Source: Thermoactinospora rubra (GTDB lineage Bacteria > Actinomycetota > Actinomycetes > Streptosporangiales > Streptosporangiaceae). Taken from it: a stretch of DNA of 64,000 nucleotides. Within the stretch, counting starts at the first letter, position 1, and every line of letters begins with the position of its first letter. Below, piece after piece: positions 1 through 64,000 of the stretch. Where the stretch lies: contig NZ_MSZZ01000010.1 in the NCBI RefSeq assembly GCF_002093975.1, positions 186,001-250,000 of the forward strand, given 5' to 3'. The notes beneath the pieces were generated by a model, which made no database searches, was not told the DNA's origin, and saw only the letters and a list, made by a program, of their open reading frames with translations. The position numbers were made by a program, and so were the translations under genes.

Positions 1-2
1 CG

Positions 3-824
3 GCCGCCGGACACGAGGTGATCGGCGTCGACACCGCGCCTGGCACCCCGCAGGAAGCGGCCGCCACCCTCCCCGCCGACCTGACGGACCTCGGCGAGGC
101 CTTCGAGGCGGTCACCCGCTTCCGCCCCCAGTCCGTGGTCCACCTGGCCGCCATCGCCACCCCGTTCAGCCGGTCCGACGCGGTGACCTTCCGGGTCAAC
201 ACGCAGCTGGCCTTCAACCTCTGCGAGGCGTCCGTCTCGCTCGGCGTCGGCAACCTGGTGGTGGCCAGCAGCCCGACCGTGATCGGGTACGGCGCGCCCG
301 GCGGCTGGCGGCCCGCCTACCTGCCCATCGACGAGGAGCACCCCGCCCAGCCGTGGCACGCCTACAGCCTGTCCAAGCTGGTGGCCGAGCAGACCATGCA
401 GGCCTTCGCCCGCACGGCGACCGCCACCCGCATGGCCGCGATCCGTCCCTGCTTCGTCATCGCCCCCGAGGAGTGGGCCGGCGCCCCGACCCAGTCCGGC
501 CACACCGTCGCCGAACGGCTCGAGCGCCCGGAGATCGCCGGGGCCTCGCTGTTCAACTACATCGACGCCCGCGACGCGGCCGAGATGGTGATCGCGCTGC
601 TGGACCACCTGCCCTCGCTGCCGCGCAACGGCGAGGTGTTCTTCGCCGGCGCGGCCGACGCGCTGGCCACCGAGCCGCTGGCCGACCTGCTGCCCAAGAC
701 CGTCCCCGGCACCGAGGGCCTGGCCTCCTCGCTGACCGGCACCACGCCCGCTTTCTCCTCCGCCAAAGCTGAACGCCTGCTCGGCTGGCAGGCCAAGCGC
801 AGCTGGCGGACCGAACTCTCGTGA
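3..824 (+). CDS. NAD-dependent epimerase/dehydratase (extended SDR), 5' truncated
   Basis: This is an extended short-chain dehydrogenase/reductase cut by the left edge of the window. The visible part opens inside the Rossmann fold, in the strand ending AAGHEVIGVD, so the GTG at 18 is an internal valine and not a start. The NAD-fold motif VVHLAAIA and the catalytic YSLSK (YxxxK) are present. The downstream genes are a sugar-acid dehydratase and a 5-dehydro-4-deoxyglucarate dehydratase, so a uronate dehydrogenase role (uronate to aldarolactone) fits. That substrate is inference from context; a nucleotide-sugar epimerase is the alternative. The stop is 7 bases before the next ATG, and GAGGAA at 823-828 serves as that gene's ribosome binding site. 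Confidence 0.8.
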   Translation, partial: AAGHEVIGVDTAPGTPQEAAATLPADLTDLGEAFEAVTRFRPQSVVHLAAIATPFSRSDAVTFRVNTQLAFNLCEASVSLGVGNLVVASSPTVIGYGAPGGWRPAYLPIDEEHPAQPWHAYSLSKLVAEQTMQAFARTATATRMAAIRPCFVIAPEEWAGAPTQSGHTVAERLERPEIAGASLFNYIDARDAAEMVIALLDHLPSLPRNGEVFFAGAADALATEPLADLLPKTVPGTEGLASSLTGTTPAFSSAKAERLLGWQAKRSWRTELS

Positions 825-831
825 GGAACCC

Positions 832-1707
832 ATGAAGCTCAGCGGTGTGCTGTTCTTCCCCGTGACCCCCTTCGCCGCCGACGGCTCGCTGGCCGAGCGG
901 GTGCTCGCCGAGCACATCCGCCAGGGGCTGGAGCACGGCCCCGGCGCGGTGTTCGTGGCCTGCGGCACCGGCGAGTTCTCCGCGCTCTCGCAGGCCGAGC
1001 ACGCCCGCGCGGTCCAGGTCGCCGCCGAGGCCGTCCGAGGCCGGGTGCCGCTGCTGGCCGGCGCGGGCGGCCCGCTCGGCGCGGCGCTGGAGCAGGCCCG
1101 CGCGGCACGCGAGGCCGGCGCGGACGGCCTGCTGCTCATGCCGCCCTACCTGGCGCAGGGCCCCAAGGCGGGCTTCGCCGCCTACGTGCGCGCCATCGCC
1201 GCCGAGCTGCCGGTCATCGTCTACCAGCGCGGCTCGGTGGTGCTCGACCCGGCCACCGTGGTGGAGCTGGCGCGCATCCCCGGCGTGATCGGCCTGAAGG
1301 ACGGCCTGGGCGACATCGACCGGATGCAGCGCACCGTGCTCGCGGTCCGCCGGGAGATCGGTCCCGGCTTCACCTTCTTCAACGGCCTGCCGACCGCCGA
1401 GCTGACCATGCCCGCCTACCGCGGCCTGGGCGTGGAGCTGTACTCCTCGGCCGTCTTCGCCTTCGCCCCCGAGATCGCCCTCGCCTACTTCAACGGCGAG
1501 GACCGGCTGCTGACGGAGTTCTACGCGCCCCTGGTGGAGCTGCGCAGCAAGGTCCCGGGCTACGCGGTCTCCCTGGTCAAGGCCGGGCTGCGGCTGCGAG
1601 GGCTGGACGTCGGCCCGGTGCGCCCCCCGCTGACCGACCTGACGCCCGGGCACGAGGCCGAGCTGGACGCCCTCATCAAGCACGGGCTGTCGCTGGTCGC
1701 GGCGTGA
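832..1707 (+). CDS. 5-dehydro-4-deoxyglucarate dehydratase-like (DapA/NAL superfamily)
   Basis: A 291-residue class I aldolase-fold enzyme predicted to dehydrate and decarboxylate 5-dehydro-4-deoxyglucarate to 2,5-dioxopentanoate. The GTGE phosphate/carboxylate loop is at residues 45-48, the active-site Tyr is Y131 in VYQRG, and the Schiff-base Lys is K156 in IGLKDG. The C-terminal VGPVRPPLTDL block is characteristic of the KdgD subgroup and not of DapA. The length is normal for the family. The ATG is preceded by GAGGAA. The gene is second in an operon and its stop overlaps a possible GTG start of the next gene. Known family role: the last steps of oxidative glucarate/galactarate catabolism. 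Confidence 0.85.
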   Translation: MKLSGVLFFPVTPFAADGSLAERVLAEHIRQGLEHGPGAVFVACGTGEFSALSQAEHARAVQVAAEAVRGRVPLLAGAGGPLGAALEQARAAREAGADGLLLMPPYLAQGPKAGFAAYVRAIAAELPVIVYQRGSVVLDPATVVELARIPGVIGLKDGLGDIDRMQRTVLAVRREIGPGFTFFNGLPTAELTMPAYRGLGVELYSSAVFAFAPEIALAYFNGEDRLLTEFYAPLVELRSKVPGYAVSLVKAGLRLRGLDVGPVRPPLTDLTPGHEAELDALIKHGLSLVAA

Positions 1708-1712
1708 CCGCC

Positions 1713-2756
1713 ATGATCAAGGACGTGACCACGACCCTGCGGTCGGTGCCGCTGCGCCGGCCGTGGGGGCCGGACGTGCCGGCCAACCACGTGATCTTCG
1801 TGGAGGTCACGCTGGAGGACGGGCGGAGCGGCACCGGGATCTCCTGGACCCCGCAGATCGGGGCCGGGGCCGTCCAGGCTCTGCTCGACACCGACGTCCG
1901 CGAGGCCGTCGCCGGCCTGCCCGCCCACCCCGAGCTGGTCTGGGACGCCCTGTCCCGGCACCTGAGCGAGGCCGGGCGCGGCGGGCTGGTCACGATCGCG
2001 ATGGCCGGGATCGACCTGGCGCTGTGGGACCTGCGCTGCGCCGGGCGCTCCCTGGCGGAGGTGCTGGGCGCGCGCCGCGAGAGCCTGCCGGTGTACGGCA
2101 GCGGCGTCAACCTCCACTACTCCCTGGAGGAGCTGGTCGCGCAGGCCGGGCGGTGGAAGGCCGAGGGGCTGCCGGCCGTCAAGATCAAGGTGGGCCGGCC
2201 GGACCTGGCCGAGGACGTCGAGCGCGTGGCCGCCGTCCGCGAGGTCATCGGGCCGGACACCGTCCTCATGGTCGACGCGAACCAGCGCTGGGACCTGCAC
2301 CGCGCCCGGCGGGCGATGGCGGCGCTGGAGCCGTACGGCCTGCACTGGATCGAGGAGCCGCTGCCGGCCGACGACGTGGCCGCCCACGTGGAGCTGCGCC
2401 GGAGCATCGGCGTGCCGGTCGCGGTCGGCGAGAACGTCTACACCGTCCACGGCTTCCGCGACCTGCTCGTGGCCGGGGCGTGCGACGTGGTGCAGCCCAA
2501 CGTGGTCAGGGTCGGCGGGATCACCCCGTTCCTGCGGATCGCCGAGCTGGCCCGGGCCTTCGACGTGCCGGTGTACCCGCACCTGCTGACCGAGCTGTCC
2601 GGGCAGCTGGCCCTCGCCCTGCCCCATCCCGCGATGGTGGAGAAGGTGGAGGACGCCTCGCTGGCCGAGCTGGGCGTGCTGGCCGAGCCGTACCCGGTGG
2701 CGATCGAGGGGGCGCGGCTGCGCGCCACGGGCCATCCGACGAGGTGGGCACGATGA
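1713..2756 (+). CDS. Enolase-superfamily dehydratase (mandelate racemase/MLE type)
   Basis: A 347-residue mandelate racemase/muconate lactonizing enzyme family member, probably an aldarate (galactarate or glucarate) dehydratase feeding the preceding enzyme. Visible catalytic and metal residues are KxK at K157/K159, metal ligands D188 (VDANQ), E214 (IEEP) and E240 (VGEN), and H289 (PHLL). The usual Asp partner of that His is Asn here (N263 in VQPNVVRVGGI). A GTG at 1704 overlapping the upstream TGA is an alternative start; I prefer the ATG at 1713. The stop overlaps the next gene's ATG at 2753. The substrate cannot be decided from sequence alone. Confidence 0.82.
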   Translation: MIKDVTTTLRSVPLRRPWGPDVPANHVIFVEVTLEDGRSGTGISWTPQIGAGAVQALLDTDVREAVAGLPAHPELVWDALSRHLSEAGRGGLVTIAMAGIDLALWDLRCAGRSLAEVLGARRESLPVYGSGVNLHYSLEELVAQAGRWKAEGLPAVKIKVGRPDLAEDVERVAAVREVIGPDTVLMVDANQRWDLHRARRAMAALEPYGLHWIEEPLPADDVAAHVELRRSIGVPVAVGENVYTVHGFRDLLVAGACDVVQPNVVRVGGITPFLRIAELARAFDVPVYPHLLTELSGQLALALPHPAMVEKVEDASLAELGVLAEPYPVAIEGARLRATGHPTRWAR

Positions 2757-4615
2757 GGATCGTCGTCGCGGGAGTGCACGGCTACGGCCGCCACCACCTG
2801 CAGAACATCGGCCGCCTGCCGGGCGCCGAGCTGGCCGGCGTCTGCGACACCCGGCCGCTGGACGGCGTGGACGTGCCGCAGTCGGCCGACCTGCCCGCGC
2901 TCATCGAGAAGACCGGCGCGGACATCGCCGTGATCGCCACGCCCATCCACACCCACGCCGGGCTGGCCGAGGCCGCGCTGCGGGCGGGCGCGCACGTGCT
3001 GCTGGAGAAGCCGCCCGCGCCCTCGACGGCGGAGTTCGAGCGGATCCTGCGCGCGGTCGCCGAGACCGGGCGCGCCTGCCAGGTCGGCTTCCAGTCGCTC
3101 GGCTCGCTGGCCGTGCCCGCCGCGCGCTCGGCCGTCGGGCGGATCCGCGGCATCGGCGTCGCGGGCGCGTGGGAGCGGACGACCGGCTACTTCACGCGCT
3201 CGGCGTGGGCGGGCAGGCGGCGGCTGGACGGCGTCGACGTCATGGACGGCGCGATGACCAACCCGTTCGCGCACGCCGTCGCCACCGCGCTGGCCGTGGC
3301 CGGCGCGCGGTCCGCCGACGCGATCGAGGACATCGAGCTGGAGCTGTACCGGGCCAACGCCATCGAGTCCGACGACACCTCAAGCGCCCGGCTGCGGCTG
3401 GCGGACGGCACGGTCGTCACCGTCGCCGTGTCCCTGTGCGCCGAGCGGCGGTATGAGCCCTACCTGCACGTCCACGGCGAGGACGGCCAGGCGCGGCTGT
3501 TCTACACCACCGACGAGATCGAGGTGGACGGCGTGCGGACCGGCTACGGCCGCGTCGACCTGCTGGCCAACCTCCTCGCGCACGTCCGCGACGGGGAGGA
3601 GCTGCTGGTGCCGCTGGCCGCGACGGGCGCCTTCACCCGCTTCGTCGACGCCGTACGGCTCGCGCCCGACCCCCGGCCGATCCCCGGCGAGCACCAGGTG
3701 ATCGAGCCGCACCGCAGGCTGCTGCCCGGCATAGCCGGCCTGGCGGTACGCAGCGCCGCGGAGCTGAAGCTGCTGTCGGAGCTGGGCTTCCCCGGAGCGC
3801 GGGCCGACGCCGAGTGGCCGGAGGTCACCCTCGACGGGCCGGCCGCCTACGTCTACCGCGGCGACCTGCAGGCCACCGACGCGCCCCGGCCGTACCTGCA
3901 TCCGGTGCGCACGCTCGGCGGCACCGTGGTCACCGAGGCCCAGCCCGCCGACCACGTCCACCACTTCGGCGCCGGGGTGGCCGTCGCCGACGTGGACGGC
4001 GTCAACTTCTGGGGCGGCTCCACCTACGTGCCCGGCCGGGGCCCGGTGATCCTGCCCAACCACGGCAGCCAGCGGCGCCGCCGCCTGGAGCCGGTGCCCG
4101 GCGGCTACGCCGAGCATCTGGACTGGGTCGGCCCCGACGGCCGGGTGGTGGTGCGCGAGGGCAGGAGGCTCACCGCGCGGCGGCTGGACGGCGTCTGGGC
4201 CCTGGACTTCGCCTTCACGCTGTCCGGCGGCCCGCTGGACATCCAGAGCTCGGCCTGCAAGGGCCGGACCGGCGCCGGCTACGGCGGGTTCTTCTGGCGC
4301 GCCCCCAAGGACTCCCCCGGCCTGGACGCCTTCACCGCCGAGGCGCACGGCGAGCAGGCCGTCCACGGCAGCCGCGCCCCGTGGCTGGCGCTGGTGTCCG
4401 ACGCCTGGAGCCTGCTGTTCCTCCAGCGCGGCGCGGTCGATCCGTGGTTCGTGCGCGTGGCCGAATACCCGGGCGCCGGGCCCGCCCTGGCCTGGGACAC
4501 CCCGCTGCGCCTGGACGGCGAGCTGTCCAGGGCCGTCACGGTGGTGGTCGCCGACGGGCGGCTGTCCCCCGAGGCGGCGGCCGAGCTGGCCGCCCGCGCC
4601 GGGCGCGCCCGCTGA
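2753..4615 (+). CDS. Fused Gfo/Idh/MocA oxidoreductase and PmoA-like (DUF6807) protein
   Basis: A 620-residue two-domain protein. Residues 1 to about 330 are a Gfo/Idh/MocA NAD(P)-dependent sugar oxidoreductase with a Rossmann start (VVAGVHGYGRHH) and the EKP motif (LLEKPPAP) that carries the catalytic Lys. Residues about 345-620 match the PmoA/DUF6807 family, with blocks such as YLHPVRTLGG, DHVHHFGAG, NFWGGSTYV and GGFFWRAPKD. The same two functions are separate adjacent genes at 16645 and 17718, so the fusion implies that they act together. ATG 2753 overlaps the preceding stop, so translation is probably coupled. The function of PmoA-like domains is not established; a role in sugar-acid or pectin-fragment metabolism is inference. 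Confidence 0.82.
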   Translation: MRIVVAGVHGYGRHHLQNIGRLPGAELAGVCDTRPLDGVDVPQSADLPALIEKTGADIAVIATPIHTHAGLAEAALRAGAHVLLEKPPAPSTAEFERILRAVAETGRACQVGFQSLGSLAVPAARSAVGRIRGIGVAGAWERTTGYFTRSAWAGRRRLDGVDVMDGAMTNPFAHAVATALAVAGARSADAIEDIELELYRANAIESDDTSSARLRLADGTVVTVAVSLCAERRYEPYLHVHGEDGQARLFYTTDEIEVDGVRTGYGRVDLLANLLAHVRDGEELLVPLAATGAFTRFVDAVRLAPDPRPIPGEHQVIEPHRRLLPGIAGLAVRSAAELKLLSELGFPGARADAEWPEVTLDGPAAYVYRGDLQATDAPRPYLHPVRTLGGTVVTEAQPADHVHHFGAGVAVADVDGVNFWGGSTYVPGRGPVILPNHGSQRRRRLEPVPGGYAEHLDWVGPDGRVVVREGRRLTARRLDGVWALDFAFTLSGGPLDIQSSACKGRTGAGYGGFFWRAPKDSPGLDAFTAEAHGEQAVHGSRAPWLALVSDAWSLLFLQRGAVDPWFVRVAEYPGAGPALAWDTPLRLDGELSRAVTVVVADGRLSPEAAAELAARAGRAR

Positions 4616-4620
4616 GAAGC

Positions 4621-4653
4621 GTACGGCCCGCGCGGACCGGGCGCGGGCCGTAC
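4621..4653 (+). terminator. Hairpin terminator after the uronate-type operon
   Basis: A perfect 13-bp inverted repeat (GTACGGCCCGCGC and its complement) with a 7-base loop starts five bases after the stop of the fused gene. There is no T-run, as is common for terminators in high-GC actinomycetes. It separates the operon from the pectate lyase gene. Confidence 0.7.
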
Positions 4654-4705
4654 TCCTGCCGCCGGGGGCGGTCCCCGGCGGGACCATCGTATGAGGAGAA
4701 ACCAC

Positions 4706-6331
4706 ATGCGACATGTCGGCAAGGTTTCCGTTGCCGCCGTGGCCGTGCTCGCCGGCGGCCTGTTAGCGGGCGCCGCGCAGGCGGCCGCCGTCCCGGGCCC
4801 GGGAACGTACGTGATCAAGAACCTGGCCAGCGGCCTGTGCCTGACCGCCCCGGCGGGCGGCGCCGGTGCGCAGCTCCAGGAGACCGCCTGCGACGGCGGC
4901 TCGGACCAGAAGTGGACGCTGGCCTCGTCCGGCGCCCTGACCAACGGCTCGCTGTGCGCCGGGGTGATCGGCGCCTCGACCAGCGCGGGCAAGGCCGTCG
5001 TGCAGGAGGCGTGCACCGGGGCGGCCAGCCAGCGGTGGACGGTCCAGGCCGCCAGTACGGCGTACCGGGTCGTCAACGCCAACAGCTCGCTGTGCATGAA
5101 CACCGGCAGCGGCCTGATCAAGCAGAACTCCTGCGACAACGCCACCACCAAGCAGTGGACGTTCACCTCGTCGGGATCGAACCCTTCCCCGTCCCCCTCG
5201 GCGTCCCCCTCGCCGTCGCCGACGGTGACGCCGACCGGCACCCCGACCACGCCGCCGCCCTCGGGCGGCGCGCTGTACGTGGCGCCCAACGGCACCGACG
5301 GCGCGGCCGGGACGGTGTCGAACCCGACGACGCTCACCTCGGCGATCACCCGCGTCGCCCCCGGCGGGACGATCTACATGCGCGGCGGGACCTACAACCT
5401 CTCCCAGACCGTCACCATCGCGCCGGGCAACAACGGCACCTCCAGCGCCCGCAAGAAGCTGTCCGCCTACCCCGGCGAGACGCCGGTGCTGAACTTCTCG
5501 GCCCAAAGCGAGGACCCGGCCAACCGCGGCCTGGCCGTGAACGGGTCGTACTGGCACGTCTACGGCCTCGTCGTGCAGCGGGCCGGCGACAACGGGATCT
5601 TCGTCGGCGGCAGCAACAACATCATCGAGCGCACGGTGACCCGCTACAACCGCGACACCGGCCTGCAGCTGTCGCGGATCGCCTCCGACACCCCGCGCGC
5701 CCAGTGGCCGGCCGACAACCTCATCCTCAGCGCGCTGTCGCACGACAACGCCGACTCCGACGGCGAGGACGCCGACGGCTTCGCCGCCAAGCTCACCGTC
5801 GGCTCCGGCAACGTCTTCCGCTACTGCGTGGCCCGCAACAACATCGACGACGGCTGGGACCTGTACACCAAGACCGACACCGGCCCCATCGGCCCGGTGA
5901 CCATCGAGGACTCGCTGGCCTACAACAACGGCACGCTCAGCGACGGCAGCCAGGCCGGCGCCGGCGACCGCAACGGCTACAAGCTCGGCGGCGAGGACAT
6001 CGCGGTCAACCACGTCGTCCGGCGCAACTTCGCCTACCGCAACGGCAAGCACGGGTTCACCTACAACCGCAACCCCGGCACGATGACGGTGTCCGGAAAC
6101 GTCAGCATCGACAACGCCGAGCGCAACTTCTCCTTCGACGCCGGCACGTCGGTGTTCACCCAGAACACCTCCTGCCGCAGCGGCAGCGGCACCAACGACA
6201 AGATCGTCGGTAGCGCGGACGGCACGAACCAGTTCTGGACCGGCTCCAACGGGCCCCGGTGCTCCTCCTACGCCGGCGCCCTGAGCTGGCACTTCGCCTC
6301 CGACGGCCGCCTCGTGGTGACCTTCGGCTAG
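4706..6331 (+). CDS. Secreted ricin-type lectin / PL9 pectate lyase
   Basis: A 541-residue exported enzyme. A signal peptide (about 1-27, hydrophobic core VAAVAVLAGGLLAGA) is followed by a ricin-type beta-trefoil carbohydrate-binding domain (about 30-155, repeated QxW motifs), a Ser/Pro linker, and a right-handed beta-helix resembling polysaccharide lyase family 9. The PL9-like motifs DADGFAAK, DDGWDLY and NGYKLGG supply the calcium-binding Asp residues and the catalytic Lys of that family. It would cleave polygalacturonate outside the cell and supply substrate for the upstream uronate genes. The ATG at 4691 is rejected as the start because GAGGAGA inside it is the ribosome binding site for the ATG at 4706. 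Confidence 0.85.
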   Translation: MRHVGKVSVAAVAVLAGGLLAGAAQAAAVPGPGTYVIKNLASGLCLTAPAGGAGAQLQETACDGGSDQKWTLASSGALTNGSLCAGVIGASTSAGKAVVQEACTGAASQRWTVQAASTAYRVVNANSSLCMNTGSGLIKQNSCDNATTKQWTFTSSGSNPSPSPSASPSPSPTVTPTGTPTTPPPSGGALYVAPNGTDGAAGTVSNPTTLTSAITRVAPGGTIYMRGGTYNLSQTVTIAPGNNGTSSARKKLSAYPGETPVLNFSAQSEDPANRGLAVNGSYWHVYGLVVQRAGDNGIFVGGSNNIIERTVTRYNRDTGLQLSRIASDTPRAQWPADNLILSALSHDNADSDGEDADGFAAKLTVGSGNVFRYCVARNNIDDGWDLYTKTDTGPIGPVTIEDSLAYNNGTLSDGSQAGAGDRNGYKLGGEDIAVNHVVRRNFAYRNGKHGFTYNRNPGTMTVSGNVSIDNAERNFSFDAGTSVFTQNTSCRSGSGTNDKIVGSADGTNQFWTGSNGPRCSSYAGALSWHFASDGRLVVTFG

Positions 6332-6338
6332 CCTCACC

Positions 6339-6374
6339 CGCCCTCGGCGTACACCCCGGCATACGCCGAGGGCG
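6339..6374. terminator. Bidirectional hairpin between convergent genes
   Basis: A 13-bp perfect inverted repeat (CGCCCTCGGCGTA, 6339-6351, and its complement, 6362-6374) lies between the convergent pectate lyase and GH10 genes. It could stop transcription from both sides. Confidence 0.65.
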
Positions 6375-6398
6375 GGGTGGCACCCCGGGATGACCGGT

Positions 6399-9344
6399 TC
6401 AACGCGACAGCCTCAGCACTCCCCACCGCGAGGTGTTCAGGTAGGACTGCCCGGTCGGGTCGTTCCAGGTCACGGCGGCGGTACGGCTCGCGCCGGTGGC
6501 GTCGTTGACCTGGACGTCGAAGCCGAGCAGGGTCCCGTCGGCCAGCGTGACGGTCGGCAGCTCGATCGCCGCCTCGATCACGTAGCCGCCGTCGACCACC
6601 TTGGCCGCACTGGTCAGGTTGTCGCGCACGGCGAAGGCGTCGAAGGTGCCGCCGACGGTCTGCCTGCCGGTGAAGCTGATCCGGTACTGGCCGTCGTCAT
6701 CGTCGTAGCCCTTGGTCTTGTTGTTCTCCGGGTCGACGAAGATCTCCACCGAGTCCTGCTCCCAGGCGTTGGGCGACTGCTCGCTCAGCTCGGGGTCGGT
6801 GACCTGGGCCAGCACGTACAGCGTGCCGGGCTGCCAGAGCGCGCGGACCCGGGCGGTGGCGCCGCCACTCCCGGCGATCTGCGTGGCGGTCCTGATCTCC
6901 TGGCCTCTGGCCCAGACGCGGTCCACGACGCCGTCGATCGCCGGGGCGCCGCGGGCGGCCTTGGCGAGCTTGACCGCGGGCACGGCCGTCAGCCTGCCGG
7001 TCCACGAGGTCTCGCCGCCCGCGGAGTCCTCGACCTTGACGGTGACGTCGCTGCCCTCCGGACTGTCCGCCGGCATCTCGGCCTCGACCCGGTACCCGTC
7101 CGGGGTCCTGCCGACCCCGGAGGCGGTGCGCTTGACGGTCTTGGTCCGGCCGCCCGCGGTGAAGGTCACCGAGTCGCCGGAACTGAAGGTCCGGTCGGTC
7201 ACCTCGGCCAGCAGGACGAGGCCGCCGTCGCGGGTGCGGGCCTGCAGGCCCGCCGAGACGTCGCCGACCCTGGCCAGCGGGGCGTCGGGGAGCTTGTCCC
7301 ACTCCAGGTCCCGCCTGCCGTCCACCCTGATCGCGCCTTCCGGCGCGATCAGCTTCCTGACCGGCGGCGGCAGCCGGCTCGGGTCCACGATGCCCCAGTA
7401 GGCGGGCTTGGCCTGCAGCTCGTCGTCGAACGGCAGCGGCGGGTTGAGCCGGTTGATCGGGAAGTTGGACAGCCAGGTCTCGTCGTCGGCCACGCCCCAG
7501 ATCGTCACCGACGACAGGCGCCCGGCCTGGCGGCGGAAGACGTCGAAGATCTCCTTGTAGCGGTGGCCCTGCTCGACGAGCACCTCCTGCGGCACCTCGG
7601 GGTAGGAGCTGACGAAGTCGGTGTAGACGCTCACGTCCAGCTCGGTCACCTGCTGGTCGACGCCGAGCGTGGCGAAGCGCTCGATGGTGTCCTCGATGAA
7701 GGAGGCCGGGGCCTGCTCGATGTTGACGTGGAGCTGGTGGCCGACGGCGTCGATCGGCACGCCCTCGGCGAGCAGCTGCCTGACCACCTTGTACAGCGCC
7801 TCGCGCTTGCGCGGGTACTCGGTGTTGTAGTCGTTGATGACCAGCTTGGCCTGCGGGTCGACCTCGCGGGCGACGCGGAAGGCGGTCCTGATGTAGTCCA
7901 GGCCGGCGATCTGGAACCACGGCGAGCGGCGCAGGCCGTCGGGTTGGTTCTCGTCGATGACCTCGTTGACCACGTCCCAGGTGCCGATCTTGCCCTTGTA
8001 GCGGCCCATGACCGCCCTGATATGGTTCTCCAGCCGCCGCAGCAGCGTGGCCTTGTCGGCCTGGCCGCCCTCGGCGTCCTCGAACACCCAGTCGGGCACC
8101 TGGCTGTGCCAGACCAGCGTGTGCCCGCGGAACCGCAGCCCGCGGTCCAGCGCCCAGTCCACCAGGTAGTCGCCGTCCTCGAAGCGGAACTGCCCTTCGG
8201 CCGGCTCGGTGGCGTCCCACTTCAGCGCGTTGCCCGGGGTGACGCTTTCGTAGTGCTTGGTGACCAGCTTGCCGTGCTCGCCCAGCGTGACGGTCCGGTT
8301 GACGGCGGTGCCCACGGTGAAGGGCAGCACGTCCTTCAGCGAGGGGATGTCGGTCTGGATGGGCTTGGGCGGGATGTAGGTCAGCGAGAAGTCGTCCAGG
8401 TCGTAGTCGAAGGTCCCGGTGTCGGACTCGACGTAGACGGCCAGGAAGTCGGCCTCGTGGGCGAGGGTGTAGGTGGCGCGCAGCCGCACCCACTCCCCCG
8501 CGGGAACGGCCTTGGGCGCGACGACCTGCTGGTAGGTGGGCGTCCCGCCGGAGCGGCGCTCGATCGACAGGCCCAGGTTGCCGCCCTGGGCGGTGCGCAC
8601 CCAGACCGACAGCTCGTACTTCGACCCCAGCGCCATCTTGCCGAGGACCGAGCGCGAGGCGCCGTCCCAGGACGCCTGCCGGCCCGTGACGGCCAGGCCG
8701 TAGGAGCCGGAACGGGCGGCCCCGGCCGTGGCCGCGAGCGCAGCGGACGCGCGCGGCGACCAGCCCTGCGTGCTGCCGCTCTCGAAGTCGGTGACCAGGC
8801 CGGACTGGGTGGGGTCGGAGTCGGAGGCGATCACGACGTCGTCGACGAGGAACTCGACCGCCGCGCCGGAGCTCTCGACGTACAGGTTCAGCGTGGAGTC
8901 CTCGGAGTACAGGTAGGTGCCGGTCAGCTCCACCCAGGCCGCGTCGGTGACCGTCGCCGCCGCGACGCGCTCGTAGACAGCCGACCCGCCGGCCGGGGTG
9001 CGCTCCACGGTGAGCGCGACGGTGGAGGACGGCTGCCCGGGCAGTGCCCTCACCCAGCCGGTCACGGTGTAGGTGACGCCCTTCTCGAAGGGCGGGGTGA
9101 TCGACGCGCCGTGCCAGGTGGCCGTCCGGCCCCGCACCGCGAGGCTGGAGGCGCCGCCGTGCGCGGCGTCGGCGGTCACGGCGACGGTGACGCCCGAGCC
9201 CCGGGCGGCCCACCCCTGGGTGGTCCCGTCCTCGAAGTCGTAGGCGGCGATCACGGTCGGCGCCGCCGCGGCGGGCGGCGCCCCCACCAAGGGCGCCACC
9301 AGTAAGGAGGCGCACAGCGCCAGGAGGGCGACGAGGGCACGCAT
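6399..9344 (-). CDS. Secreted multidomain GH10 endo-1,4-beta-xylanase
   Basis: A 981-residue secreted xylanase. A signal peptide (1-28, ending PPAAAA) is followed by two CBM4/9/22-like carbohydrate-binding domains (about 30-175 and 183-323), a GH10 barrel (about 335-657), and a C-terminal region with a degenerate and a complete CBM9-like domain (about 665-981). The acid/base is E461 (WDVVNE) and the nucleophile E568 (VTELDV); WHSQVP and TIWGVADDETWL are further GH10 signatures. The chosen ATG follows GGAGA; the open frame runs further upstream but only as the reading-frame shadow of the GH5 gene. It is the last gene of the five-gene importer/hydrolase operon and the only secreted enzyme in it. 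Confidence 0.93.
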   Translation of the reverse strand: MRALVALLALCASLLVAPLVGAPPAAAAPTVIAAYDFEDGTTQGWAARGSGVTVAVTADAAHGGASSLAVRGRTATWHGASITPPFEKGVTYTVTGWVRALPGQPSSTVALTVERTPAGGSAVYERVAAATVTDAAWVELTGTYLYSEDSTLNLYVESSGAAVEFLVDDVVIASDSDPTQSGLVTDFESGSTQGWSPRASAALAATAGAARSGSYGLAVTGRQASWDGASRSVLGKMALGSKYELSVWVRTAQGGNLGLSIERRSGGTPTYQQVVAPKAVPAGEWVRLRATYTLAHEADFLAVYVESDTGTFDYDLDDFSLTYIPPKPIQTDIPSLKDVLPFTVGTAVNRTVTLGEHGKLVTKHYESVTPGNALKWDATEPAEGQFRFEDGDYLVDWALDRGLRFRGHTLVWHSQVPDWVFEDAEGGQADKATLLRRLENHIRAVMGRYKGKIGTWDVVNEVIDENQPDGLRRSPWFQIAGLDYIRTAFRVAREVDPQAKLVINDYNTEYPRKREALYKVVRQLLAEGVPIDAVGHQLHVNIEQAPASFIEDTIERFATLGVDQQVTELDVSVYTDFVSSYPEVPQEVLVEQGHRYKEIFDVFRRQAGRLSSVTIWGVADDETWLSNFPINRLNPPLPFDDELQAKPAYWGIVDPSRLPPPVRKLIAPEGAIRVDGRRDLEWDKLPDAPLARVGDVSAGLQARTRDGGLVLLAEVTDRTFSSGDSVTFTAGGRTKTVKRTASGVGRTPDGYRVEAEMPADSPEGSDVTVKVEDSAGGETSWTGRLTAVPAVKLAKAARGAPAIDGVVDRVWARGQEIRTATQIAGSGGATARVRALWQPGTLYVLAQVTDPELSEQSPNAWEQDSVEIFVDPENNKTKGYDDDDGQYRISFTGRQTVGGTFDAFAVRDNLTSAAKVVDGGYVIEAAIELPTVTLADGTLLGFDVQVNDATGASRTAAVTWNDPTGQSYLNTSRWGVLRLSR

Positions 9345-9370
9345 CGGGGGGTTCTCCAAGGAGGGTGTGC

Positions 9371-10735
9371 TCAGCGGAGGTTCGCGCGAAGCAGGTCGAT
9401 GAGAGGCTCGCGGCGCGCGCAGGACTCGAACGCAAAGGAGTCGGCCAGCGCGATCAGCTCCTCGTCGTCCAGGCCGCGGAACAGCTCGGCGTACTCCGGC
9501 AGCAGCGCCTGGGCGATGAGGATGTGCCTGATCAGGTCGTCGGTCTGATAGCGGGCGCCCCACGGGTAGGGGTCCCAGCCGGGGAACTCGGTCTCGATCA
9601 GCTCGTGCAGCGGGCGCAGCACGTCGGCGGTCTCCTCCATCGTCGAGCCCCACCGGTCGGCCCCGAGCCTGCGCTTCTTGGCGACGAAGCCGCCGAACCG
9701 CTCCATGTACGGCCCGCCCGCCACCAGCAGCCCCTGCAGCCCGACGTCCTTGTAGGTCCACAGCGACCAGCCGGCCTCGTGCTCGTCGTAGATCTCCAGC
9801 TGGTCGCGCAGGATCTGGTAGCGCTGCTCGTCGACCTCGGGGTCGCCGGTGTAGACCGGCCCGAACTCGCCCACCCACAGCGGCGTGCCGGTCTCCCGCT
9901 GGAAGCGGGTCCGCTTGGCGAAGGTCCGCTCCAGCTGCCCGCGGTCGACCCACTCCCCGCGCGTGTAGCCCGGGTACGGCCCGCCGTGCGCGAACCCGGC
10001 CAGCGCGTAGTCGTGGCAGACGAAGACGGTGTTCTCGTACACCTCGCGGAAGACCGAGAAGTCGGTGGAGTAGGTGTTGCCGTCCAGGAACAGCACGTGG
10101 TGGGGGTCGGCGGCGCGCACCGCCTTGACCAGCCGGTCGTAGAAGGGCCCGACCACCTTGCCGGTCGGGTCGCCGGGCTCGTTGATCGGGTTGTAGCCGG
10201 CCACCCAGGGGTTGTCCTTGTAGCGGTCGGCCATGGCCTCCCACAGGGCGACGACGCGGTCCTGGAAGTGCCGGTGCCGCCAGAAGGAGGCGACGTGGGT
10301 GGGGTTGTCGGAGTGCCAGTGCTGGTTCTGCGCCCCCGGCACGGCGTGCAGGTCGATCACGCTGTAGATGCCGTGCCGGCCGAGCAGGTCGATGACGCGG
10401 TCCAGATGGCGGAAGCCGCGCTCGATGATCTCGAAGGGGCGGGCGTCGGACTCGAAGTGGCGGTAGTTGACCGGGATGCGCACGCAGTTCATGCCGAGCT
10501 CGGCGAGCAGCGCGGCGTCCTGCGGTCCGAAGAACGAGGTCAGCAGCCGGTCGAAGAAGAGCTCGGCGCGGTCCTCGCCCAGGACCTCCTGGACGGCCTC
10601 GCGCATCGCAGACTCGTTGGCGGGGTAGCCGGTGATGAAGTTCTCCATGTTCATCCAGCCCCCGAGGCCCACCCCGCGCAGCCGGACCGGGGTGCCGTCG
10701 GCTGTGATGAGGCGGGTTCCGGACACGTGCAGCAT
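9371..10735 (-). CDS. Glycoside hydrolase family 5 enzyme, cytoplasmic
   Basis: A 454-residue (beta/alpha)8 glycosidase without signal peptide or membrane segment. The GH5 acid/base is E186 (GYNPINEP) and the nucleophile E290 (WVGEFGPVY). The N terminus (DGTPVRLRGVGLGGWMNMENF) is typical of GH5. It lies directly behind the permease genes, so it probably trims imported oligosaccharides inside the cell. A GTG at 10741 overlapping the permease stop is possible, but AAAGGG is spaced correctly only for the ATG at 10735. The GH5 subfamily, and so whether it acts on xylo-, gluco- or manno-oligosaccharides, cannot be set from the motifs. Confidence 0.85.
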   Translation of the reverse strand: MLHVSGTRLITADGTPVRLRGVGLGGWMNMENFITGYPANESAMREAVQEVLGEDRAELFFDRLLTSFFGPQDAALLAELGMNCVRIPVNYRHFESDARPFEIIERGFRHLDRVIDLLGRHGIYSVIDLHAVPGAQNQHWHSDNPTHVASFWRHRHFQDRVVALWEAMADRYKDNPWVAGYNPINEPGDPTGKVVGPFYDRLVKAVRAADPHHVLFLDGNTYSTDFSVFREVYENTVFVCHDYALAGFAHGGPYPGYTRGEWVDRGQLERTFAKRTRFQRETGTPLWVGEFGPVYTGDPEVDEQRYQILRDQLEIYDEHEAGWSLWTYKDVGLQGLLVAGGPYMERFGGFVAKKRRLGADRWGSTMEETADVLRPLHELIETEFPGWDPYPWGARYQTDDLIRHILIAQALLPEYAELFRGLDDEELIALADSFAFESCARREPLIDLLRANLR

Positions 10736-10737
10736 GT

Positions 10738-11562
10738 TCACCCTTTCGTAGCGCCTGCGGTGAGCCCGCTGATCAGCTGCCGCTCGGCGACGGCGTAGAA
10801 GGCCAGGGCCGGGATCAAGGAGATGACCACGTAGGCCAGGATCTTGGCCGTGTCCGAGCTGTACTCCCCCTGGAACTGCTGGACGCCGAGCGGCAGCGTC
10901 CACAGGCCGGGGTCGTTGAAGACCACCAGGGGAAGGAAGAAGTTGTTCCAGCTCGCCACGATCGCCAGCACCGACACCGTGGCGAGCGCCGGTCTGGCCA
11001 TCGGCAGCAGCACCCGCCAGAAGAAGCCGAACGGGCTGCAGCCGTCGATGATCGCGGCCTCTTCCACCTCTCGAGGGATCTCGCGGAAGAACCCGCGCAG
11101 GATGACGATCGTCAAGGGAAGGCCGTAGGCCGCCTGCGGCAGGATCACTCCCAGCGGGTTGTCCAGCAGGCCGTAGTTCCGCAGCAGGATGAACAGCGGC
11201 AGGATCGCCACCGCGAACGGGAACAGCAGCCCGACCGTGAACAGCGTGAACAGCAGCTCCCTGCCGCGAAAGGCGAACCTGGCGAAGGCGAAGGCGGCCA
11301 GCGCCGACAGCGCGACCGTCAGCAGCGTGGTGAGGACCGCGATGACGACGCTGTTCCACAGCTGCCGGTAGAACGAACCGGCGGCCAGGATGTCGGTGTA
11401 GTTCTCCGGCACCCACGGCGCGGGCAGCCCGAACGGGTTGACCGACAGCTGGCCGGTGTCCTTGAACCCGCCCAGCACGGCGTACGCCAGGGGCAGGACG
11501 ACGAAGATCCCGGCGATCCAGATGAGCACGTGGGTCGGGACGGTGCGGAGCCTGCGGATCAT
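10738..11562 (-). CDS. ABC sugar importer permease, MalG type (CUT1)
   Basis: A 274-residue inner-membrane permease with about six transmembrane helices and the EAA loop (EVEEAAIIDGCSPFGFFWRVLLPMARP region) that docks the ATPase. It pairs with the MalF-type permease encoded just upstream; the two genes overlap by ATGA, so they are translationally coupled. No ATP-binding subunit is encoded nearby. That is usual for CUT1 systems of actinomycetes, which share an MsiK-type ATPase (established for the group; not seen here). The substrate is inferred as xylo-oligosaccharides from the operon partners. Confidence 0.9.
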   Translation of the reverse strand: MIRRLRTVPTHVLIWIAGIFVVLPLAYAVLGGFKDTGQLSVNPFGLPAPWVPENYTDILAAGSFYRQLWNSVVIAVLTTLLTVALSALAAFAFARFAFRGRELLFTLFTVGLLFPFAVAILPLFILLRNYGLLDNPLGVILPQAAYGLPLTIVILRGFFREIPREVEEAAIIDGCSPFGFFWRVLLPMARPALATVSVLAIVASWNNFFLPLVVFNDPGLWTLPLGVQQFQGEYSSDTAKILAYVVISLIPALAFYAVAERQLISGLTAGATKG

Positions 11563-12539
11563 CGGCCTCCTCCCATCGTGGTCAGCGCGCCCTGGACGTC
11601 CCGGCGCATGACGGTCCGCTGGTAGCCCAGCGCGAAGACGAGGGCCAGCAGGAACATCAGCACGCTGATCGCGCTGGCGTAACCGATCTGGGTGCGGCGG
11701 AAGCCGTAGTCGTACATCGTCACGGCGAGAGTCTCCGAGGCGTGCGAGGGGCCGCCGCCGGTGAGGATCCAGACCAGGTCGAACAGCTGGATGGCGCCGA
11801 TCACCGACAGGAACACGCTGATCCGGATCGTGGGCGCGAGCAGCGGCAGCGTGACGTGGCGGAACACGTTCCACGGGTTGGCTCCGTCGATGCTGGCGGC
11901 CTCGGTGAGCTCCTTGGGGATGCCCTGCAGCCCGGCCATGTAGATGATCATGTGGAAGCCGAAGTACTTCCACGTGATCACGAGGAACAGCGAGATCATC
12001 ACGGTGTCCGGGTCCGACAGCCAGGGCCACCCCTCCATCCCGAAGGCGGAGAGCAGCTGGTTGGCCATGCCCGACTCAGGCGACAGGATCAGCGAGAACA
12101 GCACTGCCGTGATCGCCTCGGAGATCACGTACGGCGCGAAGAACATCACGCGGTAGAAGGCCCGGCCGCGGATCTTCCGGTTGAGGAGCAGCGCGAGCCC
12201 GAGCGAGATCGGCAGCTGCACCAGCAGGGACAGCGCCACGATAATGAGCAGGTTGCGCAGGTCGCCGAGGAAGATCTGGTGCCGGAAGGCGCGGAGGTAG
12301 TTGTCCAGCCCGATGAAGTTCGTGGGCGGCCCGACACCGTTCCACCGGTACAGGCTGAGGTAGGCCGCGATCAGGATGGGAGCCAACACCAGCAGGACGA
12401 ACAGCACCAGCGCGGGCAGCACGAACGCGAACGCCGTCAGGAAGCGGCCTCGCGGGGCCGCCGGGCGGCGCCGGCGGCGGCTCGGCGAGGCGGGGAGGGC
12501 CGGACGGCGGGCGTCCGGCCCTGTGAAGGTCTTCGTCAC
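11559..12539 (-). CDS. ABC sugar importer permease, MalF type (CUT1)
   Basis: A 326-residue permease with an Arg/Pro-rich cytoplasmic N terminus, six predicted membrane segments and the EAA motif (ELTEAASIDGANPWNVFRHVTLP region). It starts with GTG, 7 bases after the stop of the solute-binding protein gene; GGAG in the end of that gene is the likely ribosome binding site. It forms the heterodimeric channel with the next permease. N-terminal extensions of this kind are common in actinobacterial MalF homologues. Confidence 0.9.
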   Translation of the reverse strand: MTKTFTGPDARRPALPASPSRRRRRPAAPRGRFLTAFAFVLPALVLFVLLVLAPILIAAYLSLYRWNGVGPPTNFIGLDNYLRAFRHQIFLGDLRNLLIIVALSLLVQLPISLGLALLLNRKIRGRAFYRVMFFAPYVISEAITAVLFSLILSPESGMANQLLSAFGMEGWPWLSDPDTVMISLFLVITWKYFGFHMIIYMAGLQGIPKELTEAASIDGANPWNVFRHVTLPLLAPTIRISVFLSVIGAIQLFDLVWILTGGGPSHASETLAVTMYDYGFRRTQIGYASAISVLMFLLALVFALGYQRTVMRRDVQGALTTMGGGR

Positions 12540-12546
12540 GTCCCGG

Positions 12547-13851
12547 CTACTCCATCTCGGACTTCGCCGTCTCGGTGATGTCCTGGACGACCTCCTGCGG
12601 CGTCTTGGTGCCGTTGATCAGCTCCGCCACGCTGTCGTTGACCTGCTGGCCGACCGCGGGCGGGTAGGCCTGGTCGAGGTAGAGCTGGAAGGCGGTCGCC
12701 TGGGCGACGGTCTGGGCGACCTGCTTGAGCAGCGGGTCGGCCACGGCCTCCTCCTCGCCCTTGTACACCGGCAGCGCGGCGCCGACCTGGACCATCTTCC
12801 GGTGGTTCTCCGGGCCCAGCGCGAACTTCAGGAAGTCGAGCGCCTCCTGCGGGGCGTCCTTGCCGAGGGAGAACCCGCCGCCGCCGCCGAACGCGTCGGT
12901 GGCCGCGCCCTTGCCGCCCTCCACGACCGGGAAGGTGAAGAAGCCGAGGTCGTCGCCGAGCCCCTTCTTGGAGGAGTCCTTCTGGACGCTGGGCGCCCAC
13001 TGGCCCATCAGCTCCATGGCGGCCTTGCCGTTGCCCATGGTGGCCGCCTGGCCGTCGGGCGTGGAGTAGTCGGCGCCCTGGAAGCCCTTCTGGAAGGGCT
13101 GCAGGTCGGCCAGCTCCTTGAGCCGCTGGCTGGCGGCGACGAAGTCGGGGCCGGTGAAGTCGGCGTTGTCCGCGGCCTGCTGGAGCCCCGGCACGCCCGC
13201 GATCCGCATGGCGAGGTAGGACCAGTAGTAGTGGCCCGGCCACTTGGCCTTGCCGGCCAGCGCGATCGGGGTGACGCCGGCCGCCTTGAGCTTCTTCACC
13301 GCGTCGATGAACTCGGTCCACGTGGCGGGCGGCTGCTGGATGCCGGCCTTCTCGAACAGCGCCTTGTTGTACCAGAAGCCCACCATGCCGATGTCGGCGG
13401 GCAGGCCCCAGGTCTTGCCGTCGAACTGATAGGCGGTCAACGCGGCGGTCGTGAGGTTCGGGATCAGGTCGCCCACGTCGGCGGTCAAGTCACGCACCAG
13501 CCCGGCGTCGACGTGCTGCTTGAGCACGCCGCCACCCCAGTGCTGGTAGACGTCGGGGGCCTTGCCCGACTGGACGGTGGTGGCAAGCTTGGGCTTATAG
13601 GAGTCGTTCTCGATGGCGACGTTCTTGATGGTGACGTTGGGGTGCATCTTCTGGTACGCGGCGATCGTGTTCGCCCAGAAGCTCTTGCCCGGTTCGCTCG
13701 TGGCCAGGTTCCAGAACTCGAAGGTCACCTTCTTGGGGCCGGCCGGCGCGCTGGACTGGCCCGCCTGGCCCTGGCCGCCTCCTCCTGTGCCGCAGGCCCC
13801 CAGGAGGAGGGCGGCGGCCGCGAACGCCACGACACTTCGTCGACTCTGCAT
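12547..13851 (-). CDS. Extracellular solute-binding lipoprotein (CUT1 sugar importer)
   Basis: A 434-residue lipoprotein and the substrate receptor of the importer. The lipobox LLLGAC places the lipidated Cys at C20, and a Gly/Ser/Pro-rich tether follows. The mature part has the family 1 solute-binding fold (VTFEFWNLATSEPG, GKAPDVYQHWGG, GMVGFWYNKALFEKAG). It is the first gene of the operon 13851 to 6399 and is probably the most strongly expressed. Two copies of the TTTCGG-type operator lie 26-59 bases upstream, so the divergent LacI regulator should control it. Xylo-oligosaccharide binding is inference from the GH10 and GH30 partners. Confidence 0.92.
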   Translation of the reverse strand: MQSRRSVVAFAAAALLLGACGTGGGGQGQAGQSSAPAGPKKVTFEFWNLATSEPGKSFWANTIAAYQKMHPNVTIKNVAIENDSYKPKLATTVQSGKAPDVYQHWGGGVLKQHVDAGLVRDLTADVGDLIPNLTTAALTAYQFDGKTWGLPADIGMVGFWYNKALFEKAGIQQPPATWTEFIDAVKKLKAAGVTPIALAGKAKWPGHYYWSYLAMRIAGVPGLQQAADNADFTGPDFVAASQRLKELADLQPFQKGFQGADYSTPDGQAATMGNGKAAMELMGQWAPSVQKDSSKKGLGDDLGFFTFPVVEGGKGAATDAFGGGGGFSLGKDAPQEALDFLKFALGPENHRKMVQVGAALPVYKGEEEAVADPLLKQVAQTVAQATAFQLYLDQAYPPAVGQQVNDSVAELINGTKTPQEVVQDITETAKSEME

Positions 13852-13876
13852 GGGGGGTCCCTTCTCGGAGTGGGGT

Positions 13877-13910
13877 CTGAAAGTTTCGGACCTATCCCCG
13901 AATGTTTCGT
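13877..13910. promoter_or_regulatory. Paired LacI-type operator before the xylan importer operon
   Basis: Two related sites, CTGAAAGTTTCGG (13877-13889) and CCGAATGTTTCGT (13898-13910), are spaced exactly 21 bp apart, about two helical turns. They share the GAA..TTTCG core with the sites before the LacI gene and the GH30 gene. Binding by the LacI protein encoded next door is inferred. Confidence 0.7.
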
Positions 13911-14001
13911 GACCCGGAGAATAGGAAATCTCCACGTCACGCGTCAATGGCTTCGTTGGGAGCGCAACCAAATCGCGTCCTACGCGGCGCCGCCAGAGGA
14001 T

Positions 14002-14015
14002 CCGAAAAGTTTCGG
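14002..14015. promoter_or_regulatory. LacI-type operator (autoregulatory)
   Basis: CCGAAAAGTTTCGG is palindromic except for its central AG. It lies 14 bases upstream of the LacI start codon, where a bound repressor would block that gene's own transcription. It differs from the GH30 site D (15128-15141) only in the first base. Confidence 0.75.
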
Positions 14016-14028
14016 CTAGACTTCCCCC

Positions 14029-15054
14029 ATGCCGAGCTCCACGCCCGCGAGGAAGCGCGTGACGATCGCGCTCATCGCCCAGGAGGCCGGGGTCTCCGTG
14101 CCCACGGTCTCCAAGGTCATCAACGGCCGCCCCGAGGTGGCCCCCGAGACCCGCCGCAAGGTGGAGCGGCTGCTGCTCAAGCACGGCTACACCCGGCGCA
14201 CCACGCTGGGCGACGGCCCGGTCGGCCTGATCGACCTGGTCTTCACCGAGCTGGAGAGCCCCTGGGCCATGGAGCTCATCCGCGGGGCCGAAAGCGCCAC
14301 GCGCGAGGTCGGGGCGGGGATCGTCATCTCGGTGATGCACACCCACGCCGGCCCGGGGCGCGACTGGTTCGACCGGGTGGCCGCGCGCCGCACCGACGGC
14401 GTGATCATCGTCAGCTCGCGGCTGTCGGCCAGCCAGTACGGTCACCTGAACGCCCGCTCGATCCCCTTCGTGGTGGTCGACCCGGAGGGCGAGCCCGCCC
14501 CCGACGTGGCCTCGGTGGGCGCCACCAACTGGCACGGCGGGCTGGCCGCCACCCGCCACCTGCTGGAGCTGGGGCACCGCCGGATCGGCATGATCGGCGG
14601 GCCGCCCGACATGCTGTGCAGCAGGGCCCGCATCGACGGCTACCGGGCGGCGCTGGAGACCGCCGGGATCCCGGTGGACCCGGCCCTGATCCACTACGGC
14701 GACTTCCTCGTCGGCTCCGGCCACGACCGCGCCCACGACCTGCTGTCGCTGCCCGAGCCGCCCACCGCCATCTTCGCCGGCAGCGACCTGCAGGCCTTCG
14801 GCGTCTTCGAGGCGGCGCGCCAGCGCGGGCTGCGTGTGCCGGAGAACCTCAGCGTGGTGGGTTTCGACGACATCCCGCTGGCGCGCTCGGCCTGGCCGCC
14901 CCTGACGACCGTGCGGCAGCCCCTGCAGGAGATGGCCGCGCTGGCCGCCCGGATGGTGCTGGCGATGTCGCGGGGGGAGCCGCTGGAGACGCGCCGGGTC
15001 GAGCTGGCCACCTCGCTCATCGTGCGGGACAGCACGGCGGCCCCCCGGCCGTGA
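14029..15054 (+). CDS. LacI-family transcriptional regulator of xylan genes
   Basis: A 341-residue repressor. The N-terminal helix-turn-helix and hinge helix (about 8-60: IAQEAGVSVPTVSKVINGRPEV) are followed by a periplasmic-binding-protein-like ligand domain (about 65-335; GFDDIPLARSAWPPLTTVRQP is the usual C-terminal signature). It is encoded between the divergent importer operon and the GH30 gene. Copies of one operator motif occur before all three units, which identifies its probable targets. The inducer is probably an imported xylo-oligosaccharide (inference). No good Shine-Dalgarno sequence precedes the ATG. Confidence 0.92.
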   Translation: MPSSTPARKRVTIALIAQEAGVSVPTVSKVINGRPEVAPETRRKVERLLLKHGYTRRTTLGDGPVGLIDLVFTELESPWAMELIRGAESATREVGAGIVISVMHTHAGPGRDWFDRVAARRTDGVIIVSSRLSASQYGHLNARSIPFVVVDPEGEPAPDVASVGATNWHGGLAATRHLLELGHRRIGMIGGPPDMLCSRARIDGYRAALETAGIPVDPALIHYGDFLVGSGHDRAHDLLSLPEPPTAIFAGSDLQAFGVFEAARQRGLRVPENLSVVGFDDIPLARSAWPPLTTVRQPLQEMAALAARMVLAMSRGEPLETRRVELATSLIVRDSTAAPRP

Positions 15055-15106
15055 CGGCATCCCCGCACCGTTGACGGTCTCCGCCGGAGCATCTACGGTC
15101 ATGGTC

Positions 15107-15141
15107 TCGAAACATCTCGGCAATATATCGAAAAGTTTCGG
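15107..15141. promoter_or_regulatory. Paired LacI-type operator before GH30
   Basis: A strong site, TCGAAAAGTTTCGG (15128-15141), and a weaker one, TCGAAACATCTCGG (15107-15120), are again 21 bp apart. The strong site ends in the GGAGG ribosome binding site of the GH30 gene, so bound repressor would also cover the translation start region. Confidence 0.7.
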
Positions 15142-15152
15142 AGGCCCGTGTC

Positions 15153-16556
15153 ATGACCCGGTCCCGAGTGGTGCTCCTCGCCGGCGTTCTGGCGTTACCG
15201 CTCCTGGCGGCGCCCGCCCAAGCCGCCTCGGCCACCGTCACCGTCGACTACGGCAAGATCCTGCGGCGGATCGACGGGCTGGGGTTCGCCCAGCCGTTCC
15301 GCCGCAACGAACTGGTGCTGGCGCTGCCGGAGCGGCAACAGCAGGAGATCCTCGACCTGTGGCTGAGCCGCGACAAGGGCGCCGGGGCCAGCATCCTGCG
15401 CTTCGGGATCGGCTCCTCCCCGGCCGGCGCGCCGTACGACCAGATGGTCTCCATCCAGCCCGAGGACCCCGGCGGGCCCGACGCGCCGCCGAAGTACGTA
15501 TGGGACGGCCAGGACAACGCCCAGGTGTGGCTGGCCAAGATCGCCAAGGAGCGCTACGGCGTCGACCGGTTCTTCTTCGACGCCTGGAGCGCCCCCGGCT
15601 ACATGAAGGACAACGGGACCGACTCGGGCGGCGGCACGCTGTGCGGGCTGAGCGGCACCAGCTGCGCCGGCGGCGACTGGCGGCGTGCCTACGCCCGCTA
15701 CCTCATCGATTACACCCGCTTCTACCGGCGCGAGGGCATCAAGATCACCGACCTGGGGTTCACCAACGAGCCCGACTACACCGCCACCTACGCCTCCATG
15801 CGCTTCACCCCCGAGCAGGCCGTGGAGTTCATCAAGATCATCGGACCGATGGCCGGGAAGGAGGGCGTCAAGCTCGTCTGCTGCGACTCCTTCGGCTGGA
15901 CCGAGGCCAAGGCCTACACCGCCGCCATCGAGGCCGACCCCGAGGCCCGCAGGCTGGTCAAGGTGCACACCGGGCACACCTACGCCAGCCCGATCGACAG
16001 CCCGCTGCCGACGGACCGGCCGACCTGGATGTCGGAGATGACGCCCAACGGCAACACCTGGAACGAGAACTGGGACGACGGCAGCGGCTACGACGGCTGG
16101 TGGATGGCCAACCACATCCACGACTCCTTCGCCCTGGGCAACGTGAGCGCCTACGTCTCCTGGTTCGGCGCCTCCCGCGGCGCCACCCGCGCCTTCCTCC
16201 AGATCGACGAGGTCAACAAGACCTACCGGGTCTCCAAGCGGCTGTGGGCCTTCGCCGCCTACAGCCGGTTCATCCGCCCGGGAGCCGTCCGGGTCGAGGC
16301 CGCCTCGGCCGATCCGGCGCTCAAGGTCACGGCGTTCCGCAACCCCGACGGCAGCCGGGTCATCGAGATCATCAACACCGCGGCCACCGCCGTCCAGGCC
16401 GAGGTCCCCGGCCACGGCAGGAGGGCGACCGCCTACGTGACCGACACCACGCGGTCGCTGGAGCGGGCCGACATCCTCCGCGGGCACGGGGCCGCGCTGA
16501 CCGCCGACCTCCCGCCGCGCTCGCTCACCACGATCGTGATCCCCGGCCGGCACTGA
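15153..16556 (+). CDS. Secreted glycoside hydrolase family 30 (probable xylanase)
   Basis: A 467-residue exported clan GH-A enzyme. The signal peptide is about 1-25 (VVLLAGVLALPLLAAPAQA). The catalytic barrel carries acid/base E206 (GFTNEPDY) and nucleophile E295 (TWMSEMTPNG), followed by the C-terminal beta-sandwich typical of GH30 (FIRPGAVRVEAAS to the end). Control by the same operators as a GH10 xylanase operon suggests action on xylan or glucuronoxylan. GH30 also contains glucosidases and galactanases, so the substrate is inferred. A well-placed GGAGG precedes the ATG. The gene is monocistronic. Confidence 0.87.
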   Translation: MTRSRVVLLAGVLALPLLAAPAQAASATVTVDYGKILRRIDGLGFAQPFRRNELVLALPERQQQEILDLWLSRDKGAGASILRFGIGSSPAGAPYDQMVSIQPEDPGGPDAPPKYVWDGQDNAQVWLAKIAKERYGVDRFFFDAWSAPGYMKDNGTDSGGGTLCGLSGTSCAGGDWRRAYARYLIDYTRFYRREGIKITDLGFTNEPDYTATYASMRFTPEQAVEFIKIIGPMAGKEGVKLVCCDSFGWTEAKAYTAAIEADPEARRLVKVHTGHTYASPIDSPLPTDRPTWMSEMTPNGNTWNENWDDGSGYDGWWMANHIHDSFALGNVSAYVSWFGASRGATRAFLQIDEVNKTYRVSKRLWAFAAYSRFIRPGAVRVEAASADPALKVTAFRNPDGSRVIEIINTAATAVQAEVPGHGRRATAYVTDTTRSLERADILRGHGAALTADLPPRSLTTIVIPGRH

Positions 16557-16611
16557 ACCCGGCCCGGCCCCTGGTGCGAAGGCGGGCTTTGGCCGTACGG
16601 TGGGACACTGC

Positions 16612-16626
16612 GGGAAAGCGCTTACC
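16612..16626. promoter_or_regulatory. Second-type LacI operator (AGCGCT centre)
   Basis: GGGAAAGCGCTTACC centres on the AGCGCT palindrome typical of many LacI/GalR-family operators. It lies 18 bases before the start codon at 16645. It does not resemble the TTTCGG sites, so a different regulator, not encoded in this window, should act here. Confidence 0.55.
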
Positions 16627-16644
16627 AACTTCCGAGGAGAACGC

Positions 16645-17688
16645 ATGATCCGCGTAGCGGTCGTCGGGGCCGGCGGCATCGCCGGTGGCTGCCACATGCC
16701 CGCCCTGCAGGCCGAGGCCCACCGCGCCCAGGTGGTCGCCGCCGTCGACGTGGACGGGGACAAGGTCAGGGCCTTCTGCGCCGAGCACGGCATCCCGGCC
16801 GCCCACACCTCGCTGGAGGAGATGCTCGCGGCCGAGCGTCCCGACCTCGTCCACGTCTGCACTCCTCCCTTCCTCCACGCCCGGCAGGTGATCCGGTGCC
16901 TGGAGGCCGGCGCGTGGGTGTGGTGCGAGAAGCCGCTGTGCCTGTCGCTGGCCGAGTTCGACGAGATCGCGGCGGCGGAGGGAGCGGCCGGGCCGTACTG
17001 CTCGGTGGTCTTCCAGCACCGCTTCGGCTCCGGCGCCGAGCACCTGCGCTCGCTGCAGGCCGCGGGGAAGCTGGGCCGGCCGCTGGTGGCGCAGTGCGTG
17101 ACGGCCTGGTACCGGGCGCCGGAGTACTTCGCCGTCCCCTGGCGGGCCAGGTGGACCACCGAGGGCGGCGGGCCGACCATGGGACACGGCATCCACCAGT
17201 TCGACCTGCTGCTGTCGATCTTCGGCGAGTGGGAGGAGGTCCGCGCGATGGCCGGGCGGCTGGCCCGCGACACCGAGACCGAGGACGTCTCGATGGCGAT
17301 CGTGCGCTTCGCCAACGGCGCGATGGCGAGCGTCACCAACAGCCTGCTGTCCCGCCGCGAGGAGAGCTACCTGCGCTTCGACTACGAGGAGGCGACGGTC
17401 GAGCTCAGGCACCTGTACGGCTACGCCAACGAGCACTGGAGCTCCACCTCCGAGCTCTGGCAGCCGGGCGAGGACCGGCCCAGCGGCCACCACGCCCAGC
17501 TCGCCGTCCTGCTCGACGCCTTCGAGCGCGGCGAGCGGCCCCCGGTGAGCGGCGCCCAGGCCCGCTCCACGCTGGAGCTCGCCGCCGGGCTGTACGCCGC
17601 CGCCTTCACCGGCCGGCCCGTCCTGCGCGCCGAGCTGACCCCCGGCCACCCCTTCTACCGGAGCATGAATGGCGGCCACTCGCTGTGA
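16645..17688 (+). CDS. Gfo/Idh/MocA family oxidoreductase
   Basis: A 347-residue NAD(P)-dependent sugar oxidoreductase. The Rossmann glycine motif (VVGAGGIAGG) opens the protein, and the EKP motif (VWCEKPLC) marks the nicotinamide and catalytic Lys site. The C-terminal alpha/beta domain is full length. GAGGAGA precedes the ATG; an upstream in-frame GTG at 16600 is rejected because it would include the operator. It is the first gene of a three-gene operon with a PmoA-like protein and a cupin. The same enzyme/PmoA pair is a single fused protein at 2753-4615, so the two products probably work on one substrate. The substrate is unknown. Confidence 0.88.
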   Translation: MIRVAVVGAGGIAGGCHMPALQAEAHRAQVVAAVDVDGDKVRAFCAEHGIPAAHTSLEEMLAAERPDLVHVCTPPFLHARQVIRCLEAGAWVWCEKPLCLSLAEFDEIAAAEGAAGPYCSVVFQHRFGSGAEHLRSLQAAGKLGRPLVAQCVTAWYRAPEYFAVPWRARWTTEGGGPTMGHGIHQFDLLLSIFGEWEEVRAMAGRLARDTETEDVSMAIVRFANGAMASVTNSLLSRREESYLRFDYEEATVELRHLYGYANEHWSSTSELWQPGEDRPSGHHAQLAVLLDAFERGERPPVSGAQARSTLELAAGLYAAAFTGRPVLRAELTPGHPFYRSMNGGHSL

Positions 17689-17717
17689 GCGCCCACGACG
17701 CCCTATTGGAGATCGAC

Positions 17718-18548
17718 ATGAGCACCCTGAAGGACACCGGCACGGAGCTGGTCTGCGAGGCGGGCGGGGTCGAGCTGTTCCGGTACGTCTACCGCCCGGA
17801 CATGCCCGTCTTCGAGGCGCCGAAGCCGTACTTCCACCCCATGCGCACTTTGGCCGGAAATATCGTGACTTGCTACCGGCCCCATGACCACCGCTGGCAC
17901 AAGGGCCTGCAGTTCACCGCCTCCTGGGTGTCGGGCGAGAACTTCTGGGGCGGCGGCACCTATGTCGACCCCGAGCGGGAGTACGTGGACCTGCCCAACA
18001 ACGGCACGATGCGGCACGAGGAGTGGGCGTCGGAGGGCGTGGAGCGGCTCACCTGGCACACCCAGGCGGGCGAGCACTGGATCGACGAGACCCGCGCCAT
18101 CGGCGTCTCGGTCGCCGACGACCACTGGAGGCTCGACTTCGCCACCTCGCTGACCAACGTCCGGGGCGAGGAACTGGTCTTCGGCAGCCCCACCACCAAC
18201 GGCCGCCCGATGGCCGGGTACACCGGCCTGTTCTGGCGCGGCCCGCGCGCCTTCACCGGCGGCCGGGTCCTCTCCCCCGGCGGGCCCGATATGATGGGCC
18301 GCCAGGCTCCGTGGCTGGCCTTCGTCGGCACGCACGACGAGGTCGACGCCGCCTCGACCCTGCTGTTCGTCTCCGAGCCCGGCCAGGTGTGGTTCGTCCG
18401 CAGCGAGCCGTTCGCCGCCGTCAACCCCTCCTTCGCCTTCTTCGAGGAGGTACGGCTCGCGCCGGGCGCCACCATGGACCTGCGGTACCGCCTGGTGGTC
18501 GCCGACGGCGCCTGGTCCCGTGAGCGGCTGGAGGAGGCGGCCAGGTGA
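17718..18548 (+). CDS. PmoA-like (DUF6807) family protein
   Basis: A 276-residue stand-alone PmoA/DUF6807 protein, collinear with the C-terminal half of the fused gene at 2753. Shared blocks include YFHPMRTLAG, DHRWHKGLQFT, NFWGGGTYV and GLFWRGPRAF. The family is rich in conserved His and aromatic residues, looks like a beta-rich fold, and has no firmly assigned reaction. GGAG sits 6 bases before the ATG at 17718. An earlier in-frame GTG at 17685, overlapping the upstream TGA, is the alternative start and would add 11 residues. The stop overlaps the next gene's GTG. Confidence 0.8.
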   Translation: MSTLKDTGTELVCEAGGVELFRYVYRPDMPVFEAPKPYFHPMRTLAGNIVTCYRPHDHRWHKGLQFTASWVSGENFWGGGTYVDPEREYVDLPNNGTMRHEEWASEGVERLTWHTQAGEHWIDETRAIGVSVADDHWRLDFATSLTNVRGEELVFGSPTTNGRPMAGYTGLFWRGPRAFTGGRVLSPGGPDMMGRQAPWLAFVGTHDEVDAASTLLFVSEPGQVWFVRSEPFAAVNPSFAFFEEVRLAPGATMDLRYRLVVADGAWSRERLEEAAR

Positions 18549-19216
18549 CCCACGCGGGCGCGGTCGGCATCTCCGACCTGCGCGTCTACGACTGGCTCGC
18601 CGCCGACGGGCGCTGCGGCGGCTCGCCCCACATGCACCTGGCGTGCGCCGAGACCTACGTCGTGGTGGAGGGTTCGGGCGCGGTCCAGACGCTCACCTGG
18701 TCCGGGTACGCCGAGACCCCGCTCTCCCCCGGCTCGGTCGTCACGTTCACCCCCGGCACGATCCACCGCCTCGTCAACGACGGCGGGCTGCGGATCGTGG
18801 TGGTCATGCAGAACAGCGGCCTGCCCGAGGCGGGCGACGCCGTCTTCACCTTCCCGCCGGACGTCCTGGCCGATCCGGTCCGGTACGGCGAGGCCGCCGG
18901 CGCCCCCGACGAGGAGGCGGCGCGGCGGCGCAGGGACCTGGCGGTCGAGGGCTTCCACCGCCTCCGGCAGGGCCCGCCCGAGCTGCTGGCCGACTTCCAC
19001 CGGGCGGCGGCGCGCATCGTGGCCGACCGGCTCGACGCCTTCGAGGAGCGCTGGCGCTCGGGCGCCCTGGCCGCGGCCCTGGCCACCGGCGACCACCTGG
19101 CCGCCCTGCGCCGGGGGGACGTGTCCCACCTTCGCGCGGCAACGGTGAGTGCGACCCCTTCGGTGCCGCGCCTGGGCATGTGCGGCCACCTGATCGCCTA
19201 TCCGCCGAATCGGTAG
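18545..19216 (+). CDS. Cupin domain protein
   Basis: A 223-residue cytoplasmic protein with an N-terminal cupin barrel (about 25-95). Cupin motif 1 is HMHLACAETYVVVEGSG, giving the HxH..E metal ligands, and motif 2 is PGTIHRL, giving the last His. The C-terminal half is helical and Arg-rich without a recognised domain. It starts with a GTG that overlaps the preceding stop (GTGA), so it is the third gene of the operon behind the operator at 16612. A sugar isomerase or sugar-binding role is suggested only by the neighbours. Confidence 0.75.
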   Translation: MTHAGAVGISDLRVYDWLAADGRCGGSPHMHLACAETYVVVEGSGAVQTLTWSGYAETPLSPGSVVTFTPGTIHRLVNDGGLRIVVVMQNSGLPEAGDAVFTFPPDVLADPVRYGEAAGAPDEEAARRRRDLAVEGFHRLRQGPPELLADFHRAAARIVADRLDAFEERWRSGALAAALATGDHLAALRRGDVSHLRAATVSATPSVPRLGMCGHLIAYPPNR

Positions 19217-19249
19217 CAGCTCCGTAGTTGATCCGCTACGGTGTGCGAC

Positions 19250-20146
19250 ATGCCCACCCTCCCTCATGATCTCGTGACGATGCTGTTCCATCACCAGCCC
19301 CGGCTGGCCGTCGAGATCCTCAACGATGTCTTCGGCGCCGGGCTGCCGGAACACATGCCGGTCAACCTGGAGAACGCGACCCTCAACACCCGTCCTTCCG
19401 ACGATCTCAAGCCCGACGCGATCGTGGTCGTGGGGCCGCAGCCACGCGGCGCCCAGCACTCCATCGTCGTGGAGGTCCAGCGTGACAAGTCGAAGGACCC
19501 CCGCCAGTTCGCCCGGTACGCCGCCGCTCAGTGGCTCATGCTCCAGTGCGACGTCACGGTCCTCGTCGTCTGCCAGGACCAGGCTGTGGCCGCCCACTAC
19601 GCCCAGCCGGTCGAGACCGGCCTGAGCGGCTACCGCTTCCAGGCCCGCGCCCTGGGACCGGCCGACATTCCCGCCATCACCGACGCCGGCTACGCCGCCG
19701 CGCACCCCCAGCTGGCTCTCATGTCCGTACTCATACACGGTCATGATCGCGCGGTGGCGAAGGCGTTCATGATGGGGCTCGATAGAGCGGACAACGAACA
19801 CGCTCCGAAGTACCCTGAATACGCTTACAACACGTCCGCGCCCGAGATCCAGCGCATCCTGGAGGAGTTCATGAACGCAACCGAATGGCCCGTCTACACC
19901 CCCTTCGCCAAGGAGCACTTCGGCCACGGCGTGGAAGTCGGCAAGGCGGAGGGCAAGGCCGAGGGCAAGGCCGAGGGCAAGACCGAAGAGGCGGCACGGC
20001 TCGTCCTTCGCATCCTGAGGGCCCGCGGCCTGGATGTCTCCGAGGACCTCAGGAACCGCATCATCGCCTGCACCGACCTTGAGCAGCTCGAAGCCTGGGT
20101 CGTGCGTGCGGCGACCATCGAGACCATCGACGAGCTGACGGCATGA
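19250..20146 (+). CDS. Rpn-like PD-(D/E)XK nuclease/transposase-related protein
   Basis: A 298-residue protein with a PD-(D/E)XK-like core, D56 (LKPDAIVVV) and E75-x-Q77 (IVVEVQRDK). This pattern occurs in Rpn/YhgA recombination-promoting nucleases and related actinobacterial hypotheticals. The C-terminal part has an EGKAEGKAEGKTEE stretch encoded by a 12-bp tandem repeat, followed by a short helical tail. The start is placed at ATG 19250; a GTG at 19241 is also in frame. A -10-like TACGGT lies 7 bases before the ATG and no Shine-Dalgarno sequence is seen, so the mRNA may be leaderless. The 3' third of the gene is duplicated immediately downstream. Its cellular role is unknown. Confidence 0.7.
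   Translation: MPTLPHDLVTMLFHHQPRLAVEILNDVFGAGLPEHMPVNLENATLNTRPSDDLKPDAIVVVGPQPRGAQHSIVVEVQRDKSKDPRQFARYAAAQWLMLQCDVTVLVVCQDQAVAAHYAQPVETGLSGYRFQARALGPADIPAITDAGYAAAHPQLALMSVLIHGHDRAVAKAFMMGLDRADNEHAPKYPEYAYNTSAPEIQRILEEFMNATEWPVYTPFAKEHFGHGVEVGKAEGKAEGKAEGKTEEAARLVLRILRARGLDVSEDLRNRIIACTDLEQLEAWVVRAATIETIDELTA
19940..19987 (+). repeat. 12-bp tandem repeat inside the Rpn-like gene
   Basis: Four copies of GGCAAGGCCGAG (with small changes) encode GKAE/GKTE units. The downstream duplicate has a single copy, so the array expanded or contracted after duplication. Confidence 0.75.
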
Positions 20147-20161
20147 CCTACTCCCCCTCCG

Positions 20162-20543
20162 GCGCATCCTGGAGGAGTTCATGAACGCGACCGAATGGCC
20201 CGTCTACAGCCCCTTCGCCAAGGAGCACTTCGGCCACGGCGTGGAAGTCGGCAAGGCCGAGGAGGCTGCCCGGCTCCTCCTCCGCATCCTTAAGGCCCGC
20301 CACCTGGATGTCCCCGAGGATCTCAAAACCCGCATCACCTCCTGCACCGACCTTGAGCAGCTCGAAACCCTGGTGACGCGCGCGGTTCTCGTCCGCTCCG
20401 CGGAGGAGATGATCCCCCGCCTCTCCAAGCGGTGGCGGTGGGAAGGACGGCCTCGCGTCCTCGGCGATCGAGGCCGCGACGCCGAGGACGCCCCGGCGGA
20501 GGGCCGGTCGCGCGCGTTCTTCACAGCCAGTCGCGGCTCTTGA
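20162..20543 (+). pseudogene. Truncated duplicate of the Rpn-like gene's 3' end
   Basis: From 20162 the sequence repeats the parent gene from 19852 (offset 310 bases), beginning GCGCATCCTGGAGGAGTTCATG. The translation MNATEWPVYSPFAKEHFGHG is nearly identical to the parent. The nuclease core is absent, three of the four GKAE repeats are missing, and after about 20400 the reading frame diverges into a low-complexity tail that runs 23 bases into the convergent CorA gene. It is best read as a remnant of a tandem duplication. Expression as a short C-terminal protein cannot be excluded, because an ATG with GGAGGAG upstream is kept. Confidence 0.7.
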
Positions 20544-21648
20544 AGACGAAGTAGAGGACGACGCACACCGCCGCCATGAGCAGCAGGGCGAAGGGATAGC
20601 CCCACACCCAGTGCGTCTCGGGCATGTGGTCGAAGTTCATGCCGTAGATGGTGCCGACGAGCGTGGGCGCGAAGAGGATGGCCGCCCACGAGGAGATCTT
20701 CTTGACCTGCTCGTTCTGCTGGATGCTGACCTCCGTCATCTTCGCGATCTCCTCGTTCTGCGCCTGGCTGACCAGGGTCGAGTTGACCAGGAGGATGTCC
20801 TGGAGGTTCTGGCGGAAGGCCGCGACGCGCTCGGAGACCGTGATGGCGTGGTCGTTCACGTCCCGCAGGTAGCTGCGCAGGTCCTCGTTCAGTCCGTACT
20901 TGTCGGCGCCGGCGATGAGCCCGTCGATCATCGGCACGAGCGGCCTGGTGGCGCGCTGGAACTCGATGACCTCCCCCGACAGCTCGTAGACGCGCCGGGA
21001 CACGCTCGGGTCGCCGCCGAAGACCTGCGCCTCGATCTCGTCGATGTCCTTCTGCAGCCCGGCCACGACGGGGGCGTAGCCGTCGACCACCGCGTCGAGG
21101 ATGGCGTAGAGCACGGCCTGCGGCCCCTGGGCGAGCAGGTCGGGGTCGGACTCCATGCGCCTGCGCACCACCCCCAGGTCGGGGGACTCCGCGTGCCGTA
21201 CCGTGATCACATAGTTGGGGCCGACGAAGACGTGGACCTCGCCGAAGGCCACCTCCTCCTTCTCGTCGACGTAGCGCGCGGCGCGCAGCACGACGAACAG
21301 CGTGTCGCCGTACCGGTCGGCCTTGGGCCGCTGGTGCCCGACGATCGCGTCCTCAAGAGCCAGCTCGTGCAGGTCGAACTCCTCGGCGAGCTTGGCCAGC
21401 TCCCGTTCCCTGGGCCGGTAGAGCCCGATCCAGGCCATGCTGTCGGGGGTGTTCTTCAGCATCTCGAAGGCGTCGGCCAGCGAGGAGGGCGTGGCGACGC
21501 GCCGCCCTTTGACGTAGAGGGCGTTGTCGATGACGCTCAGCCGGTACGGCGGAGCCTCCTCGGCCTCCTCCGCGCGGGGGTCCATCGACTCCTCGGGCGA
21601 CTCCGCCCGAAGCGTGCTCCCGCGCAGGAAGTCTCTCATCCGTGCCAT
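20521..21648 (-). CDS. corA: CorA family magnesium/cobalt transporter
   Basis: A 375-residue CorA-type divalent cation channel. A long cytoplasmic alpha/beta and helical funnel is followed by two C-terminal transmembrane helices. The selectivity motif YGMNF sits at the end of the first helix and the protein ends in the basic tail FKSRDWL. The length is slightly above the usual 320-350 because of an acidic N-terminal extension. GGAGGAGG precedes the ATG. Its start overlaps the end of the SnoaL-fold gene by 13 bases, so the two are co-transcribed. Confidence 0.93.
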   Translation of the reverse strand: MARMRDFLRGSTLRAESPEESMDPRAEEAEEAPPYRLSVIDNALYVKGRRVATPSSLADAFEMLKNTPDSMAWIGLYRPRERELAKLAEEFDLHELALEDAIVGHQRPKADRYGDTLFVVLRAARYVDEKEEVAFGEVHVFVGPNYVITVRHAESPDLGVVRRRMESDPDLLAQGPQAVLYAILDAVVDGYAPVVAGLQKDIDEIEAQVFGGDPSVSRRVYELSGEVIEFQRATRPLVPMIDGLIAGADKYGLNEDLRSYLRDVNDHAITVSERVAAFRQNLQDILLVNSTLVSQAQNEEIAKMTEVSIQQNEQVKKISSWAAILFAPTLVGTIYGMNFDHMPETHWVWGYPFALLLMAAVCVVLYFVFKSRDWL

Positions 21649-22112
21649 GCCACCTCCTCCAACGCCTGGCGTGCGCGATCTCTGATGGTCTTGCGAAAGC
21701 CCGGCATCCAGCCCAGGACGAACCCCACCGGCCTGCCCAGGGCGCGGCGTGACCAGCGGCGGAAGTCGAACTCGTCGCGATGCCCGACGATCAGCCCGTC
21801 CTCGAAGCGGAAGAACGACTCGATCTCGCTGTCCACGACGCGGCCGGTCCCCCTGTAAGTGTAGTGAGCGGTCCAGCGGGCGGTCGCGGTGCGATCATCG
21901 CCGGTCACCTCGTGGAAGCCGGCCTTGAACTCGCCGCGGCCCCGCAGCTGCGACGTCCACATGGCCATCACGCGATCGCGGCCCTCCACCTCCGGGAAGA
22001 TCGGATCGGCGAAGCTCACCTCCGGGTGGTAGCAGGCGGCCATGGCGTCGAGGTCCCCGCGGCTCAACGCTTCGAAGAAGGCGCTCACGAGCGCCACGTC
22101 GCGGTCTTTCAC
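21636..22112 (-). CDS. SnoaL/NTF2-like fold protein
   Basis: A 158-residue protein with the cone-shaped NTF2-like fold signature: N-terminal helices (VSAFFEALSRGDLDAMAACYHPEVSFADPIFPEV) followed by a curved beta-sheet (TATARWTAHYTYRGTGRVVDSEIESFFRFEDGLIVGHRDEFDF). Proteins of this fold may be isomerases, hydrolases or ligand binders, and nothing here selects one. A basic C-terminal tail extends beyond the fold. It starts with GTG inside a short duplicated sequence (22101-22155), so the start is uncertain. Confidence 0.75.
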   Translation of the reverse strand: MKDRDVALVSAFFEALSRGDLDAMAACYHPEVSFADPIFPEVEGRDRVMAMWTSQLRGRGEFKAGFHEVTGDDRTATARWTAHYTYRGTGRVVDSEIESFFRFEDGLIVGHRDEFDFRRWSRRALGRPVGFVLGWMPGFRKTIRDRARQALEEVAWHG

Positions 22113-22155
22113 GGTGTCGCTTTCACGGTGTCGCCTTCACGCGGTCTTTCACGGT
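22101..22155. repeat. 40-bp spaced duplication at the SnoaL-gene start
   Basis: GCGGTCTTTCACGGT occurs at 22101-22115 and again at 22141-22155. Shorter TTTCACGGTGTCG units lie between. The second copy recreates the GTG-AAA-GAC-CGC start context 40 bases upstream, out of frame. Confidence 0.65.
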
Positions 22156-22159
22156 CCTA

Positions 22160-23038
22160 TCAGACCATGGCCACGCCGTTGTCCCAGCACACGGCCCGCA
22201 GCCAGGCGTCTGCGAGGCCGAGCCGGTCCAGCGCGTCCAGTTGGTGGGCGTAGGGATGGGGGATGTTCGGGAAGTCGCTGCCGAGCACGACCTTCCCCGC
22301 CAGGCCCAGGTCAAGCAGGACGGGCGTCAGGGATTGCGGGAACGGCATGCCGAGCTCGGCGAAGTCGGTGAAGGCCATCGTGGTGTCGAGCGCCACCCGC
22401 TCGTAGCGCAGGGCCAGGTCGAAGAACTCGGCGTACTCGGGCATGCCGAGGTGGGCGATGACGACGCGCAGCCGGGGGTGGCGGCGGAGCACGCCGCCGA
22501 TCGGCTCGACGCCGACGCACCCGCCGGGCACGGGGACCGAGCTGGCGTGCACCACGACCGGGATCCCGGCCTCGGCCAGCAGGCCCCAGATCCCGTCGAG
22601 CTCGGGCAGGCGCGGGTCGAAGCCGCCGACCTGGAGGTGGACCTTGAACACCCGCGCCCCCGCCTCCAGGGCCCGCCGCACGTAGGCGGGCGCGGACGGC
22701 TCCGGATAGAACGTGGCCGACGGCAGGCACTCGGGGGTGCGGCGGGCGAAGTCCAGCGCCCACGAGTTGAGGTCGGCGGCCATGTCGGGCCGGTGGGCGT
22801 ACGGCAGGGCCGTGAAGTGCCGCACGCCCATGTCGCGCAGGCGCGCCACCCGCTCCTCGACGGGCCACTGGTAGGTCACCTTCCAGCCGTGGCCCATGAG
22901 CGGCCCGCCGTGGGCGAAGTGGTGCCACACCCGGCGCTCCATCCGCTCCGGCAGGAAGTGCGTGTGGATGTCGAACAGGCCGGGAAGACCGAGCGCCCGC
23001 CACCAGGCCGGAACGTCAGAATCATGTTCTAGTGCCAC
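22160..23038 (-). CDS. Amidohydrolase family (TIM-barrel metal-dependent hydrolase)
   Basis: A 292-residue member of the amidohydrolase 2 group. Metal-ligand motifs are visible in order: HxH in FDIHTHFLP, His in VFKVHLQVGG, VVVHASS, VIAHLGMPEY, and the final Asp in VLGSDFPNIPHPY. The family includes decarboxylases and lactonases as well as hydrolases, so the reaction is not assigned. It starts with GTG. It is divergent from the M50-like gene and probably heads a transcript through the SnoaL and CorA genes. Confidence 0.82.
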   Translation of the reverse strand: MALEHDSDVPAWWRALGLPGLFDIHTHFLPERMERRVWHHFAHGGPLMGHGWKVTYQWPVEERVARLRDMGVRHFTALPYAHRPDMAADLNSWALDFARRTPECLPSATFYPEPSAPAYVRRALEAGARVFKVHLQVGGFDPRLPELDGIWGLLAEAGIPVVVHASSVPVPGGCVGVEPIGGVLRRHPRLRVVIAHLGMPEYAEFFDLALRYERVALDTTMAFTDFAELGMPFPQSLTPVLLDLGLAGKVVLGSDFPNIPHPYAHQLDALDRLGLADAWLRAVCWDNGVAMV

Positions 23039-23072
23039 GCGGGGGACTCTACCCCGCTAAGGTCAAATCACG

Positions 23073-23792
23073 ATGGACAAGCTTTGGGCCTACCTGACGG
23101 CGGTCCAGCCGGACCCTGACCCCTGGGTGGGGTTCGCCTCCGCCGCGGCCGCCCTCCTCATCGTCGGCTCCCGCCGTACCTGGGCGGTCACCCGCGGCCT
23201 GGTCACCATCGCCCACGAGGGCGGGCACGCGCTGATGGCGCTGCTGACCCGGCGCAAGCTCGAGGGCATCAGGCTGCACTCCGACACCTCCGGCGTGACC
23301 GTCACGCGGGGCAGGCCCACCGGCCCCGGCATGGTGCTCACGGCACTGGCCGGGTATCTCGCGCCCTCGCTGCTGGGGCTGGCCGCCGCGTGGCTCACCG
23401 CGCAGGGGCGCGTCACGCTGCTGTTCTGGGCGGTCCTGCTGTTCCTGTTCTGCATGCTGCTGCTGATCCGCAACCTGTACGGCGCGCTGGTGCTCCTGGC
23501 CACGGGCGGCGCGGTGTTCGCCCTGTCGATGTACCTGCCCGAGCAGGGCCAGCAGTTCGCCGCGCACCTGGGGGTGTGGTTCCTGCTCTTCGGCGGGGTG
23601 CGGCCGATCGTCGAGCTGCAGCGCAAGCGGCGGCGGCGCATGGCGCCCGACTCCGACGCCGACCAGCTGGCCCGGCTGACGCTCCTGCCCGGCGGCTGCT
23701 ACGTCTTCTTCTTCCTGATGGTGGCGGCCGCCTCGGTGCTGGGCGGCGCATGGCTCATGATCGTGCCGGTTTTGGCAACACATTTCCCCTGA
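23073..23792 (+). CDS. M50-like membrane metalloprotease
   Basis: A 239-residue polytopic membrane protein with the zinc-protease motif HEGGH (residues 48-52) at the start of a membrane-embedded region, and five or six hydrophobic segments. This matches the M50B/peptidase-like family of actinomycetes. A clear second NPDG/LDG motif was not recognised, so activity is presumed and not shown. There is no Shine-Dalgarno sequence; a TAAGGT box 9 bases upstream suggests a nearly leaderless transcript. The kinase gene follows 52 bases later. Confidence 0.78.
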   Translation: MDKLWAYLTAVQPDPDPWVGFASAAAALLIVGSRRTWAVTRGLVTIAHEGGHALMALLTRRKLEGIRLHSDTSGVTVTRGRPTGPGMVLTALAGYLAPSLLGLAAAWLTAQGRVTLLFWAVLLFLFCMLLLIRNLYGALVLLATGGAVFALSMYLPEQGQQFAAHLGVWFLLFGGVRPIVELQRKRRRRMAPDSDADQLARLTLLPGGCYVFFFLMVAAASVLGGAWLMIVPVLATHFP

Positions 23793-23844
23793 GTCCCACA
23801 CTAAACTCAGCCGGGACAAGGGGGCCGGCACAGGGGGACGTGGA

Positions 23845-25836
23845 GTGCAGCCAGCCGACGACGCGCCCGGGTACAGGGTTCTCGACGAGGCGGGCCGCGG
23901 CGGATTCGCCGTGGTGTACCGGGCCTACCAGGAACGCCTGGACCGCATCGTGGCGCTCAAGGTGCTGTCGGTCGACCGCGTCGACCAGCGGACCATGCGC
24001 AGGTTCCAGCGGGAGCTGCAGCTCGCGGGGCGGCTGACGGGCCATCCGAACGTCGTGACGGTCTTCGACACCGGCATGACCCGCTCCGGCAAGCCGTACA
24101 TCGCCATGGACTACTGCGACGGCGGCTCGCTGCGCGACCGGGTCAGCCGGGAGGGGGCGCTGCCGCTCGCGGACGTGCTGCGCGCGGGGGTGAAGCTGGC
24201 CGGGGCGCTGGCGGCGATCCACGAGGCGGGGGTGCTGCACGGCGACATCAAGCCGCAGAACATCCTGGTGTCGCGGTACGGCGAGCCGGCCATCGCCGAC
24301 TTCGGCGTCGCACGGGTCGTGGACTCCTCGGAGATCTCGGCCACGTCGCAGGCGTTCACGCCGCTGCACGCGGCGCCCGAGGTGCTCAGCGGGCAGCCGC
24401 ACAGCGCCTCGACGGACATCTACTCGCTGGGGTCGACGCTCTACCACCTGCTGGCGGGGCGGCCCGCCTTCCACGACCCCACCGACTCCTCGATCGCGCC
24501 GCTGATGTTCCGCGTGCTCAGCAACGAGCCGCCGCCGATCGGGCGTCCCGACGTGCCGCCGGCGGCGTCGGAGGCGATCCTGCGGGCGATGGCCAAGCAG
24601 CCGAGGGAGCGGTACGGCACGGCGCGGGCGTTCGCGCAGCGGCTGCAGCGGGTGCAGGCGGAGCTGGGGCTGCCGGTGACCGACCTGATCGCGGCCGACC
24701 GCGGCCCGGGATCGGCCACCGTGCCGCGCAAGGAGGTCTCCCAGCCCCCGACCACCCCCTCCTCACCCGCTCCCACCACCTCTCCCGGCTCCGCCGCCCC
24801 CGCCCCACCCACTTCCGGCACCTCTCCCGGTTCGGCTGCCCCCTTCCCATCCACCCCCATCGCTTCCCCGGGCTCGCCCACTCCCTTCCCGGACTCTCCG
24901 GTCACCGCCCCCGGTGCGCCGGGGGCACCGGGACGACCGGGAGCACCGCCGGGCTCCTTCGGCGCGCCGGACACCTCGCCGCCGGGCACCTCGCCGCCGC
25001 TTACCTCGCCCGCCCAGGCGGCATCCGCCCCTTCTCCACCCCCGGAAACGTCCGCCCCCTCTCCCCAGTCGCCTTGGGGAAGCACAGGAGACCGGATGGC
25101 GATGCCCGGCGTGAGGGACGTGCCGGGCACCAGGGCCTCGGACGAGGCCGCCTGGCCAGGTCGCGGCGCGCATGCCCCCCGCGGAGCGGAGCCGCTGCCT
25201 GGCGGTGGTGGGCAGCCGCCGGCGAGCGGCGCCTCGCGCGCCGCGGCGGGCGACCCGCTCGGCGCGCCCGTGCCCGTGACGCCCGCGCCTCCCACCCTTC
25301 CGCCGCGTGCCTCGCGGCTGGTGCGGGCGACGCCCGGCTCGGCGGGCCCGTCCAGCGGCCGCCTCAAGCTCGTCGTCGGCGCGTCCCTCGCGGCGGCGGG
25401 CGTCGTGGGAGCCGCCGCGGTGATCTTCATCGTCCGCCGGCCCGACTCACCCCCGGCGCGGCTGCCGGTCGCGGGCGAGTCCGCCCGGCCCTCGCGAAGC
25501 GACCCGGCGGCCGAGGCCACGATCGACCCGCAGACCCTCGCCGCCCTCAAACCCCGCCGGCTCCGCGTGGTGGCCGACCACGGCAGCGTGGTGAGCCTGC
25601 GCTGGGCGCTCCCGGCCGCCGCCCGCGAGTACCCCCTGGTCCTCCAGCGCGAGCCCGCCGACGGCCAGCCCCTCACCACCCTGGAGTCGGGCAGCACCAC
25701 GGCCCGGGTCGTGGGCCTGAGCGAGAAGATGGGCTACTGCTTCGTCCTCGGCGTCCCGCTCAGGATCTCGGAAAGCAGCGCCGTCGCCTGGTCCGACCCG
25801 CTGTGCATCCGCGGCGCCGTCCCGAGGCGGAACTGA
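23845..25836 (+). CDS. Membrane-anchored Ser/Thr protein kinase (PknB-like)
   Basis: A 663-residue Hanks-type kinase. The catalytic domain (about 10-270) has the glycine loop (EAGRGGFAVVY), the ATP-binding K39 (VALKV), the catalytic loop HGDIKPQN (H132-G133-D134) and DFG (152-154). The Arg of HRD is Gly, so it is a non-RD kinase and may not need activation-loop phosphorylation. A Pro/Ser/Thr-rich cytoplasmic linker of about 220 residues leads to one transmembrane helix (about 505-530, VVGASLAAAGVVGAAAVIFIV). An extracellular FN3-like beta domain follows. It starts with GTG after GGGGGA. The signal sensed outside is unknown. Confidence 0.9.
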   Translation: MQPADDAPGYRVLDEAGRGGFAVVYRAYQERLDRIVALKVLSVDRVDQRTMRRFQRELQLAGRLTGHPNVVTVFDTGMTRSGKPYIAMDYCDGGSLRDRVSREGALPLADVLRAGVKLAGALAAIHEAGVLHGDIKPQNILVSRYGEPAIADFGVARVVDSSEISATSQAFTPLHAAPEVLSGQPHSASTDIYSLGSTLYHLLAGRPAFHDPTDSSIAPLMFRVLSNEPPPIGRPDVPPAASEAILRAMAKQPRERYGTARAFAQRLQRVQAELGLPVTDLIAADRGPGSATVPRKEVSQPPTTPSSPAPTTSPGSAAPAPPTSGTSPGSAAPFPSTPIASPGSPTPFPDSPVTAPGAPGAPGRPGAPPGSFGAPDTSPPGTSPPLTSPAQAASAPSPPPETSAPSPQSPWGSTGDRMAMPGVRDVPGTRASDEAAWPGRGAHAPRGAEPLPGGGGQPPASGASRAAAGDPLGAPVPVTPAPPTLPPRASRLVRATPGSAGPSSGRLKLVVGASLAAAGVVGAAAVIFIVRRPDSPPARLPVAGESARPSRSDPAAEATIDPQTLAALKPRRLRVVADHGSVVSLRWALPAAAREYPLVLQREPADGQPLTTLESGSTTARVVGLSEKMGYCFVLGVPLRISESSAVAWSDPLCIRGAVPRRN

Positions 25837-25845
25837 CCGGACCGC

Positions 25846-27255
25846 TCACTTCCCCAACGGCGTCCGCCGGGGGACGACCATGACCGCGACCACGCCGAGC
25901 GCCGCCAGCACCAGCATCGCCAGGAAGACGTTGTGCACCGCCCCGGCCAGCGCGAGCCGTACCTGCTCCACCTCCGCGCCGCCGCGCTCCAGCGCCCGGG
26001 CCGCCTCGTCGACCGACGCCCGCCCGTCGAGCCGGGCCGCCAGCGTCAGGTTCGCCACCCCGGCCAGGACGGCGGTGCCCAGCGCCCCGCCCGCGATGCG
26101 GAAGAACACCACGCCCCCGGTGACCACGCCGCGCCGGTCCCAGCCGACCGTGTTCTGCGCGCCGACCAGCATGGACATCGACAGCAGGCCGAGCCCGGCG
26201 CCGTTGACGAACGAGCACGTCCCGGCGTACCACAGCGACGAGCGCTCGGTCATCAGCGCGAACAGCACCGCCGAGACCGCGATCAGGGCGAGCCCGACCA
26301 GCGCCGTGTCGCGGAAGCCGTACCGCATGTAGAGCCGCGGGGCCAGGTTCACCGAGAGCGGCCAGCCGACGGACTGCACGGCCAGCGCGAACCCGGCGGC
26401 CACCGCGCCCGCGCCCAGCACGCCCTGGGCGTAGGTCGGCAGGTAGACGGTGGGGCCGACCAGCACCATGCCGACGATCGCGCTGCCGAGGAAGGAGCCG
26501 AGCAGCACCCGGTCGCGCCACACCCACGGCGGGATCATGGGCTCGGCGGCCCGCCGCTCCCACCAGGCGAAGCCCGCCAGCAGCGGCACCCCGGCGGCGA
26601 TCGGCCACCACAGCGCCTCCTGCAGGCCCAGCATGACCGCCACGACGCCGGACACGAGCAGCAGCCCGCCGGGGACGTCCACGCGCCCGGGACGGCGGTC
26701 CACCTTCTCGTCGAGGAACACCGTGATCGCGGCGATGGCGGCGGCGCCGACGGGCAGGTTGATCCAGAAGATCAGCCGCCAGGTGGCCAGCTCCGACAGC
26801 AGGCCGCCCACCGCCGGGCCCACCACCGCCGACACGCCCCAGACCGACGACAGCAGGCCGCTGATCCGGCCGCGTTCCTCCAGCGAGTACAGGTCGGCGG
26901 CGACCACCTGGACGATCGACTGGATCGCCCCGGCGCCCACGCCCTGGACCACGCGGGCCACGATCAGCATCGGCATGCTCGCCGACACCGCCGCCAGCAG
27001 GGAGCCGACCAGGAAGACGGCCATGCCGGTGGCCAGCATGGGCTTGCGGCCGTAGACGTCGGCCAGGCGGCCGTAGATGGGCGTGCAGACGGCCTGGGCC
27101 AGCATGTACCCGGCGATCACCCACGGGAACAGGGAGAAGGAGCCCAGGTCGCGGACGATCGAGGGGACGGCGGTGGCCACGATCGTCTGGTCGATGGCGG
27201 CCAGGGCCATCGCCAGCATGAGCCCGGCGGCGACCGGGCCGCGCCTGCTCGTCAT
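25846..27255 (-). CDS. MFS exporter, DHA2 (EmrB/QacA) type
   Basis: A 469-residue proton-coupled drug exporter of the 14-helix family. Motif A-like GRLADVYGRKPM follows the second helix, and the motif C-like region VWGVSAVVGPAVGG lies in the fifth. AIDQTIVATAVPSIVRDL at the N terminus is typical of DHA2. I start it at ATG 27255. A longer frame opens at 27420, but it would add a Gly/Arg-rich segment overlapping the end of the upstream gene. It converges on the kinase gene with only 9 bases between the stops. Confidence 0.87.
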   Translation of the reverse strand: MTSRRGPVAAGLMLAMALAAIDQTIVATAVPSIVRDLGSFSLFPWVIAGYMLAQAVCTPIYGRLADVYGRKPMLATGMAVFLVGSLLAAVSASMPMLIVARVVQGVGAGAIQSIVQVVAADLYSLEERGRISGLLSSVWGVSAVVGPAVGGLLSELATWRLIFWINLPVGAAAIAAITVFLDEKVDRRPGRVDVPGGLLLVSGVVAVMLGLQEALWWPIAAGVPLLAGFAWWERRAAEPMIPPWVWRDRVLLGSFLGSAIVGMVLVGPTVYLPTYAQGVLGAGAVAAGFALAVQSVGWPLSVNLAPRLYMRYGFRDTALVGLALIAVSAVLFALMTERSSLWYAGTCSFVNGAGLGLLSMSMLVGAQNTVGWDRRGVVTGGVVFFRIAGGALGTAVLAGVANLTLAARLDGRASVDEAARALERGGAEVEQVRLALAGAVHNVFLAMLVLAALGVVAVMVVPRRTPLGK

Positions 27256-27313
27256 GCGCCCGCCCGCCCCGTGTCTCCCTGTCTTGCGGCTCCCCGTGCT
27301 GGATCGTCCCGTC

Positions 27314-28402
27314 TCATGTCTGCCCACCCTGGGTCTTCCGCCCGGGGTCTTCCCGCTCCGTGTGTCCTCGTCCTGGGTCTCCTTCCCGCCTCGTGTGCCG
27401 GCCCAGGAAACGGCGGACATCGGCGATCTCGCGGGCGAGGTGGTCCCGGGCGGGGCCGGCCAGCTCGGCGAAGGCGGTGACCGTCACCTCGTCGCCGCGC
27501 CTGGCCCAGGTGCCGCCGATGACGCCGTCGACCAGGACGACGGGGCGCAGGATGCCGCCGCCCGGGAAGACGGCGCGGACGTGCTCGGCGGGCAGGAACG
27601 GCTCGCGGCTCTTCCAGCCGAGCAGGTACTCGTCGAAGGACGGCAGCAGCCGTACGGGCACCTCTGGGGCGTGCCGTCCGCCGGGATCCGCGGGACGACC
27701 CGTGCCTTCTGAATCCGGCGCGGGCCGGGGGGCGGGGGCGGCGCGCCAGGCCGTACGGGCCTGGCCGAGCGGGAGGCCGGACCAGGCGGCGAGGTCCTCC
27801 GGCCCGGCCGGGACATGCGCGCGGCGGTAGCGCACGGCCAGCTCCCGCAGGGCACGGTCCCGATCGGGCTCGAACGCGATCGGCCCGCCCAGCCAGTCGT
27901 CGGCGTGGACGTAGGTGGGCTTGCCGTTCCTCGGCGGGCCGAGCACGGCCAGCCCGCAGGCGGCGGCCAGCGCCACCAGGTGGACCACGCCCTGGCCGCG
28001 CGCCCGGCCGCCGAGCCGTTCCTCCAGCTCGGCCTTGGTCAGCGGGCCCTGGCCGTGGAGGGCCCGCCCGATCAGGGCCGGCAGGTCGTCGCCGGTCACG
28101 CCCTCCTCGGCGAGGCGGCGGAGCGTGCCGGTGCGGCGGGCGGTCAGCGCCAGGAGCCACGGCAGGTCGTCGCGGTGGACGTAGTGGAGGGTGCCGCGCG
28201 GCCCCCACGTGCGGACGATCTCCCGGGCCTGGACCGCCGCCTCGACGTCGCCCAGGGTGACGGTCGCGGAGCGGGCGCGGAAGGCCAGCGGGGCGGCGGC
28301 GAGGTCCTGGGCCTGGACGGCCAGCAGGTGGCGGACGATCCCACCGGCGCCCGTCCCCGGCGGCCGGTGCAGGAGCTGGGCGGCCATCCGTGCCTGGTTC
28401 AT
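27314..28402 (-). CDS. HTH_42/AlkZ-like DNA glycosylase
   Basis: A 362-residue winged-helix protein of the HTH_42 superfamily, whose characterised members (AlkZ, YcaQ/AlkX) excise alkylated bases or unhook DNA crosslinks. The catalytic QxQ motif is present as Q30-A-Q32 in LAVQAQDL, as in the AlkZ-like branch. The conserved WGPRGTLHYVHRDDLPW block and a C-terminal LLPSFDEYLLGWK segment support the assignment. The C-terminal 30 residues are low-complexity. It starts 4 bases after the stop of the transglutaminase-like gene without a clear ribosome binding site, so coupling is likely. The damage substrate is unknown; the adjacent exporter could suggest self-resistance to a DNA-damaging compound. 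Confidence 0.8.
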   Translation of the reverse strand: MNQARMAAQLLHRPPGTGAGGIVRHLLAVQAQDLAAAPLAFRARSATVTLGDVEAAVQAREIVRTWGPRGTLHYVHRDDLPWLLALTARRTGTLRRLAEEGVTGDDLPALIGRALHGQGPLTKAELEERLGGRARGQGVVHLVALAAACGLAVLGPPRNGKPTYVHADDWLGGPIAFEPDRDRALRELAVRYRRAHVPAGPEDLAAWSGLPLGQARTAWRAAPAPRPAPDSEGTGRPADPGGRHAPEVPVRLLPSFDEYLLGWKSREPFLPAEHVRAVFPGGGILRPVVLVDGVIGGTWARRGDEVTVTAFAELAGPARDHLAREIADVRRFLGRHTRREGDPGRGHTEREDPGRKTQGGQT

Positions 28403-28406
28403 GGTC

Positions 28407-30629
28407 TCATTTCAGCAGCAGGCGGCGCCGCAGCCGGAGGGGGAGGGGGGTGGTGCGGCGTACGGCGTGGCGGACGGCGTCGCTGTGGCGCCATGCCTCC
28501 TCCGCCGCCTGCTCGGCCACGCCGTCAGGGGCGTAGCGGACGAAGTTCGAAATATCGGCCAACGGCTGGAGGTGGCGGGAAATGGTGGACGGATGCCGGG
28601 CCACGACCTCGGCGGCGGTCAGCGGCGCGGCCTCGCGCAGCCCCAGGTCGTCACAGGTCTGCCGCCACGCGCCCAGCACCCGTCCCTGCGGGTCCGCGGC
28701 CCGGCGGCGACGGCGGCGCCGCCACCACGGGAGCACCACGGCCAGCGTCCCATAGCCCGCCGCCAGCAGGCCCGCGCCCGCCACGCCGAGCACCCAGCCG
28801 GGCGGCCCGGCGGCCTCCCGCTCCCCGGCGGTCTCGCGCCCGCCCTGCGTGTCCTTCGGCCGGTCGGCGCTCCCCTGGGTGAACTCCCCCTCCAGCTGCT
28901 CGCTCTCCTCGATCGCCTGGGAGACCACCTCGTGGTCGTCCTTGGCGCCGCTGCGCCCGGGCGTGGGGTAGAACGGCCGCCAGCCCAGCCCCTCGAACTT
29001 GATCTCCGCCCACGCCACCACGTGCCCCGACCTGACGTGGTAGACCCCGTCGCGCAGGTCGCCGGGCCGGAAGCCGACGACCACGCGCGAGGGCAGCCCC
29101 AGCGTCCTGGCCATGAGGGCGAAGGCCGAGGCGAACTGCTCGGAGGTGCCCCGGTGGGTGGTCTCCAGGAAGAACTCCAGGCTCTTCAGCGAGTGCCCGG
29201 GCGGCGCGGTGACGTCGTAGTCGGCGTTCTCCCGCAGGTACTTCTGCAGCCGGTAGGCCTGCCTGATCGGCAGGTCCGCGCCCCTGGTGGCCTCCTGGGC
29301 CAGCTCGCGGAACAGCTTCTCCTGCGGCCCGGCCGGGAAGGCCAGCAGCGCGGGCTCGTCGGCGGGGGCGGCGCCGAGCAGGTCGGCCTTGGACGGCTCG
29401 GGCACCTGGGAGGTGACCTGGTACGACGAGCCCTTGGCCGGTTTGGCGGCGGCCAGCAGCGCGCCGCTGGCGGGGTCGGCGCCCAGCCCGGCGACGCCCC
29501 GCACCTCGGCGGGCCGGTCCGCCGCGGGCAGCCAGGCGCCGGGCAGGCCGTCGATCGTGATCGTCTGGCGGACGGTCGCCGCCTTGCCGGTCCACTCCCC
29601 GGCCGGGACCCGGCCGCCGGTCGGCTGGAAGCGCGCGCTGGAGGTCCAGCGCACCCCGTCGTACCGGTCCAGGACGGCCAGCCGCCAGTTGAGCGGCTTG
29701 CCGGCGCGGACGGTGAACAGCGGGCGGTCGGGGATCTGCAGCCAGGCGGAGACCCGGTCCAGCGGGCTGACGCTGTTCACGCGGTGCGGCGGGGGCAGCT
29801 CGGCGTCCTTTCTGGGGTCGTACGGCTCGGCCGCCACGGGCAGCAGCGGGGCCAGGCCGTACGCGACGAGGGCGACGACCGCGGCGACGGGCAGGCCCGC
29901 CAGGAGCCAGGCGGCGGGGCGGCCGGAGCGCACGAGGAGGAGGGCGGCGATCAGGACGAGGAGGGCGGCGGCCAGCGGCAGGGTGGCGCCGTCGCCGTCC
30001 ACGCCGAGCGGGAGCGCCACGCCATACAGGACCACGGCCGGGACGGCCGGGGCGGCGGTCGCGGCGGTGCGGGTCAGCGTCTCCGCGGCGGTGAGCGAGG
30101 CCGCCCACGTCAGGGCGTGGACCAGGACGAGCAGCCGTGGCTCGGGCTGGGCGGGCAGGAGCGTGGTGAGGAGGGCACGCCAGGCGTTGACCAGGTCGGC
30201 GGCCACGCCGGGGGCGAGGCCGCCGTAGAGGGGGACGGTGGCCGCCAGCCACAGCACCAGGTTGAGCAGCAGCGACAGCCACAGGGGGCGTCTGCGGGCC
30301 AGCGCGGCCACCAGGACCGGCACGAGCGCGGCCGGGGCGATCACCCGCAGCAGCTCAGGGCCGGGGAAGACGCGGTGGAAGGCCCACGCGCCGGTCGCCG
30401 CGAGCGCCGCGGCGAGAAGCAGGCCGACGCCGAGCCGCCACGCCCCCGCCGACGGCTCCGGCCTCCCGGCACCCGTCACACCCGACCCCGGCCTCCCGGC
30501 ACCCGTCACACCCGGATCCGACGTCCCAGCACCCGTCACACCCGGATCCGGCGTCTCGGGAGGTGCCACCCCGGAGCCGGTCGCGGCACGGCCGGTGGCT
30601 GCCGTGCCTCTCGTACGGCGGCGCGTCAT
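28407..30629 (-). CDS. TgpA/DUF3488-like membrane protein with degenerate transglutaminase core
   Basis: A 740-residue protein. A low-complexity N terminus (three PGVTGAG-type repeats) precedes about six transmembrane helices, an extracytoplasmic region with a transglutaminase-like fold (about 460-560), a last membrane helix near 610-635 and a cytoplasmic tail. In the core, the expected Cys is S496 (HRGTSEQFASAF), the expected His is V538 (GHVVAWAE) and the expected Asp is Y554 (GWRPFYPTP). All three catalytic positions are therefore replaced, and transpeptidase or protease activity is unlikely. It overlaps the DUF58 gene by ATGA. The usual MoxR partner gene is absent from this operon. Confidence 0.85.
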   Translation of the reverse strand: MTRRRTRGTAATGRAATGSGVAPPETPDPGVTGAGTSDPGVTGAGRPGSGVTGAGRPEPSAGAWRLGVGLLLAAALAATGAWAFHRVFPGPELLRVIAPAALVPVLVAALARRRPLWLSLLLNLVLWLAATVPLYGGLAPGVAADLVNAWRALLTTLLPAQPEPRLLVLVHALTWAASLTAAETLTRTAATAAPAVPAVVLYGVALPLGVDGDGATLPLAAALLVLIAALLLVRSGRPAAWLLAGLPVAAVVALVAYGLAPLLPVAAEPYDPRKDAELPPPHRVNSVSPLDRVSAWLQIPDRPLFTVRAGKPLNWRLAVLDRYDGVRWTSSARFQPTGGRVPAGEWTGKAATVRQTITIDGLPGAWLPAADRPAEVRGVAGLGADPASGALLAAAKPAKGSSYQVTSQVPEPSKADLLGAAPADEPALLAFPAGPQEKLFRELAQEATRGADLPIRQAYRLQKYLRENADYDVTAPPGHSLKSLEFFLETTHRGTSEQFASAFALMARTLGLPSRVVVGFRPGDLRDGVYHVRSGHVVAWAEIKFEGLGWRPFYPTPGRSGAKDDHEVVSQAIEESEQLEGEFTQGSADRPKDTQGGRETAGEREAAGPPGWVLGVAGAGLLAAGYGTLAVVLPWWRRRRRRRAADPQGRVLGAWRQTCDDLGLREAAPLTAAEVVARHPSTISRHLQPLADISNFVRYAPDGVAEQAAEEAWRHSDAVRHAVRRTTPLPLRLRRRLLLK
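30461..30550. repeat. Three 30-bp tandem repeats in the TgpA-like gene
   Basis: The unit starting GCCTCCCGGCACCCGTCACA (30 bp) occurs three times in a row with a few changes. It encodes a 10-residue Gly/Pro/Thr repeat in the N-terminal cytoplasmic segment. Confidence 0.8.
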
Positions 30630-31726
30630 CGGCGGCTCCACACGGCTGGCAGCGCCTCCAGGTCGGCGATGCGGGCCATCGTCACACCTGGGGCGCTGAT
30701 GGGCTGGTCGCCCACGAAGACGCAGATCACGCGGTCGAACCGGCGGCGGGCGGCGGCCAGGCGGCCGGCCTCGGCCGGGTCCGCCGTCACCAGCACGAGC
30801 GACCCGCCGCCGCGCGCCAGCCGTACCGTCTCCCCGACGCCCTGCCCCACGCCCGCCTCGGGCGCCGAGGCGGCGGTCACCAGCGCCAGCCGGTCCAGCA
30901 GCAGGTCGGCGTCGGCCCTGGTCTCCGCCAGCGGGCCCGCGCCGGTCAGCACCCGCACCGGGAAGCCCGCCCGCGCGGCGGCCACGGCGACCGACGCCGC
31001 CGCGTCCACCGCCGGTTCGGTCAGCCCCCGCGTGTCGAGCACGACGGTGGTGGTCGGCAGGCTCGCGTCGATGAGCTGGCGCACCATCAAGGTGCCCGTG
31101 CGGGCGCTGGAGCGCCAGTGGATGTGCCGCAGGTCGTCGCCGACGACGTACTCGCGCAGCGTGTGGAAGGTGGCCGTGCCCGCCGGGGCGTTGTCGCTGG
31201 TCGGCCCCTCCAGGTGGTGCGCCCGGCCGGAGGGCGGCACGGGCAGGTCGACCGTGCGGGGCCGCACCAGCAGCGTGACGGCCTCGCCGTACTCCCTGAC
31301 CCGCCGGGTGAGCCCCAAGGGGTCGGCCCGCACCAGGCGCAGCGGCCCCACGGGGATCTCGCCCCGCCGGTCGGTCGGCAGCGGGTAGGAGATCACCTTG
31401 GGCGTGTTGCGTGGCAGGCGCGGCAGGTCGACGGTGTGCTCGACGGCGCCGAACCGGTCGTGCGCCCGCACCCCCGACAGCCCGAGCCTGCCGAGGTTGC
31501 GCACGTGCAGCACCGCCACGGCGGCCTCGCCGCGCGGCACCTTCAGCGGCGTGACCTCCCGGTGCACCTCCAGGCGCGGCCTGGGCGCCGTCCACGCCAG
31601 CGCGAGCGCCAGCGCCAGCAGGCCGCCGGTGGCCAGCACGACCGGCTCGGGATAGCCGAGGAGGAAGCCGGCGGCGTACAGCAGCACGGAGGCGGCCAGC
31701 GTCCCCCAGCCCAGCGGGGTGAGCAC
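30626..31726 (-). CDS. DUF58 domain protein
   Basis: A 366-residue protein with two N-terminal transmembrane helices, an extracytoplasmic beta-domain (about 50-190), and the DUF58 core DDLRHIHWRSSARTGTLMVRQ followed by a von Willebrand-like Rossmann region. DUF58 proteins usually accompany MoxR ATPases and TgpA-like proteins and may form a chaperone or assembly complex (known association; mechanism not established). It starts with GTG 1 base after the stop of the FN3/propeller gene and overlaps the TgpA-like gene by ATGA. Confidence 0.88.
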   Translation of the reverse strand: MLTPLGWGTLAASVLLYAAGFLLGYPEPVVLATGGLLALALALAWTAPRPRLEVHREVTPLKVPRGEAAVAVLHVRNLGRLGLSGVRAHDRFGAVEHTVDLPRLPRNTPKVISYPLPTDRRGEIPVGPLRLVRADPLGLTRRVREYGEAVTLLVRPRTVDLPVPPSGRAHHLEGPTSDNAPAGTATFHTLREYVVGDDLRHIHWRSSARTGTLMVRQLIDASLPTTTVVLDTRGLTEPAVDAAASVAVAAARAGFPVRVLTGAGPLAETRADADLLLDRLALVTAASAPEAGVGQGVGETVRLARGGGSLVLVTADPAEAGRLAAARRRFDRVICVFVGDQPISAPGVTMARIADLEALPAVWSRR

Positions 31727-31727
31727 G

Positions 31728-33503
31728 CTAGGCCGCCTGCGGGATCGGGAGCCCGGCCAGGATCTCGCCCAGCACGTAGGTGACGTCCTGGCCGGCGTTC
31801 TCCGGCGCCTTCCAGGTCAGGTCGGCGCCACGGTTCTTGGGCTTGGCCGCGAAGCCCGACGGCGCACCGGGCGCCACGCACGGCCGGGCCCCGGCGCTGG
31901 CCTCGGACTCCACCTCGCCCTTCTCCCAGTGCGCGACCACCGTGAAGGTGTACTCGGTGCCGCAGTCGCCGCCCCTGAACTCGAACTGGAAGGGCCCGTT
32001 GGCGTCCACCTGCGACGGCGTCACCTGGCCGCCGGAGGGCGAGACCTTCAGCGTGTAGCGGTCCACCTTGCCGCCGGCCGACGGGCTGAAGCTCACGTCG
32101 ACCCTGCCGGGGCCTGAGCGGGCGGTGACCGGTCCCGGCTTGCCCGGCGGCGAGGCCGTGGGTGAAGGCGAAGGCGAGGGTGAGGGGGACGGGCTGGGGC
32201 TCCGGGTGGGCGAGGCGCTGGGCGTCGGCTCCTGGCTGGGCGTGGGCTTCTTGCCCGGCTTGCCGGTCGGCTGCGTGTCGCCGCCCTTGGTCGGCGCCGG
32301 GTCGGGCTCGGGACGGCCGGTCGGGTTCGGGTCGTCCCTGGTCGGCTGGAGCTTGGGCGTCTGCTTGGGCTTGGGGGTGTTCGTCGGCCCCGGGACGTCG
32401 GTGTCGTCCTTCTGGATCGGGTGCTTGCGCCCCTCGGGGTCGATGACGACCGCGCGGTCGCCGTTCTGGTCGTTGGCCCACAGCAGGCCGTCCTTGACGA
32501 ACACCTCCAGCGGCCCGGGGCGCTCGGCGACCTGCAGGGTGGTCGGGCGGCCGGGCGCGGCGCTGTCCCACACGATCAGCCCGCCCCTGCCCTGGTCGGG
32601 GACGTACACCTTCGAGCCGAGCACCTGCGGCACGCCCAGCCTGCCGGAGGTCCCGGCGCCCAGCTTGGTGGTGAGCACCTGGTTGGACTGGGTGTCGATG
32701 ACGACCAGCAGGCCGTCGGGGCCGGGCGCGAGGATCGGCACGAGCGAGCCCTCGGCGGCGGCCGGGGTGAGGACGCCGCCCCTGCCGGCCCGCGCGACCT
32801 CCTTGGGCAGGGTGATCTCGCCCGCTCCGCCGTCCGTGCCGATGATGACGGCGGTGGCCGCGCGGGTGTTGACGATGACGGGCAGGCCGCCGGCGATGGT
32901 GATCGCCAGCTCCTCGCCGGGCTCGCCGACCTTGACCGGGCGCTCCGCCGTACCGGCCGAGACGGGCACGGCCTCGCCCTTGGCGGTCACCGGCACCCAC
33001 AGCCTGCCGCCGCCATCGATGCGGGCCGGGCCCAGCGGTCCCGGCAGGGCGAGGGGCTCGCCGACGGAGTTGAGCGTGGCGGGGTCGATCTGCTGGACCT
33101 TGCCCGCCGGGTCGACCGCGTAGGCGGCGGTGCCGGAGACGACCAGTTGCAGCCCGGCCGCGCCGAAGTTGCGGGTCTGGGCGACGGTGAGCTGGCTCGG
33201 CTCGATGCGGCTGACGAACCCCGTGGCCTCGTCGACGAGCATGACGTTGCCGCCGTCCTGCACGACCTTCAGCGCCTTGCCCGCCGTGTGGTCCAGGTAG
33301 CCGTCGACCTCGCCGGACAGGCCGTTGACGTGCACGACCTTGCCCCTGACCTTGGTCCACAGCCACGCGCCCACGTCGGCCAGCTTGGGGTTGGCACTGG
33401 AGACCCCCACGCCGAACACCGCGGCGGCCCCCACGAGCGCCGCCACGGCGACAGCGGCGATCACAGCTGTGGCTCGATCGCCACGAAGCACGCGGACGCC
33501 CAC
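31728..33503 (-). CDS. Membrane-anchored beta-propeller and FN3 domain protein
   Basis: A 591-residue protein with an uncleaved N-terminal signal-anchor (about 12-35). A repetitive all-beta region (about 40-355) resembles NHL/PQQ-type propeller blades. A Pro/Thr/Ser linker with a long SPSPSP run (about 365-450) leads to one complete fibronectin type III domain (about 455-545) and a shorter second FN3-like unit at the C terminus. It starts with GTG and is first in the run through DUF58, TgpA-like, AlkZ-like and MFS genes. The layout suits an extracellular sensor or scaffold linked to the DUF58/TgpA-like membrane proteins. That role is inference. Confidence 0.78.
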   Translation of the reverse strand: MGVRVLRGDRATAVIAAVAVAALVGAAAVFGVGVSSANPKLADVGAWLWTKVRGKVVHVNGLSGEVDGYLDHTAGKALKVVQDGGNVMLVDEATGFVSRIEPSQLTVAQTRNFGAAGLQLVVSGTAAYAVDPAGKVQQIDPATLNSVGEPLALPGPLGPARIDGGGRLWVPVTAKGEAVPVSAGTAERPVKVGEPGEELAITIAGGLPVIVNTRAATAVIIGTDGGAGEITLPKEVARAGRGGVLTPAAAEGSLVPILAPGPDGLLVVIDTQSNQVLTTKLGAGTSGRLGVPQVLGSKVYVPDQGRGGLIVWDSAAPGRPTTLQVAERPGPLEVFVKDGLLWANDQNGDRAVVIDPEGRKHPIQKDDTDVPGPTNTPKPKQTPKLQPTRDDPNPTGRPEPDPAPTKGGDTQPTGKPGKKPTPSQEPTPSASPTRSPSPSPSPSPSPSPTASPPGKPGPVTARSGPGRVDVSFSPSAGGKVDRYTLKVSPSGGQVTPSQVDANGPFQFEFRGGDCGTEYTFTVVAHWEKGEVESEASAGARPCVAPGAPSGFAAKPKNRGADLTWKAPENAGQDVTYVLGEILAGLPIPQAA

Positions 33504-33659
33504 CCGTCACTCACCCCGTATGCACCGTTACTAGGTGTCTATCCCCCATGTATCGGACATCACGATAGCGCTATTTCGTCCCTCCGGACAGGAAACTCAC
33601 ACCCGTACGGCCTCGCCGCCGGTCCGAGATTGTCGGGCGGAAGCTCTACCTTAGAGCGC
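33504..33659. promoter_or_regulatory. Divergent promoter region with ATAGCGCTAT palindrome
   Basis: These 156 bases separate the FN3/propeller operon (-) from the SMC-like operon (+). They hold the perfect palindrome ATAGCGCTAT at 33565-33574, and a -10-like TACCTT at 33647-33652 placed 7 bases before the GTG of the SMC operon, as expected for a leaderless mRNA. Confidence 0.45.
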
Positions 33660-34862
33660 GTGTCTGAGGAGCCGCTCACCCTCGACGCCGCCCTGTCCGA
33701 CGAGGCGGTCCTGTCGACCTACCGCAGGATGTTCGCCGCTCTGGCGCGTGACAGCGGCGCGGTCGTCGACGACCCGGTGCTGGTCGACATCGCCGAGACG
33801 CTGTTCACGGCGTTCGCCGAGGCGGGCGAGGAGTGGCTGACGCACGAGCAGATGCGCCACGCCTGCCGGGCCTATCCCACCGACCTGTTCGAGAACAGGC
33901 TGCGCGTGCTCAAGGGCCTGGGCGCCATCCGTGAGGTGTTCCCCAAGCCCAACCAGCTGCGCTACCGGGCCTCCTTCACCAGCGTCGTGGGGCTGATGTT
34001 CATCCGGCGGATGATGGACGACGGCGGGCAGTCGGAGATGCACCGGCTGCTGGCGCTCGAAGACCTCAACGTGGCCGATCCCCGCACCACCATGGAGGAG
34101 GCGCGCCAGTCGGCGGTCAACCTGGCCAGGGCGTTCCGGCTGTGGGCGCTGGAGCTCATCACGCTGACCACCGGCACCATCGAGGAGCTGCGCGAGCAGG
34201 CGCCCAAGCTGTGGGGCACCGAGGAGATCGCCCGGCGCGCCCAGGGGCTGCACGCCACGATCCTCACCCGCTGGCCCTCGCTCGACCGGGTGTGCACCGA
34301 CCTGCGGGCGGCGATCTACGCCTACAGCGACGCCTCGCGCCGCGCCGCCGGGCGGCTGGCCGAGTCGGCGGGCACCACACGCAACCTCACGCTGCTGCCC
34401 ACCGAGACCTGGCGCACCTTCGCCCAGACCGCCTCGCGCGAGACGCTCGCCTCGGTCCTCGACGGCTTCCTGTTCGACGCGCCCGCGCCGTGGCACGATC
34501 CGGCCGCCATCGCGCGGGCCGTCGACGAGGCCCCGCGCCCGGCCCCCGCCCAGCCGACGCCGCCCCGCTCGGCACTGCCCGACCCCGGGCCCTCCAGCGT
34601 GCTCGCCGAGCCGCCCGAGGCCGCCGTCCAGCGGCTGCGTGAGGTGGCCGAGTCGGTGCTCGGCGGGGCGGACCGGGTGGCGCTGGCCGACGCCTTCGGC
34701 GGCGACTGGCCCGCCGCGCGCCGCCTGCTGGCCGACCTGACGACCATCGACCTGCGTCCGGACCTGCCGTATCGGCTGGTGTGGAGCGAGGAGCTGTCGA
34801 TCGATCCGGAGCGGGAGCCGGCGTGGCTGTCGCACGGGTTCCTGGTGCGGGAGTGTTCGTGA
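33660..34862 (+). CDS. Winged-helix/kleisin-like partner of the SMC-like ATPase
   Basis: A 400-residue soluble protein that I do not recognise by name. The N-terminal third looks like a winged-helix domain (EWLTHEQMRHACRAY, then a recognition-helix-like segment LFENRLRVLKGLGAIREV and a strand). A helical middle follows (ARAFRLWALELITLTTG, IEELREQAPKLWG, LDRVCTDLRAAIYAY), then a Pro-rich linker (about 290-320) and a C-terminal wing-like domain ending in LVREC. This order resembles a MukF/JetA-type kleisin. That is inference from layout and from the SMC-like gene two positions downstream. The GTG start is leaderless-like. The stop overlaps the next GTG (GTGA). Confidence 0.6.
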   Translation: MSEEPLTLDAALSDEAVLSTYRRMFAALARDSGAVVDDPVLVDIAETLFTAFAEAGEEWLTHEQMRHACRAYPTDLFENRLRVLKGLGAIREVFPKPNQLRYRASFTSVVGLMFIRRMMDDGGQSEMHRLLALEDLNVADPRTTMEEARQSAVNLARAFRLWALELITLTTGTIEELREQAPKLWGTEEIARRAQGLHATILTRWPSLDRVCTDLRAAIYAYSDASRRAAGRLAESAGTTRNLTLLPTETWRTFAQTASRETLASVLDGFLFDAPAPWHDPAAIARAVDEAPRPAPAQPTPPRSALPDPGPSSVLAEPPEAAVQRLREVAESVLGGADRVALADAFGGDWPAARRLLADLTTIDLRPDLPYRLVWSEELSIDPEREPAWLSHGFLVRECS

Positions 34863-36097
34863 AGGCCGGCGGTACTGCTGCCGCGGGAAGAGCTGTGGGC
34901 GCCGGTGACGCGGCCGTCGCGCACGCGCGGGTCCGGGCGCACGGGCCGTTGCGCCTGCCCGCCGGTGCGCCGGCGCCCGAGGGGATGGCGCGGCTGACCT
35001 TCCCCGACTCCACCGGGCTCGCGCTGGGCGTCTGGCCCGACGGGGCGACGCCCGCGCTGCTGGAGGAGCACCAGGTGCCGCCCGTTCCCGTCGAGCGGGC
35101 CGGGGAGACCCGGCGGGTGCTCGCGGCGTGCCTGAAGTGCTGCTGGACCGACCTGTCGGCGGACCCGTGGCCGGGCTCGCCGGCGCCGCTGGAGCGCGTG
35201 CTCGGCACCTACCGGGCGTTGATCGGGCGCACCGACGACCTGATGCGCAACTGGGCGATCGGCGCGCTGCGGCGGTTGCACGACTCGGCGTGGATCGTGC
35301 TGTCCGACGGGCTGGTGCGCCTCGGGCCGCGCTGCGCCCTGTGGCCGGTCTCCGCGCACGCGCAGCTGAAGGAGCTCGTCCGCCGCCTGCCGGAGCCCGC
35401 CGGTGACGACCTGACCGTGGTGGCGGACTCCGACCTCGTCGAGACCGCCCCGGATCCCGCGGGCGGGCGCGTCGAGGGCGGCGAGTCGGCGGGCCTGGAG
35501 GACCTGCTGGAGGGCTACGACGAGCGCCACCGGGCCGAGCTGGTGGCCGCCTTCATGGCCGTCGAGCACGCCGCCGAGCCGGTGCCCGAGGCGAGGTTCG
35601 CGGCGTTGCGCGACCCGGCGCTGCGGCGTGCGCTGGCGCAGATGCTCGCGCGCCGCGGCCGGGTCCTCATCCAGCATCGCGAGCGCTGGATCTCCGGCTA
35701 CGACGACGGCGTCGCGGCCCGTCTCGACGGGCCGCTCAGCGAGAGCGAGCGTGCCGTGCTGACGCTCGTGCTGGTCCACTCGGTGGCGATCCCGCGAGCC
35801 GAGGGCGTGCTGCCCGAGGACACCTGGCTGTCGCCGCACCCCACGCCCGTCGAGGAGCTGCGCCGCCACACCCAGGTGCCGATCGGCGAGCTGGAGGCCG
35901 CGCTCAGGTCGCTGCGCCACGCGGGGCTCCTCACGCAGGTCAAGGCCGGCGAGGAGGCGGGCGGCTACGTGCCGGGGCCGCAGTTCCACCGCCTCACGCC
36001 CGCGGCGCGGCGGCGGCTGCAGGAGGAGCTGATCCTCGCCGCCGGGCCGCAGACGCCGCTGGCGGCGGCCGTCCGCGCGAGAAGGGCGGCCGGGTGA
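34859..36097 (+). CDS. Second winged-helix partner of the SMC-like ATPase
   Basis: A 412-residue protein without a recognised named family. The N terminus is low-complexity and Ala-rich. A first alpha/beta segment (about 75-185, LKCCWTDLSADPW to VRRLPEP) may be a winged helix, followed by a helical middle. The C terminus has a clear winged-helix pattern (VEELRRHTQVPIGELEAALRSLRHAGLLTQV, then a wing strand GGYVPGPQFHRLT). Tandem winged helices next to an SMC gene recall the MukE/JetB or kite subunits. GTG 34859 overlaps the upstream stop, and GGGAG is well spaced. The SMC-like gene follows after 78 bases. Confidence 0.6.
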   Translation: MKAGGTAAAGRAVGAGDAAVAHARVRAHGPLRLPAGAPAPEGMARLTFPDSTGLALGVWPDGATPALLEEHQVPPVPVERAGETRRVLAACLKCCWTDLSADPWPGSPAPLERVLGTYRALIGRTDDLMRNWAIGALRRLHDSAWIVLSDGLVRLGPRCALWPVSAHAQLKELVRRLPEPAGDDLTVVADSDLVETAPDPAGGRVEGGESAGLEDLLEGYDERHRAELVAAFMAVEHAAEPVPEARFAALRDPALRRALAQMLARRGRVLIQHRERWISGYDDGVAARLDGPLSESERAVLTLVLVHSVAIPRAEGVLPEDTWLSPHPTPVEELRRHTQVPIGELEAALRSLRHAGLLTQVKAGEEAGGYVPGPQFHRLTPAARRRLQEELILAAGPQTPLAAAVRARRAAG

Positions 36098-36175
36098 GCG
36101 CGGCCAGCGGTCCCGGCCCGGGCGACCGGTGGACGGACGGGCAGCACACGGACGAAGGACGACGGGGGTAGATCG

Positions 36176-39100
36176 GTGTCGCAGATGGAGAACATCGTCG
36201 GGGATCGGGTGCTGATCGCCGTACAGGCGGTCAACATCTCCCGCTTGTCGACCCACGCGGTGCCGATCGTCCCCGGCACGCTCATCGTGGTCGCCGGGGC
36301 GGGACCGAAGGACTCCAACGGCGCCGGCAAGTCGTCGTTCATCGCCGCCATCACCGCGTTGCTGGGCGACGAGCAGTGGCGGTTCGCCTCGGGCGCGAAG
36401 GCCGTGTCCGAGCTGCTGTTCAACGCCGAGCTGGCCAGCGGCTCCGGCGCCCGCCAGTGGGCCAGCGCGAGCCACGGCTACATCGTCGGCGTCTTCGGCC
36501 CGGCCGCGCCCGGCGCACTGGCAAGCACGACAAGCACGACAAGCGCGGCACCCGCGGCGAGCGCCGCCGACGACGAGCCGGAGCCGCACGACGGCGGCGC
36601 GCTGTTCGGCGCCCCGAAGGCCGAGACGGTCACCGTGTGGGTGCGGGTGAACCAGGAGGCGCCGCACCTGGAGATCCGCTGGCGCGAGGGCGTCCACCTG
36701 GCCGCCGCGCCGTCCGAGGCCGAGCGGGTGGCCAGGGCGGACGAGCTGTGGGCGGCGATGCCCAGGTCGGCCGGGCGGCGCGACGTCGTGGCCCGCGACC
36801 TCACCAAGGTCCTGTACGGCGACCGCGTCCGGTGCGTGTCGTTCCTGTCGACGTCGGTGCGCAGCAAGGTGGCGACGAACCTGCTGTCCCAGCCGCTCAA
36901 CGAGATCTCGCCGGAGCGGGTGTTCGAGGCGATCGCCGCGCTCACCGGCCTGGACACCGAGCTGGAGCAGGAGCGGGAGGCCCGCCGCGACGAGCACGCC
37001 AAGCGGGTGCGCGCGGCCGAGGCGGCCGACCGGCTGGCGGAGTTCGAGGCGGAGTCGCGGGCGTTGCTGGCCGCGTTCGACCGGCGCGACCAGGCCAGGG
37101 TACGGCTGGCCGAGGCGTTGCGCTGCTGGCGGGGCAGGCAGACCCGCCGGCTCGCCGACGCGGCGGACCGGGACGAGCAGCTGGCCGCCGAGCTGGAGCG
37201 GCACCGGCTGGCGGGCGAGCAGGCGGCCGAGGCGATCGCCATGACGAAGGCGGAGATCGCCTCGCTCAAGGACGACACGCTCGACCGGCGGCTGGCCGAG
37301 GCCCGCAGGACCCTGACCGAGCTGCAGGCCAGGGCGGCCAAGCTGGAATCGGACCGGGCGGTGGCGGAGAACTCGGCCGACGAGCTGCGCGGCCTGATCC
37401 CCGGCCTGGAGGAGACGCGGCGGCTCGCCGACGGGCGCGACGTGCCGGCCGCCGAGCGCGAGCTGGCCGAGGCCAGGGCGGGCCTGACCGAGGCGCTGAA
37501 GGCGCTGGGCGTGGCCGACCGGGAGGTCGCCTCGGCGCGGGCGGCGCTCGACGACGCCGAGGGTGGGCCGGCGGCGGCGCAGCTCAACGCCCTGGCGGCG
37601 GGCGGCGTCAAGGCGACCGGGCTGCTCGACGCCCTGGACGTGGCCGAGCAGGCGCGCGACCACTCCCGGGAGCCCGGCGATCCCCCGGCTGCGGGCATCG
37701 ACCTGGACGGGCTGCGCGGGTGGCCGACCGAGCACGCCGTGATCGTCGACGCCGCCGACCTCGACGCGGCGGCCGCCGCCCTCGCGGACCTGCCCGGGTC
37801 GGTCCTGGTCAGCGCGGCCGGCGTGAGCGTGGTGGGCGCGTTCGGGGGCGTGGCGACCGGGCGGGAGGCCCGCATCAAGGCCGCCGAGCTGCGCCTGCAT
37901 CGCGCCAGGGACGCGCAGGAGGAGGCGGCGCGAGCCGTACGGCAGGCGGAGGAGTCGGTCGCGGAGGCGCAGCGGCGGCTGGAGGGGGCCAGGGCGGCGG
38001 TCCAGCTGGCCGACGTCGAGCGGAGGCTGGCCGAGCGCCGGAGCAGGCTGGCGGAGCTGACCGAGGCGCTGGAGGAGCTGGCGCCGCAGGTGGCGGCGGC
38101 CGAGCAGGAGGTCGGCGGCCTCGACTTCCGCGCGCGGACACGGAACATGGAGATCGAGCGCCTGGAGGGCCGCCGCCAGCGCCTGGAGGCCGAGCGGGCG
38201 CGGGCGCGCGAGCAGGAGGTGCAGGTCGCCAGGGAGCGGGAGGCGCTGAAGCTGGAGGAGCTGGTCCAAGACTGGGGCGGCTCGGTGGAGGGGGCGCGGG
38301 AGTGGATCGCCGCGCTGCCCGAGGAGGAGCGCGGGCGCACCGCCGAGGAGTGGTGGCGCATCGCCGAACGCCACCTCGACCAGGCCTACCGCGACACGTT
38401 CGGCGAGGACGACGAGGTGCCGGAGGAGCTGCGGTTCCTCATGACCGAGCGGGCCGGGCGCAGCGGCAGGGAACAGGCCACGTTCGCGGCGGTGTGCGCG
38501 TCGCTGGCCTCCTACCTGCGGGGACAGGAGGAGTACGAACGCCACCAGCGGCGGCAGATCGAGACCCAGCTGGCCGGCAGGCAGCGTGACCTGGCGGCGG
38601 CGGCCAAGGGCGCGGAGGAGGCGGCACAGTCCACGGCGGTGCACCGGGCGGCGCTCACCGCGGCGATCAAGGCCAGGCTGACGCGGGTGGCAGAGGAGTT
38701 CGACAAGCTCGACACCTCCTACGGCGGTTACGGCGCGACGCTGGAGTTCCCGGTGCCGCCGGCCCCGGCCGACCCCGAGCAGCGCTGGCAGTGGCGTGTC
38801 ACGCCCAAGTGGCGGCGCGGCGAGGGGCAGGCGTATGTGCCCTACAACCGCAGGGCCAACACCGCGCTCATGGACGAGAAGGCCGTCAAGCTGGTGTGCG
38901 CGGCGGCGATCGCGTCCTCGGGGGGTGGGCACCTGTGCCTGGTGCTCGACGAGCTGGGCCGCAACCTGGGCAAGGAGCACCGGCGGGAGGCGGTGGCGCT
39001 GTTCCGCAGGATCGGCGAGACCTACGGCATCACGGTGATCGGCGCGCTGCAGGACGACATGGAGCCCTACGCGATCGACGCCTGCGGGCAGTACATCAAG

Positions 39101-39235
39101 CTGCGCCGGTCGAGCGACGCCATGCCGTACAACGAGCCGCCGGTGATCGTGGGGCACGACGAGCACGCGGAGCGGGTGAGGATGCTGGCGGCGTACGTGG
39201 ACCGGACCGCGGCCGCCGCCGCCGAGAGCGGGTGA
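36176..39235 (+). CDS. SMC/MukB-like coiled-coil ATPase
   Basis: A 1019-residue ATPase with SMC layout. Walker A is GPKDSNGAGKSS (43-54). A long coiled-coil (about 255-440), a hinge-like globular region (about 455-590), and a second coiled-coil (about 590-830) follow. The C-terminal head has an SSGGG signature-like stretch (914-918) and Walker B LCLVLDE with D925/E926. An Ala/Thr/Asp-rich insert (about 110-140) interrupts the N-terminal head. The relatives I can name are MukB/MksB/JetC. SbcC-type zinc-hook cysteines are absent from the hinge. It is third in the operon. No JetD-like TOPRIM/nuclease gene follows, since citrate synthase lies next on the other strand. GTG 36176 is chosen for the GGGGG ribosome binding site. 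Confidence 0.8.
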   Translation: MSQMENIVGDRVLIAVQAVNISRLSTHAVPIVPGTLIVVAGAGPKDSNGAGKSSFIAAITALLGDEQWRFASGAKAVSELLFNAELASGSGARQWASASHGYIVGVFGPAAPGALASTTSTTSAAPAASAADDEPEPHDGGALFGAPKAETVTVWVRVNQEAPHLEIRWREGVHLAAAPSEAERVARADELWAAMPRSAGRRDVVARDLTKVLYGDRVRCVSFLSTSVRSKVATNLLSQPLNEISPERVFEAIAALTGLDTELEQEREARRDEHAKRVRAAEAADRLAEFEAESRALLAAFDRRDQARVRLAEALRCWRGRQTRRLADAADRDEQLAAELERHRLAGEQAAEAIAMTKAEIASLKDDTLDRRLAEARRTLTELQARAAKLESDRAVAENSADELRGLIPGLEETRRLADGRDVPAAERELAEARAGLTEALKALGVADREVASARAALDDAEGGPAAAQLNALAAGGVKATGLLDALDVAEQARDHSREPGDPPAAGIDLDGLRGWPTEHAVIVDAADLDAAAAALADLPGSVLVSAAGVSVVGAFGGVATGREARIKAAELRLHRARDAQEEAARAVRQAEESVAEAQRRLEGARAAVQLADVERRLAERRSRLAELTEALEELAPQVAAAEQEVGGLDFRARTRNMEIERLEGRRQRLEAERARAREQEVQVAREREALKLEELVQDWGGSVEGAREWIAALPEEERGRTAEEWWRIAERHLDQAYRDTFGEDDEVPEELRFLMTERAGRSGREQATFAAVCASLASYLRGQEEYERHQRRQIETQLAGRQRDLAAAAKGAEEAAQSTAVHRAALTAAIKARLTRVAEEFDKLDTSYGGYGATLEFPVPPAPADPEQRWQWRVTPKWRRGEGQAYVPYNRRANTALMDEKAVKLVCAAAIASSGGGHLCLVLDELGRNLGKEHRREAVALFRRIGETYGITVIGALQDDMEPYAIDACGQYIKLRRSSDAMPYNEPPVIVGHDEHAERVRMLAAYVDRTAAAAAESG

Positions 39236-39287
39236 GCGGGAAGCGCCGGCGCCGATCGGCCGCGGCGCGCTGCGAGCTCGTCCCGCC

Positions 39288-39344
39288 CGTCCGCCGGCGT
39301 CATCCGAAGACGCCGCGAGTTCCCCTGCGCGTCCGCCGGCGTCA
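39288..39344. repeat. Direct repeat at the SMC/citrate synthase junction
   Basis: CGTCCGCCGGCGTCA occurs at 39288-39302 and 39330-39344, 42 bases apart, in the short gap between the convergent genes. The second copy contains the citrate synthase stop codon. Confidence 0.55.
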
Positions 39345-40664
39345 CCCGGGGGCGGTGGGGCGGGGCGGTGGGCCGGTGTAGGAGGCGCGCGGGCGCAGCA
39401 GCGTGCCCTTGGCGTACTCCTCCATCGCGTGCGCCAGCCACCCGGCCGTCCTGGCCACGGCGAAGATCGCCTCTCCCGCGCCGGGCGTCATCCCGCTCAC
39501 CGCGGCCAGGGTGGCGAGGGCGAAGTCGACGTTCATCGCGGGGAGCCGCCTGCGGGCCATCTCGCGTTGCACGGCCCGCGCCGCGGCGATGCGCCCGTGG
39601 CCGGGGGCGGCCGCCTCCACCAGCTCCATGAGCAGGACGGCACGCCCGTCGCCCTTGCGGTAGACCGTGTGCCCGAATCCGGGGACGCGCTCGCCCCGCC
39701 GTACCCGGTCGGTCACCACGCGGGAGGCCTGCGCGGGGTCGGCGACCTCGGCCAGCAGGCGTTCCGCGGCGTAGGAGGCGCCGCCGTGCAGAGGGCCGCC
39801 GAGGACGCCGAGCCCGGTCAGGACGACCGCGTAGGGATCGGCCTTGGCTGAGGCGGCCACGCGGGCGGCGAGGGTGGAGGCGGCCAGCTCGTGGTCGGCC
39901 AGCAGGACGAGAGCGGCCTGCAGGGCCCTCAGCAACGCCGGGGTGGGCGGATGCGGCGACAGTTTCGGCCAGAGCCGTTCGGCGATGGGCCCGGCGGGAA
40001 GCGGCGCCCCCGGCCGGATGGACAGGCCGTCCCCCGACTGAGCAGGCGACCCGTCCTCCGGCCGGGCGGGTAGGCCATCCTCCGGCCGGGCGGGCGGTAC
40101 GTCCTCTGTGCCCTGCGCGGGCGACTCGCCCACGGGCGGCAGCGCGTCGACGAGGCCCGCGATGAGGCGGCGGCCGGTCGCGGCGGCGGAGACCGGGTCG
40201 AGCTGGTAGCGCAGCGAGTCGGTGGCGCCCAGGACGGTGACGACCACCTGGAGCCGGTCGAGCGGCAGCAGGCCGGCGGGCAGCCCGCGCTGCGCCTCGG
40301 CGGCGGCGCGCAGCGCCTCGGGGTCGCTCTCCCACCGGCCGCCGCCGGAGGCCCCGGTCCCCCACAGCGCCTCGGCCACGCTCTCGAAGTCGCGCGTCCT
40401 GGCCAGCTCCAGCGCGTCGGTCCCCCGGTAGTACGGCCGGTCGGCGCCCAGCGCGGTGACGGCCGACTCGATCACCAGCTCCGGCGGGCGGTGGCGGGGA
40501 CGCCCGCGGCGGGCCAGCCGTTCGACCTCCTCCGCGTCGAACAGGCTGCGCCGCCCGTCCTCGGCGCGCCGCCGCCGCAGCACTCCCCTGCTGACGTACG
40601 CATACAGCGTCGCGGGCTTGACCCCGAGCCGCCGGGCCGCCTCGGAGGCGTCGATCCACTCCAT
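39342..40664 (-). CDS. Citrate synthase with N-terminal helix-turn-helix domain
   Basis: A 440-residue protein. Residues 1-55 are a MerR-like helix-turn-helix (EAARRLGVKPATLYAYVSRGVLRRRR, SLFDAEEVERLA). The rest is a small citrate/2-methylcitrate synthase fold with active-site His in LLADHELAAST and GPLHGGAS, the GFGHTVYRKGD loop and the catalytic Asp in MNVDFALA. A repetitive insertion rich in PARPEDG (about 175-215) interrupts the helical domain. The DNA-binding domain suggests that the enzyme binds a palindrome; an excellent candidate lies 1 base upstream of the start codon. It is divergent from a homocitrate-synthase-like gene. Substrate choice (oxaloacetate with acetyl- or propionyl-CoA) is not decided. 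Confidence 0.87.
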   Translation of the reverse strand: MEWIDASEAARRLGVKPATLYAYVSRGVLRRRRAEDGRRSLFDAEEVERLARRGRPRHRPPELVIESAVTALGADRPYYRGTDALELARTRDFESVAEALWGTGASGGGRWESDPEALRAAAEAQRGLPAGLLPLDRLQVVVTVLGATDSLRYQLDPVSAAATGRRLIAGLVDALPPVGESPAQGTEDVPPARPEDGLPARPEDGSPAQSGDGLSIRPGAPLPAGPIAERLWPKLSPHPPTPALLRALQAALVLLADHELAASTLAARVAASAKADPYAVVLTGLGVLGGPLHGGASYAAERLLAEVADPAQASRVVTDRVRRGERVPGFGHTVYRKGDGRAVLLMELVEAAAPGHGRIAAARAVQREMARRRLPAMNVDFALATLAAVSGMTPGAGEAIFAVARTAGWLAHAMEEYAKGTLLRPRASYTGPPPRPTAPG

Positions 40665-40665
40665 G

Positions 40666-40687
40666 AATGTTGACTATAATCAACATT
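40666..40687. promoter_or_regulatory. 22-bp palindrome with overlapping divergent -10 boxes
   Basis: AATGTTGA and its exact complement TCAACATT flank the 6-base spacer CTATAA. TATAAT reads toward the homocitrate-synthase-like gene, and TATAGT on the other strand reads toward the citrate synthase gene. The site starts 1 base before the citrate synthase ATG. It is strikingly AT-rich for this DNA. A dimeric regulator bound here would shut both promoters. Confidence 0.75.
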
Positions 40688-40720
40688 GATCCATATTGCC
40701 AGAAGTGTCAGGGTGGACTC

Positions 40721-41935
40721 ATGCCACGAGTTCACTTCCTCGACGTGACCAACCGCGACGGCGTGCAGACCGCCAGGACCGGCCTGTCGAAGTTCGGCAA
40801 GACGATGGTCAACTTCTACCTGGGCAGGCTCGGGGTGGCGCAGTCGGAGATCGGCTTCCCGTTCCTGTTCCACGAGGTGCCCTACGTGCGGGCCCAGGTC
40901 GCGCTGGCGGAGGCGGGGGCGTTCGGCGACCTGCGCCTGTCCGGCTGGTGCCGCGGTGTCACCGCCGACGTGGACAAGGCCCTGCCGCTGGGACTGAAGC
41001 ACTACAACCTGTCCATCTCGACGTCCGACTACATGATCCAGAACAAGTTCCGCGGCAGGCTCGACCGCGACGCGATCATCCGCGAGATGACCGCCGCCGT
41101 GCGGGCGGCCAAGTCGGCCGGGGTGGAGACCGTGGGCGTCAACGCCGAGGACGGCTCGCGCACCGACGACGCCTTCCTGCTGGAGTTCGCGCTGGCGGCC
41201 AGGGAGGCGGGCGCCGACCGGGTGCGCTACTGCGACACCATCGGCGGCGACACGCCCGAGCGGATCCGCGAGCGCTTCGCCAAGCTGGCCGCCGCGACCG
41301 GCATGCCGATCGAGACCCACTGCCACAACGACCTGGGCATGGCGGTGGCGAACTCGGTGTCCGGCGCGCTCGGCGACCTGGAGGCCGGTCAGGACGCCTG
41401 GATCAACACGTGCGTCAACGGCATCGGCGAGCGGGCCGGGAACGCCGACCTGCTGTCCACGATCCTGGCCTGCCGGCACGGGTTCGGGCTGGATGTGGAG
41501 ATCGGCGACCCGCTGGACCTGTCCTGGGCGCGCCGCTTCGCGCTGTGGGCGAGCTACGCGCTCGGCCAGCCCCTGCCGTACAACCAGGTCGGCGTGGGAC
41601 GCAACGCCTTCGCCCACGAGTCGGGCATCCACGCCGACGGGGCGCTCAAGGACCACGGCAACTACGAGCTGTTCGACGAGGCGACGCTCGGGCCCTTCCC
41701 CGACGACTGGCACGCGCGGCGGGGCCGGGTGGTGCTGACCGGGGAGTACGGCGGCAAGGCCGGGTTCCGGCACGTCATGGAGGGGCTCGGCGTCGAGGTC
41801 GAGGACGAGGAGCAGGCCTTCAAGCTGGTGCAGCTGTGCAACGCGGCGACGGGACGGCCGCTGACCGACGACGAGCTGCGCCTCATCGCCGCCTACCCCC
41901 GCGAGCTGTCGCTGCTGTTCCCCGGCTACCTCTAA
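40721..41935 (+). CDS. Homocitrate synthase-like DRE-TIM enzyme
   Basis: A 404-residue member of the HMGL/isopropylmalate-homocitrate synthase superfamily. Metal and catalytic motifs are TNRDG near the N terminus, ETHCHNDLGMAVAN (HxH metal ligands), NGIGERAGN, and FAHESGIHADG as in homocitrate and isopropylmalate synthases. It would condense an acyl-CoA with a 2-oxoacid by Claisen chemistry. The partner across the divergent promoter is a citrate synthase, the other main family doing this reaction. GGTGGA precedes ATG 40721; an in-frame upstream ATG inside the palindrome is rejected. The exact 2-oxoacid is unknown. Confidence 0.8.
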   Translation: MPRVHFLDVTNRDGVQTARTGLSKFGKTMVNFYLGRLGVAQSEIGFPFLFHEVPYVRAQVALAEAGAFGDLRLSGWCRGVTADVDKALPLGLKHYNLSISTSDYMIQNKFRGRLDRDAIIREMTAAVRAAKSAGVETVGVNAEDGSRTDDAFLLEFALAAREAGADRVRYCDTIGGDTPERIRERFAKLAAATGMPIETHCHNDLGMAVANSVSGALGDLEAGQDAWINTCVNGIGERAGNADLLSTILACRHGFGLDVEIGDPLDLSWARRFALWASYALGQPLPYNQVGVGRNAFAHESGIHADGALKDHGNYELFDEATLGPFPDDWHARRGRVVLTGEYGGKAGFRHVMEGLGVEVEDEEQAFKLVQLCNAATGRPLTDDELRLIAAYPRELSLLFPGYL

Positions 41936-41980
41936 CCCGGCTACCTCTAACCCGGCTACCTCTGACCCGGCTACCTCTAA
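41921..41980. repeat. Four 15-bp tandem repeats over two stop codons
   Basis: CCCGGCTACCTCTAA is repeated four times (the third copy reads TCTGA). The first copy encodes the last residues PGYL and the stop of the homocitrate-synthase-like gene. The fourth supplies the TAG stop of sbcC on the other strand. Because 15 is a multiple of three, every unit carries a back-up stop codon in frame. Confidence 0.85.
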
Positions 41981-44900
41981 CCCGGCGCGGACACCGACAG
42001 GGTCGAGCCGGTGCGGGTCTTGGTCACCTTCAGCTGGGCCGGGATCCTGGTGCGCAGCTCGCCCACGTGGCTGACGATGCCCACCGCGCGGCCGCCGTCG
42101 CGCAGCCCGTCGAGGATGTCCAGGACGCCGTCGAGCGTGTCCTCGTCCAGGGTGCCGAAGCCCTCGTCGACGAACAGCATGCCGATCTCCGCGCCGCCCG
42201 ACTCGGCGGCGACCACGTCGGCCAGCCCGAGCGCCAGGGCCAGCGAGGTGATGAAGCTCTCGCCGCCCGACAGCGTCGCCGGGTCGCGGTCGACGCCGGT
42301 CCAGCCGTCGGCCACCCGCAGCCCGAGCCCGCCGCCGGAGCGTGCCCGGCTGCCCGCGGTCTTGCGCAGGTCGTGCTGGAGCTGGTAGCGGCCGGCCGAC
42401 ATGTGGTCCAGCCGCTCGTTGGCCGCGTCGACCACCTGCCGGAGCCGCTCGCCCAGCACGTACGACGACAGGCTCATGCTCCACTGGTTGTCGGTGGAGG
42501 TGCCGCCGGCGAGCGAGGCCATGCGTTCGGCCAGGCGGTGCCGTTCGGCGGCCGGACGCCACCGCTCCAGGCACGCGCCGAGCTCGTCGTGGAGCTCGCG
42601 CAGCCGCCGTTCCCGCGCGGCGGCCCTGTCGCGGGCCGACACGAGCGCGGTGTGCTCGCGCTCGGCCTCGGCCAGCGCGGCCTCCAGGGCCTGCAGGTCG
42701 GGGGCGGGCCGGGCCGCCGCGGCGGCGAGCTCGAGGTCGGCCAGCGTGGCGGCGACGGCCGCGTGCCGGGCGTCCAGCTCGCGTAGCAGCTCGGCCTTGG
42801 CCTCGCGTTCGGCCGGCGTCCTGGCCGCCGCCTCGGCGTGGGCGGCGTCGTCGAAGCCCGCCTCCAGCGCCGCCTCCTCCGCCTGCCGTACGGCTTTCGC
42901 GTGCTCCTCGGCCGCCGTGTCCGCCGCCGTCGTGGCCTCGACGGCCTCGCGCAGCAGCTCGGCCTCGTCGCTCAGCCTGGACAGCCGTTCGGCGATCGTG
43001 GGGTCGTCTCCCCGGGCGGCGTCGAGCCTGGCCGTGAGCCGGGCGACGTCGCCGCTCAGCTCCTCCCGCCGGGTACGGCAGGCGGCCAGCCGGGCGGCGA
43101 TCCGCCTGGCCTCCTCCTGAAGGCGGGTGCGCTCGGCGTCCAGGCGCGCGGCCTCGGCCGCCAGGTCAGGCTCGGCCGAGGCGGCCTGCCGCAGCCGGTC
43201 CAGCTCGGCCCGCGCCGCGGCCAGCAGCTCGTCCGGCCCGCCATCCGTACCCCCGGGCAGCGCCTCCAGCAGGCGGGACACCAGGCGGTCGCGCTCGGCC
43301 CCCAGCTGGGACCGGCGGGTGCGGCAGGCGGCCAGCGCCTCGCCGAGCTCGCGCGCCTGCTCGCGGGCCTCCTCCCGGCGCCTGTCCACGCGCTCGGCCT
43401 CGGCCGCCAGCGACGGCTCCAGCGCCGCCGTCGCCTCCAGGGCCGCGAGCTCCTCCTCGGCGGTCCGCAGCGCCGCCTCCGCCGAGGCCACGTCGAGCCC
43501 GCCCGCCGCCGCCTCGGCGTCCGTCAGCCGCGACTCCAGGGTGGCGGCCAGCCGTTCGGCCGCCTCGCGTTCGGCGAGCGCCGCCTCGTGCGCCGCCTCG
43601 GCGGCCCTCTCGTCGTCGGCGGAGGGCGCGGCGGGCGCCGGGGTGGCCGGTCTGGGGTGCTCGGCCGAGCCGCAGACCGGGCAGGGGGCGCCGTCGGCCA
43701 GCTCCCGCGCCAGCTCGGCGGCCATGCCCTCCAGCCGCGCCTGGCGGATGTCCAGCCAGCGTTCGCGGGAGGCCTGGGCGCGGTCGACGAGCGTCCGCAG
43801 GTCGGCGGTGGCCGCCGCGAGCTCGGCGGCCAGCGTGTCGCGGCGCCGGGCGGCCTCGAGCACGGCCTGCGCCGAGGAGCGGGCGGCGGCCGCGGCGGGC
43901 ACGGCGGCCGCGCGGGCGCGCACTTCGGCCAGCCGCCCGGTCACCTCGGCGAGCTGCGCGGGGAGATCGGCTTCGAGCGTCGCGACCTCGGCCTCCCGCT
44001 CGGCGAGCCGGTCGAGGTCCCGGTCCAGGGCCGCCAGCTCGGCCTCCACGCCGGCGAGGTCCTCGGCCATGGCGACGACCGCTTCGGCGGCCGGGACGCG
44101 GGCGGCGGCCAGCCGTACCGCCGCCAGCTCCCGCTCGGCCTCCTCCAGCGCGGACGGCAGCTCGGCCAGCCGGGCGTCCACCTCTTCCCCGGCGGCGGCC
44201 AGCTCGGCGAGCTCCTCCTCCACGCGGGCCAGGTCACGGCGCACGACCGACTGCCTGGCCTCCTCGGTGAGCAGCTCCGACAGCCGGGCGATCTCGCCGC
44301 GCCGGTCGCGCTCCAGCCGTGCGAGGCAGGCGGCGTCCGGGACGGCTCCGCCCGCCCGCCGGGCCTGCCCTTCAGGATCTGAGGGGAGGCCGGCGAACAG
44401 CGGCCGGGCCCGCGCGATCGCGTCGGCGGCCAGCGCCCGCGTCTTGGCCGCCGCCTCGGCCCGGTGCCGCGCGCCCGCCACCAGCGGCAGCACCCGGTCC
44501 GCCCGGGCCGCCTCGTCCAGGATCGCCACGAGCTCGGCCCGCTCCTCCGCGCGCTCGTCGAGGGTACGGCGGAGCGTCAACGCCTCGGCATGGCGGCGCT
44601 GGAGCTCGGCCAGCGCCGCCCCGCGGTCGAAGGCCGCACGCGCCTCCCGCAGCGCGGCCGCCGCGGACTCGCACTGCTCGCCCGACCGCTCCGCCACCGC
44701 CCCGGCCGCGTCGAGCAGCGCCCCCGACCACGCGGGAAGCGCCTCGTCCTCGGGCGGGGGCACGGCCGCCACCAGCTCCTCCCCCGCCGCCTCCGCGACC
44801 CTCTGCACGGCGAAGTCGACCTGCCGGCGCAGCTCTTGCTGGGCCCGCCACGCCTGCTTGCGATGCTCCGCGAGCCACGCCTCCGCCTGGGTGAAGACCT

Positions 44901-45447
44901 TGACGGTGAACAGCCGCTCCAGCAGCTTGCGCCGTTCCTCCCCGTCGGCGCGCAGGAACCGGGCGAAGTCGCCCTGCGGCAGCATGGCCACCTGGCAGAA
45001 CTGGTCGGCGTTCATCCCGAGCAGCCCGCCGATCAGGTCGCCCGCCTCGTCGATCCGCGTGGTGAGCCCCTTCCAGGTGGAGCCTGCCAGCTCCGACAGC
45101 ACGACCTTGGCCTTCTCCTCGGTGAAGCCGCTGCCGCGGAGCTTGGGCCGCTGCCAGGCGGGCGAGCGCTCGACGCGCAGCCGCCGGCCCCGGATCGTCA
45201 CCTCCAGCGTCACGGACGGGCCGGCCCCGGCCGGGGCGTGGTCGCAGCGCAGCGAGCGGGCGCTGTTGCGCTGCCCGGGCACCTGCCCGTACAGGGCGAA
45301 GCACAGCGCGTCGAGCACGGTGGTCTTGCCCGCGCCGGTGGGGCCGTGGACGAGGAACAGCCCGGCCTCGGCCAGGGCGTCGAAGTCGACCCGCTCGGTG
45401 CCGGGGAAGGAGCCGAAGGCGGTCAGCGTCAGCAGGTGGGGCCGCAT
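41977..45447 (-). CDS. sbcC: Exonuclease subunit SbcC (Rad50-like)
   Basis: A 1156-residue Rad50-type ATPase of the SbcCD complex, which opens DNA hairpins and trims protein-blocked ends. Walker A is VHGPTGAGKTTV near the N terminus. Long coiled-coils flank the zinc hook CPVCGSAEHP in the middle. The C-terminal head has the signature TLSGGESF and Walker B MLFVDEGFG. The length is typical for actinobacteria. Its ATG directly abuts the stop of sbcD, so the two are translated together. Confidence 0.95.
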   Translation of the reverse strand: MRPHLLTLTAFGSFPGTERVDFDALAEAGLFLVHGPTGAGKTTVLDALCFALYGQVPGQRNSARSLRCDHAPAGAGPSVTLEVTIRGRRLRVERSPAWQRPKLRGSGFTEEKAKVVLSELAGSTWKGLTTRIDEAGDLIGGLLGMNADQFCQVAMLPQGDFARFLRADGEERRKLLERLFTVKVFTQAEAWLAEHRKQAWRAQQELRRQVDFAVQRVAEAAGEELVAAVPPPEDEALPAWSGALLDAAGAVAERSGEQCESAAAALREARAAFDRGAALAELQRRHAEALTLRRTLDERAEERAELVAILDEAARADRVLPLVAGARHRAEAAAKTRALAADAIARARPLFAGLPSDPEGQARRAGGAVPDAACLARLERDRRGEIARLSELLTEEARQSVVRRDLARVEEELAELAAAGEEVDARLAELPSALEEAERELAAVRLAAARVPAAEAVVAMAEDLAGVEAELAALDRDLDRLAEREAEVATLEADLPAQLAEVTGRLAEVRARAAAVPAAAAARSSAQAVLEAARRRDTLAAELAAATADLRTLVDRAQASRERWLDIRQARLEGMAAELARELADGAPCPVCGSAEHPRPATPAPAAPSADDERAAEAAHEAALAEREAAERLAATLESRLTDAEAAAGGLDVASAEAALRTAEEELAALEATAALEPSLAAEAERVDRRREEAREQARELGEALAACRTRRSQLGAERDRLVSRLLEALPGGTDGGPDELLAAARAELDRLRQAASAEPDLAAEAARLDAERTRLQEEARRIAARLAACRTRREELSGDVARLTARLDAARGDDPTIAERLSRLSDEAELLREAVEATTAADTAAEEHAKAVRQAEEAALEAGFDDAAHAEAAARTPAEREAKAELLRELDARHAAVAATLADLELAAAAARPAPDLQALEAALAEAEREHTALVSARDRAAARERRLRELHDELGACLERWRPAAERHRLAERMASLAGGTSTDNQWSMSLSSYVLGERLRQVVDAANERLDHMSAGRYQLQHDLRKTAGSRARSGGGLGLRVADGWTGVDRDPATLSGGESFITSLALALGLADVVAAESGGAEIGMLFVDEGFGTLDEDTLDGVLDILDGLRDGGRAVGIVSHVGELRTRIPAQLKVTKTRTGSTLSVSAPG

Positions 45448-46569
45448 CTAGGCGGTGGCCTCCTTCAGCCTGGCGGCCTCGACGGCCTCGCGCAGCAGCG
45501 CCTCCTCCTCCGCCGAGGCGGGCTCGCCGCGCACCTCGCGCACGAAGTCGAGGGCGACCTCCGCCTCCGGCCGCCCCGCGAGCCGGGGACGGGAGGCCGC
45601 GGCGGGCCCGCCCGAGGGCTCGAAGGACAGCGCGAGCGTGTGGGGGAAGCGGGCGCGCAGCCGGTCCATGGCCGCCTTGGGGCGGACGGGGTCGGTGAGC
45701 ACGACCTGGAGCCAGTGGTCGCGGTAGGTCTCGTACCGGGGCGAGGTCAGCAGCTCCTCCAGCGTGCCGCGCAGCCGCCCGATCGGCCGCGGGACCGGGG
45801 CGGGCACGAACTCCGCCGAGTGGAGGCCCTTGGCGTCCAGCGTCACCAGCCATGAGCCCTTGACGTGGCCGGTCTCGGAGAAGGAGTACGCCAGCGGCGA
45901 GCCGGAGTAGCGCACGGTCTCGCTCATCCGCTGGCGGCCGTGCAGGTGCCCCAGAGCCACGTAGGTGACGCCGTCGAAGGTCGACAGGGGCACGTGGGCC
46001 ACGCCGCCCACGCTGATGTCGCGCTCGCTGTCGCTGGCCTCGCCGCCGGTGACGAAGGCGTGGGCGAGCACGACCGAGCGGCTGTGCCGTACGGCGTCGG
46101 CGCGGACGCGGTCCATCGCGTGGCCGAGGGCGGCGGCGTGGCTGCGCGAGTCGAGCTCCCACGGGCCGCGCACCAGCTCGGGCTCAAGATAGGGGATGCC
46201 GTAGAAGGCGACGTCGTCGATGACCACCGGCTCCCAGGCGAGGGCGGGGTCGGTGCGCAGGTGGACCCCGGCGGCGTCGATCAGCGAGGCGCCGAAGCCG
46301 AGCCGCCGCGCCGAGTCGTGGTTGCCGCTGATGATCACGACCCGCACGCGCGCCGAGACCAGCCGCATGAGCGCCTCGTTGCACAGCGCGACGGCGTCGA
46401 CGGGCGGCAGCGCCCGGTCGTAGACGTCGCCGCACACGGCCACCACGTCGACCCGCTCGGCGCGGACCGTCTCGACCAGGTGATCGACGAAGGCGGCCTG
46501 GCCCTCCAGCAGGCTCTCGCGGTGGAAGGACCGCCCCAGATGCCAGTCGGAGGTGTGCAGGACGCGCAT
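45448..46569 (-). CDS. sbcD: Exonuclease subunit SbcD (Mre11-like)
   Basis: A 373-residue calcineurin-like phosphoesterase that forms the nuclease core of SbcCD. Metal motifs in order: HTSDWHLGR (D/H), CGDVYDR (GDxxDR), GNHDSARR (GNHD), His in VLAHAF and GHLHGRQ. The C-terminal helices that dock SbcC are present. The start is placed at ATG 46569 (MRVLHTSDWHLG), the family-typical N terminus; a slightly longer frame from 46587 is less likely. The 188 bases upstream, shared with the divergent hydrolase gene, show no clear site. Confidence 0.95.
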   Translation of the reverse strand: MRVLHTSDWHLGRSFHRESLLEGQAAFVDHLVETVRAERVDVVAVCGDVYDRALPPVDAVALCNEALMRLVSARVRVVIISGNHDSARRLGFGASLIDAAGVHLRTDPALAWEPVVIDDVAFYGIPYLEPELVRGPWELDSRSHAAALGHAMDRVRADAVRHSRSVVLAHAFVTGGEASDSERDISVGGVAHVPLSTFDGVTYVALGHLHGRQRMSETVRYSGSPLAYSFSETGHVKGSWLVTLDAKGLHSAEFVPAPVPRPIGRLRGTLEELLTSPRYETYRDHWLQVVLTDPVRPKAAMDRLRARFPHTLALSFEPSGGPAAASRPRLAGRPEAEVALDFVREVRGEPASAEEEALLREAVEAARLKEATA

Positions 46570-46757
46570 GTCCCAGCAAGCTAACACGTCTCACGGGCAA
46601 ATGCCGCCCCACTGCCCCAGCCCGCATGAACGAGTATGGAGAGCGAACATGGAGACATGGACGCCGCCGTCCGGCAGGCGAAACGCCGTCCCGGCAGGGC
46701 GCGCGGCGGGAGTAGCCTGAAGATCGGCGGGCGATCCTACGCACTTGGGGGAGGCCG

Positions 46758-48248
46758 ATGCGCACGGGCCGTGGCACCTTGGGGGTGGCCGCCGGTTTGG
46801 TGCTGGTGGCCCTGGCCGCCCTCGGGTACGTGCTGCCGCCCGCCTTCGACCCACCGCCGCTGCAGGTGGACCCCGCCTTCCGCGCCCTGCCCGCGCAGCC
46901 GCACGCGGAACTGAAGCCGGTGGTGGCTGCCGACCCCTACAGCTCCGAGGAGATCACCATCCCGGCCCGCGGCCAGCAGCTGCGCGCCACCGTCCGGGCC
47001 CCGGCCACGCCCGGGCGGCACCCCGCGATGGTGTTCGTCTCCGGCTCGGGCAACGGCTCGCGCGAGGAGTTCACCCCGCAGGCGGAGTTCCTGGCCGCCG
47101 CCGGGGTGGTCACGCTGACCTTCGACAAGCGGACCGTCGGCTACAACTTCCGCGACCGCGACTTCGGCCTGCTGGCCGACGACGCGCTGCGCATGGTGAA
47201 GTACCTGCGCAGCCGTCCCGACGTGAACCCCGACCTGACCGGGATCTGGGGCGTGAGCGAGGGCGGCTGGGTGGTGCCGATCGCCGCGTCCAGGAGCCGC
47301 GACGTCGGCTTCGTCGTGCTGGTCTCCTCCCCCAACGTCTCCCCGCTGCGCCAGGTCGCCTGGGCGCTGAACGAGCAGCTGCTGCGCCTGCGGGCGCCGA
47401 TCGGGGTCCGCGACCTGCTGACCAGGGCCATGGGCGGGGTGGGCTTCGAGTTCCTGCGCCACGACCCGATGCCCGCGATGCGCGGGATCACCCAGCCCGT
47501 CCTGGCGCTGTACGGGACGATGGACCCCTCGATCCCGTTCGTGGAGAGCACCAAGGCGCTCACCACCGCGCTCACCGAGGCCGGCAACGACCGCTACACC
47601 ATCAGGTTCCTCGACAAGGCCGACCACGCGATGCGGGTCAACGGCGGCCCCTTCGCCGCCGGCTACCTGGAGACCCTGACCAACTGGATCAAGGGCCTGC
47701 CGGGCACGGCCAGGCCGAGCCTCCACATCGCGGGCGCCACGCCGGTCCAGCGCTTCGCGGCCGCCGACGTCCCGGCCGCCCCCTGGTACGCCGGGGGCAC
47801 CATGCTGGGCCTGACGATCTGCCTGGCCGTCGTCGGCTACGTGGCCGGCCCCGTCTCCGAGCTGATGGTACGGCTGCGCGGGCGGCCCATGCCCCTCCAG
47901 ACCAACGCCGCGCTGTGGGCGCCCATCAGCCGCAGGCTGCGCCGGATGGCGCTGACCGGGCTGGGGCTGCTGGCGTCGGTCGTGGCGTTCATCACGCTGC
48001 TGGTGCTCTTCTCGGTCAACCAGGCGGGCGCCTGGCCCGCCGTGCTGGCCGGGTGGCTGGTGGTGCGGGTGCTGGCCATCCTCATGCTCCTGCAGGAGGT
48101 GACCGCGGTGGCGACCGTGGTCAACGCCCTGCGTGAGGGGCTGCAGCCCAGCAGGGGCCAGCACGTGGCCATCGCCGGGGTGCTGGGCGGCACCGGCCTG
48201 CTGCTGGTCGCCGCCGCCTACTACGGGTTGTTCTCGTTCCCCTGGTAG
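46758..48248 (+). CDS. Membrane-anchored alpha/beta hydrolase
   Basis: A 496-residue protein with an N-terminal signal-anchor (about 8-25), an alpha/beta hydrolase domain (about 60-320) and four C-terminal transmembrane helices (from about 345). The catalytic triad is visible as Ser in GVSEGGW, Asp in GTMDPSIPF and His in KADHAM. The hydrolase part resembles dienelactone hydrolase/acyl-peptidase-type proteins and would face outside the cell. The fusion to a membrane bundle is less common. GGGGGAGG precedes the ATG. The 3' end overlaps the next, convergent gene by 28 bases. Confidence 0.82.
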   Translation: MRTGRGTLGVAAGLVLVALAALGYVLPPAFDPPPLQVDPAFRALPAQPHAELKPVVAADPYSSEEITIPARGQQLRATVRAPATPGRHPAMVFVSGSGNGSREEFTPQAEFLAAAGVVTLTFDKRTVGYNFRDRDFGLLADDALRMVKYLRSRPDVNPDLTGIWGVSEGGWVVPIAASRSRDVGFVVLVSSPNVSPLRQVAWALNEQLLRLRAPIGVRDLLTRAMGGVGFEFLRHDPMPAMRGITQPVLALYGTMDPSIPFVESTKALTTALTEAGNDRYTIRFLDKADHAMRVNGGPFAAGYLETLTNWIKGLPGTARPSLHIAGATPVQRFAAADVPAAPWYAGGTMLGLTICLAVVGYVAGPVSELMVRLRGRPMPLQTNAALWAPISRRLRRMALTGLGLLASVVAFITLLVLFSVNQAGAWPAVLAGWLVVRVLAILMLLQEVTAVATVVNALREGLQPSRGQHVAIAGVLGGTGLLLVAAAYYGLFSFPW

Positions 48249-49144
48249 ACGTAGGCGGCCATCCAGCGGTCGATCTCGGCGAAGACCTGCTTGCGCACCG
48301 GCTCGGCCGACAGCACCAGGTCGTGCACGCCGTCGGGGATGCGCACGCACGTCACGTGCGGCCCGATCGAGGTGGACCAGCGGGCGATCTGCCGGGGATC
48401 GAGGACCACGTCGGCCTTGCGCGCCTCGGGCACGAAGTCGCGCACCCGCAGGCCGCGGCTGGAGGCCAGCACGAGCACCGGCACGTCCACGGCCAGCCCG
48501 CGGTGCAGGCGGCGCTGGGCCCGGCGGATCGCCGCGAGCCACATCGCGTGGACCGCGAAGCCGCCGTGCGGCTTGAGCCGCAGGTCGTAGTCCCACTCGC
48601 CGCCGTGCTCGCGGTGCAGGCTGTGGCCGTACACCGTGCTCACCCCGAGCGGCAGCGTCCACGCCGAGCGGGCGAACGGGCCCTTCAGCACGTCGGCCGC
48701 CAGCCGCAGCGGCGCGGGCACGTTGAGGTCCAGGAACGGGCTGTTGAGCACCAGCCCGTCGATCAGCCCGCGGCCGCGCACCCGGTCGGCCCACAGCGCG
48801 GCGACGAGCCCGCCGGTGGAGTGGGCGTTCACCGTCAGCCGGTCGTGGTCGCGCCGGATGATCCGCACCGCCTCGTCGATCTCCGGGAAGTAGTCGGTGA
48901 CGCTGCGCATCAGGCCGCGCGTCTGGTGCGGCAGCAGCGACCGGCCGTACTTGCGCAGGTCCAGGGCGTAGAAGTCGATCCCCTGGCCGGTGTAGTGCTC
49001 GGCCAGGTGGTCCTGGAAGAAGTAGTCGGTGAACCCGTGGATGTAGAGCACGGCCCTGCGCGAGCCGACGGTCCTGGCCACCAGCGTGGCGACGACCTCG
49101 CCCTCGAAGTCCGGCGGCATGGGCAGCACGGTGATCTCGTACAT
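48221..49144 (-). CDS. Alpha/beta hydrolase (serine aminopeptidase S33/lysophospholipase type)
   Basis: A 307-residue soluble hydrolase. The oxyanion region is VLYIHGFTDYFF, the nucleophile Ser is in NAHSTGGLVAAL, and the late His in PDGVHDLVLSAEPVR. The GLVLNSPFLDLN block is typical of monoglyceride-lipase-like members. I prefer ATG 49144: a -10-like TACCGT lies 6 bases upstream, which fits a leaderless mRNA. ATG 49162 (six residues longer) is possible. It is convergent with the preceding membrane hydrolase. Confidence 0.83.
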   Translation of the reverse strand: MYEITVLPMPPDFEGEVVATLVARTVGSRRAVLYIHGFTDYFFQDHLAEHYTGQGIDFYALDLRKYGRSLLPHQTRGLMRSVTDYFPEIDEAVRIIRRDHDRLTVNAHSTGGLVAALWADRVRGRGLIDGLVLNSPFLDLNVPAPLRLAADVLKGPFARSAWTLPLGVSTVYGHSLHREHGGEWDYDLRLKPHGGFAVHAMWLAAIRRAQRRLHRGLAVDVPVLVLASSRGLRVRDFVPEARKADVVLDPRQIARWSTSIGPHVTCVRIPDGVHDLVLSAEPVRKQVFAEIDRWMAAYVYQGNENNP

Positions 49145-49315
49145 GCGCAAACGGTATTCCATCCGGGCGGCCGATCCGGCGACGGTCGGCTATCGTGTGC
49201 GGGCGGCGGCGTTCGCCGGATGTTAACTCTCCCCTTAAGCCATATTTCGGAGGCTGTCCGTAGGCTCCTGATCCAAAACGGCCTACCGTAGACCAATCGG
49301 GGAAGCAGGGGTGAC

Positions 49316-50812
49316 GTGGGGCGCAGAACGGAACCGGTGAGCGCGGGAGGAGTCCTGGGCTGGACCCTCCTGTCGGTGGTGGCCCCCGGAGCCGCCCATC
49401 TTCGCGCCGGCTGGCGCCGGACCGGCCTCGCCCTGCTGATCTGCTACGCCGTCGGCGTGTTAGCGCTGCTCGCGCTGGTGCTGGCGCAGGGCGTCGACCT
49501 GGCGGGCACGCTGTCGGCCGACAGCACCTGGCTGACCGCCGCCACCGTGGCCGCCGCCCTGCTCGGCGTGGGCTGGTTCGCGCTCGTCGTCCACTCCTTC
49601 ATCGTGCTCAGGCCGGGACGGCTGCCGCAGACCGCGCAGATCGTCACCGGTTCGCTGGCCGGGCTGCTCGCCGTGGTGGTGCTCGTGCCGTTCGCCGTGA
49701 CGACGCAGTCGCTGTGGGTCTCCAACGACACGCTGGGGGAGCTCTTCGGCGCCCCGCCCGAGGACATGGCGCCCATCAAGCGCGAGGACCCGTGGGAGGG
49801 GCGCGAGCGCGTCAACATCCTCCTGCTGGGCGGCGACGCCGACGACCACCGGCCCGGCGTGCGCACCGACAGCATGCACGTGGCCAGCGTGCACGTGAAG
49901 ACCGGCAACACCGTGCTGCTGAGCCTGCCGCGCAACCTCGAGTACGTCCGCTTCCGTCCCGGCACCCCCATGGCCAAGCGCTTCCCCAACGGCTTCAGCC
50001 TGCCGCCCGACGGCCTGGGGGGCCGCAGCGACCTGCTCAACAGCGTCTGGGAGTACTCCGACGCCCACCCGGAGATCTTCGGCGGGCGCAGGAACCAGGG
50101 CCCGGCCGTGCTCATGGACACCATCGGCTACACGCTCGGCCTGGACATCGACTGGTACGTGCTGGTCAACATGTGGGGCTTCGCCCGGCTGATCGACGCC
50201 ATCGGCGGCGTGGTCCTCACCGTCGAGGAGGACGTGATCTTCGGCAAGTACAACGAGGGCCTGGTCAAGGCCGGCACCCGCCGCCTGAAGGGCGCCGACG
50301 CGATGTGGTACGCCCGCTCCCGCACCAACAGCGACGACTTCACCCGCATGCGCCGCCAGCGGTGCGTGATCGGCGCGCTGCTGGAGCAGGCCGACCCGGC
50401 GACGGTGCTGACGCGGTTCACGCAGGTGGCGCGGGCCACCCGGGAGCTGGTCAGGACCGACATCCCGCGGCCCTGGCTGGAGCACCTGGTGCCGCTCGCG
50501 CTGAAGGTCAAGAGCGCCAAGGTCACCAGCGTCCAGTTCGTGCCGCCGCTGATCAAGACCTACGACCCCGACTGGGACAAGATCCGCGCCGTCACGGCCA
50601 AGGCGATCAGGGACTCCGAGGCCCGCACCCCCGTCATGGCGATGGGCACGCCGACACCCGCGCCGTCCGCGTCCCCGTCAGTGTCCCCTTCCGCGTCCCC
50701 TTCCGCGCCCCCGTCGCGGTCGGCGAGCCCCGGGCACAGCCCGACCGGCAGCCCCACCGGCAGCCCTGCGGCGGCCAAGGACCTGTCCGACGGGTGCGGC
50801 AAGCCCTCCTAG
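49316..50812 (+). CDS. LCP (LytR-CpsA-Psr) family glycopolymer ligase
   Basis: A 498-residue membrane protein. The N-terminal half has three or four transmembrane helices, more than the single helix of classical LCP proteins. The extracellular LCP domain (about 165-400) contains the conserved RTDSMHVASV, LSLPRNL and YARSRTNSDDFTRMRRQ blocks, whose Asp and Arg residues bind the polyprenyl pyrophosphate substrate. A Ser/Pro-rich tail ends the protein. LCP enzymes transfer glycopolymers to peptidoglycan. GTG start after CAGGGG. The gene stands alone. Confidence 0.88.
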   Translation: MGRRTEPVSAGGVLGWTLLSVVAPGAAHLRAGWRRTGLALLICYAVGVLALLALVLAQGVDLAGTLSADSTWLTAATVAAALLGVGWFALVVHSFIVLRPGRLPQTAQIVTGSLAGLLAVVVLVPFAVTTQSLWVSNDTLGELFGAPPEDMAPIKREDPWEGRERVNILLLGGDADDHRPGVRTDSMHVASVHVKTGNTVLLSLPRNLEYVRFRPGTPMAKRFPNGFSLPPDGLGGRSDLLNSVWEYSDAHPEIFGGRRNQGPAVLMDTIGYTLGLDIDWYVLVNMWGFARLIDAIGGVVLTVEEDVIFGKYNEGLVKAGTRRLKGADAMWYARSRTNSDDFTRMRRQRCVIGALLEQADPATVLTRFTQVARATRELVRTDIPRPWLEHLVPLALKVKSAKVTSVQFVPPLIKTYDPDWDKIRAVTAKAIRDSEARTPVMAMGTPTPAPSASPSVSPSASPSAPPSRSASPGHSPTGSPTGSPAAAKDLSDGCGKPS

Positions 50813-50825
50813 GCCCGCGCCCGTC

Positions 50826-51815
50826 TCAGACGCGGATCGACTCCTTGGCCAGGCGCCGCACCCTCGACTCGTCGATGTCGTGGCCCAGCCCCGGCTGGGT
50901 GTACGGCACGGCCACCACACCGCCGGTGGCGCCGACCGCGGGCGTGACGATCTGGGCGTGGCGGGGCGGCTGGGTGACGTCGCACGGCAGCGTGCAGCCG
51001 GGCAGGCTCGCCACCGCCACTGCCGCCGCCCTGGCCAGGCCGGTCCCCCGGCCCCCGGCACACACGATGTCCCACCCGGCCGCCCGCACCCGGTCGTGCG
51101 CCCGGCGCGCGTCGCTGAGGGAGGAGAAGGCGGCCGGGCGCAGGCGCAGCGCCCGGGCGGCGCGCAGGGTGAGGTAGTCGTCCAGCGCGGCCGTGGAGTG
51201 CACCTCGACGGCGACGGCCGCGGCCACCTGGTCCTGCAGCGAGGCGTGGGCGCGCACGTCGGCGACGTCGAAGGGCCGCTCGATCACCTCGACCCCGTAG
51301 GCGTCGAGGGCGACGAGCTGCGTCTCGGAGGCGTAGGCGCCGCCGCCGTCCACGGCCAGCGTCAGCGCCGGGAACGCCTGCCGTACGGCACGCACGGGCT
51401 CGACGTCCCAGCCGGGCCGGATGTCGAGCGTCACGTGGGTGTAGCCGCCGCACACCACCTGGTTGACGCGGGAGACGAGGCTGTCGGGCGAGACGTCGGG
51501 GCCCAGCCGTACCGTGGCCACCAGAGAGGTACGGCTCCCGCCGAGCGCGTGGGCCAGGGGCACGCCGCGCATCCGGGTCCACAGGTCCCAGCAGGCCATG
51601 TCCACCGCCCCGTGGCCGGTCGGCACGGAGTCGGGGTGCTCCCAGTCCATGCCGACGAGGCGCTTGGCGGGCTCCAGCGGGGCCTCCGGCGGGTCGACCA
51701 GCTCTCCCCAGCCCGTCATCCCCCCGTGGTCGGTGAGCTTCACGAGCAGGCTCTCCACGCGCCTGCCGTACGGCAGGACGACGCGGAAGACCTCCAGCTC
51801 ACGCACTCGCGGCAT
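50826..51815 (-). CDS. OSBS/NSAR-like enolase-superfamily protein with lost catalytic lysines
   Basis: A 329-residue member related to o-succinylbenzoate synthase/N-acylamino acid racemase, recognisable by IRPGWDVEPVRAVRQAF and the C-terminal GTGLARAAAVAVASLPGCTLPCD. The metal-ligand positions are largely kept (D156, E179, E204 in place of Asp). The KxK acid/base motif, however, reads T129-L-D131, and the second catalytic Lys is R226. Racemase or synthase chemistry of the usual kind is therefore unlikely. It lies between the LCP gene and a TetR regulator without obvious operon partners. It could be a binding protein, a different enzyme, or a decaying copy; the frame is intact. Confidence 0.8.
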   Translation of the reverse strand: MPRVRELEVFRVVLPYGRRVESLLVKLTDHGGMTGWGELVDPPEAPLEPAKRLVGMDWEHPDSVPTGHGAVDMACWDLWTRMRGVPLAHALGGSRTSLVATVRLGPDVSPDSLVSRVNQVVCGGYTHVTLDIRPGWDVEPVRAVRQAFPALTLAVDGGGAYASETQLVALDAYGVEVIERPFDVADVRAHASLQDQVAAAVAVEVHSTAALDDYLTLRAARALRLRPAAFSSLSDARRAHDRVRAAGWDIVCAGGRGTGLARAAAVAVASLPGCTLPCDVTQPPRHAQIVTPAVGATGGVVAVPYTQPGLGHDIDESRVRRLAKESIRV

Positions 51816-51895
51816 GTGTCCCCCTATGTGACCGGTTCCTCCCCAGGGTACGGCGTGCCGGGACGAACCCCCAGCGCGCGCACCCGCCGCCCCCT

Positions 51896-52633
51896 TCAGC
51901 GGGAGGGCCGCAGCCGCGCCTCGATCCCCGCGATGATCAGGTCGAGCCCGAAGTCGAACCGCTCCTCGTCACCGCCCTCGAGCAGATCGTCGACGTGTGC
52001 CGCGATCGTCGGGAAACGGTCGGGCGGCAGCTGCCGCAGATACGTCTCCACCTGCCCGAAGTACTCCCGCAGGTACTCCTCCACCGACCACCCGCTCGCC
52101 CGCTGCCGGGCGAAGTGCAGGGACCCCTCGAAGGTGTCGCCCGCGATGTAGAGGGACAGCCGGTCCATCGCCAGGGACGCCGCCTTGGGCGTCAGACCCG
52201 CCTCGATGAGGAGCTTGAACATGTACTCCGCCAGGCGGAGCGAGTTGGGCCCCGTGGGGACGTTCGCCAGCGCCGCCCGGGCGATGTCGGCGTGGGCGGT
52301 CAGCACCCGGCGCGACTCCCAGGCCAGGGCGCGCAGCCGGTCCTGCCAGGGCGCGCCGGCGTCCTCGGGCAGCCGGACCTCCTCGATCACCTTTTCGTAG
52401 ATGAGCTCGATCAGCTCTTCCTTGTTCGCCACGTGCGCGTACAGCGACGCCGGGCCGGTGTCGAGCTCCTGGGCCACCCGCCGCATGGTCAGCGCGTCCA
52501 GGCCCTCCTCGTCGAGGATCCGCAGCCCGGTCTCGATGATGAGCTCCTGGCTGAGCTGGCGCCGCGGAGCCGCCGGCTTGCGGGGCTTGCGCCACGGCGG
52601 CGCCGGCACGCCCGCCGCCTCACTTCTCTCCAT
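51896..52633 (-). CDS. TetR-family regulator of the adjacent exporter
   Basis: A 245-residue repressor with an N-terminal helix-turn-helix (about 30-75: LSQELIIETGLRILDEEGLDALTMRRVAQELDTGPASLYAHV region) and a TetR_C-like ligand domain. It is divergent from a DHA2 exporter, the classical layout for drug-induced efflux. The start at ATG 52633 is supported by TACAGT 6 bases upstream (leaderless -10). A longer frame to 52741 would run through the operators and is rejected. Three copies of a CGAACA..GTTCG motif lie in the intergenic region. Confidence 0.9.
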   Translation of the reverse strand: MERSEAAGVPAPPWRKPRKPAAPRRQLSQELIIETGLRILDEEGLDALTMRRVAQELDTGPASLYAHVANKEELIELIYEKVIEEVRLPEDAGAPWQDRLRALAWESRRVLTAHADIARAALANVPTGPNSLRLAEYMFKLLIEAGLTPKAASLAMDRLSLYIAGDTFEGSLHFARQRASGWSVEEYLREYFGQVETYLRQLPPDRFPTIAAHVDDLLEGGDEERFDFGLDLIIAGIEARLRPSR

Positions 52634-52634
52634 G

Positions 52635-52700
52635 CGAACACTGTACTTGACACGAACAGCGTTCGCTAATAAAACGGTGTTCGCTAACGAACACTGTTCG
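52635..52700. promoter_or_regulatory. Three CGAACA-GTTCG operators in the tetR/MFS intergenic region
   Basis: Sites are CGAACACTGTACT (52635, degenerate), CGAACAGCGTTCG (52653) and CGAACACTGTTCG (52688). A half site at 52677 pairs with the third. The first overlaps the tetR -10 box TACAGT. The second fills the spacer behind the exporter -35 box TTGACA (52647-52652). The third lies between that promoter and the exporter's AAGGAG. Confidence 0.8.
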
Positions 52701-52713
52701 CCGAAGGAGTCCC

Positions 52714-54156
52714 ATGACTGCCGTGTCGCACTCCGCGCCACCGGCCGCCCAGCCGTACAGGTGGCGCTGGGCCGCCCTGTTCGTCATCCTCGCCGGAGAG
52801 GTCATGGACCTCCTCGACGCCCTCATCACCCAGATCGCCGGGCCCTCGATCATGAAGGACCTCGGCGGCTCGGCCGGCATGCTCCAGTGGCTCGTGGCCG
52901 GCTACACGCTCGCCATGGCCGTCGGGCTGATCACCGGCGGCCGCCTCGGCGACCTGTACGGCCGCAAGCGCATGTTCGTCATCGGCGCGGCCGGCTTCAC
53001 CCTGGCCTCGCTGATGTGCGGCCTGGCCGTCAGCCCCGAGATGCTGATCGCCGCCCGCGTGCTGCAGGGCCTGTTCGGCGCGCTGATGCTGCCCCAGGGC
53101 CTGGGGCTGATCAAGGACATCTTCCCGCCCGAGGAGATCGGCAAGGCGTTCGGCGCCTTCGGCCCCGTGATGACCATCTCCTCCGTCGGCGGCCCGGTGC
53201 TGGCCGGCTGGCTGGTCCAGGCCGACCTGTTCGGTCTCGGCTGGCGCATGATCTTCCTGATCAACCTGCCGATCGGCCTGGCCGCCGTCCTGGCGGCGAT
53301 CAAGCTGCTGCCCGACAACCGCGCCTCCGACGCCACCCGGCTCGACGTGGCCGGCATGCTGCTGGTCTCCGCCGCCGCGTTCCTGCTGATCTTCCCGCTC
53401 ATCCAGGGCCGCGAGCAGGACTGGCCGGCCTGGGCGTTCGTCTCGATGGCCGCCTCGATCGTCATGTTCGCGCTCTTCGGCCGCTACGAGTCCCGCCGCG
53501 CCGCCGCCGGGCGCGACCCGCTGGTGACGCCCAGCCTGTTCCGCAAGCGCGCCTTCACCAGCGGCCTGGTCGCCGGGCTCGCCTTCTTCACCGGCATGAT
53601 CGGCCTGTCGCTGGTCTTCATGCTCTACATGCAGGAAGGGCTCGGCTTCAGCCCGCTGAAGGCCGGCCTGACCAGCCTGCCCCAGGCGATCGGCGGCGTG
53701 GCGGGCTTCGGCCTGGCCATGGCCGTCCAGGAGAAGCTGGGCCGCGGCCTGCTGCAGATCGGCACCGGCGTCATGGCGGCCGGCGCGGTCGTGCTCGGCC
53801 TGACCGTCCACCTCGCCGGGCTCGACGTCGGCCCCTGGCAGCTCGCCCCCGGCCTGGCCCTGGTGGGCATCGGCATGGGCCTGACCATGGCGCCGTTCTT
53901 CGACATCATCCTGGCCGGGGTGGACGAGAACGAGTCGGGCTCGGCCTCCGGCACGCTGACCGCCGTCCAGCAGCTCGGCAGCGCCCTGGGCGCCGCCGTC
54001 CTGCTCACCGTGCTGTTCAACCTGCTGAAGGCGCGGTGGAGCTTCGGCGACGCCCTGCTGGCGGTGATCGGCGTGGAGATCGCGCTGCTGGGCGTGACCT
54101 TCCTGCTGAGCTTCCTGCTGCCCCGCAAGGCCCGCCCGGAGGCCTCAGCGCACTGA
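52714..54156 (+). CDS. MFS multidrug exporter, DHA2 (EmrB/QacA) type
   Basis: A 480-residue, 14-helix proton-dependent exporter. Motif A appears as GGRLGDLYGRKRM and the motif C region as GPVMTISSVGGPVLAGW. The first helix has EVMDLLDALITQIAGPSI, the D1-type motif of DHA2. AAGGAG precedes the ATG. It is controlled by the divergent TetR gene through the CGAACA..GTTCG sites. Substrates are unknown. Only 7 bases separate its stop from the convergent VWA gene. Confidence 0.9.
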   Translation: MTAVSHSAPPAAQPYRWRWAALFVILAGEVMDLLDALITQIAGPSIMKDLGGSAGMLQWLVAGYTLAMAVGLITGGRLGDLYGRKRMFVIGAAGFTLASLMCGLAVSPEMLIAARVLQGLFGALMLPQGLGLIKDIFPPEEIGKAFGAFGPVMTISSVGGPVLAGWLVQADLFGLGWRMIFLINLPIGLAAVLAAIKLLPDNRASDATRLDVAGMLLVSAAAFLLIFPLIQGREQDWPAWAFVSMAASIVMFALFGRYESRRAAAGRDPLVTPSLFRKRAFTSGLVAGLAFFTGMIGLSLVFMLYMQEGLGFSPLKAGLTSLPQAIGGVAGFGLAMAVQEKLGRGLLQIGTGVMAAGAVVLGLTVHLAGLDVGPWQLAPGLALVGIGMGLTMAPFFDIILAGVDENESGSASGTLTAVQQLGSALGAAVLLTVLFNLLKARWSFGDALLAVIGVEIALLGVTFLLSFLLPRKARPEASAH

Positions 54157-54163
54157 CCTCCGC

Positions 54164-55306
54164 CTACCGTTTCTGCAGTTCCACCCACCGGTTGATGTCG
54201 CGCCGCTCGATGGCGGCCGCCATCAGGTCGGGGAAGGCGTCGGGCGTGCAGGCGAAGGCCGGCACGCCCATCGCCGCCAGCGCCGCCGCGTTGTCGTGGT
54301 CGTAGAAGGGCGCGCCCTCGTCCGACAGCGCGAGCAGCACGATCACCTGCACGCCGGACTGCGTCATCGACGCCACCCGGCGCAGCATCTCCTCCCTGAT
54401 CCCGCCCTCGTACAGGTCGCTGATGAGGATGAAGATCGAGTCGGTGGGGCGGGTGATGAGGCCCTGGCAGTACGCGATGGCCCGGTTGATGTCGGTGCCG
54501 CCGCCCAGCTGGGTGCCGAACAGCAGCTCCACCGGGTCGTGCAGCTGGTCGGTGAGGTCGACCACGGCGGTGTCGAACACCACCAGCGAGGTCTTCAGCG
54601 ACCGCATGGAGGCCAGGACGGCGCCGAACACGCCGGAGTACACCACCGAGGCGGCCATCGACCCGCTCTGGTCGATGCACAGCACGACCTCCCGCTGGAC
54701 CGCCCGCTGCCGCCGGGCGTAGCCGATGAGCCGCTCCGGGACCACCGTGTTGTGGTCAGGCAGGTAGTTCTTCAGGTTCGCCCGGATGGTGCGGTTCCAG
54801 TCGATGTCGGCCACCCGCCGGGGCCGGTGCGTGCGCGCCGACCGGTCCAGCGCCCCGGCGACGGCGGCGCGCGTCTTGTGCTTGAGCCTGCGCTCCAGCT
54901 CCTCCACGACCTTGCGCACCACCGCCCGGGCCGACTCGCGGGCCTGGTCCGGCAGCACGTTGTTGAGCGACAGCAGCGTGCCCACCAGGTGCACGTCGGG
55001 CTCGACCGCCTCCAGCATCTCCGGCTCCAGCAGCAGCCGGGTCAGGTTGAGCCGCTCGATGGCGTCCTTCTGCATCACCTGCACGACCGTCGCCGGGAAG
55101 TAGCCGCGGATGTCGCCCAGCCAGCGGGCCACCCTGGGCGCGGAGGCCCCCAGCCCGCCGCGGCGCTCCTCGCCCTGGCCACCGTCGCCGTAGAGCGCCT
55201 CCAGCGCGCCGTCCATCCGCAGGTCGGCCCCGGCCAGGCCGACCCCGGTGCCGTCGGCCTCCCCGCCGCCCAGCACCAGCCGCCAGCGGCGCAGCCGCTC
55301 ATCCAT
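54164..55306 (-). CDS. VWA domain protein of the SWIM/MoxR operon
   Basis: A 380-residue protein. The N-terminal half is helical (NVLPDQARESARAVVRKVVEELERRLKHKTR). The C-terminal half is a von Willebrand factor A domain with a complete MIDAS: DQSGSM, then Thr in GGGTDINRA and Asp in LISDLYEGG. It is the last gene of the five-gene operon, overlapping the DUF5682 gene by 8 bases. VWA proteins commonly act as adaptors for MoxR ATPases, which fits the AAA gene two positions upstream. The substrate of the complex is unknown. Confidence 0.88.
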   Translation of the reverse strand: MDERLRRWRLVLGGGEADGTGVGLAGADLRMDGALEALYGDGGQGEERRGGLGASAPRVARWLGDIRGYFPATVVQVMQKDAIERLNLTRLLLEPEMLEAVEPDVHLVGTLLSLNNVLPDQARESARAVVRKVVEELERRLKHKTRAAVAGALDRSARTHRPRRVADIDWNRTIRANLKNYLPDHNTVVPERLIGYARRQRAVQREVVLCIDQSGSMAASVVYSGVFGAVLASMRSLKTSLVVFDTAVVDLTDQLHDPVELLFGTQLGGGTDINRAIAYCQGLITRPTDSIFILISDLYEGGIREEMLRRVASMTQSGVQVIVLLALSDEGAPFYDHDNAAALAAMGVPAFACTPDAFPDLMAAAIERRDINRWVELQKR

Positions 55307-57536
55307 CGCCCCTCCCCAGGATGGCCAGCACGGCCCGGACGGCCGGCGCCGCCCTGCCCTCGTCGATCTCGGTCTCCTCGTGGCCGGCCCGCAGCTCGCC
55401 CTTGACCCGCTGCCCGATCGCCCGCCGCTCGGGCGCGGCGAACGTGCCGAAGGTACGGCGCAGCAGCGGCAGCACCTCGGTGAACTGCTCGCCGCCCAAG
55501 CCGGTGAGCCAGCCGTCGACCAGGCCCAGCAGCCGGGGGTCGTGCACCAGCAGCAGGCCGCCGCCGGACAGGAACCCCTCGATCCAGGCCGCCGCCCTGG
55601 CCGGGGGATGGCCGCGCGAGGTCGCCCTGGCCATCCGGGCGTCGGCGTCGTCGAGCTCTCCGGCGTCGAGCAGGATCCTGGTCAGCCTGCCCTCGATGAG
55701 GCCGTGCAGGTCCTGCCGGTCGCAGACGCCGCGCAGCGTCACCAGCCAGCGGCTGGCCGGGCTCGGCTCCTCGGCATCGGGCCCGGGCGAGGCGCCGGGC
55801 TCGGGCGAGGCGCCGGGCTCGGGCGAGGCGCCGGGGCCGAGCAGGGCGACCGCCGCGTGCACGCCGTCGACGTGCTTGAGCAGCGCGGCCGCCGCCTCGT
55901 CGTCGAGCCCGGACACCGCCACGGGCAGCCCCACGCAGATGCGGTCGAGCATCGAGCCGACGATCGCCGCCAGCCCCTCGGCCGGGGTGCCGCGAACGTC
56001 GCCGTAACGCTGGGCCCGCACCATGGCTGGCAGGGCGGCCATGAGGTGCGTGACGTCGGTGTCGAGCGCCGCCTTGGCCGACAGCGCGTCGAGCACGCCC
56101 GGCAGGGCGCCGGGCAGCTCGGCGAGCAGGCACTGCTCCACCAGCCCCGTCAGGTCCGCCAGCGACGCGCCGCCGGCGGCCAGGTCGCGGGCGTGCTGGG
56201 TGGCCGCCGCCACCACCGTCGTGCCCAGCGCCGCCGCCTCGATGAGCCGCAGGTCGAACTCCGGCCGCCAGCCGAGCATCCAGCTCTCCCTGAACGTGCC
56301 GCGCCCCCGCGCCTCCCGCACGGTGCCCCAGTCGACGCCCAGCAGCCGCAGCCGGTGCAGCAGGTGGCTGCGTTCGAGGTCCAGCGGCTTGCGCAGGTCC
56401 AGGTCGAGCTCGCGCTCCAGCGCCTCCGGGCGCAGCCGCAGCCGCCGCTGCTGCTCGCGCAGGTCGCGCTGGAGCGGGACCATGGGCACGCCGTCGCCGA
56501 CGTGCCCCATCCGGTCGCCGACCACCATGCGGCGCTGGATGAGCTCCAGCGGCAGGTCGTCGCCCTCGCACAGCACCGCCCTGGCCGCCTCGGTGACCTC
56601 CCCCAGCCCGGCGAGGGGCCGGCCGCGCAGCAGGGCCAGGCCGTGCGCGAGCCGTACGGCCTCGATGACGTGGGCCGAGGAGACGGCCAGGCCCTCCTCG
56701 CGCAGCACGCCGGCGGCCTGGGCCAGCCAGCGCTCGACCGGGCGGTCGGGGGCGGCGAACAGGTGGTGGTACCAGCCCGGGGAGGTGACGCCCGCGCCGT
56801 AGCCGCTCCAGGAGGCCAGCCGCCCGTACGTCCACGGCACCCAGGTGATCTCCACCTTGACCTTGGGCGCGCCGCGCAGCAGGGCGGTGTCGGCCGAGGC
56901 GGACGGCAGGCCCTGCCAGGACCCGCCCGCGGGCAGCGCGGGCACGTGCCAGGCGCCGCAGACCACCGCGACGGTCTCAAAGCCCTCCTTGACCGCCGCA
57001 CGGACGGTCTTGCGCATGTACGCCTCGCGGCGCGCCTCCCGCTCGTCCGGCTCGTGACCGTCGCGCACCGCCGCCATGGCCTCGGCGATCACCTCGAACG
57101 GGGTGTCGCCGCGGTGCTCGACGACGTCCTCCCACCAGCGCTCGGGGTCGTCGTACCCGGCGGCCTCCGCCAGGCTGGCGATGGGGTCGACGCGCAGCGC
57201 GTCATCGGGCTCCGCGGCCGGCTCGGCCAGCGCGTGCGCCGCGGGCAGGTCGCAGAAGCGGACCGGGACGCCGCGGGCCGCGCCGTACGCGACGGCCTGC
57301 CACTCCGGCGAGAACGCGGCGAACGGCCAGAACGCCGCCCGCGACGGGTCGCCCGGCACGTGGGCCAGCAGCGCCACGGGCGGCTCCAGCTCCGGCAGCG
57401 GCGACACCAGCGCGTCGGCCTCGGGCGGGCCCTCGATGAGGATCACGTCCGGCCGCAGGCGCTCCAGCTCGGCGCGCACGGCCCGCGCCGAGCCCGGCCC
57501 GTGGTGCCGCACCCCCAGCACATGGACGACGCTCAT
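55299..57536 (-). CDS. DUF5682 family protein (Tiki/TraB-like N terminus)
   Basis: A 745-residue protein of a family without assigned function. The N-terminal region (VHVLGVRHHGPGSARAV, PDVILIEGPPEAD, VAVVCGAWHVPAL) resembles the Tiki/TraB/ChaN/EreA superfamily, whose members include metalloproteases and esterases with conserved His/Glu clusters. This link is inference. The remainder is helical. Near residues 565-585 there is an 18-bp repeat-encoded GASPEP segment. ATG 57536 overlaps the MoxR stop (ATGA). It is the fourth gene of the operon. Confidence 0.8.
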   Translation of the reverse strand: MSVVHVLGVRHHGPGSARAVRAELERLRPDVILIEGPPEADALVSPLPELEPPVALLAHVPGDPSRAAFWPFAAFSPEWQAVAYGAARGVPVRFCDLPAAHALAEPAAEPDDALRVDPIASLAEAAGYDDPERWWEDVVEHRGDTPFEVIAEAMAAVRDGHEPDEREARREAYMRKTVRAAVKEGFETVAVVCGAWHVPALPAGGSWQGLPSASADTALLRGAPKVKVEITWVPWTYGRLASWSGYGAGVTSPGWYHHLFAAPDRPVERWLAQAAGVLREEGLAVSSAHVIEAVRLAHGLALLRGRPLAGLGEVTEAARAVLCEGDDLPLELIQRRMVVGDRMGHVGDGVPMVPLQRDLREQQRRLRLRPEALERELDLDLRKPLDLERSHLLHRLRLLGVDWGTVREARGRGTFRESWMLGWRPEFDLRLIEAAALGTTVVAAATQHARDLAAGGASLADLTGLVEQCLLAELPGALPGVLDALSAKAALDTDVTHLMAALPAMVRAQRYGDVRGTPAEGLAAIVGSMLDRICVGLPVAVSGLDDEAAAALLKHVDGVHAAVALLGPGASPEPGASPEPGASPGPDAEEPSPASRWLVTLRGVCDRQDLHGLIEGRLTRILLDAGELDDADARMARATSRGHPPARAAAWIEGFLSGGGLLLVHDPRLLGLVDGWLTGLGGEQFTEVLPLLRRTFGTFAAPERRAIGQRVKGELRAGHEETEIDEGRAAPAVRAVLAILGRGDG
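55785..55838. repeat. 18-bp tandem repeat in the DUF5682 gene
   Basis: Three consecutive copies of GGGCGAGGCGCCGGGCTC (the last imperfect) encode the GASPEP linker repeats. Confidence 0.75.
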
Positions 57537-58600
57537 GACACCTCGCGGCAGGCGCGGTAGAAGTCGCGCCAGTCGGCCCGCTCGCGGACCACGGTCTCCA
57601 GATACTCCCGCCACACCACGCGGTCGGAGACCGGCTCCTGCACCACCGCGCCGACGATCCCGGCCGCCACGTCGGAGGGCCGCAGCACCCCGTCGCCGAA
57701 GTGGGCCGCCAGCGCGATGCCGTTGGTCACCACGGAGATCGCCTCGGCCGTCGACAGCGTGCCGCTGGGCGACTTCAGCTTGGTGCGGCCGTCCTCGGTC
57801 ATGCCGCCCCGCAGCTCGCGGAAGACCGTGACGACACGGCGGATCTCGGCCAGGCCGGTGGTGGTCTCCGGCAGCTGCAGCGCGGTGCCCAGCTGCGCCA
57901 CGCGGCGGGCGACGATGTCGACCTCCTCCTCGGCCGTGGCCGGGACCGGCAGCACGACCGTGTTGAAGCGGCGGCGCAACGCGCTGGACAGCTCGTTGAC
58001 GCCGCGGTCGCGGTCGTTGGCCGTCGCGATCACGTTGAACCCGCGCTGCGCCTGCACCTCGACGTTCAGCTCGGGGATGGGCAGCGTCTTCTCCGACAGC
58101 ACGGTGATCAGCGCGTCCTGCACGTCGGAGGGCATGCGGGTGAGCTCCTCCACGCGGGCGATGCGGCCCTCGGCCATCGCCCGCATGATCGGGCTCGGCG
58201 TCAGCGCCTCCTGCGAGGGCCCCTCGGCCAGCAGGCGCGCGTAGTTCCAGCCGTAGCGGATCGCCTCCTCGGCGGTGCCGGCCGTACCCTGCACCAGCAG
58301 CGTCGAGTCGCCGCTGACGGCGGCGGCCAGGTGCTCCGACAGCCAGGTCTTGGCCGTGCCGGGCACGCCCAGCAGCAGCAGCGCCCGGTCGGTGGCCAGC
58401 GTCGCCACGGCCACCTCGACGATGCGCCGCGCGCCGACGTACTTCGGCGTGATCCGCTCCCCGTCGCCCAGGATGTAGGTGGTCACCGCCCACGGCGACA
58501 GCTTCCAGCCCGGCGGCCGCGGCCGGTCGTCCTCCTTGGCCAGCAGCGCCAGCTCCTCGGCGTACTGCTGTTCCGCGTGCGGCCGCAAAACTGTGGTCAC
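57533..58600 (-). CDS. MoxR-type AAA+ ATPase
   Basis: A 355-residue AAA+ protein. Walker A is LGVPGTAKTWLSE. Sensor 1 is IATANDRDRGV, and the arginine-finger region is SSALRRRFNTV. The Walker B segment reads ARVEELTRMP, so the usual Asp-Glu is Glu-Glu; hydrolysis may be slow or the subfamily may use this variant. It starts with a GTG that overlaps the DUF5691 stop (GTGA). Together with the VWA protein it forms the MoxR/VWA chaperone-like pair of the operon. The partner proteins differ from the DUF58/TgpA set usually seen with MoxR. Confidence 0.88.
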   Translation of the reverse strand: MTTVLRPHAEQQYAEELALLAKEDDRPRPPGWKLSPWAVTTYILGDGERITPKYVGARRIVEVAVATLATDRALLLLGVPGTAKTWLSEHLAAAVSGDSTLLVQGTAGTAEEAIRYGWNYARLLAEGPSQEALTPSPIMRAMAEGRIARVEELTRMPSDVQDALITVLSEKTLPIPELNVEVQAQRGFNVIATANDRDRGVNELSSALRRRFNTVVLPVPATAEEEVDIVARRVAQLGTALQLPETTTGLAEIRRVVTVFRELRGGMTEDGRTKLKSPSGTLSTAEAISVVTNGIALAAHFGDGVLRPSDVAAGIVGAVVQEPVSDRVVWREYLETVVRERADWRDFYRACREVS

Positions 58601-59949
58601 GTCAGTTCCTCTCTCATCTCGGCGCGGAAGCGCAACAGGGCGGCGACCTCCTGCACGGCCGGCTCCGGCGAGGCCCGCTCGGCCAGGCGGTGCAGCGAGG
58701 GGTCGATGCGCTCGCCGGCCAGCCTGGACAGCTCGCCCAGATTCCACGGCTGGCTGCCCGCCACCCTCACGATCTTGTTCAGTACGGCTGTCGCCAGCCC
58801 GGCCTGCCACGGGGCCGCGACCCCGCCCAGCACCATGATCAGCTGGCTGTCGAGGTCGCGGCGGTCGGTGAACTCGGCCGCCAGCGCCTGCTGCTCCCAG
58901 GCGGGCAGCGCCACGAGCAGGTCGGCGATCGGGTCCCACTCGAACATGGCCCGCGCCCACTGCGCGTCGCGCTGCAGGATCGCCGCCCGCACCCAGCCCA
59001 TCTTGACCTCGGCGTCCCAGTCGGGGATCTTCCTGGCCAGCAGCTCGGCCGGCGGGTGGGTCCAGAACGACAGCGGCGTGCGGGCGACCAGCTGCTGCAG
59101 CCACCACGCCCGCTCCCCCGTGCCCGCCGGGGGCTTGGCCCGGACGCCGTCGCGCTCCATGGCCTTGTCGCATTCCAGCAGCGGGATCACGACGATCTCG
59201 TTCCTGCCCACGGTCACGCAGCGGGCGGCGCGCTCGGCCATCCGGCGCGCGAGCCTCGACTCCGGCAGCCGGGTGAGCAGGTTGGCCGCCTGCTGGCGCA
59301 CCTCCCGCCTGCGGTCGTCGAGTGCGGCCTCCAGGAACGGCTCGTCGTCCATGGACAGGCCGAGCTCCAGCACCTCCAGGAAGGCGGCCCGGTCGTCGGG
59401 CGCCTCGCGCTCCCACGACTCCTCCAGCAGCCGCCTGGCCTCGGCCGGATCGCGCTCCCGCAGCGTGCGCAGGTAGGCGCGGCGGTCGGCCGGGCCGCCC
59501 AGCTCCCAGGTCTCGCCGGTGGGCTCGTCGAGCAGGTAGGCCCAGGCCGGATTGCGCGCGGCCAGCCACCTGCCGCGCTGCCCGGCCAGCACGCCCAGGC
59601 AGGCGCGCAGGGAGCTGTCCCTGGCGCCGCGGTCGAGCAGCTCGGGCAGCAGGTGCGGCGACACCCGACGCCCCGCCTCGGCGGCCAGCCGCAGCCATTC
59701 GGGCAGCAGCCTGGCGTGCTCGCCGCCCAGGATGCGGCCCAGCCGGCCAGCCGCCCGCCTGCCCACGGCCGGCCGCTCCTCGGGCGCCGCCCGCTCCTGC
59801 GCGGGCTCCTCCGTCTCCTCCGTGCCGGGCCGCTGTCCCGCGCGCCGCCGTACGACCTCCACGGCCGCGTCACCCAGCAGATCCCCTTCGTACGGCCGGC
59901 GGTCGGTGCCGACGAGCGCCGTGGAGACCAGGTCCTCCCAGGTGTTCAC
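58597..59949 (-). CDS. DUF5691 family protein
   Basis: A 450-residue, mostly helical protein of unknown function, with HEAT-like stretches (DDRRREVRQQAANLLTRLPESRLARRMAERAARC; WVRAAILQRDAQWARAMF). It starts VNTWEDLVSTALVGTDRR, which is typical of the family. It occurs in conserved neighbourhoods with SWIM and MoxR genes. It starts with a GTG that overlaps the SWIM gene's stop. A scaffold role in the complex is a guess from the helical repeats. Confidence 0.8.
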   Translation of the reverse strand: MNTWEDLVSTALVGTDRRPYEGDLLGDAAVEVVRRRAGQRPGTEETEEPAQERAAPEERPAVGRRAAGRLGRILGGEHARLLPEWLRLAAEAGRRVSPHLLPELLDRGARDSSLRACLGVLAGQRGRWLAARNPAWAYLLDEPTGETWELGGPADRRAYLRTLRERDPAEARRLLEESWEREAPDDRAAFLEVLELGLSMDDEPFLEAALDDRRREVRQQAANLLTRLPESRLARRMAERAARCVTVGRNEIVVIPLLECDKAMERDGVRAKPPAGTGERAWWLQQLVARTPLSFWTHPPAELLARKIPDWDAEVKMGWVRAAILQRDAQWARAMFEWDPIADLLVALPAWEQQALAAEFTDRRDLDSQLIMVLGGVAAPWQAGLATAVLNKIVRVAGSQPWNLGELSRLAGERIDPSLHRLAERASPEPAVQEVAALLRFRAEMREELT

Positions 59950-61379
59950 AGGATCACCGTCTGCCCTTCCTCGTCCCAGGTCGTCAGCGGGCGCAGCCCC
60001 TGGGGCGTCCACTCGGCGGCCACCGTCACGGGGTGGCCGCCGGAGACGGCCAGCAGCCGCCACGGGTCGCGGTGACGGTGATGGAGCGGCAGCCCGCCGA
60101 CGGCCGCGCGCCGCGGCACCACTCCGGCCAGCACCAGCGGCCACGACTCGGTCCACGGGTCGGCCGCGACCGCCGAGGCCACCTCCGCCAGCGCCTCCTC
60201 CACCGTGAGCCCGGGCGGCTCGCGGTCCAGCGGCCGCACGCCGTGGCGCACGGCGACGAGCGCCCGCAGCGGCGCCGCGCCCGGGTAGAACACCAGGTCG
60301 GCGTCGACGGTCGTGCCCGTGACGAGCGAGGCGTCGAGCGGCTGGCCGGGCGGGGCGAAGGACAGCACCAGCGCCGCCCGGCCCGTCCGCCGCCCCCGCA
60401 GCCACACCCGGCGCGTGGTGAGCCGCTCCTGCGGCTCGTCTCGCATGCCGAGCACGTCCCACTCGTCGCGCACCGGCGGCCCGCTCAGCACCTCCTCGCG
60501 GCCGACCGTGAAGCCCACGCGCTGCATCACCGTCTGGGCCAGCTCGGGCGGCAGCTCCTCCAGCCTGCGGTACGCCACGGCCAGCAGGTGCAGCAGGGAG
60601 TACTCCGCCAGCAGCCGCCCCGGCCACTCGGCCTCGCCGCGGACCCACGGCAGCCGCCCGACCAGGCCCGCCACCCCTGGCGCCTGCGCGTCGACCAGCC
60701 GCTTGGCCAGCCCCTCCCACTCCGCCGCGTCGGCCCCGGCCAGGCCGTGACGCACCTGGTCGGCCAGCCACAGCTCCAGGTCGGCCAGCCCGGCCGCGAC
60801 CCGGGCCCGCCGGGCGCCCTCCGCGCCGCCGCTCCCTGAAGTGGACGGCCCGCCGGCCGCGCCCGCGCTCCCCGCGTCGCCCTCCGCGTCGCCCTCGGTG
60901 CCGCTTGCCTCCCGCCCGGCCTTCTGCGCCGCCTCTTGCCCGGCCTTGGCGCGGGCCGCCTCCAGCTTGGCCGCCGCCTTGGCGGCCCGCTCGGCCCGCT
61001 GGACCGTCCACTCGGTCACCCACACGGGCGGCGCGGCCTCCTGGACCCCGTCGGCCGACCACAGCAGCAACAGGCCCAGAACGTGCTTGCACGGGATCTT
61101 GCGGCTCGGGCAGCTGCACCGGTAGGCGGGCTCGGACAGGTCCACACACGCCTGGTACGGCTTGGCGCCGCTGCCCTTGCACTCCCCGAAGAGCACCTGC
61201 TCGCTCACGCCCCGCACCTGCCACTTGGCGGGCGAGGCCACGCCTTGGGCGGCCTTCTGGGAGGAGGCGTCGGGGGCGAGGGCGAGCACCTGGTCTCGGC
61301 TCCACCTTTCGTTGACTTCCTCCCCACGCCGGAAGGCGGGGGACTCCAACCCGTCGCCAGGTCGGTGTTCCTGTTTCAT
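59946..61379 (-). CDS. SWIM zinc-finger protein, 5' end replaced by TnpB element
   Basis: A 477-residue reading frame with a SWIM zinc finger (CxCx6CxH: RCSCPSRKIPCKHVLG) at about 85-105, an Ala/Lys-rich helix, a low-complexity Gly/Ser linker and an alpha/beta C-terminal half. SWIM fingers bind DNA or protein. The native part begins at about residue 23 (ERWSRDQVLALAPDASS). The first 22 residues (MKQEHRPG...) are encoded by the right end of the TnpB element. ATG 61379 has GGGGAGG 9 bases upstream, also from the element. The native start codon has been separated from the gene. It heads the five-gene operon. Confidence 0.78.
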   Translation of the reverse strand: MKQEHRPGDGLESPAFRRGEEVNERWSRDQVLALAPDASSQKAAQGVASPAKWQVRGVSEQVLFGECKGSGAKPYQACVDLSEPAYRCSCPSRKIPCKHVLGLLLLWSADGVQEAAPPVWVTEWTVQRAERAAKAAAKLEAARAKAGQEAAQKAGREASGTEGDAEGDAGSAGAAGGPSTSGSGGAEGARRARVAAGLADLELWLADQVRHGLAGADAAEWEGLAKRLVDAQAPGVAGLVGRLPWVRGEAEWPGRLLAEYSLLHLLAVAYRRLEELPPELAQTVMQRVGFTVGREEVLSGPPVRDEWDVLGMRDEPQERLTTRRVWLRGRRTGRAALVLSFAPPGQPLDASLVTGTTVDADLVFYPGAAPLRALVAVRHGVRPLDREPPGLTVEEALAEVASAVAADPWTESWPLVLAGVVPRRAAVGGLPLHHRHRDPWRLLAVSGGHPVTVAAEWTPQGLRPLTTWDEEGQTVIL

Positions 61380-61437
61380 CGGGCCGTGCCTCCCCGGAAG
61401 CCTCCGAGGCCGGTCTTACCAGCCCTCCGCAGGCGTT
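61312..61437 (-). ncRNA. Predicted omega-RNA (reRNA) scaffold of the TnpB element
   Basis: The 126 bases between the tnpB stop and the element's right end resemble TnpB guide-RNA scaffolds. They end with a GC-rich hairpin (61322-61341) followed by GAGGAAGTCAA, after which flanking DNA begins. The guide would be read from that flank and start CGAAAGGTGGAGCCGAGACC, inside the SWIM gene. The 5' end of the RNA probably lies within tnpB. The overlap with the SWIM start codon is real. Confidence 0.55.
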
Positions 61438-62562
61438 TTACCTCTCGGCCAGCCCGGCCGCGAGGATGTTGCGTGCCGCGTTCACGTCCCGGTCGTGCAC
61501 CGTCCCGCAGGCGGGGCAGGTCCACGATCGGACGTTCAGCGGTATCGGCTCGTGGATGTGGCCGCAACCATGCGCCGAGCACAGCTTGGAAGAGGGGAAC
61601 CAGCGGTCCACCACTACCAGGGCGCGGCCGTACCAGGCGGCCTTGTAGGTCAGCATGGACCGCATCTCGTACCAGGCCGCATCCGAGACAGCGCGGGCCA
61701 GGAAGTGGTTGCGGACCATATTCCGCGCGGTCAGATTCTCGATGCAGAGCGTTTGGTTTTCGCGCACCAATCGAGTGGTGACCTTGTGCAGGAAGTCCCG
61801 GCGCCGGTCGGCGATCCGGGCGTAAATCCGGGCGACCTTCCGCCGGGCTTTGGCTCGGTTGGCCGAGCCTTGCTGCTTGCGCGCCAGCGCCCGCTGTGCT
61901 TTGGCCAACTTGCGCCGGTCGGCCCGCTCGTGACGCGGGTTGGAGATCTTCTCCCCTGTGGACAGCGTGACCAGGGCTGTGATCCCGGCGTCCACCCCGA
62001 CCGACCGGTCCACGGGCGGCAGCGGAGCGATCTTTTCCTCGACCAGGATCGACACGAACCACCGCCCGGCCGCGTCCCTCGACACCGTCACCGTGGACGG
62101 TTGGGCGCCCTCGGGCAATGGACGCGACCAGCGGATGTCCAGCGGCGCGTCCATCTTCGCCAACCTGAGCACGCCATCCCGGAACGAAAACGCGTTGTTC
62201 TGGAAGGTGGCCGATGCCCGCGACCTGTGCTTGGACTTGAACCGGGGATAGCGGGCACGCTTGGCGAAGAAGTTGTTGAACGCCACCTGCTGTTGCCGAA
62301 GCGCCTGTTGGAGCGGCACGTTCGACACCTCGCGCAGGAACTCCAGGTCGGGGTCCTGCTTCCATGCGGTGAGCCACTTGGCCGTGTCCACATACGAGGT
62401 CGAGACGCCCTCGTCCTTGTAGCGGCGATTCCGCTCGGCCAGGGCTTTGTTCCAGACCAGCCGCACGCACCCGAATGTGCGGGCCAGCAGCCGCGCTTGT
62501 TCGGGGGTGGGGTAGAAGCGGTACTTGTAGGCCCGCTTCACGGTCTGGGGCACGCTTAGCAT
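61438..62562 (-). CDS. tnpB: RNA-guided endonuclease TnpB
   Basis: A 374-residue TnpB with an N-terminal helix-turn-helix/wedge region (KYRFYPTPEQARLLARTFGCVRLVWNKAL). The split RuvC nuclease has all three acidic residues: D191 (GVDAGITAL), E275 (LCIENLTARN) and the DRD at 357-359 (HDRDVNAARN). The zinc ribbon uses C328, C333, C349 and C352; the first pair is spaced CSAHGC in place of the usual CxxC. TnpB cuts DNA guided by the omega-RNA and keeps the element at its donor site. The gene appears intact and potentially active. Confidence 0.92.
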   Translation of the reverse strand: MLSVPQTVKRAYKYRFYPTPEQARLLARTFGCVRLVWNKALAERNRRYKDEGVSTSYVDTAKWLTAWKQDPDLEFLREVSNVPLQQALRQQQVAFNNFFAKRARYPRFKSKHRSRASATFQNNAFSFRDGVLRLAKMDAPLDIRWSRPLPEGAQPSTVTVSRDAAGRWFVSILVEEKIAPLPPVDRSVGVDAGITALVTLSTGEKISNPRHERADRRKLAKAQRALARKQQGSANRAKARRKVARIYARIADRRRDFLHKVTTRLVRENQTLCIENLTARNMVRNHFLARAVSDAAWYEMRSMLTYKAAWYGRALVVVDRWFPSSKLCSAHGCGHIHEPIPLNVRSWTCPACGTVHDRDVNAARNILAAGLAER

Positions 62563-62757
62563 GATATGGCTTGATCATGTTAAGCCAGCGCCGCTCCCGC
62601 CTGTCCCCAGGGTGGGAGCCCAGGGTCTGCGGCTTGTACACGGTCACGATCACGTGCGGCACACTAGCCACCCCGCCCGACACTTTCCCGGCTCTTGGGG
62701 GCGCCCGATATCTCGGATTGGATACGGCTTGCCGGATGCATGCGCGATGATCGCCTC

Positions 62758-64000
62758 ATGCCGACGATGGAGACGGCCCTGCTGAGCGCGGGGCGCGCGA
62801 TCGCCCAGCGCGCGGTGGGCGTGTGGCTGGCCGGCAAGACGGCGCGGGAGGAGCGGAACGCCGACCTGAAGGAGCTGATCAAGGGCTCCTTCCGGGACCA
62901 GGTGGCCAGGCGCAGGTTCGAGCACCAGGTCCAGGGCATCGCCATGGCGGTCGAGGACCGGCTGCGCGTGCTGGTGGAGCAGGAGTTCCGCGGCCTGGAC
63001 GAGCCTGCGCGCGCCGCCGTACTCCTGGAGGTGGTCGCCGCGGTCCAGCGGGCCGACCTGTCGGATGAGGCGCTCATGGCCGACGACGCCGACCCGGTCA
63101 AGGTCGCCGAGCGCGTCATGAGCGCGCTTCCCGCGCCGCGCCTGGGCGAGGCCGAGGATCGCCTGTACGAGGTGCTGCTGGCCGAGTCGGTCGAGTGCGT
63201 GGTGCGCATGATCAGGCACCTGCCGCAGTTCGCGCCCCGCGCCGCCGCCGAGACCCTGGGCCGCCTGTCCGGGCTGGCCGACCAGGTCGAGCGGCTGCTG
63301 GAGCGGGTCCCCGTGCGCACGCTGGACGCGCCCGAGGGCGCCCAGGACGACGCGGCCTTCGAGCACCGCTACCTCACCCACGTCAGCCAGGTGCTGGACG
63401 AGGTGGAGCTGTTCGGGGTGCGGCTGGAGAACTATCGCCCGACCACCTCACTCAGCGTCGCCTACATCAGCCTCAGCGCCTCCACCACCGCCTCGCGCCG
63501 ACCGCGTGAGCTGGACCGCCTGCCGCCGGCCTCGCTCACCGAGCCGGACCGGCCGTCCGCGGGCGCCATGCGGGTGGAGGCCGCGCTGGGCCGTTCGGTC
63601 CGCACGCTGGTCCGTGGCGAGGCGGGATCGGGGAAGAGCACGCTGCTGCGCTGGCTCGCCGTCACCGCCGCCCGGGGCCGGTTCTCCGGCGACCTGGCGG
63701 ACTGGGACGGGTCCGTGCCGTTCGTGATCAAGCTGCGGAGCCACGGCGGCGGGCGCTTCCCCGAGCCGGAGCGGTTCCTCCACGACGTCGCCGGGGCCGT
63801 GGCCGGGAGCATGCCGCGCGGCTGGGTGGAGCGCGTGCTGGCCTGCGGGCGCGGGCTGTTGCTCGTGGACGGCGTGGACGAGCTCGTGGCCGGGCACCGT
63901 ACGGCGGTGCGGCAGTGGTTGTCGCGCCTGCTCGCCGCGTACCCGTCGATGCGTGTCGTGGTCACCTCCCGGCCGGCGGCCGCCGATGCCCGCTGGCTCG
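62758..64000 (+). CDS. NACHT-domain STAND NTPase, 3' truncated by window edge
   Basis: At least 414 residues, open to the right edge. An all-helical N-terminal domain (about 1-265; METALLSAGRAIAQRAVGVWLAGK..., DEVELFGVRLENYRPTTSLSVAYISL) of the type found in actinobacterial NACHT proteins precedes the NTPase core. Walker A is VRGEAGSGKSTLLRWL (near residue 285), and Walker B is GLLLVDGVDEL. The following VVVTSRPAA is the sensor segment. Bacterial NACHT proteins can act in antiphage defence (established for several bNACHTs); this one is not tested. The ATG at 62758 has no strong ribosome binding site. The C-terminal sensor repeats lie outside the window. Confidence 0.82.
   Translation, partial: MPTMETALLSAGRAIAQRAVGVWLAGKTAREERNADLKELIKGSFRDQVARRRFEHQVQGIAMAVEDRLRVLVEQEFRGLDEPARAAVLLEVVAAVQRADLSDEALMADDADPVKVAERVMSALPAPRLGEAEDRLYEVLLAESVECVVRMIRHLPQFAPRAAAETLGRLSGLADQVERLLERVPVRTLDAPEGAQDDAAFEHRYLTHVSQVLDEVELFGVRLENYRPTTSLSVAYISLSASTTASRRPRELDRLPPASLTEPDRPSAGAMRVEAALGRSVRTLVRGEAGSGKSTLLRWLAVTAARGRFSGDLADWDGSVPFVIKLRSHGGGRFPEPERFLHDVAGAVAGSMPRGWVERVLACGRGLLLVDGVDELVAGHRTAVRQWLSRLLAAYPSMRVVVTSRPAAADARWL

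Follow-up and report, generated by a model that had tools for sequence, protein, structure and literature searches.

A putative SMC-kleisin-KITE gene trio without JetD in Thermoactinospora rubra and its relation to Wadjet-like systems

The analyzed stretch of DNA from the soil actinobacterium Thermoactinospora rubra (64 kb, hereafter the window) contains three co-directional genes which, to judge from profile comparisons and predicted folds, encode the subunits of an SMC-kleisin-KITE complex that no curated model of Wadjet I-III or MukBEF covers. The explanation we favor, with a confidence somewhat above even, is that the complex is a chromosomal loop extruder of MukBEF/Wadjet architecture that does not cut DNA and has probably lost the JetD nuclease of a Wadjet-like ancestor. 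An earlier sequence-only reading of the window had offered a divergent condensin and a new SMC family among its options. The former fits best, as the JetD-less form looks vertically inherited, single-copy and chromosomal; the latter is also a fair description, as no curated model claims the trio.

The open reading frames lie at the place and on the strand given in that reading, and they are overlapping or closely spaced, as it had described (Table 1). At E<=0.001, homologues were found among 575 of 7992 scored candidates for protein 1, 119 of 7998 for protein 2 and 286 of 7988 for the ATPase, and these numbers show that all three are real genes. The start residue of gene 1 is identical in close relatives. 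The likeliest start of gene 2 is the GTG at 34859, which gives a 4-base overlap with the gene 1 stop (the database copy has a later start and 400 aa), and gene 3 begins 78 bases past gene 2. All three proteins stay below the curated cut-offs of Pfam and NCBIfam, and none is matched by the PADLOC Jet models, including JetC in the case of the ATPase. As a control, PADLOC detected JetA2/B2/C2 in locus L125. The libraries used recognize JetD of the scanned operons and do not recognize their kleisin and KITE subunits.

Table 1. Features of the trio and its linked neighbors (window coordinates)
Feature	Position	Strand	Details
Gene 1 / protein 1	33660..34862	+	400 aa, GTG start; kleisin-like, MukF/JetA position
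N-terminal winged-helix domain, protein 1 (residues about 39-104)	33774..33971	+	Secondary structure of the predicted model
C-terminal winged-helix-like domain, protein 1 (residues about 319-397)	34614..34850	+	Secondary structure and pLDDT of the model
Gene 2 / protein 2	34859..36097	+	Two-unit KITE-like, MukE/JetB position; start codon uncertain
N-terminal half, protein 2	34901..35386	+	blastp match to a separate gene, upstream in L090 and L092
C-terminal half, protein 2, two winged helices	35522..36091	+	blastp to the downstream gene of L090/L092; model
Gene 3 / protein 3	36176..39235	+	1019 aa, SMC/JetC-like coiled-coil ABC ATPase
Walker A, GPKDSNGAGKSS (residues 40-53)	36293..36334	+	Lys52 unchanged in all 16 sequences
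Ala/Thr insert of the head, variable	36512..36616	+	Missing from ten non-Nonomuraea rows
Putative hinge block, approximate (about residues 455-570)	37493..37915	+	Conserved block between coiled-coil arms, seen in an alignment
ABC signature place	38852..38884	+	ANTALMDEKAV, not SGG(E/Q); assigned by place before Walker B
Walker B and D-loop, LCLVLDELGRNLG (residues 920-932)	38933..38971	+	Asp925, Glu926 invariant in 16 sequences
sbcC and sbcD	41977..46587	-	Pfam; linked neighbors outside the trio

The split Walker motifs and the intervening SMC-type coiled coil, also claimed earlier, were located in the ATPase: Walker A lies close to the N terminus, Walker B (LCLVLDE) follows after about 870 residues, and a conserved alignment block in between is the putative hinge. 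The head does carry the Ala/Thr insert, but this is a variable low-complexity segment that, in the 16-sequence alignment, is confined to the six Nonomuraea rows, and therefore it is not a defining feature. The place of the ABC signature is occupied by ANTALMDEKAV in all nine JetD-less rows and by N(G/S/T)A(Q/R) in all seven JetD-bearing ones. Both the signature and the D-loop differ from the SMC consensus throughout the family, so ATP hydrolysis cannot be assumed.

Comparison with a type II JetC profile built from five sequences (hhalign, probability 91.7, E 7.9e-7) identifies the ATPase as a remote JetC relative. The ATPase of one JetD-bearing sister operon (L092) matches PADLOC JetC2 at 3.1e-5, within the coiled coil. 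The PDB sequence search with the ATPase profile gave one coiled-coil match only. LmuB of Lamassu matches the ATPase at E 0.0013 over short stretches and the partners have no match; Lamassu is regarded as an unlikely assignment.

The predicted fold of protein 1 has MukF entries as its best PDB matches. The model is of low global confidence (pTM 0.40), with a low-confidence linker preceding the C-terminal winged-helix-like domain, and the assignment of a MukF-type kleisin fold is made with moderate confidence. Unrelated proteins with single winged helices reach scores in the VIA lists as high as those of the SMC partners. Searching PDB sequences with the protein 1 profile yielded a single weak match besides de novo designed repeat proteins. 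The UniRef names DUF2397, DUF2398 and TIGR02678, carried by some relatives of protein 1, conflict with each other and are supported by no model for the window protein, and were rejected.

For protein 2, the AlphaFold2 model (pLDDT 80.7, pTM 0.74) has ScpB, ScpAB, the MukE-MukF complex and Wadjet-II JetB as the best Foldseek chains (best E 7.5e-3, none at E 0.001 or better). Together with the gene order, this points to a predicted KITE subunit, and the models of both partners support the winged helices ascribed to them in the sequence-only reading. The VIA list for protein 2 is filled by single winged helices, with no JetB or MukE among the 50 rows shown, which does not count against KITE; the PDB sequence search with its profile found weak winged-helix regulators only. 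What that reading had not seen is that in five JetD-bearing relatives the counterpart of protein 2 is split into two KITE-like genes. In blastp, the N-terminal half matches the upstream gene (43% over 96, E 2e-16 in L090; 33% over 135, E 8e-12 in L092), and the C-terminal half matches the downstream one (40%, E 1e-26 and 41%, E 3e-30, respectively).

As claimed earlier, JetD is absent: two JetD profiles find none at E<=1 in the window, nor is there any at this threshold in 62 clade sequences (the window and 61 loci), including the 48 clade loci flanked by 4 kb or more on each side. This JetD-less clade comprises Nonomuraea, Streptosporangium, Planomonospora, Planobispora and kin. The sister operons, also unseen by the earlier reading, do carry the nuclease. 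A JetD-type Toprim gene adjoins all four intact divergent operons (L089-L092) that were found by protein 1 and ATPase searches, without JetD as bait, and four more (L121-L124), found by the JetD search, likewise have the trio subunits and JetD side by side. Pfam JetD_C is found in three relatives above the curated cut-off (E 4.2e-16, 5.8e-17 and 6.4e-18), and DUF2399 in a fourth (7.3e-9). By profile, this JetD is related to JetD-II, with weak MksG similarity (E 0.0013). Moreover, JetD moves between cores, as L125 pairs a type II JetABC with JetD of the new kind. None of the ten wider loci with weak JetD matches (12 matches minus G357 and G363; several are short contigs) has the trio.

Both forms occur together in two (G391 and G412) of the eight genomes with an intact JetD-bearing operon; these counts leave out G140, where a 5.4 kb contig (L093) has fragments of protein 1, KITE, ATPase and JetD, and G306, with a marginal match (E 9e-4, two stops). 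In the tree, six JetD-bearing rows and the other 42 fall on opposite sides of one branch. The tree has no outgroup and its branches are long, so JetD may instead have been gained by the other clade.

Among 101 genomes of the order, 35 have a strong match to protein 1, including all six sampled genomes of the genus, and in these six the JetD-less trio is single-copy. Median dN/dS against the window is 0.19 for protein 1, 0.27 for protein 2 and 0.24 for the ATPase (0.18 for the neighboring HMGL-like gene), indicating that the trio is under purifying selection. Of the 39 clade loci that extend at least 8 kb downstream, 27 have sbcC on that side. One gene at the compared loci is AlkZ-like, not MoxR. 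An ABC-transporter ATPase is among the matches listed in the best 40 rows of the shared-neighbor table, shared by paralogy; antisense ORFs lying over the trio were disregarded there.

In the explanation we favor, an ATPase dimer resembling JetC, a MukF-like kleisin and a KITE pair on one chain would most likely translocate on DNA and extrude loops with ATP. Because no JetD has been found with the trio in its clade, it would not cut DNA and would act on the host chromosome, possibly as a housekeeping condensin or a repair aid alongside Smc. The JetD-less form is related to a Wadjet-like system, and a plasmid-restriction operon of this type probably gave rise to it by nuclease loss, although the tree is unrooted.

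A defense complex with its effector in trans, which the earlier reading had also proposed, would sense plasmids or phages and recruit a nuclease encoded elsewhere, either JetD of type II Wadjet or the nearby SbcCD. The linkage of sbcCD to the trio and the exchange of JetD between cores speak for it, as does the one JetD-type gene of this genome, situated behind a type II JetABC. However, the JetD in question belongs to type II, the JetD profile of the trio family finds nothing in the window or the clade loci, Pfam JetD_C has no match in the genome, and single-copy distribution under purifying selection is unlike accessory defense; we regard this explanation as unlikely. Slightly less probable still is restriction without cleavage, where extrachromosomal DNA would be silenced or excluded once the complex has loaded on it, as a review describes for Smc5/6 and viral episomes (PMC10586767). 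The Wadjet-type nuclease of the sister operons suggests that the ancestor may have recognized circular DNA, but the only plasmid record with the trio is a chromosome-sized one from Nonomuraea, no viral contig has a relative of it (359 pattern matches scanned), and the single-copy pattern is clade-wide.

Weak RecF/RecN/SMC matches of the ATPase could suggest a stand-alone RecN/SbcC-like protein with unrelated winged-helix neighbors, or else a decayed operon, but we consider both very improbable and rejected them. The sequence-only reading had itself allowed for partners devoid of winged-helix or kleisin features and for an ATPase lacking conserved partners. What is found is a MukF-like protein 1, a KITE-like protein 2 and, on every contig long enough to show it, partners next to the ATPase in the same order. 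SbcC is a separate gene; decay is at odds with the invariant Walker residues and dN/dS of about 0.2.

More tentatively, and with slightly less than even confidence, the chromosomal loop extruder may be another instance, independent of the transition proposed for MukBEF/MksBEF, in which a plasmid-cutting SMC defense has turned into a chromosomal machine. The trio would then represent a fourth Wadjet-like type, with JetD-bearing and JetD-less clades both living, sometimes in the same cell, the latter settled in an actinobacterial family near sbcCD, whose nuclease may have replaced JetD. A 2023 review (PMC10586767) treats the origin of Wadjet as unresolved and speculates that Wadjet is the source of MukBEF and MksBEF. 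Within one SMC type, a nuclease-bearing and a nuclease-free sister clade that co-occur in at least two genomes would offer a natural experiment for this idea. Wadjet annotation would gain a type, and these actinobacteria would have a further SMC machine beside Smc and, in this genome, type II Wadjet.

Among the known systems, Wadjet type II (JetABCD; TIGR02677/02678/02680/02679) shares with the trio the kleisin-KITE-SMC gene order, JetC homology by profile, and a KITE protein of about 400 aa; protein 2 aligns, weakly, over the whole 384-residue JetB of N. vireti (E 0.061, probability 0.57), and JetD of the sister operons, once combined with a type II core, is related to JetD-II. In contrast, the JetC model spans 1,356 positions against about 1,020 aa in the trio ATPase, the JetC-II of this genome has SGGE where the trio ATPase has NTAL, and profile comparison of proteins 1 and 2 with type II JetA/JetB yields no match (probabilities 4.2, 0.1 and 0.8). 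With JetD absent and the JetA and JetB models unmatched, simple membership in Wadjet I-III was rejected. MksBEFG, or Wadjet type I, is approached by the sister operons, three of which have JetD_C, whereas the window operon has no nuclease and no type I model matches it. Smc-ScpAB follows the same SMC-kleisin-KITE principle, and protein 2 finds its best fold match in ScpB, but the trio ATPase scores 38.4 bits with NCBIfam SMC_prok_B (best stretch 526-838) against a cut-off of 567.35, so a plain Smc paralogue was rejected; the canonical Smc of this genome is a separate gene (898 bits). Simple MukBEF membership was rejected as well, since Pfam MukB, MukE and MukF are unmatched at E<=10; the trio ATPase is shorter than MukB (1,486 aa), and the two KITE units of the trio are on one chain. 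Still, the MukF-like kleisin fold, the KITE fold and the absence of a nuclease are common to the trio and MukBEF/MksBEF, and the MukBEF/MksBEF/JetABC subunit logic proposed from the sequence is supported by these fold comparisons and by homology to the JetD-bearing operons.

Protein 1 (kleisin-like), protein 2 (KITE-like) and protein 3 (the SMC/JetC-like ATPase) are consistent with a motor of the SMC-kleisin-KITE kind in which a single chain carries both KITE units. Their genes lie on contig 5 of an 8.2-Mb genome (G000), which is Nonomuraea-like according to the protein matches of the trio. None of the three proteins reaches a curated cut-off in the Pfam, NCBIfam and PADLOC scans, where the ATPase yields only sub-threshold coiled-coil and P-loop matches; its Walker A and Walker B motifs are separated by about 870 residues. 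We infer that the PDB chains matched by the predicted fold of protein 1 are MukF. Most of the ATPase relatives that have a name in public databases carry the label 'chromosome partitioning protein ParA', and some relatives of protein 1 are labelled DUF2397, DUF2398 or TIGR02678; neither set of labels is supported by the present scans.

Trio genes and neighbouring features in the window
Feature	Position	Strand	Remark
AlkZ-like DNA glycosylase gene	27314-28402	-	upstream, with genes for a TgpA-like transglutaminase and a DUF58 protein next to it
Protein 1 gene	33660-34862	+	start of compact cluster
Protein 2 gene	34859-36097	+	4-base overlap with protein 1 gene
Protein 3 (ATPase) gene	36176-39235	+	78-base gap after protein 2 gene
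Citrate synthase gene (N-terminal MerR-type helix-turn-helix) and HMGL/homocitrate-synthase-like gene	39342-41935		divergent pair
tRNA-Ala(CGC), 98 bases (ARAGORN)	41022-41119	-	antisense within HMGL-like gene; probably a false positive
sbcCD	41977-46587		near the trio in much of the clade, on either side

No JetD was found at E<=1 with either of two JetD profiles in the 62 clade sequences (the window, L007-L058, L094-L100, L155 and L156), of which 48 extend 4 kb or more to either side of the trio and 14 do not. Protein 1 matches occur in 39 of the 101 genomes of the order (35 strong ones with E<1e-170, three divergent JetD-type operons and one marginal match), with one match in each of the six genomes of the window's genus; ATPase matches come from three of 246 genomes of the phylum, the window's own and two of family f48. 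The sole plasmid record among ATPase relatives is a chromosome-sized Nonomuraea one, and the viral scan found none on viral contigs. Median dN/dS against the window, calculated with a simple Nei-Gojobori script, is 0.19 for protein 1 (41 loci), 0.27 for protein 2 (42 loci), 0.24 for the ATPase (52 loci) and 0.18 for the adjacent HMGL-like gene (32 loci). Since JetD is lacking and the distribution is that of a housekeeping gene, the likeliest role of the trio is chromosomal, in folding, segregation or repair. By analogy with the family, the proteins would assemble as a complex and extrude DNA loops, with the chromosome as the presumed substrate.

A canonical Smc is encoded on contig 2 of this genome (898 bits), and contig 16 has a type II Wadjet (TIGR02680 at 1,198 bits), whose JetA, JetB and JetC ORFs align with named relatives and whose JetD matches DUF2399 at 125 bits. 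Pfam JetD_C has no match in this genome, and thus the type II nuclease is the sole JetD detected that might act in trans.

Searches with the ATPase and with protein 1 make no use of JetD. They led to four intact divergent operons that were read at the DNA level: L089, L090 and L091 from genus g173 of the window's own family, and L092 from a different family. In all four a JetD-type gene adjoins the core, and the protein 2 counterpart is split into two genes; three of the JetD genes match Pfam JetD_C at 59-65 bits (cut-off 22) and the fourth matches DUF2399 at 36 bits (cut-off 23.4). A fifth match, in G140, lies on a short contig where pieces of the protein 1, KITE, ATPase and JetD genes stand in a row (L093), either because an operon with JetD is broken there or as an effect of the assembly. 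With the L090 JetD as the query, 150 genomes of the family gave 17 matches, five of them strong (E<=4.4e-44). All core subunits are adjacent to JetD in four of these (L121-L124, not an unbiased sample, as they were reached via JetD), and in L123 and L124 the longest ORFs of JetD and protein 1 overlap. The eight JetD proteins, when aligned, all share Glu-Asn (330-331) and Asp-x-Asp (378, 380), in keeping with a Toprim domain. The fusion of protein 2 is not linked to the loss of JetD, since protein 2 is fused as well in JetD-bearing L122-L124, and its two halves are in different frames in JetD-less L094-L096.

Of the eight genomes in which the JetD-bearing operon is intact, two (G391 and G412) contain both forms, the JetD-less trio being on a different contig with no JetD beside it; in the other six this trio was not found. 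Protein 1 identity in the two genomes is 81% for the JetD-less trio versus 28% and 27%. In the protein 1 tree one branch (SH-aLRT 100) parts six JetD-bearing rows from 42 others, among them metagenomic rows that may or may not carry JetD; the tree is unrooted, with long branches and the program's long-branch-join warning. We favour a Wadjet-like ancestor from which the trio would have arisen by loss of JetD, because JetD stands beside each of the intact divergent operons that the searches reached without using it as bait, and all three Wadjet types described so far have it as well (JetD1-3 models). It is possible that JetD was gained in the other clade rather than lost here. JetD does move between cores, as the JetD of the fifth strong match (L125 in G380, 4272-12951) sits behind type II JetABC: after JetA2, JetB2 and JetC2 (PADLOC) comes a new-kind JetD (profile E 2e-78), which looks like an exchange of nucleases between Wadjet types.

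When 12 representative loci from nine groups are compared, the neighbour of the trio that recurs most widely is sbcC or sbcD (8 of 9 groups); generic ABC-transporter ATPases are also common to groups, as is an upstream gene in some, and no conserved fourth subunit was seen. Of the 39 genome_contigs loci that have 8 kb or more of downstream sequence, 27 show sbcC there; this gene also lies downstream in L097-L099 and adjoins the core trio of G391 and G412. The upstream position is taken instead in L094, L096 (sbcD) and L100; sbcC was seen neither in L095 nor in the eight JetD-bearing loci, most of which have little flanking sequence to one side. This linkage may be ancestral or functional: shared descent could account for it, and the switch of side hints at more.

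The open-literature matches listed (titles and abstract beginnings, with subscription papers and preprints mostly outside) contain no description of the trio's family. Wadjet is ascribed to 42% of Actinobacteria in PMC10482375, in whose main text Nonomuraea, Streptosporang- and Actinomadura do not appear. Other papers describe three Wadjet types, with JetA, JetB and JetC as kleisin, KITE and SMC, and the speculation that Wadjet is the source of MukBEF and MksBEF (PMC10586767), a hinge channel absent from Wadjet-II, Wadjet-III and MukBEF (PMC12647877), and the linkage of the MksG nuclease via the kleisin MksF (PMC10123090).
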